DNA from: Prorocentrum cordatum
Lineage: Eukaryota > Sar > Dinophyceae > Prorocentrales > Prorocentraceae
Direction of reading: 5' to 3'
DNA: 64,000 nt
Assembly: GCA_963575745.1 (NCBI GenBank)
Contig: CAUYUJ010015685.1
Span: forward strand, 35,001-99,000
Both the position numbers and the translations under genes were made by a program. Positions 1-64,000 of the stretch are shown here, one piece after another (position 1 is the first letter of the stretch; every line of letters starts with the position of its first letter). Below the pieces are notes generated by a model. That model had not been told where the DNA came from and did no database searches. It saw only the letters and a program-made list of their open reading frames with translations.

Positions 1-240
1 GGAGAAGCATGGGGCAGAACGTTACCAGATATTTCGGCGGGTGGAGAGTTGGAGGCTCAGTTTTGGCGTGGCCGGGAAATTGGAACAGAAGGAGAGGTGC
101 GTGGGGCACAATTCATTACGGCGGCGGTGCTGGGAGGTGGTGCGCAGCCGTCTTCCTCTATCCCCAGCTTGGTTATCACGAATCATGTCTTCGGTGCGTG
201 GGCTCTTTCGCGTCAATAAAAAACAGCAGCGGACCGCGTA

Positions 241-897
241 ATGAGAGCAACGGAGAGTCACGGGACGTGTTGCAAGAACAGAAGTTGCTGGAAACACAGT
301 ACGCGAGCCCTTTCCCTCCTCTGCATCCTCTGTTGCTTGCGGGCTCACTCCTCGGAAGGCTTTCGGCTGCGTGTGCGCGTGAAAGATGGCGGCGTCACCG
401 TGGAGATTGCCACTGCCCGAGCGAGGGGCAAGCGCGGACATGGAAGGAGCGCCGAAGCGTCACGAGGGCGGCAAGGGGAAAGGAAAGGACCGGTGGCACG
501 CAGAGGGGGCCAGCGCCAAATCGGCGGGCAGCCCGCCAACGACGGCGGCCGCGGCGGTGGGGGGGGGCGACGAAGGCGGGGAGGGGGCGCAGACCCCCGG
601 CCCCCCCGCCAGTCATGCGCGGCGGACGACTGCGAGGAGTTCGACCTAAGAGGGGGGAGAAGGATTCGGGCAATATCCAGGTCGGCATCAACGAGCCCCC
701 CCAACTTTAGAGCGGTGCTTCCGAACAACGCGAGGGAAAACACCGTGGCGAAGCTGGGCCAGTTCGGATGCCGCAACCTGAGGATGACGATGGGGATGCT
801 GATCGTCTATGCGAGAGACAGGAAGCCCCAGTCGGCGGCGCCCAAGTCGGAGCTGGAGAGGATGGCGGAGCGGGAGCTACAGCGTCGGCGCTGCTGA
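241..897 (+). pseudogene. Dispersed family unit 1, segment A (unknown protein)
   Basis: The last 80 or so codons of this open frame (about 650-897) match, allowing frameshifts, the segment at about 12540-12780. Shared landmarks are PNFRA, a lysine/arginine-rich stretch and RKPQSAAPKSELERMAE against KKSRSAAPRAQWGRVVE. I do not recognise the family. The upstream part is very GC-rich and open in several frames, so only the 3' portion is supported, by paralogy inside this window. It is followed after about 1.2 kb by segment B and then segment C in the same order as in unit 2 at 12-15 kb. Start and splice structure are unknown. This may be an exon remnant of a host gene family or of a transposon gene. 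Confidence 0.4.
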
Positions 898-2026
898 GAA
901 CGGAGGAGGTGGTGGCATTGGCGAGCTTTTCTCGGAGTGCTGCACCGCAGAGGTCCGAAGGGGTGGTTGTATTAGTGAGGTTTTCTCGGGGTGCACAGAC
1001 CCCGGGGCAGAGTGCCAGGCCGCGGCTGACGCGGACAAGCGCGTGCGCTGCGCCAACGTTGGCGTCGGCGTCGTGCAGTGAGGGCGCCGCTTCAGGCCCC
1101 CCCCCCCCCGGGCCAGTTGGGCATGCGTGGCGTGCCCGACAGCGCCCAGAAGAGGAGGGGAGACCTTTCGGTTGATGAAAGAATAGCATAATTGATCAAC
1201 AGGGGCGTTGAACGCCTCGCCGAACTCAGACGTTTTGCCCCGCGTGGTATCATGTACGAAATGGCCCTGAAGTTCCGAGCAGAATGGGGAGCTGAGTTCA
1301 GAAATGCCCCGGGGAAAAGGACAGCTTGGCAACTTTCAGCGTGCCCGACCCAGTTAGTGGGAGTCGTTGTCAACACTGGCGACACGATGCGTTTCTCCAT
1401 CCCTCTTTCCATTGCAGATGCGGTGAGATGGTGGGCGAGGTATGTGCGTGCAGTACAGCATGTGCACGATGCAAGACGGGTCGCGGTCAATGGGGGGTGG
1501 TGGGGGGTGGGGTGGGTACGGGGTGCGAAGTACTGCGAGGTTACAGGGCAGTTGGGGATCCGGTATTATTTTAGCGGGGGGAGATGGGGCCAGCGAGTCG
1601 GAGGTGCTGCGTGCTTGGCGGGGCAGTTGGGCTGTTGGGAAAACGCCACTATCTCCATCGCTCATCCTCGGTTGCCGCAGCTGATCTGGCTCAGCGCTGG
1701 CCTAGGCGAGCAGCGTGGCGCACTGGCGGGGTCATTCGGTGTGTGTTGCACGTGTTGGCCATGGTTTTCACGGCCGGCAGCCGACCGTGGCCCGGCGGGC
1801 GTTGCGACGAGGGGTTCCAGTGCTACGAGGTGATGGAAAGCCGTAGGGAGCACGCGAGAGACGAGCCAGGCCACGAAAAGGACCTAGGCGGCAAAGGGAT
1901 TGCGAGCTGGGGCTGAGGGATGAGGAGTGGGGCTAGTGGGGCGACGGAGAAAGGGCCTTACATGGGGTAGAAAAAATAGAGGGCGCAGGTCTGCCGCGTA
2001 CAAAGGGGGCAGGCGAAAGGGGCAGC

Positions 2027-2296
2027 GTGGGCAGCTCAGGCACCGGGACATATAGAAAGTCTCGCAGCCAAAGATACGCGATCGTCCTAGAGAAGTCAGA
2101 GGAGAGGGCAAAAACGCTGCTGGATGGTAGAATATTGGATGGCGGACCCGTTGCAGCCTTCAGCGAAGCAGGAGAGATAATGACGGAGGCTTTTCGCTGT
2201 GCAGAAGAATATGACATCCTGCTCAACAAGTGCACGGCCATGGGCGCCAATTGCGAAGATGCGCTGGAGGCGGCAAAACAGGAGTTGGAAGATGAG
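2027..2296 (+). pseudogene. Dispersed family unit 1, segment B
   Basis: An open frame encoding roughly 90 residues up to the GA array. It contains FSEAGEIMTEAFRCAEEYDI, which matches FSRAGGSVKVTLKCAEECDI of unit 2 (about 13935-14010). The charged 3' end (EAAKQELEDE) looks helical or coiled coil. The frame then runs into a (GA)n expansion and ends in it at 2398. In unit 2 the same junction continues directly into the GDY..DKGE segment, so the GA tract interrupts what was a continuous coding stretch. No known domain recognised. Confidence 0.5.
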
Positions 2297-2311
2297 AGAG
2301 AGGGAGGGAGG

Positions 2312-2395
<84 letters not shown>

Positions 2396-2397
2396 TA

Positions 2398-2446
<49 letters not shown>

Positions 2447-2488
2447 GATAGAGATAAAATGAGAGAGAGACATAGAGAGAAAATGATA

Positions 2489-2528
<40 letters not shown>

Positions 2529-2552
2529 AGAGAGAGAGAGGAGAGAGAGAGA
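2293..2552 (+). repeat. (GA)n microsatellite inside a coding remnant
   Basis: About 260 bp of GA/GAGG dinucleotide repeat with a few interruptions (ataatata, gataaaatg). It sits between segments B and C of unit 1. The corresponding point in unit 2 (around 14080) has no such array. Confidence 0.9.
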
Positions 2553-3399
2553 TGCACGACATGGGCGACTACCAGGCGGCGAAGGACAAGGGTGAGGAGC
2601 AGCCAGAGCACGCCGAGGCGCTGGACTTCGTGGACATGCAGCTGTTCACCGTATGCGGGGGGGGGGGGGGGGGGCACTGGATGGGGCGAGAAGAGGGGGG
2701 CGGGGAGCTCGCTCGCGCGGGCTCGCCATCCCGAACAAGCTGTGGCGGAGGGGCTCCAGTCCCAACTCGAGGGATGACAAGTGGCGGCTTTGGGGCAAGG
2801 TGGACTGGTTGCAGCTTGTGAAGGCACAGGGGGGTCTCCCAACGGACGTGCTCTTGGAGGAATGCGTGAACAAGAAGAAGAAGAACATGTTCGGAGCAGA
2901 CTGCGAAAAATGGCCAGCTATCGGGTGCGGGAGCAAGTTATTCCCGTTCAAGAGCGGGCCACCGATGGTGGTGGAGCTGAAGGTGGGAACCGCGTGGCAA
3001 GCGTTCATTGCGGAAAGGCTACCGCGGCAACTCGACGACGCAGGCAAGGAGTGCCATTGCGAGTTCGTCGATCCGGCCAGGGAGATGACCCCAGAGGAGC
3101 TACGCGAGCTGATCCCATGGTCCTTCCCGATGGCGCACAAGAACGAAAGCCATGGCTTCGTCGCGAGGTGCCCAGTGGGCCCGTGGGAGAGGTCAGGGAA
3201 GAGGGCCTTCACCGTGCAGAACTGGTGCGAGCTGGCGCTGAAGATTGCGAAGAACGACGAGGAGAACTTCCACCGAGTAATGGGGGTTGCCATCGAGGAG
3301 ATGGTCTACGAGGACAACGTGGGCCCAGAGGAAGTGAAGCGGCCGCCAGTGAGCGCACCCACTGGTACCTTAGCGAGGTTTCTCGGAGAGCTAATCTAG
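2553..3399 (+). pseudogene. Dispersed family unit 1, segment C (unknown protein)
   Basis: Two frames joined by an 18-G run at about 2656-2674: first MGDYQAAKDKGEEQPEHAEA, then a long frame to the TAG at 3397-3399. The second part contains PNKLWRRGSSPNSRDDKW, GPPMVVELKVGTAW, LPRQLDDA and NWCELALKIAKNDEENF. Each has a counterpart in unit 2 (PNKLWRRGPSANSRSEQW, GPLMVVEPLADGSW, LPREIDGA, SWCELAVRIARNDAGG). Conservation of these blocks across two copies argues that this was a real protein. I do not recognise the family or a catalytic motif. The G-run probably breaks the frame in this copy. Confidence 0.55.
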
Positions 3400-3446
3400 T
3401 CGAGATGCGAGCTGACCGCGCCCGCGGCCAGTCAGGGTGGGCATTG

Positions 3447-3471
3447 GGGGGGGGGGGGGGGGGGGGGGGGT
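3447..3471 (+). repeat. G homopolymer (about 24 nt)
   Basis: An uninterrupted run of G just after the stop of segment C. Runs of similar kind occur at 2656, 10518, 11820 (C, about 36), 14612 and 38360. Confidence 0.9.
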
Positions 3472-3599
3472 TTCTCGAAGCGCAACTCATCACAGACAAT
3501 GTGGGCGCAACAGTCCGCCTGCATCGCCATTGCACGGGGAGGTGTTCTGTGGAGTGCCACCGGGCGCGCTACTGTAGGGTGTCGAAGGGGAAAAAGTGA

Positions 3600-6590
3600 T
3601 CGTCGAGAAGCCCGCTAGTGCGCTCCTCATTGGCCCTACTTATGACCGTGACTTCCAGTGTGCTCTACCTTGCGCGCTCCGAGGTGGAACCTGGGGCTAC
3701 TCCAGCAGGGTGACAGAGTACAGAGGTGACCGCGCTGCCGAGAAGTGAGCTGAGTGAGAAAGGGGCGCGCAGACTTACATCTGCGCATGCAGCAGCCCCA
3801 CCAGCGACAGTTTGGTCTTGGGCCTTCCGTCTCTCCCCCCTCTCCTTCTTTTGCGGTCGTGGCGTCGTTTCCCCCCCCCTTCGGCTTGGGCGCCCTGCTA
3901 AGCCCGCGCGCCCCCTCGCCGAGGGCGCGCGGAGGGGCTGGCGGCCGCTCCCCCCGCGCTGGCCCGGAGGGACTCGTGATGTAAGGTAGCGGGCCTCTCT
4001 TGCGGGGCCACCGCGGTGCTCGGTCCTTGAGCTGCGACTGCGGGCCGCGACCCCTGCCGGCCCCAGTGAGGAGGCAGGTCTGTGGCCCCGAATCGCGAGG
4101 GTTTTTGGGGGTGGCGCGTGGGGCGCCTGAGTGGGTGCTCTGGCGATGTGCCCCCTCTATGCGGGCGTCCTCATCCCTGCCCCCCCCCCTCTTCATCCTG
4201 CCCCTCTCTTCTTTTTTTCTTGCGCGGGCCGCTGGTTGAGCGGGGGCCCGCGGCGTCGGTTTCGGCCCGCGGCGTCGGTTTCGGTCGACGCGCGTGCCGA
4301 CCGAGCAGGGAGCGGGCGCCCGCCGTCGGGCAGACTGCGGCGAGCTCGGAGGGCACTGGCGGGATGTCTGGCGCCTCCCGCAGACGCCCGCGGGCCCCCC
4401 CCACTTCTCATCTGCGCAGCAACGACGGCAAGAAGGGCGACGAGGCCAGAAGGCGAGAGCGATTGCTCGCGCACAGACTGCTGGCCCACTTCGTTGTCTC
4501 AGCCGTCGGGGCCCAGCTGGTTGAGCAAAACGTGTTCTAGGCTGGCGCGGGGGCGCAGGGTGCGCAGGGTGGGTGGGTGGGGTGGGGGGTGGGGGGGGGC
4601 GCCGAGCAACCGACCGAGATCAGACGGACAGGTTCAAGGCAACGCATGAGAGACAAGACAGGAGCAGGGGGCGAGACAGCGGGGTTATCAGATATGACGG
4701 AGGACGATTGCAGGATTGCCGCGCCGGGAAGCGCCCTGCCGCAAGGCCGCGCGGTGCCCCGGGGGAGCTCGAATAAGGGCCAGCTGTTGGGCAAGAAAGC
4801 GGCGCCACCGTTCCAGGTAGCTGCGACAGGGGCTTGGATGAGAAGGGCGGCGCTCGCGAGAAAGGACGAGACAAGCGAATCGCGTCATAGCTGACGCCGC
4901 GTGAAATACGAAGAGCGGGTGGGGTCCAAACGGCGTTGGCAGCCGAGCCCCCCTCCAGTAGCGACTGCGCCTCCGGGGCCGCTAAGTCGGGTGAGGCCAC
5001 GCGGCCAGGGGCGAACGGCGGAGGGGAAGTGGTCGGCTCCTTCAAAGACTGCCGATGCGGGGGCCAGCAGGGATAGCCTTGGTTACCAGACGCGCAGCTT
5101 GAACAGGCCCCGCTTCGCTTGGGCGCCGCCCGAGCGGCAAATGGAGAACTGGGCGACAAACATCGTCAGTTTTAGCATGCGCTGCAAGGGCGGTGAGCGG
5201 GGGGCCGCTGCCTGCAACTTACCCATGGGGCGTCATAGCTCCGAATGCGAACAGCGTGCGCGCTGCTTCGGAACTTCGAACCAACATTCTGGGCAACGAG
5301 GCATTTAACGTACAAGCATCAACAAGTGGGCGTGAGTTGTTGCCGTTCGCATGTGTATATTCTGTGGCTCCGCATTGCCCTTCATCACTTCGTAATCCAG
5401 TTGAGGTGGCAGGCGCTGTCCTTGGATATTGCCTCCCTCCTACGTGCGGTGTGCAGTCCACCATCGGCACCTCGGGCTCGGCGAATCAAGTCAATCTCGC
5501 CCTCCGTCACAGTAGTCCATCGTCCCGCCCGTCTCTGTGAAGCGAATGGTGGTGCTGGTGAGGTCCCGATCAATTTGCCTCGTTGCATGCGGGTGATTCT
5601 CTCGTGCCCCGCCGCCCAGTTTAAACGCTGCCTCCCCGCCTGGTCCTCGTCGAACATTTTAGCCGCTCACGTGGTAGCATAAGCTGCGTTCTTTGTGATG
5701 CGCGCCGTCCAATCGCAATTGTCGCCAGCGTGAGGGTTGGAAGGATACAGGTACGATGCAAGTCTCGAACTGGTGCTATCAGTCGCACTGCGCTGGAGTT
5801 GTTTATATGGATGGTCCACAATATTATCGCTGGCTGGCGAAATCATCGGAATGCAGAGACCCCCCCCCCCCCGGCATCCCCAATGGCGCGCCCCGCCAGT
5901 GCCTTCTCCTCGAGCTCCGCGTCGCGCGTTTCGAAAAGCCTTGGGCCTGTGATTACCTCGTAGTCGAGATGCGGGTCGTTGCGCTCGAGTCAGTTTGGAC
6001 ATGTCCTCCCAAATTTGCGCAGGTGCTTGATCGAGAGCGATCTGTTGCCAGACAGCGTGCCGCATGCGCCAGACTGGATGCCCACGCTGCGCCGCGCCGA
6101 TCGGGTCGTGCTCCAGATGATGGCGCCTCCATGCAGATGCCGTGCAACGCGTGGCCTCGCAGGTGTAGCAGACGAACTTACGCTCTGCCACCTGATGCGT
6201 AGCTGGCGACCCTGGGGGAGTTAGGGCAGACGCATTATGGGATCGAGCTTCGCGACTGAATTTACCAAGTACTATTAGCACCCAGTGTCGCTACATGCGG
6301 TTGACTAAGGCCTTGCGCTCACAAGTGCGTTCAGATGCATCATTGAGCGTGTAGTCGATGGAGCTGCCGCTGGCGTCGTGAGGCGCCAACCGCCCAACGT
6401 CCCTCAACGTAAGTGACATCCACTATCCGCTCATACTCGTCATATGATCAAGGCAGATTGCGGGGGGCGTGGAAGAACTGACTGCCAAACTAGCCCAGGC
6501 GACGCCGACGTAATGCGTGCGTGGCTTCCTGGTGCTGCGAGTGTCCGACCATAGTGCGATGTGATATGCGTTGTCCATCCGGCCTGTTTC
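3600..6590. other. GC-rich stretch without a supported gene
   Basis: Only short, overlapping open frames on both strands, with no recognisable domain and no paralogue elsewhere in the window. A 10-C run lies near 5862. Nothing else could be supported. Confidence 0.5.
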
Positions 6591-6591
6591 C

Positions 6592-6735
6592 CCCTCTTCC
6601 CCCCCTCCCCCATCCCCCTCCCTCCCCTCCTCCTCCTCCTGCTGCCTGCTCCTCCTTCCTCCTCCTCGCCTCTCCTCCTCCTCCTCCTCCTCCTCCTCCT
6701 CCTCCTCCTCCTCCTCCTCCCCCTCCTCCTCCTTT
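6592..6735 (+). repeat. (CCT/TCC)n low-complexity tract
   Basis: About 145 bp of pyrimidine triplet repeat. The open frames across it (poly-Ser, poly-Pro, poly-Leu; poly-Glu on the other strand) are artefacts of the repeat. Confidence 0.9.
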
Positions 6736-6792
6736 TCTTGGTCGGCATTGTTACTCAGACGCTTGGGGCCCCGACGGAGGTTCTGCGCGAGC

Positions 6793-6983
6793 GAAATGGG
6801 CGCGGGGGGAATGGGTGCAATGCCCAACGGTGGATCTGGTTCATTTCGAGCGGGACTAGCTGTCCTCGCCGCCGCGGCCTGTGTCCATTCGAGACAGGGG
6901 GCCGCCTGCCCAACAGCGGCTGCTGTTGGTTTAGGACAACATTTGTTGTTGGGCATAGTGCCCATTCTTTCCGTGCCCATTTC
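6793..6983. repeat. Inverted repeat, 36-nt arms, with inner 8-bp hairpin
   Basis: Arm 1 (6793-6828) runs from gaaatgggcgcgg to gcaatgcccaac. Arm 2 (6948-6983), read on the other strand, is gaaatgggcacgg to actatgcccaac. About 29 of 36 positions agree. Between the arms, 6910-6929 is a perfect 8-bp stem (ccaacagc/gctgttgg) with a 4-nt loop. No target-site duplication was identified. Confidence 0.5.
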
Positions 6984-8640
6984 GGGCGTCGGAAGTGGTT
7001 CATTGGGACTTACTCGCGCGACTTCCGCCTCGCGCATTCTCGGGCCGGAGAGGGGGTGGGGGCATGGAGGTCGGATGGCGATGGCTTGGGCCCCGACGCG
7101 CGCGTTGATGATGCTTGTCTTCGACGGCCCGCTGGCGTCCAGCACTGCGGGCCGACTGGGGGGACTTAGCGCAGCGCTGCGGGAATGGGATGTGACTGTG
7201 CTGGCTGGGGGCCACCAATGGGCAGGGCCAGAACCGATGCAACGCATCCAACCATAGGTGCCGCGCGGCAATGGAATTTGGGGCAAATAAGGGAAATGGG
7301 TTACTGAAGCATGCGGGGCGACGTTCGTGGCGCCCCGCGAGGCGATGAAGGGCGCGCGCTCCACGCGCAGTGCGCCCCCCCTTCTCGGCTGCAGGGGGGG
7401 CGGCTGGAGTGCGATTGCGCGCCGAGGCTTGCGATGTCAGTGTATGTGCGACGCGCCTGCCATCGGAGAGTGGGTGCACCAATCGCGGGATTAGTTGCAA
7501 GGGAAAATGAGATGGGTGGAAGGGCGCCGGTGGCAGATATACAACCATTACGGGGGGGTATCAGCGGTCAACTGGGGGGCGCAGGGTGGAGAACAGGGGC
7601 CCGGTGGTCAGCCGGCGCTCATCGGCCAGACGCGCGGCCTCACTGGGGCCTGTGGCAGGGGGGGTGGAACGTGACGACGGTGTAGCATTCAGGACTCTTG
7701 GTGTGCGCATCAAATTGCCAGTGGGAGCAACAGTTCACGAGTGCGGACCGACTTGCTGCGACGTCAAGGACGACAAGGTATGCGCGAGCAGAATCTACCA
7801 CGTAGCGATTCCGACGAGGGCCCTACGGCCGAGCAGTTTTAATTGATCAAGTCGAAGGGCCACCGAGACCACGCCCCTCTAGGTATCGACATTGGCTTTG
7901 AACATCATTTACATTGCAGGAGCCCGCCCGGGCAGCAGAGGGCGGACAAGGGCGTGGGCCGCGACGTGCTGATGGAGTGCTTGAGCAAATGGCGTCTGCG
8001 AGCAGAGTTCCTGGGAGCATTCGGCAGTCGCTCGAGGGCCGCGGCCGACCCGCAGCCGGGATGGGCACTAGCGAGGGCATCTCGGAATGCGACCCAGGCG
8101 GGCGGCGCGGCGCCGACCCCCCAGCCGCGACCAGCGAGCTCGGGAGGGGCCGCCGCTAGCGGGGGAATCTCGGAGTGCGGGCCCTGATGAGCGAGCAGTG
8201 GAAGCGAAATGGATGGGGGCTCGAAGACTGCCCCGCAGCAGACCAGATGTGGAAGCGATTGAGTGAGGCTGACAGAGGGACGATGAAGGAGATCTTGCCA
8301 GTCAAGAAGCGAAAGGAGGGCCCTGGAGTGGCGGCTCAGCCTTGTTGGCCGAACGGATGAGGCCACGAGTGCAAGTGGTGGGCTCAGAGACGAGAGAGAG
8401 AGTGACGGTAATCAAAGAGGAACTTACGAAGATCCAGAATGTTTCCCCGAGGCGCCAGAAAGACCTGGGGGCTGCCGAGAGAAGTTAGACTGGCCGAGCT
8501 GATCTGACAAGCGTACGAGGACACCACTCACAGGGAGATGTGCGGGCTGCGCATCGATTGCCGGCGGGTTGGGAGAGGGCCGAGGAACGTGTTATCTTTC
8601 AGCGCGCACTTGGTGGGGCACAGAGGAGTGGCTAAGGCAA
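6984..8640. other. No supported gene; two short CGAG-stem motifs
   Basis: Open frames are short and overlap on both strands. The only repeated signal seen is the CGAG...CTCG motif at 8071-8090 and a variant at 8159-8178. Confidence 0.45.
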
Positions 8641-8800
8641 GCTAGGTGCGCTCGCGTCATATCTGACATCCTACCCCTCCCTCCCATCCCTTGCCATGGC
8701 GCAGATCCCCTCTCTACTCGGGCAGTCGGATGTCGAGCAGGGCAATGATCCCGAAAGGGTACGCGATGCATTGTAGAGTACGGGCGTAGACGAGCACCGC
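8638..8800. repeat. Dispersed repeat, copy 1 of 2
   Basis: The stretch containing gtgcgctcgcgtcatatctg and catggcgcagatcccctctc recurs nearly unchanged at about 23252-23400. It is followed in both places by cattgcattgcatgccgtgg and a 53-bp tandem repeat. Orientation is the same. Confidence 0.8.
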
Positions 8801-8849
8801 AAAGCGTAGTATCAACCGAGCATTGCATTGCATGCCGTGGCATGGCACG

Positions 8850-9045
8850 GGAAATGGCGCCAGCGCTGCAGCGGGAGCGCGAGTCGAAACGAGCGGAAGC
8901 GCGGAAATGAGGCCAGCGCCGCAGCGGGAGCACGTTTCGGAACGGGCGGGAGCACGGAAATGAGGCCAGCGCTGCAGCGGGAGCACGATTCGGAACGAGC
9001 GGGGCCCGAAAATGAGGCCGGCGCCTCAACGAGAGCAGCATTTTG
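8850..9045 (+). repeat. 53-bp tandem repeat (about 3-4 units)
   Basis: Units begin with aaatgaggccagcgc and carry gcagcgggagcacg and ttcggaacg. Unit spacing from 8905 to 8958 to 9010 is 53 and 52 bp. The same units occur at 23466-23570 and 35780-35870. Confidence 0.75.
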
Positions 9046-9129
9046 AACAAATGCAGGCGACAACCCAACTCCGGGGAAACCTATGTGTAGAAAAACAGTA
9101 CGCGGGGGAGTTTGGACACTCCCAGGCCG

Positions 9130-9180
9130 TCATCAGGGGAAGAGGGAGAGTAGTATTCATATTGAGTAATTGTGAACTGG
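9130..9180. repeat. Dispersed repeat fragment shared with 35950-36015
   Basis: Contains gtagtattcatattgagtaa and gtcatcaggggaagagg, matching the stretch at about 35965-36015 (gtcatcaaggggaagaggg, gtagtattcatattgagtaa). It belongs to the same composite repeat as the 53-bp units. Confidence 0.7.
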
Positions 9181-9381
9181 GGAAGCATCCCGCGATGGGG
9201 GCCCAGCTTCTGCCCCGTTGGATTCAGAGGAACACGAGCGGGAGCGCGATGGTGATCGCTGAGAGATGCCACTCCCGCTGGGTGGAGATCTGAGAGCGCA
9301 AGTCGAAAGGGCCAAACGGGACATGCGAAGTATTGCGGGAAAGCTGCAGAGAGGAGGGCTGTCCCCTCGCGGGGCGCACCA

Positions 9382-10518
9382 GTGGAACTCACTTGGGTGA
9401 TTTTGGATCTCGCGGCCCACCTGGAGGGCCCAGAGCCGCTGGGCAGGAACCTGGACGGGGCAAACAGAATCGAGCAGCGGAGCTACGAGGGGTCGACGAG
9501 GACTTGGCCGAGCACAGCTCCCTCCACAAGTACACGGCTGGCAGGGCGATGTTGCGGCGGATGGGCATTGGGGCGGGCGGGGCGCTGGGGCCGCTGGGGC
9601 GGACTGAGCGAGATGAGCGTGGAGTGGCGCTGCGAGCGGGCGACGGGCACGCGTGCCACCTGTGGAGGTATGAGATGGCTGGATTGGGATCGCCAGCAAT
9701 GGAGGCTGAGTCCAGCTTCGAGTGCAGGAGCAAACTGGAGGACATCCTTATCAGGCGTCGCCAGTCACAAGCCGCGCCGTTGGACCGGCGCAGGTCGATT
9801 TCCTCTGCAGCGGAGAGAGGCAATGCCAAGCAGTGCGTTGGGTGATAATGAGTTATGCACGCATGTTAACTTAATGGGAATAGCTTTTCGTAAGGAAATC
9901 CATTGCAGAGGGCACGCGCCGCGCCGCCCTTGCTGGGCACAGGGCGGATTTCGGAATCGGTCAAGGGGCGGCGCGATTGCCCGTGTCGAGGCTGCGCGAT
10001 GGGGAGCGGGGCAGGCAGGGGTCACCGCCGTTGCTGGCAGCTGCGACTGCGCCGGCGCATTCGCGAGCACGAAGCGCAACCTCTTGCTGGCCTCGGCCTT
10101 TGCCGCGTCGGAGGACGAGGGCCAGCCTTCTGCAATCGCGGCGGTCAACTGCGCGGCGCCGAGTAGGGAATGCGCCGACGACTGGATCCACGCGCTGATC
10201 TCGGAGGGAGCGCAAATGGGATTTACTCTGCGCCTCAGGCAATTCAGTGATACTCGCACTATTTACGCGGGACAATGGCACCGAGAGGGGCGGGGGAGGG
10301 GCGAGTCACAGACGGTGGGCGACGTGGCGAACCCGACTGCGGGGCAGGAGTGCGACTTCTCGCTCGCCGCGTTCGCGGGCGACGCCGCCAATATCCACGC
10401 GGTGCTCCCGCCCCCCCCGACGCAGGATTGGACTGGCGCCAGCGAGGGCAACTCGGGGCGCCAGCCAATTCTCGGCGAGAGCGAGGCATCTCGGCTCGTC
10501 GGGGCGCGCCCCCAGTGA
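9382..10518 (+). CDS. Hypothetical long open frame, doubtful
   Basis: A 378-codon open frame in very GC-rich sequence. The composition (Arg, Gly, Ala, Trp, Ser) is what random GC-rich DNA gives, and overlapping frames of 100-180 codons exist on both strands. No domain or paralogue in the window. Two CGAG-stem motifs (10442 and 10481) lie inside and a 16-G run follows the stop. It could be a chance open frame or a piece of the dispersed family whose counterpart in unit 1 is lost. Confidence 0.15.
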   Translation: MELTWVILDLAAHLEGPEPLGRNLDGANRIEQRSYEGSTRTWPSTAPSTSTRLAGRCCGGWALGRAGRWGRWGGLSEMSVEWRCERATGTRATCGGMRWLDWDRQQWRLSPASSAGANWRTSLSGVASHKPRRWTGAGRFPLQRREAMPSSALGDNELCTHVNLMGIAFRKEIHCRGHAPRRPCWAQGGFRNRSRGGAIARVEAARWGAGQAGVTAVAGSCDCAGAFASTKRNLLLASAFAASEDEGQPSAIAAVNCAAPSRECADDWIHALISEGAQMGFTLRLRQFSDTRTIYAGQWHREGRGRGESQTVGDVANPTAGQECDFSLAAFAGDAANIHAVLPPPPTQDWTGASEGNSGRQPILGESEASRLVGARPQ

Positions 10519-11198
10519 GGGGGGGGGGGGGGGGATCGCGAGCAGCCAGGATTGCGGAGCGGATCGATGCCACTACCGAGCGCCTTGAGCGCAAGCTGGC
10601 CATTGGAGTGTGGGCTCTCAACCCAGCCGAGACCAACCTCCTGGTATCTCTGCGGGGTCTAGGGCGAGACGGGGTTGCGCGCTAGCTCCAAAGGGGGGCG
10701 CGACTCAAAGGCGCGCCGCTGAGGGAGATGCGCGTGCTGGGGCCCTGCTTGCCTGGTGATCAAGGCTACGCGGGAGAGATCCGACGGAGGTGTGAGGCCA
10801 TGCTCGCAGCCCACAGGCAATGCTGGTGTTTCTGGTCTTCGGATACTTCGGGCAAATTTGAGGAGGGCGCGTTCCAGGCTTTTGTTTTGGGCGTGGGCCT
10901 GAGTGGACTATCGGCCTTTGTTTTCGAGGGCCGCCACTTTGACGCGCTGGTCCGCGCCGTGGCAATGCTGATGGGGCGGATCGCAGGAGGCGGGATGAGC
11001 TGGGCCTAAGAGGATGGATCGACCAGGTGCTACTCCAACGATGAGGTCTTCAAATGGTGGAGGATGCCGCGCGGCGCTACCTCATTGCGACTCCGCAGGT
11101 TACGGTGTTTGTTTCAATGGGCACGGGGCCCAGATGACTTTGGCAGTGTATTAGCAGCGGCAGTGTAGTGCGGAATCGAGCGACTTGGACATGGATGG

Positions 11199-11817
11199 GT
11201 GTGCGCGGCGTCCATGCTTTGGGCTCAGCAGGTCGTTGGAGATTGTCAGGCGCTGGCGGAAATCGGCGAGGGCGTGGCGGACGGGTGCCCGCCGACGCAT
11301 TCCGACGTCTCCACGTTCCAAATTGGCGCGCGGGATTGGGGGCACGGGCCCCAATATTTTTCGCCGCGCTGTACAGATATGGGGCGCTACCCTGCCAGGG
11401 CCCCCCCTGGGGGGGATCTCTTCGCCCCATTCGGTGCGACTGGGGGCAGGGTGCTGAGGGGCAGGTGCGCGGGGCGCGGTTTGTCCGCGGCGGCGCTGGC
11501 GGCGCGCCCGGGAGTGGTGCGCAACTGCCAACCTGTGGTCCCCAGCCTTGTGGTGACCTACCAGTGCCACTGGTGCTTGAGCTCGTTCGCCACGGAAGAA
11601 ATTGCGGTTGGCCATGTCGGGGGGGCAGTGGAGAGCCACGGGATCTGCTGCGCAAAACAAGAGCAATCGGACCCACCCCGTGCAGGGGCCCTCTTCCCTC
11701 GACTGCTCCCTCTGTGGCTGTCGGGCTCAATCGCTCGGAGAGTTTCAAATTCGCGTCCGCTGCTGCCGCCCCCGTCCTCGCGGCGCGCGCCGGGGGCGGC
11801 GCGTGCTTCCTGGCGAT

Positions 11818-11855
<38 letters not shown>

Positions 11856-12300
11856 AGAGAACAATGGGAAAAGCGCGGGGCCGATGGGGGGGTGGAGGGC
11901 GAGCTGAAGCACCGCGGGGGCGGCGGGGGCGGGGGCCAGGACCAGTGGGAAATGGGCGCGGCCAGTGCCAAGGCGGCAGGGGGCGCCTTCTCGGCCGCGG
12001 CCGAAGCAGCGGGAGGGGGCGGCGAGGGCAGGGGCGCCAGCAACCTCAGTCAGCGGGCGACTACGAGGAGCCCGACCTCAGAGGAGCCATCAGCGGACTC
12101 CAGCGCCCAGCCCTCCGATCCGCGGGCGGAGATGCGAGACGTGGGCCACGTGGCCGCGGACTTCGACCTCGTCCCAGTCAGCGCATGGGCGTTTCGGAAG
12201 TCTCTAGCAGCGGGCCGCTGCTACGGGAACCTGGTCAGGGAGCGGGGCAAGGGGCGTCTGCTTCGGCCCCCAGGCGTCCACGAAGGAATGGCGCTAATGG
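11199..12300 (+). pseudogene. GC-rich open frame upstream of unit 2, with a C36 run
   Basis: Part of a 488-codon frame (to 12665). It contains a possible zinc-binding cluster near 11560-11640 (YQCHWCLSSF..H..H..CC), but the spacing is not a clear C2H2 match. A run of about 36 C (11820-11855) sits inside the frame, and the sequence after it is open in all + frames. I do not recognise a product. It may be the 5' part of the unit 2 gene remnant. Low confidence that it is coding as read. Confidence 0.2.
11820..11855 (+). repeat. C homopolymer (about 36 nt)
   Basis: Uninterrupted C run between gcgatt and agagaacaatgg, the longest homopolymer in the first 15 kb. Confidence 0.95.
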
Positions 12301-12327
12301 AAGGCCCTGGAAGGCCTCTCAGAGACA

Positions 12328-12783
12328 GTGACGGAGTGGCAGGGAGAGGGCGTTGCATCGGTGGATCAACCTATGGCGTGGGCGATCCACGCGCTGAACA
12401 ACTTCCTTGCGTTGTTGGGCGGCAGCAGCATCTGCGGCCGGGCCGTGGTTGCCGAGGCGATCAGGTCGCGCGTGGTCAGCGAGAGCTACAAAGCACGCGG
12501 CAGCAATCGCTTGAACCCGAGCGATGGCGAGCAGTTCTGGGAGGAGGGCTTGGGCCATATTCGGATCAGCGTCAACGCGGCGCCCAACTTCCGAGCGGCG
12601 CCCCCGAAAGGCGCGAACGAGGATCATCCGAGAGAAGCTGGGCAAGTTCTCGGGCCACAACTTGAAGAAAGCAGCGGGGGCGCTGTGCGTTTTCGTGGGC
12701 GGCAAGAAGTCCCGGTCGGCAGCGCCGCGGGCGCAGTGGGGGAGGGTGGTGGAGAGCGCGAACTCCAGCGTCGGCGACGCTAA
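12328..12783 (+). pseudogene. Dispersed family unit 2, segment A
   Basis: Paralogous to the end of 241-897: NAAPNFRAAP against STSPPNFRAVLP. After a one-frame slip near 12600, a neighbouring frame gives KLGKFSGHNLKKAAGALCVF and KKSRSAAPRAQWGRVVE, against KLGQFGCRNLRMTMGMLIVY and RKPQSAAPKSELERMAE of unit 1. Both copies continue with segments B and C at similar distances, so this is a segmental duplication. The frameshift suggests decay. Confidence 0.45.
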
Positions 12784-13582
12784 GGGAAGAGGGGGGCGGC
12801 TGCGCTGGGGGGGGGGGGCATCTCGGGGTGCAGGGGCCCCGGCGCCCTGCGCCCGACAGCGACTGGCGCGGGCCAGCACTTTCACGACCCCCTCTGCGAA
12901 GGCTACCGCACCGAGTGCTGGGGGCTCAGCCCCTCAGGGGACCTCCCCAGCGCAGGCGGGCCTCTCGGGAGTGCCTTATAATGCCCAGGCGAGACGGCGC
13001 CTTCCCGACGAGGGAAAGATCGCGGAATCAATCAGAATGGGTGTTGAGCGCCTCGCGCATATCCCTTAGCGGCAGGGTCCACCAGCTGGCCTTTCAATGT
13101 CGGGCGGTACGGGGGGCAGAGTTGCAATGGGATGCCCTGGGGCGAGGTCTCCCAGACAGAAGCCAATCCTCCAATGCAAGTTAGCCGCCTACGTCTTAGA
13201 TTGTGGCGACACGACATCTTTCATGATTAACCTAATTGCCCCCTCCTTCTCCTTGTGCCCATTTACAATTGTGGCGATGCGGCGTGATTGGGGCGCCTGC
13301 ATACCTTGCCGGCATCAAACATGCAACATGAATGTTGCGATGAGTCACGGGCAGACGAGAGGACTCAGGAGTGGGTCCCGACTACAGAGTATTACGAGAT
13401 ACCTTTGGGGAATGAGATCAGCTTCCACGGCCTATCTGGCTCAGCCGCAGCCTTGGCGCGAAGTGGCGCTAGCGAGGGCATCTCGGAGTGCGGGGCGCAT
13501 GGGGCTGATCATGGCATTCGCTGGCGGCGATGAGCTTTGGCCACGCGGCTGATGCGGCGATATTTTCGGGCACTACAGGGCG

Positions 13583-14150
13583 ATGGGGGGCAGCGGGGGG
13601 CGCGCCGAGAACGAGCCAGGACGCGAACGAGATCAAGGAGGATGCGCGTCATTTGCGAAGTGGTCCTCAGGCGGGAGGAGTGGGCCGAGTGGCCGGCGAG
13701 GAGAAGCTTCGCCGAGGCGGGGGGGGTACATCGCACAGGGGCAAGTGAGCCGTGATCTGGGGAAGCGCGCAGAGGGCCCAAAGTGGGCAGTTCAATCCAT
13801 CGGGCAAATCCAGGCAGCGAAGGCGATCGTCGACGCGGAGGAGCAAGGGGAGAGGCCGCGCAGCCAGAGAGGCAAGAGGGCCCCCGAGCGGTCCAGGGTG
13901 GCGGTGGACGGCGCCAGGAAGAAAGGGGGCACCTTCGAGGCCTTCAGCAGGGCAGGGGGAAGTGTGAAGGTCACCCTGAAGTGCGCAGAGGAGTGCGACA
14001 TCGTGCTGCGCGAGCGCAGGCTCATGGACATGGGGCGGGGAAGCAGTGGAAAGAGCCGAGCAGGCGCTGGGAGAGAAGGGGAATGAGCTGCAGGATCACG
14101 GCGACTACAAGACGTGTGATAACAAGGGTGAGCAGCAGCGGACACATGGA
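13583..14150 (+). pseudogene. Dispersed family unit 2, segment B
   Basis: Contains FSRAGGSVKVTLKCAEECDI, the counterpart of unit 1 FSEAGEIMTEAFRCAEEYDI. Then, in another frame, ELQDHGDYKTCDNKGEQQ corresponds to unit 1 GDYQAAKDKGEEQ. No GA microsatellite separates these two parts here. Stops and frame changes (TGA at 14084-14086) show the copy is broken as read. Function unknown. Confidence 0.45.
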
Positions 14151-14171
14151 GCGACAACATGCAGTTAAACA

Positions 14172-14871
14172 GTGTGTGTATGGGGCCGCGTTGGCTGGGG
14201 CAAGGACAAAGACTGCGCCTGCGCGCGTGGTCTAGCCTTCCCCAACAAGCTGTGGCGAAGGGGCCCCAGCGCTAACTCGCGGTCAGAGCAGTGGAAGTTC
14301 TGTTGTGAAATCGATTGGAAGGCGCTGGTGATTGCCCGGGGAAGGTTTCCCGAGGGCGAGCTCGTGAAAGGATGGGTGGGCAAGATGAAGCGCGCCTTCG
14401 CCGAGGACTTTTCGAAGTGGCCTGAGATCGGCTGCGCGTCGAGCCTCCGCCCGTGCCGCAACGGCCCGTTGATGGTGGTGGAGCCTCTCGCCGATGGAAG
14501 TTGGGTGGCATTTGTAGCCGAGGGGCTGCCGCGAGAGATCGACGGCGCTATCGAAGAGCACCGCTGCCAGTTCTTCGACGCAGCCCCGCAGCTGAACCCG
14601 GATGAACTGCAGGGGGGGGGGGGGGGGGGGGCCCGTCTGCCCGATGACGCGCCGCGCGAAGGGCTGCGAGCTGATCGCGAGGTGCCCAGTGGACGCGTGG
14701 CAAGCAGCAGGGGGGGGGGACTTCTCGACGCGCAGCTGGTGCGAGCTTGCGGTGCGGATCGCGAGGAACGACGCGGGGGGCCTGCAGAGTGTCGCGGGGG
14801 CATCCGTGAGGGAGCTGCAAACCATCGAAAAGGGCGAGAACAAGGGGTTCGAGAGGCTTCAACGTCGTTAG
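14172..14871 (+). pseudogene. Dispersed family unit 2, segment C
   Basis: Starts with PNKLWRRGPSANSRSEQW and matches unit 1 segment C through GPLMVVEPLADGSWVAF and LPREIDGA. At 14612-14631 a 20-G run replaces the sequence that reads RELIPWSF in unit 1 and shifts the frame. The match resumes in another frame (CELIARCPVDAWQ, SWCELAVRIARNDAGG) and ends at the TAG at 14869-14871. Two copies with conserved blocks imply a formerly real protein. No domain recognised. Confidence 0.5.
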
Positions 14872-15399
14872 GAACTGCGCGAGAGCAAGGGCGCCCGGCT
14901 CGACGGCGCCGAGATATTCGAGCAGTTCGCAGTTGTGGGTGGAGCGGCCAGCTCCATCGGCAGCGCGTGAGAGCGCTCGCTCGCGCCTGCGGTTGTACTG
15001 GCGAGGGCATCTCGGAGTGTAGGCCAGAGAGCCTGCGCCGACGTGGCTGTGCTGGCGCGGGCATCTCGGAGCGCGGGCCAGCGAGCCTCGCAAGAAGACA
15101 GAGGACCGCGCAGTTAAGATGGACACAACATCGCTGGGGCCACCACGGAACTCCGTTCAAGCGCCACATCCCCCCGTGGAGCGACAGTGGAACAAGATCG
15201 AAATATTGGGGGCTCTCGTGCGCCGTGACTTCCGTGGTATTGCTCGCACCTACCTGTACGTTGAATGCAGGGGTACTAAAGAGGTATACTTGGATTACTA
15301 CAGAGAATTTTGATGCAGTGCATTACAGCACAGGCCTCGTGTTGGACATTTTTTTGCATGTTTCTACCATCGACCAGCACGTCCAGGGAGCGAAGTGAG

Positions 15400-15400
15400 T

Positions 15401-15487
<87 letters not shown>

Positions 15488-15541
15488 AGAGAGAGAGAGA
15501 GAAAGAGAGAGAGATGAGAGAGAGAGGATAGAGAGAGAGAG

Positions 15542-15579
<38 letters not shown>

Positions 15580-15675
15580 GACGAGAAAGAGGAGAGAGAA
15601 AGAGAGAGAAACCAAAGAAAATAAAAGAAAGAAAGAGAGAGAGAGAGGAGGAGGGATGAGGAGAGAGAGAAGAGA

Positions 15676-15717
<42 letters not shown>

Positions 15718-15758
15718 GAGAGAAAGAGAGAGAGAAAGAGAGAGAAACAAAGAAATAA

Positions 15759-15812
<54 letters not shown>

Positions 15813-15815
15813 GGA
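15400..15815 (+). repeat. (GA)n microsatellite, interrupted
   Basis: About 415 bp of GA repeat with AAAGA, GGA and ATGAG interruptions, beginning after gaagtgagt and ending at gggactctttcc. Open frames over it are artefacts. Confidence 0.95.
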
Positions 15816-16300
15816 CTCTTTCCGAAGCGTGGGCGCAGCAGGACTTTCTGGTATAATATTTATTTGCCCCCCCCAGCATAAGTTTGGCACGACGGGGCCT
15901 TCGGCATTCCCTCCCGCCTCCCCTCCCTCCTGTGTCATCGAGGTTTGGTCGTGTCCCCCCCCGTGCTTGGGAACCCTGGTCGCCCGGCGCGTTCCCTTTG
16001 GATTGGGGCACGCGAGAGGGCCAACAGACGCGCTCCTCGCGCTGACCCGTAGGGGCTTGTGCCCGTAGGGGCTTGCCCCCCCCCTGCTCACGAGCTATCG
16101 ATCCTCTCGTGCGGGGCCTCTCGGAACTCGCCTTTAGAGCATCGGGCACGCCCCTGCCAGCCCATGAGAAGTCTGGGTCTGCGGCAAACTTTCATTCGCC
16201 AGGGGATGTCCGCAAGTCGTGCACAGCCAACTCTTTTGCGGGCTCCGCGTGGACCCCCCTCATGCGGATGTCCTGTCCTGTCATGCCTGTTCCTACTCGT
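15816..16300. other. Short unique stretch without a supported gene
   Basis: GC-rich sequence between the GA and T arrays. It contains a small direct repeat (gtaggggcttg, twice near 16051-16077). Nothing else seen. Confidence 0.5.
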
Positions 16301-16301
16301 C

Positions 16302-16386
16302 CTCCTTTTTCTTTTTTTTTATTTTTTTTTTTTTTTTTTTTTTTTCCTTTTTGTTTTTTTTTTTTTTTCTTTTTTTTTTTTTTTTT

Positions 16387-16447
<61 letters not shown>

Positions 16448-16497
16448 TTTTTTTTTTTTTTTTTTCTTGTTTTTTTTTTTTTTTTGTTTTTTTCTGC
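16302..16497. repeat. T-rich tract, about 195 bp
   Basis: Almost pure T with isolated C, G and A. On the - strand this is an A-rich tract, which could be an expanded poly(A) relic. No retroposed gene was identified next to it, so it is called only as low complexity. Confidence 0.9.
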
Positions 16498-17142
16498 CTC
16501 CTCCTCCAGGCAATAAGTGGGAACACTCAGCCGTCTCCGGCCTGCTGTCGCCCCCCTCTTCCACCCAGGAAAGCCAAAAGGAGTATCTTCAGTCTTTCCC
16601 ACGGTCTCGCTTGAACCTCATAAAGGGCTGCATGTGCGGTCCGCGGCCACCACATTGCCCCAGTGGGCAGCAGGTCCAAGCCATAATGCCACACTATAGA
16701 CACGGCGTGGTGAGTGTAGCAAGCCAAAGGTGTGACTGGGAAGCTGCCCAGTGCACGCCCTCGCGTTGCCCAATGTTTGCCCGTCTGCTGTGGTCGCAGG
16801 GGTGGTGGCACCAGGAAACTGGTCTCGCGAGCTGAGTTGAATCGCCCCAAAGCCATTTTACGTCAAGGCCCCTCCTCCTCTTCCCTCCTCCTTTTCCTCC
16901 TCTTCCTCTTCCTCCTCTTTCCCCCCCCCTTCGTCCCATCAAAGGGGAGTGGGAAAAGCTACGGTTGTTGGAGTTTTCGGGGCGCCCTCTGCAGTGCTTG
17001 CGCGGGTGGGGAGCGCAAGGAGGAGAAGGGGGCTGCGGAGGATATGGTTGTCGTCTCTTGTGGTTTGGGCCTCTGGACGCGGGATGGGGGGCAGGGAGGG
17101 AGAGGAGGAGGAGAAACTGAGAAAGGAAACCGGGACGAAGGG
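16498..17142. other. Unique stretch without a supported gene
   Basis: Short overlapping open frames only. Contains a small TCC/CCT-rich patch at 16865-16930. Confidence 0.5.
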
Positions 17143-17991
17143 GTGGTGGCGGTGGTGGTCGTGATGATGCTGCTGATAATGCTGATGATGCTGATGATGG
17201 TCATGGTGATGATGATGATGATGCTGGTGGTGCTGCTGCTGATGCTTCGGATGCTGCTGATGATGATGGTGATGGTGATGGTGATGGTGGTCGTGGTGGT
17301 TTTACTGATGCTGATGCTGATGATGCTGATGGTGATGCTGATGTTAATGCTGCTGCTGATGATGATGCTTATGCTGCTGCTGATGATGATGCTTGTGCTG
17401 CTGCTGATGATGGTGATGATGCTGATGATGGTGATGGTGATGGTGATGGTGGTGGTGGTGGTGATGATGATGATGATGATTGCGATGATGATGACGACGA
17501 TGATGATGCTGATGCTGATGCTGCTGATGATGATGATGATGATGCTGATGCTGATGCTGATGCTGATGATGATGCTGATGGTGGTGGTGGTGATGATGAT
17601 GATGATGATGTTGATGATGATGATCGGATGATGATGATGTTGATGATGATGATGGTGATGATGATGATGATGTGATGATGATGCTGATGATGATGATGAT
17701 GCTGATGATGATGATGATGCGATGATGCTGATGCTGATGATGATGAGGCTGATGATTATGATGGTTTTTGATGCTGATGATGCTGGTGATGATGATGATG
17801 ATGATGATGATGAGATGATGATTGACGTGATGAGGATGATGATTACTGAGGATGATGATGATGATGATGATGATGATAGGGATGATCGATGATGGATGAT
17901 GATGATGAGAGATGATGATGATCATGATGTAGGATGAGGAGAGGATGAGGATGAGATTTTTGATGATGATGATGATATGATGATCGATGAT

Positions 17992-18024
<33 letters not shown>

Positions 18025-18056
18025 GATTGCTGATGCTGATGATGATGTGATGATGA

Positions 18057-18122
<66 letters not shown>

Positions 18123-18163
18123 TGATGATGATGATGATGATGGAGTATGATGATGATGAGGAG
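17143..18163 (+). repeat. (ATG/CTG/GTG)n triplet array, about 1 kb
   Basis: A trinucleotide array: GTG/CTG/ATG mixed in the first half, nearly pure GAT from about 17990. Occasional one-base slips change phase. Poly-Met, poly-Asp and, on the other strand, poly-His/Ile/Ser frames are repeat artefacts. Confidence 0.95.
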
Positions 18164-18412
18164 GAGGAGGAGGAGGAGGTAGGAGAGAGAGGAGGAGGAT
18201 GAGGAGGAGGAGGAGGAGGAGGTGGAGAGGAGCGAGGCGGAGGAGGAGGAGGGGGAGGGGGAGGAGGAGAGGAGGAGGAGAGGGGGGGGGAAAAAAGGAG
18301 GAGGAGGAGGAGGAGGAGGAAGGAGGAAGGTGGAGGAGGAGGAGGAGGAGGAGGAGGAGGAGGAGGAGGAGGACGAAGAGGAGGAAAAGGAGGATGAGGA
18401 GGAGGGAAAGCC
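18153..18412 (+). repeat. (GGA)n array
   Basis: About 260 bp of GAG/GGA triplets, continuous with the preceding GAT array through gatgaggaggagg, so one triplet grades into another. Confidence 0.95.
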
Positions 18413-19185
18413 GCGTGGGTGCGTGGGGCAGGATAGCAGCGAGAACCTTAACGACAGCCAGGCCGCGACTCTCCGCGCGCAAGCGGGGCCGTTCCGAGCC
18501 GCCTCCCTGTCTGCCGTCGCCGCCCCCGCTGGGCGGCATGTCTCTGCCCGCCCTCGGCTGGTCGCGCATCGGCGTCGGCGTCGGCTTCTCCGCGCGAGGT
18601 GGCTTCTGAGGCGGCCTGCCTCCAGGAGGAGCCCGTGGCCGTCAGGGCGTGGGCGCTGCCCGCGGGCTGCAAGGTAGTGGGCTTCCTCTGCAGCGGGCGC
18701 ACCCCGGCGAGGGCCCTGGGCGAGGTGGACCTGCGGTCCGCGCCCGTTGGGGGCGGCCCTCTCTGAGCTGATCCGTCGTTCGTGCATCACTTCGCGCGCC
18801 GTTGCTGCCCTGCGCGCGCGCGGCCGTGCCCCTCAACGCTCATCTCCCCCCCAAGGACCAATGATTATCCGTAAGGGCATCGCCCCCTGCCGCCGGCCCT
18901 CTTCTCATATTTGGATAGTTCAGAGTCGCGTCGATGTGTCTCGGCGCTCCCTTGGCGCATCTGGGAACATCGTGCGGGGGAGGACAGGAATCATCAGCGC
19001 ATCTTGAGACGTTGGCGTCATCGAAGACGCCTACGGCGACTCACCGCCGCGCCCTGCCGTTTAGCATCGCCAGAGTGGCCGAGCGTTGTGGCAAGATCTC
19101 TGCCAAGCTATCGGGCCGTGTGCTCCCCCAGCCCTTGTAGACAGCCTTTGGGGAACGCTTGGGGGAAGATGGCGGGGAGTGAAGA
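18413..19185. other. GC-rich stretch without a supported gene
   Basis: Short overlapping frames on both strands; nothing recognised. Confidence 0.45.
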
Positions 19186-19412
19186 TCAGGAGGAGGAGGA
19201 GGATGGAGAGGAGGGGGAGGAGGAGCAGGAGGAGGAGGAGGAGGAGGAGGAGGCGGAGGAGGAGGAGGAGGAGGAGGAGGACGAGGAGGAGGAGGAGGAG
19301 GAGGAGGAGGAGGAGGAGGAGGAGGTGAGAAGGAGGACGAAGAGGAGGAGGAGAAGGAGGAGGAGGAGGAGGAGGAGGAGGAGGAGGAGGAGGAGGAGGA
19401 GGAGGAGGAGGG
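19186..19412 (+). repeat. (GGA)n array
   Basis: About 225 bp of GGA/GAG triplets, followed immediately by a CTTGGGG-type array. This order is related to that at 23.0-23.2 and 36.0-36.8 kb. Confidence 0.95.
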
Positions 19413-19419
19413 GGCACTT

Positions 19420-19775
19420 TGGGAGCCTCAGGGGGGCACTCTTGAGGCCTCCTTGGAGCTTCCCAGGAGCCATTTGGAGGTATCTTGGGGGCTTCCCGTG
19501 TGGGCCTTTGGGGGCTTCCCGGGAGTCTCTTTGGCCGTCTTGGTGAATTCCTGGCCCGTCTGACGCCGTCGGAAGCCGTCTTGGGGGACTCTGGGCCGAC
19601 TTGGGGCCCTCTTGGGGTGCTCCAGGGCCATCTTGGAGGCCATCTTGGGCGTTTTGGATGCCTTTTGGGCCGTCTTGGGGCCCTCTTGGGGCCGTCTTTG
19701 GGGCCTCTTGGGCCGTTCTGGGGCCATCTTGGAAGGCCTCGTTGGCGATCTTGGGGCGCTCTTTAGGGGCTCTTG
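19420..19775 (+). repeat. CTTGGGGCC-type degenerate tandem array
   Basis: Degenerate units of about 9-15 bp such as gccatcttgggg, ccgtcttgggg and cctcttgggg. The same units form arrays at 36170-36760 and 63855-64000. Confidence 0.8.
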
Positions 19776-19822
19776 AATTCTAAAATGAGCTGGGACTGGG
19801 TCGAGAGATAGCGAGCGTTTGT

Positions 19823-19843
19823 CCGTGGCCGCTTGGGCTCAAG
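19823..19843 (+). other. Spliced-leader-like relic, copy 1
   Basis: Twenty-one bases reading ccgtggcc then gcttgggctcaag. They agree with the dinoflagellate spliced leader (ccgtagcc, attttggctcaag) at about 17 of 21 positions. The relic lies about 200 nt before the conserved Gag segment of copy 1. Copy 2 has a relic at the equivalent place (42549). Confidence 0.6.
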
Positions 19844-20022
19844 CGGCCGGCCGCCAACACATGATTGCACCTCATCGCGAGGCACACTACTTGCCATCGA
19901 GACCGAAAACACCATCGCTTGAGATTGCCCGTCGCTCCCGCGACGACCTCCTCCGATTGGGACTATCGTTGCTACGGTACAACAGAGCCGGAGCTGGGCT
20001 TCGCCTAAGGCGAAACTGCTGA

Positions 20023-22011
20023 TTGGGCCTCCCGATCCCCTTCAAACTTGGTAGCGGGGCTGGCCTATGGTGGTCAGCTCCTGCTCTACTTCTCACCATC
20101 CACGGCACTATCTGGTGGACTACTGACATGGTGGAACATCAGGTTGCAGTGGGTCTGCGCGGAGGTATGTACACAACTTCGCACAACCGCAAGGACACTT
20201 GCAGTGCTACCCCTGCTCTCGCGCAGGCCTCTTACTCGAGTCCTACATCCCTGCGCTACTACACTCCTGAAGCCCACCCACCTACTCCAATTGGAAGCTT
20301 CTTTGAAGATGCCATAAATGGTAGCATGCGATACGATATTGTGCCGCCTCTACCCCCACGCAGGCTTACAACAAAACGCCACAAACCCCAGCCACAAACA
20401 TCCGATCACTACCTACGGGGCCATTGGATTGGCATTGCTATCTTTAGTCTTATGTGGGTCGCTATCGGGTGTGCTGCGGGACACATGCGTGGCGGAGACG
20501 ACGCCAGAACAACCGGCCCCCATTGGGACCCGGCCAGTCAACTACCATTCCGCGAATTCGTTCGAGAGGTACATGCCTGGATTCACGTGACCACAGGCAA
20601 TGTGAGGCCCTCCCAACAGGCTGCAGCACTGCACCGTGGTCTGGGGGGTCTCGCGCGGGCCATGGCCATGAGAGCCCCCCCCGCAGTCATCAATTTTGGC
20701 GTTAACATTGGTGGTCGTCATGCCGATGGCGTCACCTACATCGTGCTCCTCCTTGGCGCGAAGTTTGATAACTTAGAGGAGGGACGCCAAGTTAACTCGG
20801 GAGCGCCTCTCATCGACTTTCGCGTCCATGCAGGAGAACGGACCGACCAGGCAGTAGCGCGCTTCGAGATAGCCCGCTACGAGGCTGAAACGGCAGGCTT
20901 TAACATCCCCAATTTCCAAATCTTAGCATTTTTCCTGTTCAGAGCCTTAGGAGCGGGGGCGTCGCGTGCAACTCCTACAGCCACTCAACCACCAAATTCC
21001 GAGGAATGAACAACAATTCGATTCTCTACTTGAGCGCACGAGGTCATGCTCACATTGCTGAGCGAACTCCTGGCAACATTGTCGGTATCTTCAGCCGCGG
21101 TCACCGCGCCGAAACCTTTCATGCTGAAACGAATGCAGGGCAACCTGCTACAAGCGTCTGGAATGACGATCCGCAACCAACGGAGACCGCCGCTCCATTC
21201 GCCCATAATGGTGGTTTGCCCACGGGGTCGCAAGACTCCTGGGCTAGATATCGGGGGCCGTCGGCAACGGCGGCCCCTGCACAAGCCATTGCCCTTGTAG
21301 TCTCGGAGGGGTAGCCCGCTGAATCTGACTTCGACTCCGGAACCGACGCCGACCCGTCATCAGATGGCGAAGCGACGGCCCTAGACTATTCCGGCGTGCC
21401 CACGTATTTTACATAAGAGCAGCAGTTGCAATGGCTGTTTCTAGGTCGGAAACCAGAAACACAAACGCAGATGGAGACGGCTTATGAAGAAACCAATTTG
21501 TAAGGTACGACGTACCATCCGACGGGCACCCAGGGGAAGAGGCAGGGGTCGTGGCAAGGGCAAGGGCAAGGGCAAACGACGGCGATTACATGGCAGAAGT
21601 GTGTTAGCATTCCTGGCATCTATTGCTGGACCACAGCATGAAGACATATTCCTGGGCGCAGGCAGGGGCCGTGGGCGCGCCACAGGAAAGGGTGAGGGGC
21701 GTCGGGGCAACCCGAAAGATGCGAACGGCAAAACCATGGAATGTGACATCTGCCATGGCACGCAGCATTTCCGCCGTGCATGTCCCCGAGGCGATGGGAG
21801 GGGCAGGGGTCCGTCAATGCATTTGGCTCGACCCGATTCGGACATGCAGTATGTCGATTGGGAGGCGCTATTAGCCAACCCTGCCGACAACCCAACCGCA
21901 GTTGCTAATTTCATGTCTGCCAGGCATTTAAATGCCAGCGTGTCCCTCGAGAGATGCGCCGATGAGCTTTTGGGGAGATATGTGTTGGCCACGACGAGTT
22001 TAACCCTGTAG
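20023..22011 (+). pseudogene. Gag-like polyprotein, copy 1, frameshifted
   Basis: Three frames are needed: 20023-21009, 21006-21314 and 21484-22011. The first has hydrophobic segments near 20080-20130 (WWSAPALLLTIHGTIWW) and 20425-20485 (GIAIFSLMWVAIGCAAG). The core follows with LGGLARAMAMR, GVTYIVLLLGAKFDNLEE and FEIARYEAETAGF. The last has a basic glycine-rich stretch and a CX2CX4HX4C zinc knuckle (CDICHGTQHFRRAC, about 21742-21783). This order fits a retrotransposon Gag that binds genomic RNA. Copy 2 aligns throughout and keeps TGA where this copy has TGG (20579). The start is uncertain: GAP-like conserved sequence begins at 20041, and no clear ATG is shared. Probably non-functional because of the frameshifts and 3' truncation. 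Confidence 0.75.
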
Positions 22012-22046
22012 ACTGGCTCGGCGCACCCATCGCGGGGCAACCTGCG
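21135..22046 (+). repeat. GNRA mini-hairpins in copy 1 (three)
   Basis: 21135-21148 GCAGG-GCAA-CCTGC; 21702-21715 TCGGG-GCAA-CCCGA; 22031-22046 CGCGGG-GCAA-CCTGCG with one G-T pair. The second lies at the same codons as the hairpin at 44396 in copy 2, with outer pair T-A here and G-C there. Confidence 0.8.
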
Positions 22047-22261
22047 CATATCGAATTCTTGACGCTTCGCATACTCCCACCAGCCCATGCAGAATTGATT
22101 GCCAGCTTTCTTGAGGCCTCGTTCGAGGCTATCTTGAGCCATGCTCGCCTTGAGGCAGTCGGCGGCACGCAGGAAGCCCCCCCGCGCTTCGAACCTCGAA
22201 CCCCGACGACAAATCAATGGGGCGACATCTGAGTATGCTTCTCAGGGGTTCCGGTGAGCGG

Positions 22262-23010
22262 GGTAATCAAGGAGAAGGAGGGGGAGGGGGAGTGGGAGGA
22301 GGAGAAGGAGGAGGAGGAGGAGGAGGAGGAGGAGGAGGAGGAGGAGGCAGGAGGAGGAGGAGGAGGAGGAGGAGCGAGGAGGAGGAGGAGGAGGGCGGAG
22401 GAAGGAGGGAGGAGGAGGAGGAGGAGGAGGAGGAGGAGGAGGAGGGAGGAGTGAGGAGGAGGGAGGAGGAGGAAGAGGAGGAGGAGGAGGAGGGGAGGAG
22501 GAGGAGGAGGCAGAAGGCGGAGGAGGAGGAGGAGGAGGAGGCGGAGAGGCGGCGGGGAGGAAGGCGGAGGAGGAGGGAGGATGGAGAGGAAGGGAGGAGG
22601 GGAAGGAGGAGGAGAGGAGGAGGAGGGGAGGAGGAGGAGAAGGAGGAGGAGGAGGAGGAGGAGGATAGGAGGAGGGAGGAGGAGGCGGAGGAGGATGGAG
22701 GAGAGGAGGAGGAGGAGAGGAGGAGGAGGAGGAGGAGGAGGAGGAGGAGGAGGAGGAGGAGGAGGAGGCGGAGAGAGGAGGAGGAGGAGGAGGAGGAGGA
22801 GGAGGAGGAGGAGGAGGAGGGAGGAGGAGAGGAGGAGGAGGAGGGAGGAGGAGGAGGAGGAGGAGGAGAGGAGGAGGAGGAGGAGCAGGAGCAGGAGGAG
22901 GAGGAGGAGGAGGAGGGGGAGAGGAGGGGGAGGAAGAGGAGGAAGCAGGAGGAGGAGGAGGAGGAGGAGGAGGAGGAACAGAAAAACGGGGAGGGGAAGG
23001 AGGAGGGGGG
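22262..23010 (+). repeat. (GGA)n array, about 750 bp
   Basis: GGA/GAG triplets with GCG and AGA interruptions. Poly-Glu/Arg/Gly frames on + and poly-Ser/Pro/Leu on - are artefacts. It truncates retroelement copy 1. Confidence 0.95.
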
Positions 23011-23200
23011 GCAGGAGGAACGCGGCGCGAGGAGGATGAAGAGGAGCAGGGAGGCGGCAGGAAAGAAGCAAGGAATGAACGGACGATGACAAGGATGGCG
23101 AGAATTGGGGCTTTGGGGATATGTTGTGGTGAAGGGTTCTTCGAAAACTCGCAATGCCATTTTGGCGCCATCTTGGGGCCTCTTGGGGAGGGGGAGGAGG
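23011..23200 (+). repeat. Dispersed repeat, shared with 36018-36205
   Basis: Both stretches contain gcggcgcgaggaggatgaag, acggacgatgacaagga, gatatgttgtggtga and ctcgcaatgccattttggcg, in the same order and orientation, then enter CTTGGGGCC-type sequence. Confidence 0.85.
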
Positions 23201-23249
23201 AAGAGGAGGAGAGGGGGCAAACGGACGAGGAGGAGGGGAGGGAGGGCAA

Positions 23250-23570
23250 GCAAGGTGCGCTCGCGTCATATCTGACATCCTACCCCTCCCTCCCATCCTT
23301 TACCATGGCGCAGATCCCCTCTCTACTCGCACAGTGGGATGTTGAGCGGGGCAATGATCCCGACAGGGTATGCGAGGCATTGTAGAGCACGGCGTGGCAT
23401 GGCGTAGAAGAACACCGCGAAGCGTAGTATCAACCTAGCATTGCATTGCATGCCGTGGCATGGCACGGGAAATGACGCCAGCGCTGCAGCGGGAACGCGA
23501 GTCGAAACGAGCGGAAACGCGGAAATGAGGCCAGCGCTGCAGCGGGAACACGATTCGGAACGAGCGGAAG
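23250..23570 (+). repeat. Dispersed repeat copy 2 plus 53-bp units
   Basis: Matches 8638-8990: the tcatatctgacatcctaccc stretch, the cattgcattgcatgccgtgg stretch, then two to three 53-bp units with gaaatgaggccagcgctgc. Confidence 0.85.
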
Positions 23571-23640
23571 CACGCTGGAATCGGCCCGGGAGGCTTCCCG
23601 GGCGCCAGAAGCAGAAATTCAGCATTTTCAGAAGAAAAAT

Positions 23641-23830
23641 GTGTATTGGAATGGTTTTTTTCGGCGCCGCCTCGGAGCTCGATTTTCAGGCGCCGGCCGG
23701 AACCAGCTCCGGAGCCGGCCCGGGCGCTGGCGCGGGCGCCGGCTCGGGCGTCCGGCCCGGGCGCCGGCTCGGGCGCCGGCCCGGGCGTCGGAATCGGCCC
23801 GGGAGGTCTCCCGGGCGCCGGAAACATAAA
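23641..23830 (+). repeat. GC-rich dispersed repeat on the left of the satellite
   Basis: From gtgtattgga through ggcgccgcctcgga, gcgccggccggaacc and repeated gggcgccggc. The same sequence, about 85% similar by eye, begins at 35651 to the right of the satellite, in direct orientation about 12.0 kb away. Confidence 0.8.
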
Positions 23831-26800
23831 TTCCGCATTTTTTAAAGAATTATCCCAGTGCGACCCTACGTAGGAGTTGGAGCATCTAAGAAAACAACAT
23901 ATACATCTACAGCGACAACTACATTAACATCTACACCTGCATCTACATCTACATCATCATCAACGGCGGGACTCACATCTACATCTACATATCGATCTAC
24001 ATCTACACCTACATCTACATCTACATCGACATCTCCGTCTCCATCTACATATCCATCTAAATATACATCTACATCTACATCTACATCTACATCTACATCT
24101 ACATCTACATCTACATCTACATCTACATCTGCTTCTGCATCTACATCTACGTCTACATCTACATCTACATCTACATCTACATCTACATCTACATCTACAT
24201 CTACATCTACATCTACATCTACATCTACATCTACATCTACATCTACATCTACATCTACATCTACATCTACATCTACATCTACATCTACATCTACATCTAC
24301 ATCTACATCTACATCTACATCTACATCTACATCTACATCTACATCTACATCTACATCTACATCTACATCTACATCTACATCTACATCTACATCTACATCT
24401 ACATCTACATCTACATCTACATCTACATCTACATCTACATCTACATCTACATCTACATCTACATCTACATCTACATCTACATCTACATCTACATCTACAT
24501 CTACATCTACATCTACATCTACATCTACATCTACATCTACATCTACATCTACATCTACATCTACATTTACATTTACATCTACGTCTACGTCTACATCTAC
24601 ATCTACATCTACATCTACATCTACATCTACATCTACATCTACATCCACATCCACATCTACATCTACATCTACATCTACATCTACATCTAGAAAAACCATC
24701 TACATGCTACATCTACAACCGTACCCTACATCTACTCTACATCTACATCTAATCTACATCATACATCTCATCTAACATCTACATCTACATCTACATCTAC
24801 ATCTACATCTACATCTACACCGACATCTAGCATCTACATCTACATATACATCTACAATCTATGTTCATATAAATCAACATCTACATGTACAATCTACATC
24901 TCATATACATCTACTAATACATCTACATCTACCATCTATCATCTACATCTACATCTACATTCTGACATCTAACATCTACATCTACATCTGGACATCTACA
25001 TCTCACCTCTACATCTACATCTACATCTACATCTACATCTACATCTACATCTACAGCGACATCTAAATCTCCATCTACATCTACATCTACATCTTACAGC
25101 TACAGCTACATCTATGTCTACATCTGTACATCTACATCTACATCTACATCTACATCTACATCTACATCTACATCTACATCTACATCTACATCTACATCTA
25201 CATCTACATCTACATCTACATCTACATCTACATCTACATCTACATCTACATCTACATCTACATCTACATCTACATCTACATCTACATCTACATCTACATC
25301 TACATCTACATCTACATCTACATCTACATCTACATCTACATCTACATCTACATCTACATCTACATCTACATCTACATCTACATCTACATCTACATCTACA
25401 TCTACATCTACATCTACATCTACATCTACATCTACATCTACATCTACATCTACATCTACATCTACATCTACATCTACATCTACATCTACATCTACATTTA
25501 CATCTACATCTACATCTATATCTACATCTAAATCTACAACCACATCTACATCTACATCTACATCTACATCTACATCTACATCTACATCTACATCTACATC
25601 CACATCTACATTTACATCTACATCTACATATCCATCTACACCTACACCTACATCTACATATACATCTACATCTACATCTACATCTACATCTACATCAACA
25701 TCAACATCTACATCTACATCTACATCTACATCTACATTGACATCTACATCTACACCTACACCTACATCTACATATACATCTACATCTACATCTACATCTA
25801 CATCTACATCTACATCTACATCTACCTACATCTACATCAACATCTACATGTACATCTACATCTACATATACATCTACATATACATCTACATCTACATCTA
25901 CATCTACGTATACATCTACATCTACATCTACATCAACATCTACATCTAACTATACATCTACATCTACATCTACATCCACATCTACATCTACATATACATT
26001 TACATCTACATATACATATACGCATACATCCACATTTACAGCGACACTTACATCTACATCTACATATGCATCTGCATCTGCATGTGCATGTGCATATGCA
26101 GCTACATATACATATATATCTACATATACATAAACATCTACACCTACATCTACATCTACATCTACATCTACATCTACATCTACATCTACATCTACATCTA
26201 CATCTACATCTACATCTACATCTACATCTACACTTCTACATCTACATCTACATCTACATCTACATCTACATCTACATCTACATCTACATCTACATCTACA
26301 TCTACATCTACATCTACATCTACATCTACATCTACATCTACATCGACATCGACATCGACATCGACATCGACATCGACATCGACATCGACATCTACATCTA
26401 CCTCTACATCTACATCTACATCTACATTTCCATTTACATCTGCACCTACATCTACATCTACATCTACATCTACATCTACATCTACATCTACATCTACATC
26501 TACATCTACATCTACATCTACATCTACATCTACATCTACATCTACATCTACATCTACATCTACATCTACATCTACATCTACATCGACATATACATCTACA
26601 TCTACATCTACATCTACATCTACATCTACATCTACATCTACATCTACATCTACATCTACATCTACATCTACATCTACATCTACATCTACACATCTACATC
26701 TACATCTACATCAACATCTACATCTACATCTACATCTAAATCTACATCTACATCTACATCTACATCTACATCTACATCTACATCTACATCTACATCTACA

Positions 26801-29800
26801 CATCTACATCTACATCTACATCTACATCTACATCTACATCTACATCTACATCTACATCTACATCTGCATCTGCATCTGCATCTGCATCTGCATCTGCATC
26901 TACATTTACATTTACATTTACATTTACATCTACATCTACATCTACATCTACATCTACAGCTGCATATACATCTACATCTACATCTACATCTACATCTACA
27001 TCGCCATCTCCATCTCCATATCCATCTCCATCTCCATCCCCATGTCCATCTTCATCTCCATCTCCAACTCCATCTACATCTACATCTACATATACATCTA
27101 CATCTGCATCTACATCTACATCTACTTCTACATCTACATCTACATCTACATCTGCATCTGCAGCTACATCTACATCTACATCTACATCTACATCTACATC
27201 TACATCTACATCTACATCTACGTCTACGTCTACATCTACATATGCATCTACATCTGCATCTACATCTACATCTACATCTACATCTACATCTACAGCTACA
27301 GCTACATCTACATCTACATCTACATCAACATCTACATCCACATCCACATCTACATCTACATCTACATCTACATCTGCATCTACATCTACATCTACATCTA
27401 CATCTACATCTACATCTACATCTACATCTACATCTACATCTACATCTACATCTACATCTACATCTACATCTACATCTACATCTACATCTACATCTACATC
27501 TCTACATCTACATCTACATCTACATCTACATCTACATCATCTACATCTACATCTACATCTACATCTACATCTACATCTACATCTACATCTACATCTACAT
27601 CTACATCTACATCTACATCTACATCTACATCTACATCTACATCGACATCTACATCTACATCTACATCTACATCTACATCGACATCTACATCTACATATAT
27701 ATCTACATCTACATCTACATCTACATCTACATCTACATCTACATCTACATCTACATCTACATCTACATCTACATCTACATCTACATCTACATCTACATCT
27801 ACATCTACATCTACATTTACATCTACATCTACATCTACATCTACATCTACATCTACATCTACATCTACAGCTACAGCTACATCTACATCTACATCTACAT
27901 CTACAGCTACAGCTACCGCTACAGCTACAGCTAAAGCTACAGCTACAGCTACAGCTACAGCTACAGCTACAGCTACAGCTACATCTACATCTACATCTAC
28001 ATCTACATCTACATCTACATCTACATCTACATCTACATCTACATCTACATCTACATCTACATCTACATCTACATCAACATCTACATCTACATCTCCATCT
28101 ACATCTACATCTACATCTACATCTACATCTACATCTACATCTACATCTACATCTACATCTACATCTACATCTACATCTACATCTACATCTACATCTACAT
28201 CTACATCTACATCTACATCTACATATACTCTACATCTACATCTACATCTACATCTACATCTACATCTACATCTACATCTACATCTACATCTACATCTACA
28301 TCTACATCTACATCTACATCTACATCTACATCTACATCTACATCTACATCTACATCTACATCTACATCTACATCTACATCTACATCTACATCTACATCTA
28401 CATCTACATCTACATCTACATCTACATCTACATCTACATCTACATCTACATCTACATACATACATCTACATCTACATCTACATCTACATCTACATCTACA
28501 TCTACATCTACATCTACATCTACATCTACATCTACATCTACATCTACATCTACATCTACATCTACATCTACATCTACATCTACATCTACATCTACATCTA
28601 CATCTACATCTACATCTACATCTACATCTACATCTACATCTACATCTACATCTACATCTACATCTACATCTACATCTACATCTACATCTACATCTACATC
28701 TACATCTACATCTACATCTACATCTACATCTACCTCTACAGCTGCATCTGCATCTGCATCTGCATCTGCGTCTGCATTAGCATCTGCATCTGCATCTGCA
28801 TATGCATCTGCATCTGCATCTGCATCTGCATCTGCATCTGCATCTGCAGCTGCATCTGCATCTGCATCTGCGTCCGCATCTAGATCTAGATCTAGATCTA
28901 GATCTAGATCTAGATTTAGATCTACATCTACATCGACATCGACATTGGCATCGACATCGACATCGACATCGACATCGACATCGACATCGACATCGACAAC
29001 TGACAACTGACATCGACATCGGCATCGTCACCGCATCGACATCTACATCTACATCTACATCTACATCTACATCTACATCTACATCTACATCTACATCTAC
29101 ATCTACATCTACATCTACATCTACATCTACAGCTACATCTACATCTACATCTACATCTACATCTACATCTACATCTACATCTACATCTACATCTACATCT
29201 ACATCTACATCTACATCTACATCTACATCTACATCTACATCTACATCTACATCTACATCTACATCTACATCTACATCTACATCTACATCTACATCTACAT
29301 CTACATCTACATCTACATCTACATCTACATCTACATCTACATCTTCATCTTCATCTTCATCTTCATCTTCATCTACATCTACATCTACATCTACATCTAC
29401 ATCTACATCTACATCTACATCTACATCTACATCTACATCTACATCTACATCTACATCTACATCTACATCTACATCTACATCTACATCTACATCTACATCT
29501 ACATCTACATCTACATCGACATCTACATCTACATCTACATCTACATCTACATCTACATCTACATCTACATCTACATCTACATCTACATCTACACCTACAC
29601 CTACACCTACATCTACATCTACATCTACATCTACATCTACATCCACATCCACATCCACATCCACATCCACATCCACATCCACATCCACATCCACATCCAC
29701 ATCCACATCCACACCCACATCCACATCCACATCCACATCCACATCTACATCTACATCTACATCTCTACATCTACATCTCTACATCTACATCTACATCTAC

Positions 29801-30080
29801 ATCTACATCTACATCTACATCTACAACTACAACTACATCTACATCTACATCTACATCTACATCTACATCTACATCTACATCTACATCTACATCTACATCT
29901 ACATCTACATCTACATCTACATCTACATCTACATCTACATCTACATCTACATCTACATCTACATCTACATCTACATCTACATCTACATCTACATCTACAT
30001 CTACATCTACATCTACATCTACATCTACATCTACATCTACATCTACATCTACATCTACATCTACATCTACATCTACATCT

Positions 30081-30475
30081 ACAGCCACATCTACATCTAC
30101 ATCTACATCTACTTCTGCAATTACATCTACATCTACATCTGCATCTACATATACATATACATCTACATCTACATCTACATCTACATCTACATCTACATTT
30201 ACATCTACATCTACATCTATATCTACATCTACACTTACATGTACATGTACATCTACATTTGCATCTACATCTGCATCTACATATACATCTACATCTACAT
30301 CTACATCTACATATACATCTACATCTACATCTACATACACATATACATCTACATTTACATCTACATCTACATCTACATCTACATCTACATCTACGTATAC
30401 ATCTACATCTACATCTACAGCTACAGCTACAGCTACAGCTACAGCTACATCTACATCTACAATCTACATCTACAT
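30081..30475. repeat. Higher-order duplication inside the satellite, left copy
   Basis: The irregular segment with acagccacat, acttctgcaattac, cacttacatgtacatgtac, acatacacatatac and five agctac units recurs at 33802-34196. Two landmarks give the same offset (30081 to 33802 and 30461 to 34182, both 3721 bp), so there is no net indel over about 380 bp. Confidence 0.9.
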
Positions 30476-31793
30476 CTACATCTACATCTACATCTACATC
30501 TACATCTACATCTACATCTACATCTACATCTACATCTACATCTACATCTACATCTACATCTACATCTACATCTACATCTACATCTAGAGCTACATCTACG
30601 TCTTCGTTCTAAGTCTTACGTATACGGCTTTAATCTACTCTAAATCTACATCTCATTCTACATCTACATCTACTCCTGACACCTACACCTACAAGCTACT
30701 ACACTACACCGACACTAACACTACACCTACACCTAACATTACACTACACCCCTACACTACTCTTACACCATACACTACACCTACACCTACATCTACATCT
30801 TACATCTACATCTTACATCTTACATTTACATTCTACATCTACATTTCTACATCCTACATCTTCATCTACATCTACATCTACATCTAACATCGCCATCCTA
30901 CATCTACATCTACATCTACATCTACATCTACATCTCCATCTCCATCTCCATCTCCATCTCCATCTGCATCTGCATCTGCATCTGCATCTGCATCTGCATC
31001 TGCATCTGCATCTGCATCTGCATCTGCATCTGCATCTGCATCTGCATCTGCATCTGTATCTGCATCTGCATCTGCATCTGCATCTACATCTACAGCTACA
31101 GCTACAGCTACAGCTACAGCTACAGCCACATCCACATCCACATCCACATCCACATCCACATCCACATCCACATCCACATCCACATCCACATCCACATCCA
31201 CATCCACATCCACATCCACATCCACATCCACAACCACATCCACAACCACAACCACAACCACAACCACAACCACAGCCACATCCACATCCACAATCCACAT
31301 CCACATCCACTATACCACATCCACATCCACATCCACATCCACATCCCATCCACATCCCACATCCACATACACATCCACATCCACAATCCCCATCCCACAT
31401 CCACATCCACATCCAAATCCCATCCACATCCACATCCACATCCACATCCACATCCTCCACATCCCAATCCACTCCACATCCACATCCACATCTATCATCT
31501 ACATCTAACCTCCAATCCACATCCACATCCACATGCACATTCCACATCCAACATCCACATCCACATCCACATCCCATCCCACATCCACATCCACATCCCA
31601 TCCCCATCCAAATCCCAACATCCACATCCCATCCACATCCACTTCCACAGCCACAGCCACAGCCACAGCCACATCCACATCCACATCTACATCCACGTCC
31701 ACATCCACATCCACATCCACATCCACATCCACATCCACATCCACATCCACATCTACATCTACATCTACATCTACATCTACATCTACATCTACA

Positions 31794-31889
<96 letters not shown>

Positions 31890-33801
31890 TCTACCTCTAC
31901 CTCTACCTCTACCTCTACCTCTACCTCTACCTCTACCTCTACCTCTACATCCACATCCACATCCACATCCACATCCACATCTACATCTACATCTACATCT
32001 ACATCTACATCTACATCTACATCTACATCTACATCTACATCTACATCTACATCTACATCTACATCTATCCACATCTACACTACATCTACATCTACAATCT
32101 ACACTACATCTACACTAACATCTACATCTACATCTAATCTACACATCTTACATCTACATCTTACATCTACATCTAACATCTACATCGTATTATTATCTGC
32201 TACATCTACATCGACATCTAACATCTACATCTACATCTACAATCTACATCTAATCTAAATCTACATCACATCTACATGCTTACATCTACATCTACATCTA
32301 CATCTACATCTACATCTACATCTACATCTACATCTACATCTACATCTACATCTACATCTACATCTACATCTACATCTACATCTACATCTACATCTACATC
32401 TACATCTAAATCTAAATCTACATCTACATCTACATCTACATCTACATCTACATCTACATCTACATCTACATCTACATCTACATCTACATCTACATCTACA
32501 TCTACATCTACATCTACATCTACATCTACATCTACATCTACATCTACATCCACATCCACATCCACATCCACATCCACATCTACATCTACATCCACATCCA
32601 CATCCACATCCACATCCACATCCACATCCACACCCACATCTACATCCACATCTAACATCTACACTACATCTAACATCTACTCTACATCTACATCTACATC
32701 TACATCTACATCTACATCTACATCTACATCTACATCTACATCTACATCTACATCTACATCTACATCTACATCAACATCTACATCTACATCTACATCTACA
32801 TCTACATCTACATCTACATCTACATCTACATCTACATCTACATCTACATCTACATCTACATCTACATCTATATCTACATCTACATCTACATCTACATCTA
32901 CATCTACATCTACATCTACATCTACATCTACATCTACATCTACATCTACATCTACATCTACATCCACATCTACAGCTACATCTACATCTACATCTACATC
33001 TACATCAACATCTACATCTACATCTACATCTACATCTACATCTACATCTACATCTACATCTACATCTACATCTACATCTACTTCTACATCTACTTCTACT
33101 TCTACATCTACATCTACATCGACATCGACATCGACATCGACATCGACATCGACATCGACATCGACATCGACATCGACATCGACATCGACACCTACATCTA
33201 CATCTACATCTACATCTACATCTACATCTACATCTACATCTACATCTACATATACATCTACATCTACATCTACATCTACATCTACATCTACATCTACATG
33301 TACATCTACATCTACATCTACATCTACATCTACATCTACATCTACATCTACATCTACATCTACATCTACATCTACATCTACATCTACATCTACATCTACA
33401 TCTACATCTACATCTACATCTACACATCTACATATACATCTACATCTACATCTACATCTACATCTACATCTACATCTACATCTACATCTACATCTACATC
33501 TACATCTACATCTACATCTACATCTACATCTACATCTACATCTACATCTACATATACATCTACATCTACATCTACATCTACATCTACATCTACATCTTCA
33601 TCTACATCTACATCTACATCTACATCTACATCTACATCTACATCTACATCTACATCTACATCTACATCTACATCTACATCCACATCTACATCTACATCTA
33701 CATCTACATCTACATCTACATCTACATTTACATATACATCTATGTCTACATCTACATCTACATCTACATCTACATCTACATCTACATCTACATCTACATC
33801 T

Positions 33802-34196
33802 ACAGCCACATCTACATCTACATCTACATCTACTTCTGCAATTACATCTACATCTACATCTGCATCTACATATACATATACATCTACATCTACATCTACA
33901 TCTACATCTACATCTACATTTACATCTACATCTACATCTATATCTACATCTACACTTACATGTACATGTACATCTACATTTGCATCTACATCTGCATCTA
34001 CATATACATCTACATCTACATCTACATCTACATATACATCTACATCTACATCTACATACACATATACATCTACATTTACATCTACATCTACATCTACATC
34101 TACATCTACATCTACGTATACATCTACATCTACATCTACAGCTACAGCTACAGCTACAGCTACAGCTACATCTACATCTACAATCTACATCTACAT
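33802..34196. repeat. Higher-order duplication inside the satellite, right copy
   Basis: Partner of 30081-30475 at an offset of 3721 bp, apparently near-identical through all irregular hexamers. Confidence 0.9.
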
Positions 34197-35430
34197 CTAC
34201 ATCTACATCTACATCTACATCTACATCTACATCTACATCTACATCTACATCTACATCTACATCTACATCTACATCTACATCTACATCTACATCTACATCT
34301 ACATCTACATCTACATCTACATCTACATCTACATCTACATCTACATCTACATCTACATCTACATCTACATCTACATCTACATCTACATCTACATCTACAT
34401 CTACATCTACATCTACATCTACATCTACATCTACATCTACATCTACATCTACATCTACATCTACTACATCTACATCTACATCTACATCTACATCTACATC
34501 TACATCTACATCTACATCTACATCTACATCTACATCTACATCTACATCTACATCTACATCTACATCTACATCTACATCTACATCTACATCTACATCTACA
34601 TCTACATCTACATCTACATCTACATCTACATCTACATCTACATCTACATCTACATCTACATCTACATCTACATCTACATCTACATCTACATCTACATCTA
34701 CATCTACATCATACATCTACATCTACATCTACATCTACATCTACATCTACATCTACATCTACATCTACATCTACATCTTCATCTACATCTACATCTACAT
34801 CTACATCTACATCTACATCTCGACATCGACATCGACATCTACATCTACATCTACATCTACATCTACATCTACATCTACATCTACATCTACATCTACATCT
34901 ACATCTACATCTACATCTACATCTACATCTACATCTACATCTACATCTACATCTACATCTACATCTACATCTACATCTACATCTACATCTACAACTACAT
35001 CTACATCTACATCTACATCTACATCTACATCTACATCTACATCTACATCTACATCTACATCTACATCTACATCTACATCTACATCTACATCTACATCTAC
35101 ATCTACATCTACATCTACATCTACATCTACATCTACATCTACATCTACATCTACATCTACATCTACATCTATCTACATCTACATCTACATCTACATCTAC
35201 ATCTACATCTACATCTACATCTACATCTACATCTACATCTACATCTACATCTGCATCTACATCTACATCTACATCTACATCTACATCTACATCTACATCT
35301 ACATCTACATCTACATCTACATCTACATCTACATCTACATCTACATCTACATCTACATCTACATCTACATCTACAGCTACAGCTACATATACACCTACAC
35401 CTACACCTACACCTACACCTACACCTTCTA

Positions 35431-35650
35431 CACTTTCGTGTTGCTGATTTTGTTTGATAATGTTTTTTGATTTTGTTTAACATGAAATATGCTAAGCTAA
35501 GATGATATAAGCAATGCTATGCTAAGGGAGCGTCAATGGGGGAACCGCGGGGCGGATCCTGGGGGAACCGCCCGGGGCGGGGAGCACCTCCCAGCCCTTT
35601 AAGCATACAGAGTAATAGCCATTCTAGGCAGAGCCTAGGTGGGGACAAAT
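35431..35650. other. Unique junction right of the satellite
   Basis: AT-rich then GC-rich sequence containing gctaagctaag and a near-palindromic ggggaaccgc pair (35546-35585). No gene. Confidence 0.5.
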
Positions 35651-36018
35651 GTGTATTAGACTGGCCTCTTCTCGGCGCCGCCTCGGAATTCGATTTTCCG
35701 GCGCCGGCCGGAACCGGCTCCGGACCCGGCCCGAGCGCCGGCCCGGGCGCCAGCTCGGGCGTGCAGCCCGGGCGCCGGCGGAAATGAGGCCAGCGCTGCA
35801 GCGGGAGCACGATTCGGAACGAGCGGGGCCCGAAAATGAGGCCGGCGCCTCAGCGAGAGCAGCATTTTTGAAACAAAAATGCAGGCGAAAACCCAATTCC
35901 GGGGAATCCTGTGTGTAAAAAAACCGTACGCGGGGGGGGTCGAGTATTTTCAGAGCACTTTCGAACCGTCATCAAGGGGAAGAGGGATAGTAGTATTCAT
36001 ATTGAGTAACTGTGGAGG
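35651..36018 (+). repeat. GC-rich dispersed repeat plus 53-bp units, right of satellite
   Basis: 35651-35780 repeats 23641-23770. It then carries 53-bp units (aaatgaggccagcgctgcag) and the gtagtattcatattgagtaa stretch also found at 9150. It shows that the satellite lies within or between copies of one composite repeat. Confidence 0.8.
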
Positions 36019-36205
36019 AGCAGGAGGAGCGCGGCGCGAGGAGGATGAAGAGGGCAGGGAGGCGGCAGGAAAGACGCAAGGAAGGAACGGACGATGACAA
36101 GGAGGACGAGAAGTCGAGCTTTGAGGATATGTTGTGGTGAGAAGTTCTTCGGAGACTCGCAATGCCATTTTGGCGCCATCGTGGGGCCCTCTTGGGGTCC
36201 TCTTG
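36019..36205 (+). repeat. Dispersed repeat, shared with 23011-23200
   Basis: See 23011-23200. The (GGA)n tract is only a few units long here, whereas it is about 750 bp in the other copy. Confidence 0.85.
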
Positions 36206-36760
36206 AGGCCTTCTTGGGGCCCTCTTGGGGATCTTTTGGGGGAGTCTTGGAGCCCTCTCGGGCCTCTTTGGGGGGTCTGGGAGGCCTCCTGGGGCCGTCT
36301 TGGCACCGTGGCTCAAAAGGAGGGGGGGGGGAATTCGGCCTCCCCCCCCATCGGGGGCTCTCGAACGGCATGTTGGGGCCCTCTTGGGGCGCTCTTGGGC
36401 GCCTTTCGGGCGATCTTGGGGCCGTCTTCGGCTTTCTTGGGCCCCATTTTGGGCCTCTTTTGGGCCATTTTGGGGCCATCTTGAGGCTTCCAAAGCCCAT
36501 CGGAAGCGAAAAGGCGATAATGCCAAAAACATTGTTTTTTTTCAAGGTTTTTGAAGGGTTTTGGCATCTTGGAGGGCGCCGTGGAGGGCTCGAAGGGCAC
36601 TTGGATCCGTCGTGGGGCTGTCTTGGGGCCTCTTGGGGGTATGTCGGAGGCTATCTTGGCCCATCCTGAAGTAGCATGGGCCATCTTGGTGGCCATCTTG
36701 CGACTTCGAAGCCCTCTTGGAGCAATCTTGGGCCATCTTGGGCGCTCTAACGCCTCGGCA
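36170..36760 (+). repeat. CTTGGGGCC-type degenerate tandem array
   Basis: Units such as ggggccctcttgggg, gggccatcttgggg and ggccattttggggcc, interrupted by G/C runs and a T-rich patch at 36533. Confidence 0.8.
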
Positions 36761-36837
36761 CCCCCCCCTTTCCTGGCCCGGGGGGGGTCAGTGGAAGAGA
36801 GGAAAAACGCGCTATACCACCTAAGCCCAGAGGGCTG

Positions 36838-38640
36838 GTGGGATTCGCCGAGGGTTTCCAATCGCCCGCCGACGTAGGTCATGATATGGCGGGGGCACCT
36901 GCGGATTCTGAAGCAGCAGTGCCAGCGACAGAAGAGGAGAGGCAAACGGTGCTCTATCCTCAGGTCATTGGCAATCCGATAAACATAGAACCATGTGATG
37001 ATGATCCTTTGCGGGGGAACCCGCGAGATGTTGGCGACCTTTCAGAGCGCATCCGGAGCGAACTTTGACAAAGTGAAGATCATTATCCGCGTTCGTGGCT
37101 CATGGGCGGTCTCCGCGCCGCCGCGAGCAATCAGCTAGTCGCCAAGTCTGGATACGTGCGAATCGCTCAGATGACGATGAAGACGAGTGGGAAGTTGAAG
37201 ACCGACGTATGTAGCGTCACGGTCGCGGCCACTCACGCGGGCACTCGCGCGCGCGCTCCAGCGGCGCCCGGCGCCCTCGCCCTCCTGACATGGGAGCTCC
37301 GTGGGCTTCGCCGAGGATGGGGGCGCTCGCGGGGAAGCCCGCTTCAGAGGGAGGACAGTCCAGCTGCGCCCGAAGCAGGAGGCGTGCAACGCCTTGTCAG
37401 CTATGGCGATCATGGGCTGGCTCGCCAGTACATGCCCTCCCAGCGCGACGCGGTGCTGGCTCGACTGAGGCTGGGCCGAGCATGACATTCGTCACTGGTA
37501 TTTACTTCGCAACGTTGAGCGGGAAGATGAAGGCAATATCGCCCGCGCCAACAGAGGCAAGGGCGCCCGGGCGATGGGCGACCTTCAAAGACGGGGCCTC
37601 AAGAGGGCCGTCATCGGTGACCAGAAGACCTACCGGGGTATCTCTTGTCCTTGCGAACATTCTGCCGGCCGCAGACCCGCGTGTCCAATGAGGCGTCCAT
37701 CAAGGGGCCCAAACTTCAGAAGAACCCCGCGGGTCTGGTCTTGTGGTGATGCTCTGGGTCGCGGAGTGGATCCGACCAATCACCCCCCCTGCAGAATGTT
37801 TGACTGAAGCTGATTGCCAGCCGATTGCTGAGAGAAATTTCACTCGGATCGATCGAATCTGGCAACGCTTCGATACGAATCACCGCCTCAAAGGTTACAG
37901 CCGAGAATGTCATGCGGGGCAACCCGCAGGTGCTGTCCACCCAGGAGGTGATGAAGGGGCTGGTCGTGGGATTCTTGCCGAAGCAGTGGGCCCCGCTGAG
38001 GCCGCCCCTGCCGGGCCCGACCCAGAGTCTGAATCGTGCTATTCCGCGTCGGCCTGCAGCTCTGGGGCGGAGGATGCCCGCGAGACTAAACGTGACATGA
38101 TAACAGAAGATGTGGATCTCACTCCGGGCAGGAAAGTCGCCTACCATTGCAGAGAGATCGGCTGGGCAACTACCCCTGTTAGAAGAATGGTTAGCGCTGA
38201 TGGATATGATCTGGGTGTCAAACGCATGGCCGAGATCGCGGACATGGCGCTCGAGAGGCCGATTCCGCCGACTGTCCCTATGGCTGGGGACCTACAGAAC
38301 AACCTCCAGCGGGGGCGCCCGCGGCGGAACGGCCAGAAGAACCTTCCCCCGAGATGAGATCGGGGGGGGGGGGGGGAGGGGGATAAGTCTATCCCAACCT
38401 TTTTACTCTCCAAGCTCGCACGCATCACTTGAAACTGACCAGCTGCCGCCGCCGCCTAAGCAGGATGGGGGGGGGGGGGCGGTCCAGATGGCGCCGAACC
38501 TGGTAGCAATCAGTCTCAGCGGTCTGCGGGGAAGCCCGTTGGGAGACGTCGCTCCAGAGGGCCAGGGGGCCCGGCGAGCGTGCGCAGCGGCGCCAGCCCC
38601 GCACCAGAGCGTGACATGCTGCGTGCGGTGCTGATGGTTG
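36838..38640 (+). other. Unrecognised fragment carrying mini-hairpins
   Basis: Several short + strand frames (36838-37068, 37102-37485, 37743-38357) with no domain I recognise. Three features suggest a decayed retroelement coding region: GNRA hairpins at 37011 and 37913, hairpins of the same stem type but with a GAAG loop at 37329 and 38526, and peptides such as LRGNPRD and VMRGNPQ. G-runs at 38360 and 38467 lie near its end. It could equally be an unrelated intergenic piece into which the hairpins were copied. Confidence 0.35.
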
Positions 38641-38816
38641 ACGCAGACGGGCAGATATCTTTGCGTGCTTGGCTCGAGTAACCGTCTTGGCTCAAGTAGC
38701 CGTCTTGGCTCGAGCCATAGACATCGGGTGCCGAACCGGTGTGTCTCGGCCCTGCAGCGCCACGCCGATGATGCCCGACGTCGCGAGGAAGTTGAAGGCG
38801 AGCGGGGGCAACCCCG
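37011..38816 (+). repeat. GNRA mini-hairpins upstream of and in LINE ORF1
   Basis: 37011-37024 GCGGG-GGAA-CCCGC; 37913-37928 TGCGGG-GCAA-CCCGCA; 38803-38816 CGGGG-GCAA-CCCCG (inside ORF1). Related stems with a GAAG loop occur at 37329-37342 and 38526-38539. Confidence 0.75.
38665..38714 (+). other. Tandem spliced-leader-like relics (two and a half)
   Basis: Three head-to-tail pieces: gcttggctcgag (38667-38678), gtaaccgtcttggctcaag (38678-38696) and gtagccgtcttggctcgag (38696-38714), period 18. The two complete ones agree with the leader (gtagccattttggctcaag) at 16 of 19 positions and share the GTCTTGG variant. They lie about 50 nt before the first in-frame ATG of LINE ORF1. Tandem relics are known from dinoflagellate genes thought to have been re-inserted as cDNA. 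Confidence 0.65.
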
Positions 38817-39574
38817 AGGCGCCAGAGAGGAAGGCCGCGCGTGCGAACGAGACGGAGGAGAATAATGGGGACGCCGAGTTGGAGGTGGACGAGCCCGCTC
38901 CCGGTTGGGCTCAGAAGATGCAGAAGATGATGATCGCGATGATGGGGAAGGTCGACGCTGCCGCGCGAGACGTGAAGCAGGCGAAGGCGCTGGCCCAGGA
39001 GGCGAAGGGCGAGGCGACGGAGGCCAAGGTGGCGGCCACCACAGCGACGGACAAGATGGGCCCGACCATGAAGCGCCTGGAAGTGTTGGAGGCGGAGTTC
39101 CAGCGGCTTAAGGCGCAGTCGCAGCGGCCGGCGTGGCCTGCGACTTCAACGGGGCTGGGGGGGGCGAACGGGACGAGAGAGGAATCAGAGGGGAAGAGGA
39201 GCAGGGCGATTAGTTTCGGGCAGTTTCCCCAAGATTCCACGGGCGGGGGCGTCGTAACATTCCTGGAGGGGGCGGTGGGGGAGGCGAGAGAGGAGGTGGA
39301 GGAGGTTTTCGAGTGCAGGATGAAGTTCGCCGAGCGGGGGGCGGTCAGGTTTAAGACGTCAGAGGCGATGTGGGAGTATGTGAAGGCGAGGGCCGGGAAG
39401 CGCGCGCAGTTGCACGGGGGCCAGAGGATCTACGGCAACGTTGATTCCAAGTGCGTGGAGCCGCGCTCCGACGAGGACAAAAGAGAGAGGACAGTCCAGA
39501 AGCTGGTCCGGACGATCATTGAGATCCAGGGCGGCGGCGGGGCCGTGGCGAAGCAGGACATAGGCGCCCACTAG
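38768..39574 (+). CDS. LINE ORF1-like protein
   Basis: About 268 codons from ATG 38768 (a second ATG directly follows) to TAG 39572. The open frame extends upstream but only through the leader relics, so the ATG is preferred. An acidic/basic N-terminus is followed by a long Ala/Lys/Glu-rich helical stretch (about residues 55-125, probably coiled coil), a Gly-rich linker and a C-terminal block (ECRMKFAERGAVRFKTSEAM, YGNVDSKCVEPRSDEDKRER). That C-terminal block resembles the RRM-like part of LINE ORF1 proteins, which bind element RNA; the resemblance is from memory and by eye. A GNRA hairpin encodes SGGNPEA near the start. Position before an APE endonuclease and reverse transcriptase supports the call. 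Confidence 0.55.
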   Translation: MMPDVARKLKASGGNPEAPERKAARANETEENNGDAELEVDEPAPGWAQKMQKMMIAMMGKVDAAARDVKQAKALAQEAKGEATEAKVAATTATDKMGPTMKRLEVLEAEFQRLKAQSQRPAWPATSTGLGGANGTREESEGKRSRAISFGQFPQDSTGGGVVTFLEGAVGEAREEVEEVFECRMKFAERGAVRFKTSEAMWEYVKARAGKRAQLHGGQRIYGNVDSKCVEPRSDEDKRERTVQKLVRTIIEIQGGGGAVAKQDIGAH

Positions 39575-39757
39575 AGGAAGGGGGTGGCGTGGTGGAAGGG
39601 CGGCAGGGTGGGGGGGTGGAAGGGCGGGTCCATGCACCTCCTAGGCGCGATGATCCAGCACAAGGCTAAGTTTGACATGTTGTGCGCCACAGAGTAGGGG
39701 GGGGAGACGGGGCGAGGGGGAGGTGGGAGGGGAATTTATCGAGGCGTCGATGGTGAT

Positions 39758-40807
39758 GTGCCTGCATCGTTCTTCCGCGTGGCTGGAGTCTTGAAGCCGA
39801 CGTTTGACGCCGCGGCTGAACCCCCGGATCCAGGGCGGAGGGCGCGCGGCGCGAGCGACGACGGCGATGTAGAGAACTTCATCATCTTCACTTGGAATGC
39901 CGATGGGATGGGGGAGGGGCGAATTCAAGACGTAGCTGATATGTTGGATATTTGCGATAGGTGGGATATTCTGCTGTGCCAGGAAGGGCCGTTTGCCGAC
40001 GGATGCGCAGAACGCCTTTTGGAGTCTGGCCACCTGTGGTGCTGTTCACGCTCCCGCGACACGACAAAGTGGAGCGCGGGCATTCTGTTGCGCGGGCGGT
40101 GGGCCCAACTGGGGGCAGAGACGCATTATTGCAGCGTCAGTTCTACAATGGCTTATTCGGATGTTACTTTCAATGGGGGTTCGTGTCGTTTTGTTGATGC
40201 TCACTTTTGCCGCAGTGGTTATTCTGAAGATGACTTTGATTTGGCACTCTCCGACGTTGAAGCGGTATTGTCCCAGGCCCGAGTGCAGAAGAGAGCTTTC
40301 GTTCTTGGAGTCGACGCCAATGCGACGGTCGGACAGCGGCTGCCGGCAGGCGATGAAAACATCGCCGGGCCGCGCGGGCACGGCCGCCGCAACAACAGGG
40401 GTCATCTACTTGTGCATTGGCTTCACGGGGCTCGTTTAACTGCTACGGCGGCGCTCTTCGACGCAGCGTGGGAATGTTCCTGGGCGCATGAGTTGTGTGG
40501 CTTTGGAACCCGTCGGCAGATCGACTGCATCTTTGTGGAGTCGTCAAAGACAGACATTGTGAAATCCGCATCGGTGTGGGGCGGCCTCGAAAGGAAGTCC
40601 GACCGCAGGGCGGTGTTCGCCGGCATTCGTGCCGTGCCAAAAGCAATTCCGCGGGCGCGAAAGGCGCGAGTTCCCAGAGGTTGGAAGCCGAAACTGGACG
40701 AGCATGGTCACCCGTCGCAATGCCACGCTTTGTTGACAGACAGCCTCAAACAGGAACACCGAAGCCTCACGGGGGTGAACAAGTGGATCGTGGAAGCTGC
40801 CAAGTAG
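39758..40807 (+). pseudogene. LINE ORF2, APE-type endonuclease part
   Basis: About 350 codons similar to exo/endonuclease/phosphatase domains, which nick target DNA for target-primed reverse transcription. Visible motifs: FIIFTWNADGMGEG near the N-terminus, WDILLCQEGPF (catalytic Glu), VLGVDANATVG and a late RRQIDCIFVESS. A canonical SDH-type C-terminal motif reads KSDRRAVFAGI here, so the final His appears changed. No ATG is suitably placed (the frame opens with GTG) and a TAG ends it at 40805-40807. The sequence that follows (TSKILWRVLRAEGRARQ) continues in another frame, so this was one long ORF2. Confidence 0.75.
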
Positions 40808-42498
40808 GACGCGGCAGCGAGAACAAAAACACATCGAAAATACTCTGGCGGGTGCTCCGGGCGGAGGGGCGAGCCAGACAGGACAGAGAAATTCGAGAGG
40901 TGGCAGAGCAGGGCCAAGGTGCTGAGAAGATTGGCGCCGTCGTCAACATGGATGGAGATTCGGTGTCGGGCAACGCTAGCATTGCAGAGGCCTTCGCGCA
41001 GTTCTACGGGGGCCTGTGTCAGGAGGAAAGGGGGGGGGGGCGGCGCGAGGCAGGAACGGGATATGACAGAAGAGCTTGCCGCGGTCACGGCGTCAGAGAT
41101 TGTGGCAGCTCTGCGCGCCATGAAGGCCGGCAGAACAGGTGCAGACGACGGGCTTGTCATGGAAATGTTGCGGGCGGGACATGTCGAGTTGATGAACGTT
41201 TTGGCTTCCTACATCACATGCGTGCTGGTCGGCGCCATGGGGCCGCCGAGCGAGTGGAGAGTTGCGCGACTGTCTGTGATTTTCAAGAAAGGCTCGCGGA
41301 GCGAACTGACAAGTTACATGCCGATATCGATCATTCCGGTAATGGCTGAGCTGTTCCGTAGTTCAGCGCTGTGCTATGCCGGCGTATCCGCGACTACGCC
41401 GAGCAGAGATATCGTGAAGAGCAGTGCAGCTTCTGGAGCGGCAGAGGCTGTGACGACGCTCTACACGTGCCGCGCATGGTGGCGGAGAAGTCCGGGGAGT
41501 GGGGGGAGGAGCTGTGGATGGCTACGCTGGACGTCGAAAAAAGCATTCGATAGAGTGCACCGCGCGCAGCTGTTCGAAGCCTTGAAGGCAGCGAATGCGG
41601 GCCCAAGTGTCGTCAACGTACTCCGGGCGCTCTATCGGGGCATGTCGGCCTGGGCCCAGGTGGCCCGGGGGTCGGAGAGCAAGCGCTTCCAAGTGCAGCG
41701 CTGTGTCCGGCAGGGGGGCCCGTTGTCACCAGTTTTGTTAAACCTGGTCATGGCGCAGATTCTAGGCGAAGCGAGCTGCGTCTGGCAGCGGCGCGGCTAT
41801 GGCGCTATAGTCGGCCAGGCGCTCAACGGACGGCGCCTCACGGACGTGGCCTTCGCAGATGATGCGACCTTGACTTCGCGGACGTGGGCGTCGTTGAGGC
41901 GCATGATCTTGGCTTTTTTGGCTGCTCTACAGATGAGGCGCCCAGTTACACCCGACAACGTGCAAAGTGCAAACGCATCGGCCACAAGTGTCGCGGAGGG
42001 GGGGCGTCGAATTGGAGGGCGGCTTCTCGGTCAAGGTGCTGGAAGAGGGCGAACCTTTCGAGGTGTTGGGCGCGATGCTCTCCTTGGCCGACGCGACAAA
42101 GGTTGGGGCCGAGCATGCGTAGAGTAGCCGCTGGTTGGCGCAAGTTCTGGACAGTGCAGAACATGCTGCCGAACAAGGACGTCTCCCTGTCCTGCAGACT
42201 GAAGCTCTTCGACACGTCTGTTGGTGCATGCGTTTTGTGCGGCTCGAACTCCTGGGCGCCTCGCGCGGCGGAGATCCGCTTCCTGGCGGCTGCGCAGAAC
42301 AAGATGCTGCGCCGGATTTGCGGCTTCAGGCGTGCGCCAGAGGAGCAGTGGCGCGCTCGGGTCCACAGGGTGACAAAGAAGGCGCGGGGCAAGGCGCAGG
42401 CGGTGGGGGTGCGAAGGTGGCCGGGGGCGCGCGCCCAGAGGATATGGTCGTGGGCGGGCCGTGTTTCGAGAATGACCGCCGCGTCATGGGCGCTTTAA
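40808..42498 (+). pseudogene. LINE ORF2, reverse transcriptase part, frameshifted
   Basis: Reading needs several frames. A linker (NASIAEAFAQFYGGL) ends at a 10-G run (41032-41041). Then come ASEIVAALRAMKAGRTGADD and VARLSVIFKKGSRSELTSYM (RT motifs 1-2). A switch near 41365 gives CSFWSGRGCDDAL and ATLDVEKSIR. A switch back gives KAFDRVHRAQLFEALKAA, VRQGGPLSPVLLNLVMAQIL and LTDVAFADDATL. FADD is the catalytic [FY]xDD pair and is intact. A last frame (41884-42498) has LKLFDTSVGACVLCGSNSW and QNKMLRRICGFRR, typical of the LINE C-terminus. The many shifts make it inactive as read. Confidence 0.8.
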
Positions 42499-42548
42499 GG
42501 GTAGCTCTTTGGGAGATGTTATACAGAATCGGGAGTATAGCTCGCGCG

Positions 42549-42567
42549 CCGTTGCCTTTGGCTCAAG
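42549..42567 (+). other. Spliced-leader-like relic, copy 2
   Basis: Nineteen bases, ccgttgcc then tttggctcaag. They match the leader (ccgtagcc, attttggctcaag) with one substitution and a two-base deletion. The relic lies 184 nt before the conserved Gag segment at 42751; in copy 1 the same interval is 198 nt. Confidence 0.65.
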
Positions 42568-42608
42568 GCACGCGCGCCCTATTTGCCCGGACACTGCTTG
42601 TGTTCGCT

Positions 42609-44561
42609 ATGTGCTGGAAAGATCATTACATCGATATTATCCTATCTTATCCGTCCATTCCTCTTACTGAACAGCCTCAGTACGATGCCGGGCGCTATTT
42701 GCCATCCGATTCCCATGGAATCGGATGCTATTTGACTTACCATAGTCACTTTCGACTTGGTAGCGGAGCTGGCCGCGCTCTCGTGTGGTCAGCTCTTGCT
42801 CTTCTTATCCTCGCGCTACACGGCGCGATCTTCGTGACCAACTACCACCCTGCGCCACCACTCCCAGTGCATTTACGAGGATCTATCCAAGAGCAAGAAG
42901 CAACACGAGAGGTGCGACGTCCAGACAACAACATTGGTACCATATACGCTTCATCACTGCGCTACTACCAACCGCTCGGCAACGAGCCAAAAGCGCAGTA
43001 CTTGAAGCAGATGCGGGGAGACCCGCGAGATAAAGCGCTTCGAAGACTTGACAAGGCGCTACCCCAGCGCGGCAACGCGCCTAATAACCACCCATATCTT
43101 CACAGCCTTGGGCTGGTTATATTCGCCATAATATGGTTCGCGCTGGGGGCAGCAATCGGACGCATGCGTCGTGGAGAGAACAGCGCCGATGGGCAAACAC
43201 ATGGCCCATATTGGGACCCTCAAGGCAACGTACCTTTCCGCGAGTGCGTTTATGAGGTCAACGCGTGACTCAGCGTCACAAGTGGACGCATGACGCCACA
43301 GGCCCAAGCGGCCGCCATGCAACGCGGCCTGGGTGGCTTAGCGAGGACACTCGCCATGAGGGTACCACCTGACATTATAAACTATGGTGCTGACATCGAT
43401 GGGGTCCACACCGACCCAGTGACCTACATCATGTTCCTCCTAAGCATGAAGTTCGAGCGCCTGGAAGATGAGCGCCGGCTCGCTTCCGGCATGCAGCTCA
43501 TCGACTTTCATGTGCCTCGCGGAGAACGAATCGATGCCACCTTTGCCCGATTCGAAATGGCCCGGCTTGAGGCGCAGTCGGTGGGATTTGATTTTCCCAA
43601 CTTCCAACTACTAACTACGATCCTATTCCGCGCCTTAGGCGTCGGCAACCAGCGAGCCATGCAACTCTTACAGCCACGCAATCACCAAATGCCCCGAACA
43701 CAACAACAGTATGATGAGTTGCTGGAGAGTATGCGTTCGATAGGTCACCTATCAGAACGGTCTCCTGGTAATATAGGATCAGTGTTTGGAAGGGGAAGGG
43801 GATCTGGTAGTGGGAACTTGTACACTACCTTAACCACTGAAGCCCAGCCTGGAAACGGGCCCTCAAGCATATGGGCTGACGATTCTGGAGAATCCACTGC
43901 TCTACTCGCAGGGGATCGGTCACAACCAAGCTGGGCAACCAGCCCTCCTTCCAGAGAACCTCAACCACACCGTTCCCTATGGGGTGAAACAACCCCCCTA
44001 ACCGACGGTGTATCCACCTACCTGGGAGACGACGATTTCGACTCCGGCACCGACACAGATGCTGTATCATCAGACGGTGTTGAAGCTTTAGATTGGTCAT
44101 ATATCATGAATATGGAAAGTGTCAATCAGCGTGCTGAACACTTGTTCTGGTTATTACAACAGGCAGAACGGAGGTGGAGGAGGTTCACGCGAAAACCAGT
44201 GCGTCGTGTTAGGAGGAGGATACGGAGGAGCTCCAAAGGAAAAGGTAAAGGCAAACGGGGTCGTCGTAGGTTGAATGGACGAGGCATCACGGCCTTCCTC
44301 CAGAGGATCTCAGATGACCAGTATGATGAGATATTTTTCGGGGGAAAAGGCCTTTTTAAAGGCCGTAGAGATACCTCAGGCAAAGGCAAAGGTAGGCGGG
44401 GAAACCCGCGAGGTAGAGACGGCCAGATTCTAAAGTGCCATGAGTGTGATAGTACCGACCATCTTGTGAGAGATTGCCCAGCGAAGGGAAATGTAAAGGG
44501 CAGATTGACCGAAGTCCATTTTGGCTCAAGTGAACCATTTATTGAATATCTGAGCCTCTAG
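42609..44561 (+). pseudogene. Gag-like protein, copy 2, one in-frame stop
   Basis: 650 codons from ATG 42609 with a single TGA at 43266-43268, where copy 1 has TGG (Trp). Two hydrophobic stretches, about residues 56-76 (ALVWSALALLILALHGAIFV) and 166-184 (LGLVIFAIIWFALGAAIG), look like membrane spans and are conserved in copy 1. The Gag core follows (GLGGLARTLAMRVP, DPVTYIMFLLSMKFERLEDE, FEMARLEAQSVGFDFPNFQ, MPRTQQQYDELLESM), then a Ser/Asp-rich linker, a Lys/Arg/Gly-rich stretch and a CX2CX4HX4C zinc knuckle (CHECDSTDHLVRDC, about residues 609-622). The role expected is particle assembly and RNA binding. Seven mini-hairpins lie within. The stop could be read through or simply be a decay mark. 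Confidence 0.75.
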
Positions 44562-44883
44562 GATTTTGAGACCATGGAACAGATATTTTACACTTGGGTT
44601 CGCTGCATGGACAACGTCGACGAGCTCGAGGCGTATGGCCATGGACTGTACGCGTACTACCTCGAGTACCTCCGCAGGTTCGTTGTCGGCAACAACGAGC
44701 TCACTCCCGTGGATCACGGAACGCTGGGAAACCAGCCTTTATCTTTCTTCGACTGGATGTTCGGGAACCCAGGCAACATCATGGCCTACGAGAGCAGTGA
44801 CGAGGACGTCACTGTAGAGGCCTCGCCTTCAGAGGTTGATCACAACCTCCAACCTCCACCCGACCGCATGCCTGGAAACAGGC
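42974..44883 (+). repeat. GNRA mini-hairpins, Gag region (eight)
   Basis: Starts and stems: 42974 GCTCG-GCAA; 43013 GCGGG-GAGA; 43067 GCGCG-GCAA; 43847 GCCTG-GAAA (one wobble); 43930 GCTGG-GCAA; 44396 GCGGG-GAAA; 44723 GCTGG-GAAA; 44870 GCCTG-GAAA. Each is followed by its complementary 5 bases. Copy 1 lacks the hairpins at 42974, 43013, 43067 and 43930, but has one at 44396 with a changed outer pair. Confidence 0.9.
44509..44530 (+). other. Internal spliced-leader-like sequence
   Basis: Contains the exact 15-mer CCATTTTGGCTCAAG (44516-44530), preceded by ccgaagt where the leader has ccgtag. It lies at the 3' end of gag and encodes EVHFGSS. Copy 1 has gcatttggctcgac at the aligned place, so a diverged form was already there in the common ancestor. 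Confidence 0.5.
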
Positions 44884-45104
44884 CTACCTATCCTCGAAAT
44901 CACGCTGAACTAATAGAAATGGAGTCTCAAGCGTTCGTTGCGGGCGTGCCAGGGGGCTCATTTATACCCCCTGGTTCGCTCGCTCCAGGCGAGTACGGGC
45001 CACGCGCACTACTGCAAACCCTCATGAGGATGCACGATATATTAACCATAGCATATCCCGAGAGTCAAGAAAGCATCGAAGCTGGTAACATGATGCGGAG
45101 TTAG
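44574..45104 (+). CDS. Post-Gag segment of unknown function
   Basis: 176 codons in the same phase as gag, separated from it by one TAG (44559-44561). ATG 44574 follows the leader-like 15-mer by about 40 nt. Contains WVRCMDNVDELEAYGHGLYA and AYYLEYLRRFVVGNNELTP, probably helical, then an acidic linker. Copy 1 retains a similar phrase (DEFNPVDWLGAP) near 21990-22030. Two mini-hairpins (44723 and 44870) and an 8-bp perfect stem (44949-44974) lie inside. I recognise no domain. It may be a Gag C-terminal region following a nonsense mutation or read-through site. Confidence 0.5.
   Translation: MEQIFYTWVRCMDNVDELEAYGHGLYAYYLEYLRRFVVGNNELTPVDHGTLGNQPLSFFDWMFGNPGNIMAYESSDEDVTVEASPSEVDHNLQPPPDRMPGNRPTYPRNHAELIEMESQAFVAGVPGGSFIPPGSLAPGEYGPRALLQTLMRMHDILTIAYPESQESIEAGNMMRS
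44949..44974 (+). repeat. Perfect 8-bp stem with 10-nt loop
   Basis: CCAGGGGG (44949-44956) and CCCCCTGG (44967-44974) around ctcatttata. It encodes PGGSFIPPG. It is not of the GNRA type. Confidence 0.6.
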
Positions 45105-46258
45105 TGCTGGCAGCCTTGACTCTTATTGATAGCGTGCACCCTGAGGACGTGCAGAGGCATGTGTGGTACTCCAGAGGGAGATGGCGCCAGGCCCTTGAAA
45201 GGGCCATCACCATGCGCGGCCAGGCTCTTCCTCCGCCAGGATGGGGTCTCCAGGCGGCGGGACTATGGCCCAACCATGCGGCCGTGCGTAATATCGCCGG
45301 GCAGCCTGTGCTCGGCAACGAGCCTGAGCCGACAACCGTACCACCTACGCCGGGACAGCCAAGCGATGCTCAGACGCCGGCTACGCAGGGAAACCTGCCC
45401 GTCCCGGCTGTACCGATGGCCGTCATCATTGGCAATCCTACATCAGAAGACGAAGAGGGTGATGGTTGCGGGCTGTGCGAGGACGCAACCACAATCCTCA
45501 TGATGGAGGTCGCTGGCGAGGTAGAGGTGGACTTCGATCCCGACGAGTCTGACGCACCACCACCACCGGCACAAGCGCCAATTGCGCCGGGCTCCAGCCA
45601 GCAGGGAGACCTGCCTCTGTTAGACGATCCGCCTGGGATCGCGCAGGAGCTTCCGCAGGAGCCCCCGCCGGCTCCCGCTCAGGCTGCGTCAGCAGCCTCT
45701 TCTGATGAGCATGCCAGGAGGTCTCGTTCTCATCCACGCCTCAGAGAAGAGCCTCATCCGCAGGCACGGCTCCCTCGTGAGTGGAGGCAAGCTGGCCCAA
45801 AGGAACACGCTCTTCGGCGAGGGGGCGAATTGCTTCCCTACAATGACCCAAGGCGTCGAAAAGGGGAACATTCGGCCTTCGGAAAGGGCAACCCAGCCTA
45901 TAGAGACGCTCAGGGTAAGTCCATGCGCGGTGGCTACCAGCTTGCGACGAACATTCGTACTGATGAAATACAAGAAGTACGAACGCAGCTGCGAAATGTC
46001 ATCGCAGCACGCAAACTGTACAGACCTAATGCAGTTTGTGGACCGTGCTCAGAGCCGTTTCAGGAGTATAGGCCGGGATGCCCTGTAGGGCTCAACGAGG
46101 GTTTGAGCCCGAACAGAGGCCGTACTCCTCTTAAGGAGGGTCATCCACCGCTGATCCCGATGACTCAAGACGAGATCGCAGAGATCAATCGTCGTCTCGG
46201 GATCACGGCTCATATGAGGCCGAAGGCCGAGGAGGTTAAGCCTCCTCCGGCTCTTTAG
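45104..46258 (+). CDS. Proline-rich polyprotein segment, unknown
   Basis: 384 codons. The frame changes by one base relative to the previous segment near 45100; the downstream phase reads AELVLAALTLIDSVHPEDVQ across the junction. Middle part is Pro/Ala/Glu-rich and probably unstructured (DPDESDAPPPPAQAP, then EEPHPQARLP). A basic segment follows (NDPRRRKGEHSAFGKGNPAY) and a C-terminal helical part (TQDEIAEINRRLGITAH). Hairpins at 45310, 45385 and 45601. The next frame is already open from 46218, giving a 41-nt overlap before the TAG, so a frameshift, either natural or mutational, would join it to the Tpt1 segment. Confidence 0.5.
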   Translation: MLAALTLIDSVHPEDVQRHVWYSRGRWRQALERAITMRGQALPPPGWGLQAAGLWPNHAAVRNIAGQPVLGNEPEPTTVPPTPGQPSDAQTPATQGNLPVPAVPMAVIIGNPTSEDEEGDGCGLCEDATTILMMEVAGEVEVDFDPDESDAPPPPAQAPIAPGSSQQGDLPLLDDPPGIAQELPQEPPPAPAQAASAASSDEHARRSRSHPRLREEPHPQARLPREWRQAGPKEHALRRGGELLPYNDPRRRKGEHSAFGKGNPAYRDAQGKSMRGGYQLATNIRTDEIQEVRTQLRNVIAARKLYRPNAVCGPCSEPFQEYRPGCPVGLNEGLSPNRGRTPLKEGHPPLIPMTQDEIAEINRRLGITAHMRPKAEEVKPPPAL

Positions 46259-48063
46259 CCTTCCTGGAACGCGAGGAAACTCGCCCGGCGTTTCCAGCCA
46301 GTCCCAACGGCCAGAACCGATGGACAACGATGACCAGAGGGCCCAGCGAGCTGCGGCAGATGATGAACGTAGACGGATAGCAGAGGAACGCACCCGCGAG
46401 GCAACTCGCCAGATGCTGATGGACTCCCAAAAGATCTACATGAAGGAGGCGAAGGCGAAGAAGCCTCCACTTCCACTCCGACCGAAGGCTAAGAGTCAAA
46501 CGCCGGCCCCTAGGTCGCTTTCGGAGGAGAGACCGAAGACAGCAGCACGCTCTGAGGAGCTTGGGTCAGATGTGCAGATGGAGGCGCGCCGCTCTAAAAC
46601 GCCGAGATCACCGACTAGAGCAACTCCAGCACAGAGACCTAACCCCAGACAGCCACCTCAGGAACCTGTAGAAGTACGTAGACGCCCGCCTAGTCGCAGC
46701 GGGTCTATCGCCAACAAGGCTAAGGCTTTCGAGCGCGCAGGGTACGCCCCTGCGCCAGCCTCGCTTGTGGCGGCGCGCTCCAAAAGGTCCGATGAAGGTG
46801 CTCTGTCTAGGGGTGCCTGGGCGCCGACGATTAGGGGCAGCGCCAGCCGAGAGTCACCGCGGGGAAACCCGCCAGGCGCTGCTGCTGCAGCTTCCTCCTC
46901 CTCGGGAGCCGCAGCCTCTTCGGCGACTGAGGCTCCTTTGCGGGGAAATCCGCCCGAGGAACAGCTGCGCCACCCAGGAGACACATCCTTCACCAGTGGG
47001 AGTCAGGCCGTGATCAGGGATAGACTTGCCCTGCGGAAGCCCCCACCGATGCGCTCGGTGGATGAGGAATTCATGGGGAAGTGCAGGCGAGAAAATATTA
47101 TCCCGAGCAAGAATCACACCCTCAAGCAACTGAGTAAGGCTCTCAGTAGGGTGTGTAGACACGCACCTGACAAACCACGCAATGCTGTGTGGAGCCTGAA
47201 CACCTGCGACGATCATGATGGCTGGATTAACCTCGTAGAGCTCGTCCATGAGTACCCGTGGCACCACGGACATACGAGACATGATGGTTACAATCCCAGA
47301 CATGACGAGGCCAAAGTCATCACCGCGAACCTATACGGCCGAACGGTGGACCAGCTGGCCGCCATCATGATGGAGGTTGTCCATGTCCGCGAACCAGACG
47401 GTGAAGAGAAACAGCGCCTTCAGTTTAAGGTGTTAGTGCGGGACTCTGGCAAGTCCGACATCTTCATCCGGGCCTCTCAAGGGCACTCGTGGACGCTGAA
47501 GGCTCCATGGTCGTTGTACAAGTATATCGTACTACACGACAACCCTGCCGGGAGACCGGCCCCATATCCCGAGGTTGCCATGCGTGGTGCTCGATGGACT
47601 GCCTTTGAAGGTATTATGTGGTATGGCCTTTCCTGTCGTTCTGAACGCAACTCGAAGAAACAGGGGGCAGGCCGGTCACACGTCCACCTTGTGCCGACGG
47701 TTCGCCGTCGCAGTGTGAACAGTGGGTGGGATCCAGATTCCAACATCATCATCTTTGTGGACTGGCACATGGCCTTGAAGGATGGAATACAATTTTGTTG
47801 GTCTGACAACGGAGTCCTTCTATCCGAGGGAATTTACGGCATCATTGAACCGTGCTATATTTCCCACGTAGAAGACCTGGCCACGGGGAAGCAGTGGCGC
47901 AACCCAGAATATCTGGGTGATCGCAAGGCACGCGTCACTACCGCCTTCAGTGCTAGTGTCAAGTACCAGTGGTCTCGCGACCAAGAGGGCGTCGACCCTC
48001 CTATGGTTTACGGTCACAGAGAAGTTGGGGACCACTACAGCCCTGCCACGCTGGGAAACCAGC
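45310..48063 (+). repeat. GNRA mini-hairpins, linker and Tpt1 region (eight)
   Basis: 45310 GCTCG-GCAA; 45385 GCAGG-GAAA; 45601 GCAGG-GAGA; 46271 GCGAG-GAAA; 46859 GCGGG-GAAA; 46940 GCGGG-GAAA-TCCGC (one wobble); 47547 GCCGG-GAGA; 48050 GCTGG-GAAA. All have the complementary 3' arm. 47547 is inside the Tpt1 domain and is read in a different frame (AGRPA). Confidence 0.9.
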
Positions 48064-48302
48064 CCGAAGTCCACCAGATCTTTATGGTCACCGAGAGTGA
48101 GGCCCGAAGCGCGGCTCCAAGCCGCGCTCCAAGCCAAGGGCCTAGTGCCATATCTTGGCAGGCCATCAGCACCTCGGATCTGGACCAGATCGCGGCCGCT
48201 CTAAATCCTGAACAGGTGGAGCAATTGGCGGATAGACTGTATCAGCAGGACCCCTGGGCCGCTGGCCAGGGAGCCATGCCACGCAGGGAAACCTGCCCAT
48301 AA
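46320..48302 (+). CDS. Tpt1/KptA-like RNA 2'-phosphotransferase domain protein
   Basis: 660 codons from ATG 46320, the frame being open from 46218. Residues 1-255 are charged then Ser/Pro/Ala-rich. About residues 262-520 match the RNA 2'-phosphotransferase family, which transfers the 2'-phosphate left by tRNA ligase (and related phosphates) to NAD+. Motifs: KQLSKALSRVCRHAP (family LSK.LS..LRH), DGWINLVEL, RLQFKV, FIRASQGHSW (family IRA.QGHS), SHVHLVPTV (family HVHL), and IFVDWHMALKDGIQF with SDNGVLLSEGIYGIIEP. The HGT motif before the last block is not obvious, and HDNPAGRP sits near there with a mini-hairpin. Most catalytic Arg/His positions therefore look present, but activity is uncertain. 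The TAA at 48300 falls after a hairpin whose usual peptide (QGNLP) lies in the next frame, so the true protein probably continues into the RING segment. Confidence 0.8.
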   Translation: MDNDDQRAQRAAADDERRRIAEERTREATRQMLMDSQKIYMKEAKAKKPPLPLRPKAKSQTPAPRSLSEERPKTAARSEELGSDVQMEARRSKTPRSPTRATPAQRPNPRQPPQEPVEVRRRPPSRSGSIANKAKAFERAGYAPAPASLVAARSKRSDEGALSRGAWAPTIRGSASRESPRGNPPGAAAAASSSSGAAASSATEAPLRGNPPEEQLRHPGDTSFTSGSQAVIRDRLALRKPPPMRSVDEEFMGKCRRENIIPSKNHTLKQLSKALSRVCRHAPDKPRNAVWSLNTCDDHDGWINLVELVHEYPWHHGHTRHDGYNPRHDEAKVITANLYGRTVDQLAAIMMEVVHVREPDGEEKQRLQFKVLVRDSGKSDIFIRASQGHSWTLKAPWSLYKYIVLHDNPAGRPAPYPEVAMRGARWTAFEGIMWYGLSCRSERNSKKQGAGRSHVHLVPTVRRRSVNSGWDPDSNIIIFVDWHMALKDGIQFCWSDNGVLLSEGIYGIIEPCYISHVEDLATGKQWRNPEYLGDRKARVTTAFSASVKYQWSRDQEGVDPPMVYGHREVGDHYSPATLGNQPEVHQIFMVTESEARSAAPSRAPSQGPSAISWQAISTSDLDQIAAALNPEQVEQLADRLYQQDPWAAGQGAMPRRETCP

Positions 48303-49802
48303 ATGGACTCAGAAATGAGATGCCCGAACCGCAGGGAGACCCGCAGACGTTCGGCCGCATCTTTGGAGAGCCTGCTCGATTCGAGCAGATGCCTGGTAGC
48401 CCCTCGCATAGTATGCGCACACCGAGGGGCATGACCCCAATGGCGACGCCACCTGCACAGCCTCCGTTCGGGACTCCTGGTCGCTCTGCCACGAGTGGCA
48501 CTCTCATGGAGAGGATCGCAGCGGCCAGGGCCGAGCATGGTACAGCTCTCCTGAACATGATGCCGCCCGGCACTCCAACGAGTCAGCAGGGAAACCTGCC
48601 CGGCACTCCAAGCCATCATCGACCGTTTGCTGGACAAACCACTGTCGCTGGTGTGCCTGATGACTACCGTGCAAGGGTGGCAGCTGCTGTGCAACAGGTG
48701 CAGAGTCACAACCTGCCTCACCCGAGTGGTCAGAGGTGGAGGCCGGCCTGGTCCTGGGAGCCTGAGGGTCCCAATCCAAGGGACCCTGCTCGGCAACGAG
48801 CCTTCATCCCAGCCTTCAATGCTCACCCTAGCATGGCCCAGGGCCAGAGACCATCGCCAGCACACATGAATCCGCCGCTGTACCCTGATGGGTCCAGAGT
48901 TCCGAACAAGTTTGTTCGCGAGATGGCGGATCAATTCCACGGCCTCACAAACGTGCGCTTTAGCGATCAGTCCATGTATCCGCACATGGCCTTTATGCCT
49001 GCGCCGACGACGCCAGATGTGGCTGTCCAGCCTACTGCCCATTCGATACCGTCTGGCAGTAGAGGTGTGCCTGATTATATCAGGCAGACATGCCACACCC
49101 AACAGGCGTGCTTTAGGCGCAGACAGGCCGTGCAGAACGTGCGTGATCAGTCACGCGCGGCCGCGCTTGAGGTCGTGAGGAACAGAGGCTCACCCATGCG
49201 AGGAAACTCGCCCGCTGTGACGCCTACAGCCTCCGTGCCAGCAGCTCCTCCAGATGTGGCTGCCGTAGTGCCGGAGGTGCTAGATCCCGCAGGGGATCCT
49301 CCAGCGACCTTCATGCGCTCCGAGACGGTCCTGGAGAGACAGCGGCGGGTATATCCCAGGGCAGCAGATGTGGAAGTTTTCATTGGGATGGAAGATACCT
49401 GCGCGGTATGCCTCGAGGAGTTTCAGCCCAGGGAGAGCGTTTACCGCTTGAGGTGCAACCACTTATTCCATGAGGAGTGCTGGAATTCAAATGTGGTGGG
49501 CCATGTTGCAAATCAGCGCGAGGGAGACCCTCAGCAACCACCATGTGCTATCTGCCGAGCGCCTGGCATCATAGCGTCATCATTCCCATGGACCGGCTCC
49601 TGCACTCAGGCTCCTGAGCAAGCAGCGAGGGAGCTGCGGGAGTTGAGGAGCATGGTGGAGGAGATGACAGCCAGGATGCTAGACAGGCAGACAGCTCAGC
49701 CCCAGCAGCAGGGAAACCTGCCGGAGGAGGTGAGGCCGCCGATGGGGACGGGATACTTCGATCAGCTTATCCCGATGACGGCACCTCAGCAGGGGAACCT
49801 GC
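48283..49802 (+). repeat. GNRA mini-hairpins, RING region (seven)
   Basis: 48283 GCAGG-GAAA; 48331 GCAGG-GAGA-CCCGC (one A-C mismatch); 48586 GCAGG-GAAA; 48788 GCTCG-GCAA (read as ARQRA); 49198 GCGAG-GAAA; 49708 GCAGG-GAAA; 49789 GCAGG-GGAA. A related 13-nt stem with a 3-nt loop (GAGGG-AGA-CCCTC) is at 49520. Confidence 0.9.
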
Positions 49803-49921
49803 CTAACACCCCACAGGTGGCTCCTCAAATGTCTCCCCAGAGTGGGGGCGGGGCAGAACTGGCACTGGGCCCTGAGCAGCTGCGTGAGTTGCGTGTTCGG
49901 CATTTCCAGACAAATGGATAA
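48320..49921 (+). CDS. RING-H2 finger protein segment
   Basis: 533 codons from ATG 48320. The same frame is open upstream through the hairpin at 48283 (QGNLPINGLRNE). Mostly Pro/Gln/Gly-rich. About residues 360-415 form a RING-H2 finger: CAVCLEEF, then LRCNHLFHEECW (C-x-H-x2-H-x2-C) and CAIC, with a 20-residue insert before the last pair. RING-H2 domains usually bind an E2 and act as ubiquitin ligases. Finding one in a retroelement polyprotein suggests either a captured host domain or a structural zinc finger. The ORF ends TAA 49919-49921, overlapping the next ATG (49914) by a few bases. Confidence 0.75.
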   Translation: MPEPQGDPQTFGRIFGEPARFEQMPGSPSHSMRTPRGMTPMATPPAQPPFGTPGRSATSGTLMERIAAARAEHGTALLNMMPPGTPTSQQGNLPGTPSHHRPFAGQTTVAGVPDDYRARVAAAVQQVQSHNLPHPSGQRWRPAWSWEPEGPNPRDPARQRAFIPAFNAHPSMAQGQRPSPAHMNPPLYPDGSRVPNKFVREMADQFHGLTNVRFSDQSMYPHMAFMPAPTTPDVAVQPTAHSIPSGSRGVPDYIRQTCHTQQACFRRRQAVQNVRDQSRAAALEVVRNRGSPMRGNSPAVTPTASVPAAPPDVAAVVPEVLDPAGDPPATFMRSETVLERQRRVYPRAADVEVFIGMEDTCAVCLEEFQPRESVYRLRCNHLFHEECWNSNVVGHVANQREGDPQQPPCAICRAPGIIASSFPWTGSCTQAPEQAARELRELRSMVEEMTARMLDRQTAQPQQQGNLPEEVRPPMGTGYFDQLIPMTAPQQGNLPNTPQVAPQMSPQSGGGAELALGPEQLRELRVRHFQTNG

Positions 49922-51317
49922 TGCGCACACAACCTTTATGCTGGATGCCGACAATCCTGAGACTGAGAGTGCGTCGTTGTACCTCTCAGATTCCTCAGTG
50001 GCAACAGCAGCAACAGCAGCCAGGGCCGTCGATTTCTCAGCTACGAACGAGGAGTTCGATGAGTGGTTGCAGTACAGGGATCACCTCACGAATGAGGGGT
50101 TGCAGGACATCGCCCTTCATTCGTATCTGACGCTGACGAGACGCACCACCCGCGAGCAGTATAAGAGCATACGTGATGAGTATGCCAACTGGCGGGAGGA
50201 GCGGGGCGCTCATGCTCAGAACGTGTCGTACTTCCAGGACATCGACATGGCACGTATGGTCGAAGGCAGGCTGGGTGCCAGCGTAGTGCGGGGAAACCCG
50301 CCAGGGAGTACAAGTGAATCGCGGGGAAACCCGCCAGATGGCACAGCTGGCACTTCAGAAACAATGCACATCAAGCAACCGAGTAAGACTTTCTTGGAGG
50401 ATGGTGGAAACTCTATCCTCATCGATGTAGGCTCGAAGATCAACATAATGGGAGAAATCACGAGCCGCAAGTTTGTCCAGGCTGCTGAGGCACATGGCCG
50501 TTCTTGTACGTTCGAACCCCGTTCTCGTCTGAACATCAACGGGGTGGGCGAAGGGTCGGCCCCAGCGGATACCGTAGGCACCTTCAGTATTGTCTGCGAG
50601 TACCAGGGCTCGACCCAGCTCGATTCGTACAAGACGAACATTGTGTCAGGCTGTGGCAAAGACCTGCCAGCCATCCTCGGCCTCGATAGTATGCAGGACA
50701 AGCGCACTATTATTGTGCTCGAGCGAGGCCAGGAGAAGCTGATATTCCCTGGAAAAGGACAGGTCAAGATGGAGCTCCCCGAGGGCTCCAAGATCATGCC
50801 GACGACGAAGCTGCCATCAGGGCATCTGTCGATCAGGTGTGATCGATTTGGAGCTGCGGGGCAACCCGCCTCGAGCTCAAGCAGCACGTCATTTCAGACG
50901 GTGCTGACGGGCGAGCCGACCCCGGCGCAGGAGCGCAAACAATTGCAGGGAAACCTGCCTCAGGGGTTGATGGAGACGCTCGCCAAAGCTATGATGAGAG
51001 GCGATAGCGTCGACGATCTTGAGACGTTCGATTGCTTCGTAGCCAGGACACTGGCCCAGCATGGTGGAAGTGTACCCATGGACGCTGCACGGTCCCGCCG
51101 GAAGATAGTGATGGGGTACACGAACCGTGAGCTGCAGACAGTCAGCGACGCGAGGACCAAAGGCGTGCTGAAGCAGCTGATGGATAATCCATCCATGCTG
51201 GCGGCATCTGCGGAGCAATCCGCCTCTGAAGCCACGGCGCGCTGCAGTGCTGAGCTCCAGCATCTGAGGGGGGCCCAGATGCTGGCAGACATTGCAGGCG
51301 CATCTTCTTTATCTTGA
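49914..51317 (+). CDS. Retropepsin-like protease segment
   Basis: About 467 codons from ATG 49914. The frame is open further upstream, but that part overlaps the RING frame. The N-terminal third is helical (DEWLQYRDHLTNEGLQD). Around residue 171 is SILIDVGSKINIMGE, which resembles the retropepsin D-[ST]-G motif but has Val (DVG). A later AILGLDSMQDKRTIIV fits the LG.D segment of retropepsins. If active it would process the polyprotein, but the Val makes that doubtful. Five hairpins (50288, 50321, 50856, 50945, 51210) lie inside. Stop TGA 51315; the next frame carries MAGRRRPLVVLPDGRKARG from ATG 51319, pointing to a further one-base shift near the G-run at 51372. Confidence 0.6.
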   Translation: MDNAHTTFMLDADNPETESASLYLSDSSVATAATAARAVDFSATNEEFDEWLQYRDHLTNEGLQDIALHSYLTLTRRTTREQYKSIRDEYANWREERGAHAQNVSYFQDIDMARMVEGRLGASVVRGNPPGSTSESRGNPPDGTAGTSETMHIKQPSKTFLEDGGNSILIDVGSKINIMGEITSRKFVQAAEAHGRSCTFEPRSRLNINGVGEGSAPADTVGTFSIVCEYQGSTQLDSYKTNIVSGCGKDLPAILGLDSMQDKRTIIVLERGQEKLIFPGKGQVKMELPEGSKIMPTTKLPSGHLSIRCDRFGAAGQPASSSSSTSFQTVLTGEPTPAQERKQLQGNLPQGLMETLAKAMMRGDSVDDLETFDCFVARTLAQHGGSVPMDAARSRRKIVMGYTNRELQTVSDARTKGVLKQLMDNPSMLAASAEQSASEATARCSAELQHLRGAQMLADIAGASSLS

Positions 51318-53880
51318 AGATGGCAGGGCGACGCCGCCCACTAGTCGTCTTGCCTGATGGCCGAAAGGCCAGGGGGTAACAAGGACAGCGGGGTGACCTG
51401 CCTTAGCAAAAGAGCTTTTGTCATTGAAGATACGAGAGAGGCTTGCGCCGACCTCCGCACCCGAGGTTATATCTGTGATCGTATTTCCTACAATGAGCTT
51501 ATGACGAGTGTGGGCACAGATTACCTGGGTGCGTTGATCAGTGGAGATTACACTCTCATATGGATTAGTACCCCGGGTGACTGGTATGTACGAACTCCAG
51601 GGAAGAGAGTGGCTCCACGTTGGTCACGTATCCAAAACCTTTTGATAAAAGCCAGGAAGCTCCGTATGAAAATCTTAATATTTGGTCCCACAGGATATGT
51701 TTGGAAGTTATCTCCAGTACGTGATACGCTGGAAGATCTTAAGTTGTCAGTGATACGGATGCGTTTGTGTCATTCCGGTATTCGGTTCAATATGCAAGAC
51801 AGTACACCGAAGGGTACTTATATGCAGGTGACTACATCAATACCGATTAACTCTAAGCTGTGGGCATGTACGTGCAAATTGGCGATACCACAACATGTGT
51901 TGGATTGGTACGGCCAAACGGTACGGCATGCTGAATGGCGAGCTCAGACACGTACTACACTCATCCGTCATCTTAACGACAAAATCCTGGGAAACACCAC
52001 CACGCACGGAAACGTGCCTATATACCTGAGCACCTATACACGTACGGACCACAACATCCATCACTACGTGACGACCAGCAAGGGAGGACCGAAATGGTCT
52101 GATGTTATCCGACGTGTAACAATTAACCCGGATACCAATGCGGTTATACAGGATATCGCAGTAGCCGATCAACCAACAGGATATGATTGGCATGCACCAC
52201 TACCTGCAGGGGTTGCCAACATCAGCACACGGTTGTATTGGCAACCCGAGGAAGCGGTCTTGCTCGGAAACGAGCCTACTCAATCACCACAGAAACCTAG
52301 ACGCGTCATCATAGATGACTGTTCTCTCCCCCTCCCGACTCTGGCGATTGACGCATGTGCCCACTCAACCGCGACGATGGGCACACAGACCGGCGAACAA
52401 GACGAGCAAGTCTTACCTACGGAATCGCGTATCAAGCAAAAGGAAAGGCTCAAGGCCGAAAAGGAAGCAGGCATCAAGCCTCGCCGCATCAAAAAGCACG
52501 TTGAAGACGGAAGCGACGATTGCGGCGATGACTTGTCAGGACTCGGACAGGATCTTATGGCGACCTGGAGCACTGACGTCCCGACTGAGCTGATAAGCTC
52601 CGATGAGGATGATGACCTGTTCCTTACCCTCCCCACATCTATGCCCGACACACACGCTGACATATACAGCATAGTCACTACTCTATGCTATGGTCATAAC
52701 AACTGCGTGGACATGTTGGAGCTTTGTGGCGGTGAGGCTGGCATTTCAGAGCTTGCCTTCTCAAGGGGACTCTCCTCAGGAGGCAACTTAGACAAGGCCA
52801 CGTGTGTCGACCTGGGAGACCCCTCGGTGCAGCGGTCTGTAGATCACTACTTCGCAATATGCTACGTACGAGTTGCCATACTACAACCCAGTTGCCGCAC
52901 CACAGGACCACCATCCTACTACAACTACAAAATCAATCACAATACTTGGGAACCGCACCACACATAAGATTTACCACACATAACTTACCGTGGTAAACTT
53001 GCTGTTGCTCAAGATGATGCACGGAGGTGGTTTATACGCGAGCAACCTACAGGAACATGGGTGGATGACATTTCCCCATGGAAGGAACTTGCCAACCGAC
53101 CGCACATCACAACCGGACGCATTGATCAGTGTGCGACGGGACTCAAAGATACGGCTGGTGACTATATTAAGAAGCCGACAAATATCACCAGCAACGACGA
53201 GACGATTCTAAAACCTTTTGAGCGACTCAAATGCAACGGTCAGCATGTGCACGCACAACCGTGCAACAGAGAGCTTTCACTGGCACAAAAATACACTCGA
53301 CGATTGCAGTCTGCCTTTGTGGAAGCCGTCTATTTGGCAAAAGCCATTGACACTGCGCGCGGAAACGCGCCTACACGCACCGCACATGCTTACCCTGCTG
53401 ACCTTCCTGATCAAGCCGAACCGGGAGAAGGCGTGAGACGCGTCGGCGATCGTATCATCCCAAAAGTGGCTACATGCCCAGCATGCATCGACAATGTCCG
53501 AAAGGACAGTCCTAGCCACAACAGAGACCCTACGCAGTGTAAGTATCATGATTCTATCTCTGTATATTGGCCATGTCCCGCATGCCAAAGGGATCTTACG
53601 AGAAACAAAGGTGTTAAGAACCACCTCGATACCGAACCTGGTAAATGTCGTTTTGCTGAACCGTTTAAACTTCCAGACGATCATGACCCCGAAGGTAAGA
53701 CTGTGCCAGCTTGGTGGAAACCCTTACCCAAACCTGGTGAGGGCCAAGCTTCAGCGTCAGGTGGCCGCCAAGGCGCGCACGCCAGGCCACCGCGACCACG
53801 ATCCTTCGGGAACGCTGATCCGACATCTGGTGCCAGCAGTTACGACACGCTACGAGACGCTCCCGAGCGTGGAAACACGC
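50288..53880 (+). repeat. GNRA mini-hairpins, protease and MTase region (nine)
   Basis: 50288 GCGGG-GAAA; 50321 GCGGG-GAAA; 50856 GCGGG-GCAA (read AGQPA); 50945 GCAGG-GAAA; 51210 GCGGA-GCAA-TCCGC (read AEQSA); 52004 GCACG-GAAA; 52262 GCTCG-GAAA; 53357 GCGCG-GAAA; 53867 GCGTG-GAAA. All have complementary 3' arms and all are followed by C. Confidence 0.9.
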
Positions 53881-54110
53881 CTTCTGCGTCTTCTGGCGAA
53901 CCGCCACAGGTAGCGGCCCGCCGCGGTCGCCTGCAAGGCGTACCACCACCACCAGATGCAGTTGAGGAAGGAGACCGACTGCGGAGAGCTACAAGGAACC
54001 CTCTTGCCTCCACCGGCTCGGGGGCTCCACGACTACCCGACTGGGCGAGATTTGATATCCAACGCAGTCTGCAAAATCTCCGTAGTCGTGAACCTCATGT
54101 CGTTAAAAAG
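51357..54110 (+). pseudogene. Methyltransferase-like polyprotein segment, one stop, truncated
   Basis: One frame from 51357 to about 54110 with a single TAA at 52965-52967; the reading resumes in phase (LPHITYRGKLAVAQDDARRW). First block (about 51480-52000): LIWISTPGDWYVRTPGKRVA, KILIFGPTGYVWKL, SVIRMRLCHSGIRF, HVLDWYGQTVRHAEWR. Second block: VDMLELCGGEAGISELA, like the glycine-rich motif I of class I SAM methyltransferases, and VAILQPSCRTTGPPSYYN. Then HITTGRIDQCATGLKD and LKPFERLKCNGQHVHAQPC. I recall this pairing from dinoflagellate retroelements; enzymatic activity is unproven. A Cys/His region follows (CPACIDNVRKDSPSHNRD, WPCPACQRDLTRNKGVKNHL). The end (WARFDIQRSLQNLRS) stops against the 90-bp array, so integrase and reverse transcriptase are missing. 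The frame's later stop at 54296 is inside the minisatellite. Confidence 0.6.
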
Positions 54111-54169
54111 GACGGTGGACCGCGTCTCTCCTCCTCTCCTCCTCTCCCCCTCCCCCCCTCCTCCTCCGC

Positions 54170-55330
54170 GCGCCCATTTCGGCGCGCCCCTCGCGCGTTT
54201 AGTGGCCCCGTAAGGAGCTCCGCCGAAGGCCCCAATGGGCGTGCCCGCATGCGCCCCGCGCGCCCATCTCGGCACGCCCCCTCGCACGTTTCGTAGCCCC
54301 ATAAGGGGGCTCCACCGAAGGTCCCAGTGGATGTGCCCGCGCGCGCCCCGCACGCCCATATCATCGCGCCCTTCATGTTTCGTGGCCCCATACGGGGCCC
54401 CACCGAAGGTCTCAGTGGGCGTGCCCGCATGCGTCCCGCACGCCCATTTCGGCACACCCCTCGCGCGTTTCGTGGCCCCGTAGGGAGCTCCCTCGAAGGT
54501 CCCAGTGGGTGTGCCCGCGTGCGTCCCGCACGCCCATTTCGGCGCACCCCTCGCGCGTTTCGTGGCCCCATAGGGAGCTCCGCCGAAGGTCCCAGTGGGT
54601 GTGCCCGCATGCGTCCCGCACACCCATTTCGGCATACTCTTCACACGTTTCGTGGCCCCATAGGGAGCTCCACCGAAGGTCCCAGTGGGTGTGCCCGCAT
54701 GCGTCCCGCACACCCATTTCGGCACACCCCTCGCACGTTTCGTGGCTCCATAGGGAGCCCCACCGAAGGTCCCAGTGGGTGTGCCCGCATGCGTCACGCA
54801 CGCTCATTTCGGCACACCCTCACACGTTTCGTGGCCCCATAGGGAGCCCCACCGAAGGTCCCAGTGGGTGTGCCCGCATGCGTCCCGCACACACATTTAG
54901 GCACGCCCTCGCACGTTTCGTGGCCCCATATGGAGCTCCACCGAAGGTCCCTGTGGGTGTGCCCGCATGCGTCCCGCGCACCCATTTCGGTACACCCTTC
55001 ACGCGTTTCGTGGCCCCATATGGAGCTCCACCGAAGGTCCGAGCGGGTGTGCCCGCATTCGTCCCGCACACCCATTTCGGCACACCCCTCACACGTTTCG
55101 TGGCCCCATAGGGAGCTCCACCGAAGGTCTCAGTGGGTGTGCCCGCATGCGTCCCGCACACCCATGTCGGCGCACCCCTCGCACGTTTCGTGGCCCCATA
55201 CGGAGCTCCACCGAAGGTCCGAGTGGGTGAGCCCGCATTCGCCCCGCACGCCCATTTCGGCACACCCTTCACGCGTTTCGTGGCCCCATAGGGAGCTCCA
55301 CCGAAGGTCCCCGTGGCGCAGTCCGCACGC
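54170..55330. repeat. 90-bp minisatellite, array 1 (about 13 units)
   Basis: Unit: cgtttcgtggccccatag, ggagctccaccgaaggtccc, agtgggtgtgcccgcatgcg, then tcccgcacacccatttcggc. Period 90 bp, so all frames stay open as 30-residue repeats (+: HPFRHTPHTFRGPIGSS...; -: THAGTPTGTFGGAPYGATKR...). Units differ mostly by C/T and A/G changes. The array truncates retroelement copy 2. Confidence 0.95.
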
Positions 55331-57600
55331 GTCTCCCCCACCCAGCACACCTCCGTCGGAGGCCGTCGGAGTTCCGCGCCTCCCTCGCCTGTCGTCGCTC
55401 TGCCGGGCGGCAAGAGCTTTGCCCGCTATCAGCCAGCCAGCTAGCTCTCTTTGCTGCGCGCAGCGGACGACCCGCGCGCGCCGCTGGGACCCTTCCGGGG
55501 CGACCTGCGCGCGTCGCTGGGACTCCGCGCTGCGCTGCGCCCGCAGCTTTGGACTTTTGAGTGCGCGGGCAAAGAGGGAGTAAAAGAAGGGGAGGAAGCG
55601 GGCGCGATCCTCGCGGTGGCGTCGCGGCGCGCGGGCGATGCCGTCCGGGGAAGCTCCTGGCGGCGGCCACGCCCAGCGTCACGAGTACTCAGAGGCAGTC
55701 ATCCACAACTATTAGCATTCATATACAATTGCACCATTCATTGGCATACTCGCTTTCATGTACGTAGACTCGCTCGCACGCAGATTTATTCACAGTCAGA
55801 CGCACTCGCGCTCATATTCACCCGCGCTCAGTCTCCCTACGTACTCAGATCAATCGTTTTCGTTCGCGTTGTGTACCACGCCATTCATTTCGGCACACCA
55901 CTAGCACGGTTCGTTGCCCCATAGGGATCACCACCGAAAAAGGGAATCACAATTGCGGTACTCACACCTGCATATGGTTGGGTCCTTCGTCTGGCTAATT
56001 TCCACCTTCCTAGCCTTTGTTTAATCCTGAGTGTTATCGTTTGCCCATTCTTTTGCAGCGCCCCACCCCAATGTGTCGGGCAGCCCCCTCGGAGCGCGAG
56101 CAGTTGCTCGGGGTGGTAATTTCGTTTAGAGGAGAGGGTGACCTTGCGTCAGTTGTCCAGCCGTCCTCTGCCCAGCCTTCGGTGATGATCCGGACTGCTG
56201 CCTATGAGTCCTGCGCGCCTGCTCGCGCGGACTCGCGATGAGGTGCAACAGTCAGAATTTATGTTTGCTTGCGTCTCTTTGTTTATTCTTGCCTCTGTCC
56301 ATTAGCTGACCGCCCGTTGCCGCTTGGACCGCGCCGATCGCCGAGACGCGGCGGAACCTGGCGCCCGATGCGTTGGGGTCGATAGTTGCTATTTTTTCTG
56401 CTCTCGTAGCTGGGCCAGGGAAACGCGGGGATCGGTGGTGCAGTGGAGGGGACGCTCTGCGCAAAGGCATCGATTATGCGGCCTGTGGCCGCTGCAGGGC
56501 CAAGGTTTTTCAAAGCAAGAGGCCCTACCTGACTTCATTTGCCTTGCCTGGCTGTCCCCGCGGGTTTCGTGTGCCGTTTTTTCGCTCGGTCGCTGTCCCT
56601 CCTCTGTTGCGTCTTTCCTCTGGCCCTCGTTCGGTCGTCCTGTTGGGGCCTTCGTTCGGTCCTGTGGTGCTGGGGGGTGGCGCATGAGTTTAACCTGCGT
56701 CTGGAACGCAAAGGGCTTTTTCTTTTGCGACGAGAGGATGTCGGGAACCGATGAAACGCAAAGGTGAAACACGCAGTGGCCCCAGGACCTGTCCTGCGAT
56801 GCGCGTTGATTAGAAGATGAAGTGGATCCAGCCGTGGCGGCGAGAGAAACTGTTCGGACGCCCGAAGAGGGCGAAGCGTTGCCAAGAAACTTCGATGCTC
56901 GCGGGTCCGCCCTCTCGTTTTATGGTCAGATTTCTCGAGCGCGAAATATCGACCCCGTCGTGGCGGCTGCCCCGACGCGTGTTGCAAGACGCCTGAATCA
57001 GCGGAATCCCTCGGGCTTGATCTTTTCCTCGATGTTCGATCCCCGAGGTTCGTCCCCCTCCCCCCTCTTCACCGCCCACAGAACCACGTCAACCCAGCCC
57101 GAAGGCTCTAATTTGCTCTGCATTCCAAGTGGTGGGGCATCGTTTTTTTCGGGTTGGGTTGGGGTGGTCTGGTGGGTGATCACGTCCCGCGCCGAGGGTG
57201 ACGTGCTCGACCCGTGCGGCGGCGAAAAAGAGGATCCGCCCGCTCTTGCCGCGGCACCGCCAGCGGGGCCGCGCGAAGGGGCGGCTGGCGGGGCCGCCCA
57301 GCGGGCCTCGTCGGGCGGAGGGGCGGAGGCCAGCCTTCGAGAATGCACCTGGGCGCTCTCCGCCATGGGCCGATGGTTATGCAGCAGAATACGATCCCTG
57401 ACCATAATAACACAATGATCTTGTGGCCAGCCCCCCCTTAATGTTTTGGGTCCTCCTAACTTAAGTCCCCTCCCAAAGGATTTTGTGTACTTTTTCCCAA
57501 CCATCCTGTGGCGTTGGGTCCTCGTTTTGAAGAGACGTCGCCCCGCGTTCTCCTCTCGTCTCCTCTCCTCTCCTCTCCTCCTCCCCCTCCTCCCTCCTCC
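55331..57600. other. Stretch between minisatellite arrays
   Basis: No gene recognised. A single degenerate minisatellite unit at about 55882-55935 is followed by tcacaattgcggtactcaca and catatggttgggtccttcg (55947-55993). This tail also follows array 2 (59395-59440). A short TCC-rich tract precedes array 2 (57550-57606), as one precedes array 1 (54127-54170). Confidence 0.6.
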
Positions 57601-59390
57601 CTCCTCCATTTCGGCACACCCCTCACACGTTTCGTGGCCCCATAGGGAGCTCCGCCGGAGGCCCCAGTGCTGCCGCCCGCATGCGTCACGCACACCCAAT
57701 TCGGCACACCCCTCACACGTTTCGCGGCCCCATAGGAGCTCCGCCGAAGGCCCCAGTGCTGCCGCCCGCATGCGTCACGCACACCCAATTCGGCACACCC
57801 CTCACACGCCCGTGTTTCGGGATAGGAGCTCCGCCGAAGGCCCCAGTGCTGCCGCCCGCATGCGTCACGCACACCCAATTCGGCACACCCCTCACACGTT
57901 TCGTGGCCCCATAGGGAGCTCCGCCGAAGGCCCCAGTGCTGCCGCCCGCATGCGTCACGCACACCCAATTCGGCACACCCCTCACACGTTTCGTGGCCCC
58001 ATAGGGAGCTCCGCCGAAGGCCCCAGTGCTGCCGCCCGCATGCGTCCCGCACACCCAATTCGGCACACCCCTCACACGTTTCGTGGCCCCATAGGGAGCT
58101 CCACCGAAGGCCCCAGTGCTGCCGCCCGCATGCGTCCCGCACACCCAATTCGGCACACCCCTCACACGTTTCGTGGCCCCATAGGGAGCTCCACCGAAGG
58201 CCCCAGTGCTGCCGCCCGCATGCGTCACGCACACCCAATTCGGCACACCCCTCACACGTTTCGTGGCCCCATAGGGAGCTCCACCGAAGGCCCCAGTGCT
58301 GCCGCCCGCATGCGTCACGCACGCCCAATTCGGCACACCCCTCACACGTTTCGTGGCCCCATAGGGAGCTCCGCCGAAGGCCCCAGTGCTGCCGCCCGCA
58401 TGCGTCACGCACACCCAATTCGGCACACCCCTCACACGTTTCGTGGCCCCATAGGGAGCTCCACCGAAGGCCCCAGTGCTGCCGCCCGCATGCGTCACGC
58501 ACACCCATTTCGGCACACCCCTCACACGTTTCGTGGCCCCATAGGGAGCTCCGCCGAAGGCCCCAGTGCTGCCGCCCGCATGCGTCACGCACACCCAATT
58601 CGGCACACCCCTCACACGTTTCGTGGCCCCATAGGGAGCTCCGCCGAAGGCCCCAGTGCTGCCGCCCGCATGCGTCACGCACACCCAATTCGGCACACCC
58701 CTCACACGTTTCGTGGCCCCAAAGGGAGCTCCACCGAAGGTCCCGGTCGGTGTGCCCGCATGCGTCCCGCTCATTCATTTCGGCACACCCCTCACACGTT
58801 TCGTGGCCCCATAGGGAGCTCCACAGAAGGCCCCAGTGCTGCCGCCCGCATGCGTCCCGCACGCCCATTTCGGCACACCCCTCACGCGTTTCGTGGCCCC
58901 ATAGGGAGCTCCGCCGAAGGTCCCAGTGGGTGTGCCCGCATGCGTCCCGCACACCCATTTCGGCATACTCTTCACACGTTTCGTGGCCCCATAGGGAGCT
59001 CCACCGAAGGCCCCAGTGGGTGTGCCCGCATGCGTCCCGCACACCCATTTCGGCACACCCCTCACGCGTTTCGTGACCCCTCACACGTTTCGTGGTCCCA
59101 TAGGGAGCTCCGCCGAAGGCCCCAGTGGGTGTGCCCGCATGCGTCCCGCACACTTAATTCGGCACACTCCTCGCACGTTTCGTGGCTTTATAGGGGGCTC
59201 CACCGAAGGTCTCAGTGGGTGTGCCCGCATGCGTCCCGCACACCCATTTCGGCACACCCCTCACGCGTTTCGTGGCCCCATAGGGAGCTTCACCGAAGGT
59301 CCCAGTGGGTGTGCCCGCATGCGTCCCGCACACCCATTTCGGCACACCCCTCACACGTTTCGTGGCCCCATATGGAGCGCCACCGAATAA
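57601..59390. repeat. 90-bp minisatellite, array 2 (about 20 units)
   Basis: Same unit as array 1. Most units here carry ccccagtgctgccgcccgca in place of cccagtgggtgtgcccgca, and the last six units revert to the array 1 form. One unit (57800-57830) has an aberrant cgcccgtgtttcggg replacement, and a partial duplication lies at 59068-59100. A 747-codon + frame and a 565-codon - frame span the array, and both are consequences of the period. Confidence 0.95.
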
Positions 59391-59394
59391 GATA

Positions 59395-61085
59395 TTCACA
59401 ATTGCGGTACTCACAATTGCATATGGTTGGGTCCTTCGCCAGGATAATTTTGTTTAGCAGATGGGGTTCGGAAAACCGTTTTCGGGTGGCCTTGGATGTT
59501 CCCGAAGGCCTCTGGGCGTTGGCAGGTCCCCTGGGCTGCTCTCCTCCTTTGGTGGCCTCCGACTGGCCACCGAGGCCCATGCCGTGCTTGTACGCGAGGC
59601 CCATCACCGTCGGTAGCAACTCACGGAAGCCCTGTGTGTCCTCGAAGCTCCGTCTTTGCAGTGCATCAGTGTGCGCTAGCGTTCGGTGATGGATGAGCAT
59701 GAGCCGCTTTGACGTCGATCGACGTGGATTCAGCGTCGGTTAGCGCCGTCTCGCTACAGTCAGCAAGATGTGTCATGGGAGGCTCCCGTGAGTTGCCACG
59801 GAAGGAGGGGGCGGAGGGAACCCCGAGATCCGTGGCCTCGCCTCCTAGGGATCGAGAGGCCGTAGTCTTCCTCAGCGGAAGGTGGCGGGAGGCAGGCGGA
59901 AGGTGGCAGAACATCAAAACGAGGGCGGCTCCGCCAGCGGCAGCCCACGGAAGCAACATATGCCCACCCAGGGGATGCCAACATTTTTGGACTCGGGGCT
60001 TCCGGAGTGGCCAGTGTGGGCGGCTTTCGCGTGCTCGGGGCCATGGGTGCTTCCAGTGAGGTTGCCCAGGCAGGAGATCCCCACCGCGACGGAGCTACCC
60101 CACTTCGGCCACTGTTCCGCCAGGCGGGCAGTTCCAGGGGTACCCGCCGTGCCTCGAACGCCAGGAGGAGTCGAGCGGGATGGAGGCATAATGCCAGGTC
60201 CGGGGCCGCCCCAGGCAGGGACGGATGAAGGAGTCAGGGAAGGATGCGGAGGAGGGAGGAGGACGGAGGAGAAACAGGGTGGAACCCCACCCTTCCCCCC
60301 GTCCTCGTTCGTTCGTCTTCGCCCCCTCCTCCTTCTCTGTCTCCTTCTCTTTCTTATCTCCCTCTCTCGTTGTCCCTCTTCGTCCTCTTCCTCTCTCGCC
60401 TCTGTGCAACCACACAACATGGCTACTTCTTTCCTTGATCCCCTGATGGTGAGTGGTGGTGACGCCGCCTCTCCCGTGTTTGGGCTTCACGCTCATGATG
60501 TCGAACGAGTGGTCGCTACCATCTGTATTGCTTTGAGGAATGTGTGTTGCCGCTGCGGCATTGGGCGCATTTCGGCATCGGCGCTTTGCTCCCGTCGTTC
60601 GGAACCACGCTCTCGCCGCAGCAACGGACACGCTTCCAGATCCGATGCCTCCCTCGTCGTTGCCGTCCACTCTTTCCTCCTCCGCCCTCCCCTGGTCCTC
60701 CTGCTGCTCCCGCTAGCCGTCTTGGTCCTGGCGATTTCATTGGATTGGAACTGCGAACTTTAGGACGGCGTTGCAGTGTGGCGGGCCAGAGTGGCTCGCG
60801 GCCGATTTGCCTCTTTTTCTCTTGGTCCCAGCACGGCGCAGCCATGGCGGGCGGCAGCGGCAACGGATCTCCCTGTGGAAGGCGGCCCATTATCGCAGTG
60901 GGCCGAGTGTGACGTGACCGCAGGGTCGGTGGAAATGCAGATGCAAGGAGTTTGGATGTGGGGAAGTACGTCGTGGCATTCTTGGTGAAGCAGCGCGGCC
61001 GCCCGAGGCAAGTGTTGTCCATCGCCGACGAGGCTCCCTTTTACCTAACAGCTTTTGCTGATAGGTTTCTAGTGGTACCAAAAGA
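59395..61085. other. GC-rich stretch without a supported gene
   Basis: Overlapping open frames on both strands, none with a recognisable domain. The first 50 bp are the tail shared with 55947. Confidence 0.45.
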
Positions 61086-61097
61086 GCGCATCTTGAC

Positions 61098-61260
61098 GCC
61101 CCAGGGGGGTCTGGGCGGGATCCGGACAGATCGGGACAAAAGGGTCAGCCCCAGGAATCCTGCCCCAGAGGGGTCTGGGCGGGATCCGGATAGATCCGGA
61201 CAAAAGGGTGCCCCAGGAATCCTTAGGAATCCTTATGAATTCTTAGGAATCCTTAGGAAC
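61098..61260 (+). repeat. Two direct repeats (about 74 bp) and aggaatcctt units
   Basis: ggtctgggcgggatccgga and gacaaaagggt occur twice (61109 and 61179), each followed by ccccaggaatcc. This grades into 10-bp aggaatcctt units, seen again at 62480-62560. Confidence 0.8.
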
Positions 61261-61261
61261 C

Positions 61262-61880
61262 CATTCCCAGAACACCATTCCCAGGCCACATTTTGAATGT
61301 CTGGAGCCAACTGTAGGCCACTTCGTGTTCTTCGTGTTCCCAGAACACCACTCCCAGGCCACATTTTGAATGCCCGGAGCCAACTGTAGGCCACTTCGTG
61401 TTCTTCGTGTTCCCAGAACACCATTGCCAGGCCCCATTTTGAATGCCCGGGGCCAACTGTAGGCCACTTCGTGTTCTTCGTGTTCCCAGAACACCATTCC
61501 CAGACCACATTTTGAATGCCCGGAGCCAACTGTTGGCCACTTCGTGTTCTTCGTGTTCCCAGAACACCATTGCCAGGCCACATTTTGAATGCCCGGGGCC
61601 AACTGTAGGCCACTTCGTGTTCTTCGTGTTCCCAGAACACTGTTCCCAGGCCACATTTTGAATGCCCGGAGCCAACTATAGGCAAGTTCGTGTTCTTCGT
61701 GTTCCCAGAACACCATTCCCAGGGCACAATTTGAATGCCCGGAGCCAACTGCAGGCCACTTCGTGTTCTTCGTGTTCCCAGAACACCATACCCGTGCAAT
61801 ATTTTGATTGCCCGGAGCCAACTGTGGGCCACTTTGTGATCTTCGTGTTCCCAAAACACTTGTCTTGTGCCATACTTTGA
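61262..61880 (+). repeat. 73-bp tandem repeat (about 8 units)
   Basis: Unit contains cccagaacaccattcccagg, ccacattttgaatgcccgga and gccaactgtaggccacttcg. Starts of attttgaatg at 61290, 61363 and 61436 give a constant 73 bp. As 73 is not a multiple of 3, the same peptide cycles through frames and long frames on the - strand are artefacts. Confidence 0.95.
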
Positions 61881-61884
61881 GTGC

Positions 61885-62475
61885 CCGAGCTGAGGCAGGC
61901 TGAGGCCGAGGCAGGCTGAGGCCGAGGCAGGCTGAGGCTGAGGCTAAGGCAGGCCGAGGCAGGCTGAGGCTGAGGCTGAGGCAGGCTGAGGCTGAGGCAG
62001 GCTGAGGCTGAGGCTGACGCAGGCTGAGGCCGAGGCAGGCTGAGGCTGAGGCTGAGGCAGGCTGAGGCTGAGGCAGGCTGAGGAGGCTGAGCTGAGGCTG
62101 AGGCTGACGCTGAGGCTGAGGCAGGCTGAGGCTGAGGCTGAGGCCGAGGCAAGCTGAGGCTGACGCTGAGGCAAGCCGAGGCAGGCTGAGGCTGAGGCTG
62201 AAGCTGAGGCTGAGGCTGAGGCTGTGGCTGAGGCTGAGGCAAGCTGCGGCTGAGGCAGGCCGAGGCTGAGGCTGAGGCAGGCTGAGGCTGAGGCTGAGGC
62301 CGAGGCAGGCTGAGGCTGAGGCTGAGTCCGAGGCAAGCCGAGGCAGGCTGAGGCTGAGGCTGAGGCTGATGCTGAGGCAGGCTGAGGCTGAGACAGGCTG
62401 AGGCTGAGGCTGAGGCTGAGGCTGAGGCTGAGGCTGAGGCAGGCTGAGGCTGAGGCTGCGGCAGGCTGAGGCTAA
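61885..62475 (+). repeat. (GAGGCT)n hexamer array with GAGGCAGGCT variants
   Basis: About 590 bp of gaggct with gaggcaggct, gaggccgaggcag and occasional deletions. Confidence 0.95.
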
Positions 62476-62658
62476 GGTTTCCTAAGGATTCTTATGGATT
62501 CCCAAGGATGCCTAAGGATGCCTCAGGAATCTCTAGGAATCCTTAGGATTCCATTGGATCCTAAGGCCGTTGCCACTGCGGCTGTCATTGCGAGTGTGAC
62601 TGCGACTGCGAGAACAGCAGAATTCTACAACTGGATTCTCACCTGAATCTTAAGGGGA

Positions 62659-63078
62659 ATGCTTCCAGATATGCTTAGGTTGCTTTGCCGGGGTAATTTT
62701 AGTTCCGGGCAACGCTTGCCTCCCAAGAGGCGGGGGCTGACCGACGCCGCGATTCAGGGGGCCAACTCGCTCGCCTGGGTGGCGTCGAGGTTCGACGCCG
62801 CGGCGGCCAAGTCGCAGTCTCAGGTCCCGTTTAAGCAGACGCAGGATGTGCTCAAGGGCCCCGCGGATGCGCTCTTGGAACGCCGGGCCGCCGAGGTGTG
62901 TCAGAAGACCAACTTCCTTGATAGGTGCCTCCAGAAGGAATTCTAGAACTTGGAGAAGCTGCGCCAGTGGCGCCAGGAGTGTGAGCGCACCGCGGTCTCC
63001 GTCCAAACAGGGTCCGAGGCGCGCGGCGCGCTGCGCAAAGAGTTGGTTGCGAAACTGTATCAAATGTGCGGTGTGTGA
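62659..63078 (+). pseudogene. Unrecognised protein fragment with one stop
   Basis: From ATG 62659 the frame runs to TAG 62944 and then continues in phase to TGA 63076. It contains RGLTDAAIQGANSLAWVASR, AADALLERRAAEV-like helical sequence and, after the stop, LEKLRQWRQECERTAVSVQT. It is predominantly helical and charged, with little Arg/Gly skew compared with neighbouring chance frames, so it may be a real remnant. No domain recognised. The region after it (to 63850) has only short frames. Confidence 0.35.
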
Positions 63079-63854
63079 TAGTAGCCTCGCTCCTGGTGCT
63101 GCCAAAATTCGCAGCGTCATTCGCGACGCCACCGAAAACATGTTCGCGCCTTTGCCATCGACGATGGCCACGACATTATTGGATCTGGCCGCGCAGACTT
63201 GATTTGCCAGCAGGAGAAGGGCGAGCTCGATCGCCGCGCATCGACCCGCTGCTCAGGAATATTAGATGAACGTGCCCGCACATGGCTTTCACATGCGTTT
63301 GAAGCAGTCGAGCGTGCCATGCTGATCACTCTTCTCGCCGTCAGCGTTTGACCTGATCGACCGCCAGCGCATTCTCAGGCGTTCCCCCGCGAGACAGCAT
63401 AGGCGTGGGCAAAGGAGTCCGCGGCGCCCAGGGAACTGGCGAGAGTTGCGCAGCAGCGGCGCGGCCTGACGCTTCAGCGCGGGCGAAGACTGCGCTCGTG
63501 GAGTCAGCGCGCGCGGCATCTGATGCACAGCCGCGCGCGCGGGGGCGCCCCGCTGCGACGCGGGGCTCTCGAAGCGGCCGCTGCCGCGATGGGGCTTTCG
63601 CAGCGCAGGATTTGCAGCAATTGTTGTCTTGCCCGAAGTAGCGAAACCTGTGCGCCTCCCCGCCCGCGCAAAGCCCCTCTGCGGGTCGTGGCGCCAGTCT
63701 CGAGGCTCCTGCTTGGTCGGTGCCCCACGGGTTTATAGGTGGGCCGATGAGATTGCAAATTCTCGGCGTTTCGCGCATCCCCGCCAGCCCATCCAGAAAC
63801 GATGCCCATGAGAGCTGACGGGGAGAGGGGGGGAGAGACGCGCATCGTCAAACA

Positions 63855-64000
63855 GCCGTCTCGAGCCGTCTTGGAGCCCTTCTCGTGGCGTCTTGGGGCA
63901 TCTTGGGGTCCATCTTGGGGTCCACCTTGAGTTATCTTGAGCCATCTTGGTGGTCATCTTGGACTCTCTGATGCCGCTCGGGGGTTCTTGGGTGCCTCTC
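63855..64000 (+). repeat. CTTGGGG-type degenerate array, runs off the window
   Basis: Units such as agccgtcttggagccc, catcttggggtccatcttgg and gagccatcttggtgg, continuing to the last base. Confidence 0.75.

Follow-up and report, generated by a model that had tools for sequence, protein, structure and literature searches.

A dense family of sense-strand GNRA hairpins in a Ty1/copia-type retrotransposon of Prorocentrum cordatum

Why would the coding region of a dinoflagellate retroelement carry the same small hairpin dozens of times, and is it the RNA, the DNA or the encoded peptide that is being kept? A sequence-only reading raised this question for 64,000 nt of Prorocentrum cordatum (contig CAUYUJ010015685.1; hereafter the window), reporting 32 hairpins in about 11 kb and 38 overall, and proposing selection on, or copying of, a folded unit.

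The host element

On its sequence, the hairpin-bearing region is a truncated copy of a Ty1/copia-type LTR retrotransposon. The window holds the following parts of it and of a relative:

42493..54112, +, Ty1/copia-type LTR retrotransposon copy, subfamily A, 3'-truncated (blastn to copies L159-L164, of which L164 carries RVT_2 in its 3' part)
42493..42799, +, 5' terminal repeat, end approximate, no family hairpin (92% identity over 305 nt of the L159 5' end)
43269..44561, +, Gag ORF, including an Arg/Lys-rich stretch and, at 44433-44486, a CCHC knuckle (below Pfam's cut-off)
47124..47831, +, Tpt1/KptA RNA 2'-phosphotransferase domain (Pfam PF01885, 1.1e-20)
49400..49489, +, RING finger
50355..50849, +, aspartic-protease-like domain, no hairpin (motif recognised by eye; alignment with 6 homologs)
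51402..51995, +, domain whose predicted fold resembles C5-cytosine methyltransferases, no hairpin
20041..21855, +, degenerate older relative, subfamily B, gag part (tblastn 37, 55 and 42% identity in three main pieces)

The element shares terminal repeats, a gag with knuckle, a protease-like domain and RVT_2 with Ty1/copia retrotransposons, but differs from typical members in its full length of about 16 kb, its added Tpt1, RING and C5-MTase-fold domains, and its hairpin array. It is abundant in the 4.13-Gb genome, with 5477 first-look candidate places, 84 of which were scored. Long direct terminal repeats (303 nt, 98.35% identical) lie at L163 3851-4153 and L164 9686-9988, and a terminal repeat of 178 nt inside the stretch taken for L159/L160; none was found in the L161/L162 stretch, and the window copy retains the 5' repeat only. 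Among four ORFs scanned for the RVT_2 reverse transcriptase (PF07727), L164:7160-9304 matched above the cut-off (3.2e-9), L160:7985-9439 matched below it, and two gave no match. For the integrase expected between protease and reverse transcriptase, L164:5267-7156 has no Pfam match, and a homolog (P0014) has a weak rve match below the cut-off.

The hairpin array

The pattern GCNNG-GNRA-CNNGC (GCNNGGNRACNNGC) and its close variants occur at these sites:

42974..42987, +, hairpin GCTCG GCAA CGAGC, phase 2 (pattern scan)
43013..43026, +, hairpin, loop GAGA, closing pair G-C (A-T in three other A copies)
43067..43080, +, hairpin, loop GCAA
43847..43860, +, hairpin, loop GAAA, one wobble
43930..43943, +, hairpin, loop GCAA, phase 1
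44396..44409, +, hairpin, loop GAAA, site equivalent to 21702 in the B copy
44723..44736, +, hairpin, loop GAAA
44870..44883, +, hairpin, loop GAAA
45310..45323, +, hairpin, loop GCAA
45385..45398, +, hairpin, loop GAAA
45601..45614, +, hairpin, loop GAGA
46271..46284, +, hairpin, loop GAAA
46396..46409, +, hairpin, loop GCAA, phase 1
46859..46872, +, hairpin, loop GAAA
46940..46953, +, variant hairpin, G-U closing pair
47547..47560, +, hairpin, loop GAGA, phase 0, inside the Tpt1/KptA span
48050..48063, +, hairpin, loop GAAA
48283..48296, +, hairpin, loop GAAA
48331..48344, +, hairpin, one A-C mismatch (8/8 older copies have an alignment gap here; one close copy is perfect)
48586..48599, +, hairpin, loop GAAA
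48788..48801, +, hairpin, loop GCAA, phase 0
49198..49211, +, hairpin, loop GAAA
49708..49721, +, hairpin, loop GAAA; non-GNRA loop in 8/8 older copies
49789..49802, +, hairpin, loop GGAA
50288..50301, +, hairpin, loop GAAA
50321..50334, +, hairpin, loop GAAA
50856..50869, +, hairpin, loop GCAA, phase 0, peptide AGQPA
50945..50958, +, hairpin, loop GAAA
51210..51223, +, variant hairpin, A-U closing pair, loop GCAA
51388..51401, +, hairpin, loop GTGA, one wobble, phase 1
52004..52017, +, hairpin, loop GAAA
52262..52275, +, hairpin, loop GAAA
53357..53370, +, hairpin, loop GAAA
53867..53880, +, hairpin, loop GAAA
21135..21148, +, B-copy hairpin, offset 1 nt from site 43847
21702..21715, +, B-copy hairpin TCGGG GCAA CCCGA, matching site 44396, with T-A in place of the outer G-C pair
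22032..22045, +, hairpin adjoining the B gag, one wobble

The window contains 36 strict matches, all on the + strand, against a mean of 1.68 and a maximum of 5 in 100 dinucleotide-shuffled versions, which confirms the sequence-only observation. Exactly 32 lie in 42974-53880, as had been counted; the remaining four are 21135, 22032, 37011 and 37914. The reported total of 38 exceeds the strict count, and presumably takes in sites such as 21702 and 38803, which lack the outer GC/GC. The shape recurs in two more hairpins, the variants at 46940 and 51210.

Pairing is Watson-Crick throughout in 29 of the 32 regional stems; the others are 43847 and 51388, each with a wobble, and 48331, the exception already noticed, with an A-C mismatch. 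Ten different dinucleotides occupy the free stem positions, again as described. The loops are GAAA (19), GCAA (7), GAGA (4), GGAA (1) and GTGA (1), all GNRA by definition of the search pattern; the earlier tally had the class right, missed GTGA and gave GCAA more than the region's 7. In 40000-54200, 59 perfect stems of 5 bp enclose a 4-nt loop, whatever its sequence, and GAAA, GCAA, GAGA and GGAA account for 32 of these. The trailing C, which completes a 15-nt unit, had been put at 29 of 38 sites: it follows 29/32 hairpins in the region and none of the four strict sites outside. Reading phases divide 26, 3 and 3 among the 32 sites, and the 15-nt unit is therefore phase-tolerant. A scan of 36000-54200 with Rfam covariance models (E<=1) gave no match at the hairpins and one weak miRNA match at 36249.

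Selection on pairing

A single phase common to 26/32 sites could suggest that the hairpin is a by-product of a conserved peptide, x-G-N-x-P. This reading is refuted by the null proposed at the outset: 2000 synonymous-codon shuffles give a mean of 0.98 perfect stems (maximum 5) against 29 observed, and the original claim survives. Six of the 32 sites also lie in other phases, and the peptide at 50856 is AGQPA or AGKPA in homologs. At the free stem positions, 27 double-change cells were counted against 6.3 in shuffles, none of 500 shuffles reaching 27, while two of five covariation measures (pairs with a double change; pair types) were not above shuffles.

Across eight older copies, divergence is 0-1.8% at each stem position versus 16.6% in the flanks, and at third codon positions 5.4% inside hairpins versus 31.2% outside. 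Within the loop, N differs in 21%, the G in 0.9% and the last A in 2.8%; among 29 close copies the last A differs in 6.0%, mainly at sites 48788 and 52262, much as the flanks do (6.2%). GNRA is thus not kept at every site. Site 49708 retains its stem in all eight older copies despite the altered loop. Stems are mostly kept within subfamily A, and the full swaps seen are two, at 49708 in one copy and at 43013. A G precedes the stem at 1/32 regional sites (P 3e-4) and at 8/109 in longer copies; a sixth base pair is therefore avoided.

Three longer copies contain 38, 33 and 38 pattern sites, none of them antisense, with 34, 30 and 32 perfectly paired (96/109). Two of these three, L160 and L164, each carry three sites (two perfect) beyond the last stop codon. 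The unit's codon signature is seen in 7 of 20 homologous protein fragments, with swapped stems at some sites; 18 hexapeptides there are compatible with the unit (null mean 0.66, maximum 4). Because the stems are constrained, found only in sense, present past the stop codon and swapped in homologs, the units are a sense-strand RNA element family of one retrotransposon and not a peptide motif. Covariation, the codon null, slow stems and untranslated sites bear out the proposed selection on a folded unit in a dinoflagellate retroelement, and GCNNG-GNRA-CNNGC is almost certainly a selected RNA hairpin family.

The unit was not seen in 13/20 homologous fragments, and B copies have only 1-4 strict sites per 3.9 kb; the array is therefore not needed by all relatives.

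RNA or DNA

The sequence-only reading had left open a folded RNA or a palindromic DNA unit. RNA is favoured by 0 antisense versus 329 + 91 + 109 = 529 sense sites, and by the lack of any clean 15-nt insertion gap between the two gag copies (A, B). The Rickettsia palindromic elements described in PMC10969869 are alike in being palindromic units in frame within coding sequence, but they are about 150 bp long and occupy unrelated host genes, whereas the retrotransposon hairpins are 15 nt, sense only and, within the sample examined, part of a single element family. Self-copying mini-palindromes of that style would account for many near-identical units of in-frame length, for hairpin gain and loss between subfamilies A and B, and for a local duplication of a hairpin segment in L135 that has the look of template switching. 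On one other contig (C1), 12 of the first 100 skeleton matches were perfect, about twice the 6 expected at 1/16, and 4 of the 12 were grouped together; this contig shows little of the family. The 100 matches, however, split 49/51 between strands, and purifying selection on the stems also speaks against such copying. With no antisense sites, balanced strands in the one contig sampled and no clean insertion gaps seen between the gag copies, the mobile-palindrome analogy is unsupported, and we regard it as very improbable.

A role at the DNA or cDNA level, in reverse transcription, strand transfer or integration, is decidedly unlikely. The target hairpins of diversity-generating retroelements (DGRs) described in PMC3240598 are likewise retroelement-linked and sense-defined, with GC-rich stems of free sequence and 4-nt G...A (GRNA) loops, and the L135 duplication would fit. 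The DGR hairpins of that account, however, are bacterial or phage, with 7-10 bp stems, one near each variable repeat; here the stems are 5 bp, GCAA loops (7/32) fall outside GRNA, and sites spread along the whole element.

A candidate role in Gag docking

We give a probability of roughly 45% to the hairpins serving as dispersed Gag-binding or packaging sites of the element. The sense RNA of the element has 33-38 of these putatively cis-acting pattern sites, each a 5-bp stem with GNRA loop and unpaired 3' C, in an array that runs from gag into the untranslated 3' part. Its own Gag, through the Arg-rich stretch and CCHC knuckle, would dock at these repeats and so select and condense the genomic RNA. 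Local duplication through template switching may create new sites, which linkers would tolerate because 15 nt preserves frame. Slightly more tentative is the fuller proposal that the RNA, coding part included, is an array of about 33-38 near-identical docking hairpins, a multivalent address for Gag that local copying spreads while selection dictates the peptide at each site.

Docking could instead be between RNAs, with loops binding minor-groove receptors of their own or another genomic RNA for protein-free compaction or dimerisation. GNRA loops are standard tetraloop-receptor ligands (PMC3494683). The free N and nearly fixed G and last A in older copies would suit such contacts. However, GAAA, GCAA, GAGA and GTAA loops usually favour different receptors, and the loops here are a mixture of these. 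We consider RNA-RNA docking unlikely.

Control of translation or mRNA fate, with linker hairpins slowing ribosomes for co-translational folding or steering RNA decay or silencing, is rather unlikely. Only 1/32 hairpins falls inside conserved domain spans, as set by the analyst, versus 8.2 expected, and the mean isolated stability is -7.8 kcal/mol. Sites past the stop codon argue against pausing, and pausing alone would not require constancy of the stem ends, the loop class or the 3' C; neither point affects a role in RNA decay.

Gag docking finds its closest parallel in the dispersed packaging signals that MS2 and other ssRNA viruses carry along the genomic RNA, many short stem-loops with a common loop recognition motif (PMC6281560). 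The retrotransposon hairpins vary far less in stem ends, stem length, loop class and 3' base, and the carrier is an LTR element with putative Gag-binding sites. The known Ty1 cis signals treated in PMC5454406 are located at the 5' terminus.

Our literature search found no description of such a hairpin array. Whether many weak, scattered stem-loops serve to select genomic RNAs is difficult to decide, as such signals are usually degenerate, and we know of no earlier comparable array in a retrotransposon. Here the signal is uniform, strand-specific and present at dozens of sites per element, making the dispersed-signal idea directly testable. If Gag docking is correct, the element would offer a natural system, dense and strictly defined, in which to test dispersed packaging signals. 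It also offers an example of RNA structure overwriting linker protein sequence, and the array may bear on the rise to abundance of so long a retroelement.

Against the proposed docking, predicted pairing probability with 75-nt flanks averages 0.77, no higher than the 0.79 obtained with shuffled flanks, and is below 0.5 at 7/32 sites. Spacing is only weakly regular (P 0.048 and 0.023).

A sense-strand family of RNA hairpins

The hairpins make up a family of sense-strand RNA structures that is independent of reading phase and is also present in untranslated RNA. The pattern GCNNG-GNRA-CNNGC has 36 matches in the 64-kb window, all on the + strand, versus a mean of 1.68 and a maximum of 5 in dinucleotide shuffles of the window (n = 100). 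The sequence-only reading had counted 32 sites in about 11 kb, a number confirmed here at 42974-53880 (hereafter, the region). The free stem positions 3-4 are complementary in 29 of these 32 sites; re-dealt 3' arms give 4.9 (maximum 14, n = 20000). The covariation of the stems claimed in that reading is supported by 31 distinct rows drawn from all 36 window sites, in which 99.4% of cells pair versus 80.1% after shuffling and 27 cells are changed on both sides versus 6.3 (0/500 shuffles as high), a signal that is lost when the partner is slid. Two cruder measures, pairs with a double change (477/500 shuffles as high) and pair types (48/500), do not exceed the shuffles. A covariance model run on both strands of the window placed its best 42 matches on the + strand, 36 of them being the sites that built the model. 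No known RNA family matched the hairpins. GC...GC stems with GACA loops at 20189, 43341 and 51042 fall outside the GNRA class; we take them as chance or variants because 43341 has no hairpin in the B copy, an older relative of the element in the window.

Each unit runs GC NN G, GNRA loop, C NN GC and then C, for a total of 15 nt. The trailing C follows 29 of the 32 region sites, 97 of the 109 sites in three longer genomic copies, and none of the four window sites outside the region. The same C trails all seven hairpins that are not in the main phase, 51210 among them, and is therefore not a by-product of proline codons. A G directly 5' of the stem is rare (1/32 region sites, P = 3e-4; 8/109 in the longer copies), indicating that a sixth pair with the trailing C is avoided. 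The flanks carry no signal of tuning for hairpin accessibility (mean pairing probability 0.77 versus 0.79 for shuffled flanks, with 7/32 sites below 0.5).

A repeated peptide motif could in principle produce such an array, and the region sites do fall into the three reading phases as 26, 3 and 3. This explanation is ruled out by the sites in other phases, by sites located 3' of a stop codon, and by the codon-shuffle null that had been named as a possible refutation: synonymous shuffling in the same reading frames (n = 2000) yields a mean of 0.98 perfect stems and a maximum of 5, versus 29 observed. The post-stop sites occur in two of the longer copies (pieces L160 and L164), where three sites each start 71-248 nt past the stop codon of the reverse-transcriptase ORF and before the 3' terminal repeat. 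In each piece the middle site carries a C-A mismatch plus a wobble; the other two pair perfectly. By eye, the end of this ORF is RNase H-like in both pieces, and the 3' untranslated region (L160 9466-9760; L164 9340-9640) holds more inverted repeats besides the GNRA hairpins.

The carrier element

The carrier is a Ty1/copia-type LTR retrotransposon. Between 42.1 and 54.3 kb of the window, the ORFs specify a Gag protein that combines an Arg/Lys-rich stretch with a CCHC match scoring under the Pfam cut-off; the inventory of domains continues with Tpt1/KptA, RING finger and protease-like sequences. The features are as follows.

20041-21855: relative of subfamily B, older and degenerate, with few hairpins and 37, 55 and 42% protein identity over the main pieces
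23897-35423: (ACATCT)n array of 11.5 kb, extremely asymmetric between strands
40808-42124: RVT_1 ORF without any hairpin site, which probably belongs to another element
42493 to ~54112: window copy of the element (subfamily A, 3'-truncated), ending close to a tandem repeat
44518-44530: ATTTTGGCTCAAG, within the gag ORF (at up to one mismatch, 0.04 occurrences expected)
47124-47831: Tpt1/KptA RNA 2'-phosphotransferase, within the LTR retrotransposon polyprotein
49400-49489: RING finger, within the same polyprotein
51345-52964: ORF with a predicted fold resembling C5-cytosine methyltransferases
54166-55316 and 57606-59387: a pair of arrays of one 90-bp tandem repeat; the truncated 3' end of the element lies just short of the first

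The AF2 model behind the methyltransferase-like assignment has a mean pLDDT of 59.6, with most ten-residue blocks of residues 20-217 at 78-91. The sequence ATTTTGGCTCAAG is identical to the 3' terminus of the spliced leader of dinoflagellates; for the full spliced-leader pattern there is no match within 3 mismatches.

Searching the same genome (4.13 Gb) with the protease ORF returned 5477 first-look candidates, of which 84 were scored. Three longer copies were each taken as two 10-kb pieces. One measures ~16.1 kb end to end, with 303-nt terminal repeats that are 98.35% identical; the second has 178 nt of its 3' repeat within the stretch (99.4% identical), and the stretch covering the third showed no terminal repeat. 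L164 encodes a reverse transcriptase of the copia type, RVT_2, close to its 3' end. Pattern sites number 38, 33 and 38 in these three copies; of the 109, 96 are perfect and none is antisense. Likewise, 30 close copies (the window copy included) hold 329 sites, 280 of them perfect, and eight older copies, seven of which have a measured identity of 82.9-85.6% to the window copy, hold 91, 82 of them perfect, again with none antisense.

Conservation of stems and loops

The stems are under strong selection and the loops are mostly GNRA, as shown by comparing eight older and 29 close copies with the window copy, the older ones at 15 sites. Across the older copies, 16.6% of bases differ at distances up to 30 nt from a hairpin and 15.3% farther away; each stem position differs in 0-1.8%, the trailing C in 8.3%, and the successive loop positions in 0.9% (G), 21% (N), 16.5% (R) and 2.8% (last A). 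Third codon positions differ in 5.4% inside hairpins versus 31.2% outside. For the close copies, stem positions differ in 0.3-2.1% versus 6.2% for flanks, and the last loop A in 6.0%, mainly through A->G at 48788 and 52262.

The GNRA rule is thus imperfect. Changes at the loop R over the 37 copies comprise 37 G->A, all at 51388 and conforming to the rule, 2 A->G, and 14 to C or T. Ten of these 14 are at 49708, which is non-GNRA in 8/8 older copies with its stem kept. Site 48331 is missing from 8/8 older copies, within a longer gap in the rows displayed. Stems of subfamily A are mostly kept rather than exchanged, with two full swaps seen: one at 49708 in a single copy, and one at 43013, where a G-C closing pair in the window corresponds to A-T in three other copies.

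In eight subfamily B loci the number of strict sites is 1-4 per 3.9 kb, for a total of 21 (12 perfect, 0 antisense). At 44396 the window's B copy retains the hairpin with an outer T-A pair for G-C; among seven other B copies, three have T-A here, one has C-G and the remaining three, two of them alike, have lost the pairing. The whole GNRA hairpin is present only in the window's copy and, with one wobble, in the B locus L179. The B hairpin at 43847 is displaced by a single base in an alignment free of gaps, lies in a different reading phase and has an unrelated peptide. The hairpins at 42974, 43013 and 43067 are missing from B, with no clean gaps.

Homologous proteins

Three protein searches, with up to 8000 candidates scored in each, were performed. 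Two yielded 20 homologs, mostly from ENA contigs and also from JGI, NCBI, MGnify and EukProt entries; the search with ORF 46218-48299 returned no homolog among its candidates. One homolog, P0009, has an EukProt entry assigned to the green alga Pyramimonas. Hairpins in homologs were predicted from protein sequence alone. The main phase reads CNN-GGN-RAC-NNG-CNN, so a paired stem limits the two outer residues to few combinations. Hexapeptides compatible with the whole unit number 18 in 7/20 homologs, versus 0.66 expected (maximum 4, n = 2000), and are absent from 13/20. By a looser count, 21 of 47 x-G-[ND]-x' sites are pair-compatible versus 10.1 with shuffled partners (maximum 19, n = 20000); by eye, conserved domain positions account for 16 of the 26 incompatible sites and 2 of the 21 compatible ones.

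The predicted stems at matching sites differ between the window element and homologs. At the protein level, 50945 reads Q..L in the window and H..V in P0017, with no unit in P0015 or P0016; 50288 reads R..P in the window, R..T in P0015 and P0016, and R..S in P0018, and is missing in P0017, P0019 and P0020. At 50856 (phase 0), AGQPA in the window, P0015 and P0016 and AGKPA in P0017 match the predictions for GCAA and GAAA loops, and the unit is missing in P0018, P0019 and P0020.

Distribution beyond the element

As far as sampled, the hairpin family is tied to this element family. One mismatched 15-mer occurs at seven places in 4.13 Gb; its matched form occurs five times in the window alone. Genome-wide, the skeleton with stem positions 3-4 left free is found at 1.5x its reversed control on both strands, an excess that element copies could explain. 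The first 100 skeleton matches listed for one sampled contig (within 2.86 Mb) include 12 perfect stems versus 6 expected at 1/16, and GCGA is their commonest loop (27/100). Four of the 12 cluster on a single strand at 2.046-2.061 Mb, a group that may represent a copy of the element. A palindrome mobile in the host genome is unsupported by this one contig, where the same 100 matches divide 49/51 between strands.

No DNA relatives were confirmed in viral contigs or genome contigs. We take 120 viral-contig loci sharing one 15-mer as chance; they hold 73 sites on one strand and 90 on the other in 1.01 Mb, mostly the 15-mer used to select the loci.

Proposed function and origin

Among the top matches listed, literature on dinoflagellate retrotransposons, hairpins, GNRA, palindromic or inverted repeats, GNRA with palindromic elements, and Ty1 packaging with GNRA described no such array in its titles or the openings of its abstracts. 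The word "hairpin" is absent from the main text of a paper on methyltransferases and retrotransposons (PMC5890265).

We propose that the hairpins are repeated putative docking sites for the element's Gag. Three observations suggest this: the hairpins extend along the genomic RNA from gag almost to the 3' terminal repeat, nothing but the loop class and the ends of the stem is fixed, and an Arg-rich stretch is present in Gag. An analogy is offered by lambda N, an Arg-rich peptide that binds a GNRA-like loop. Points against docking are the untuned flanks, weak regularity of spacing, loop drift at a few sites, and absence in some relatives.

New hairpins may be born by local template switching. 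This is suggested by a further locus, L135, in which most of hairpin 49708 is repeated with its 3' flank near the column of window 49746, a duplication that is likely a template-switch product.
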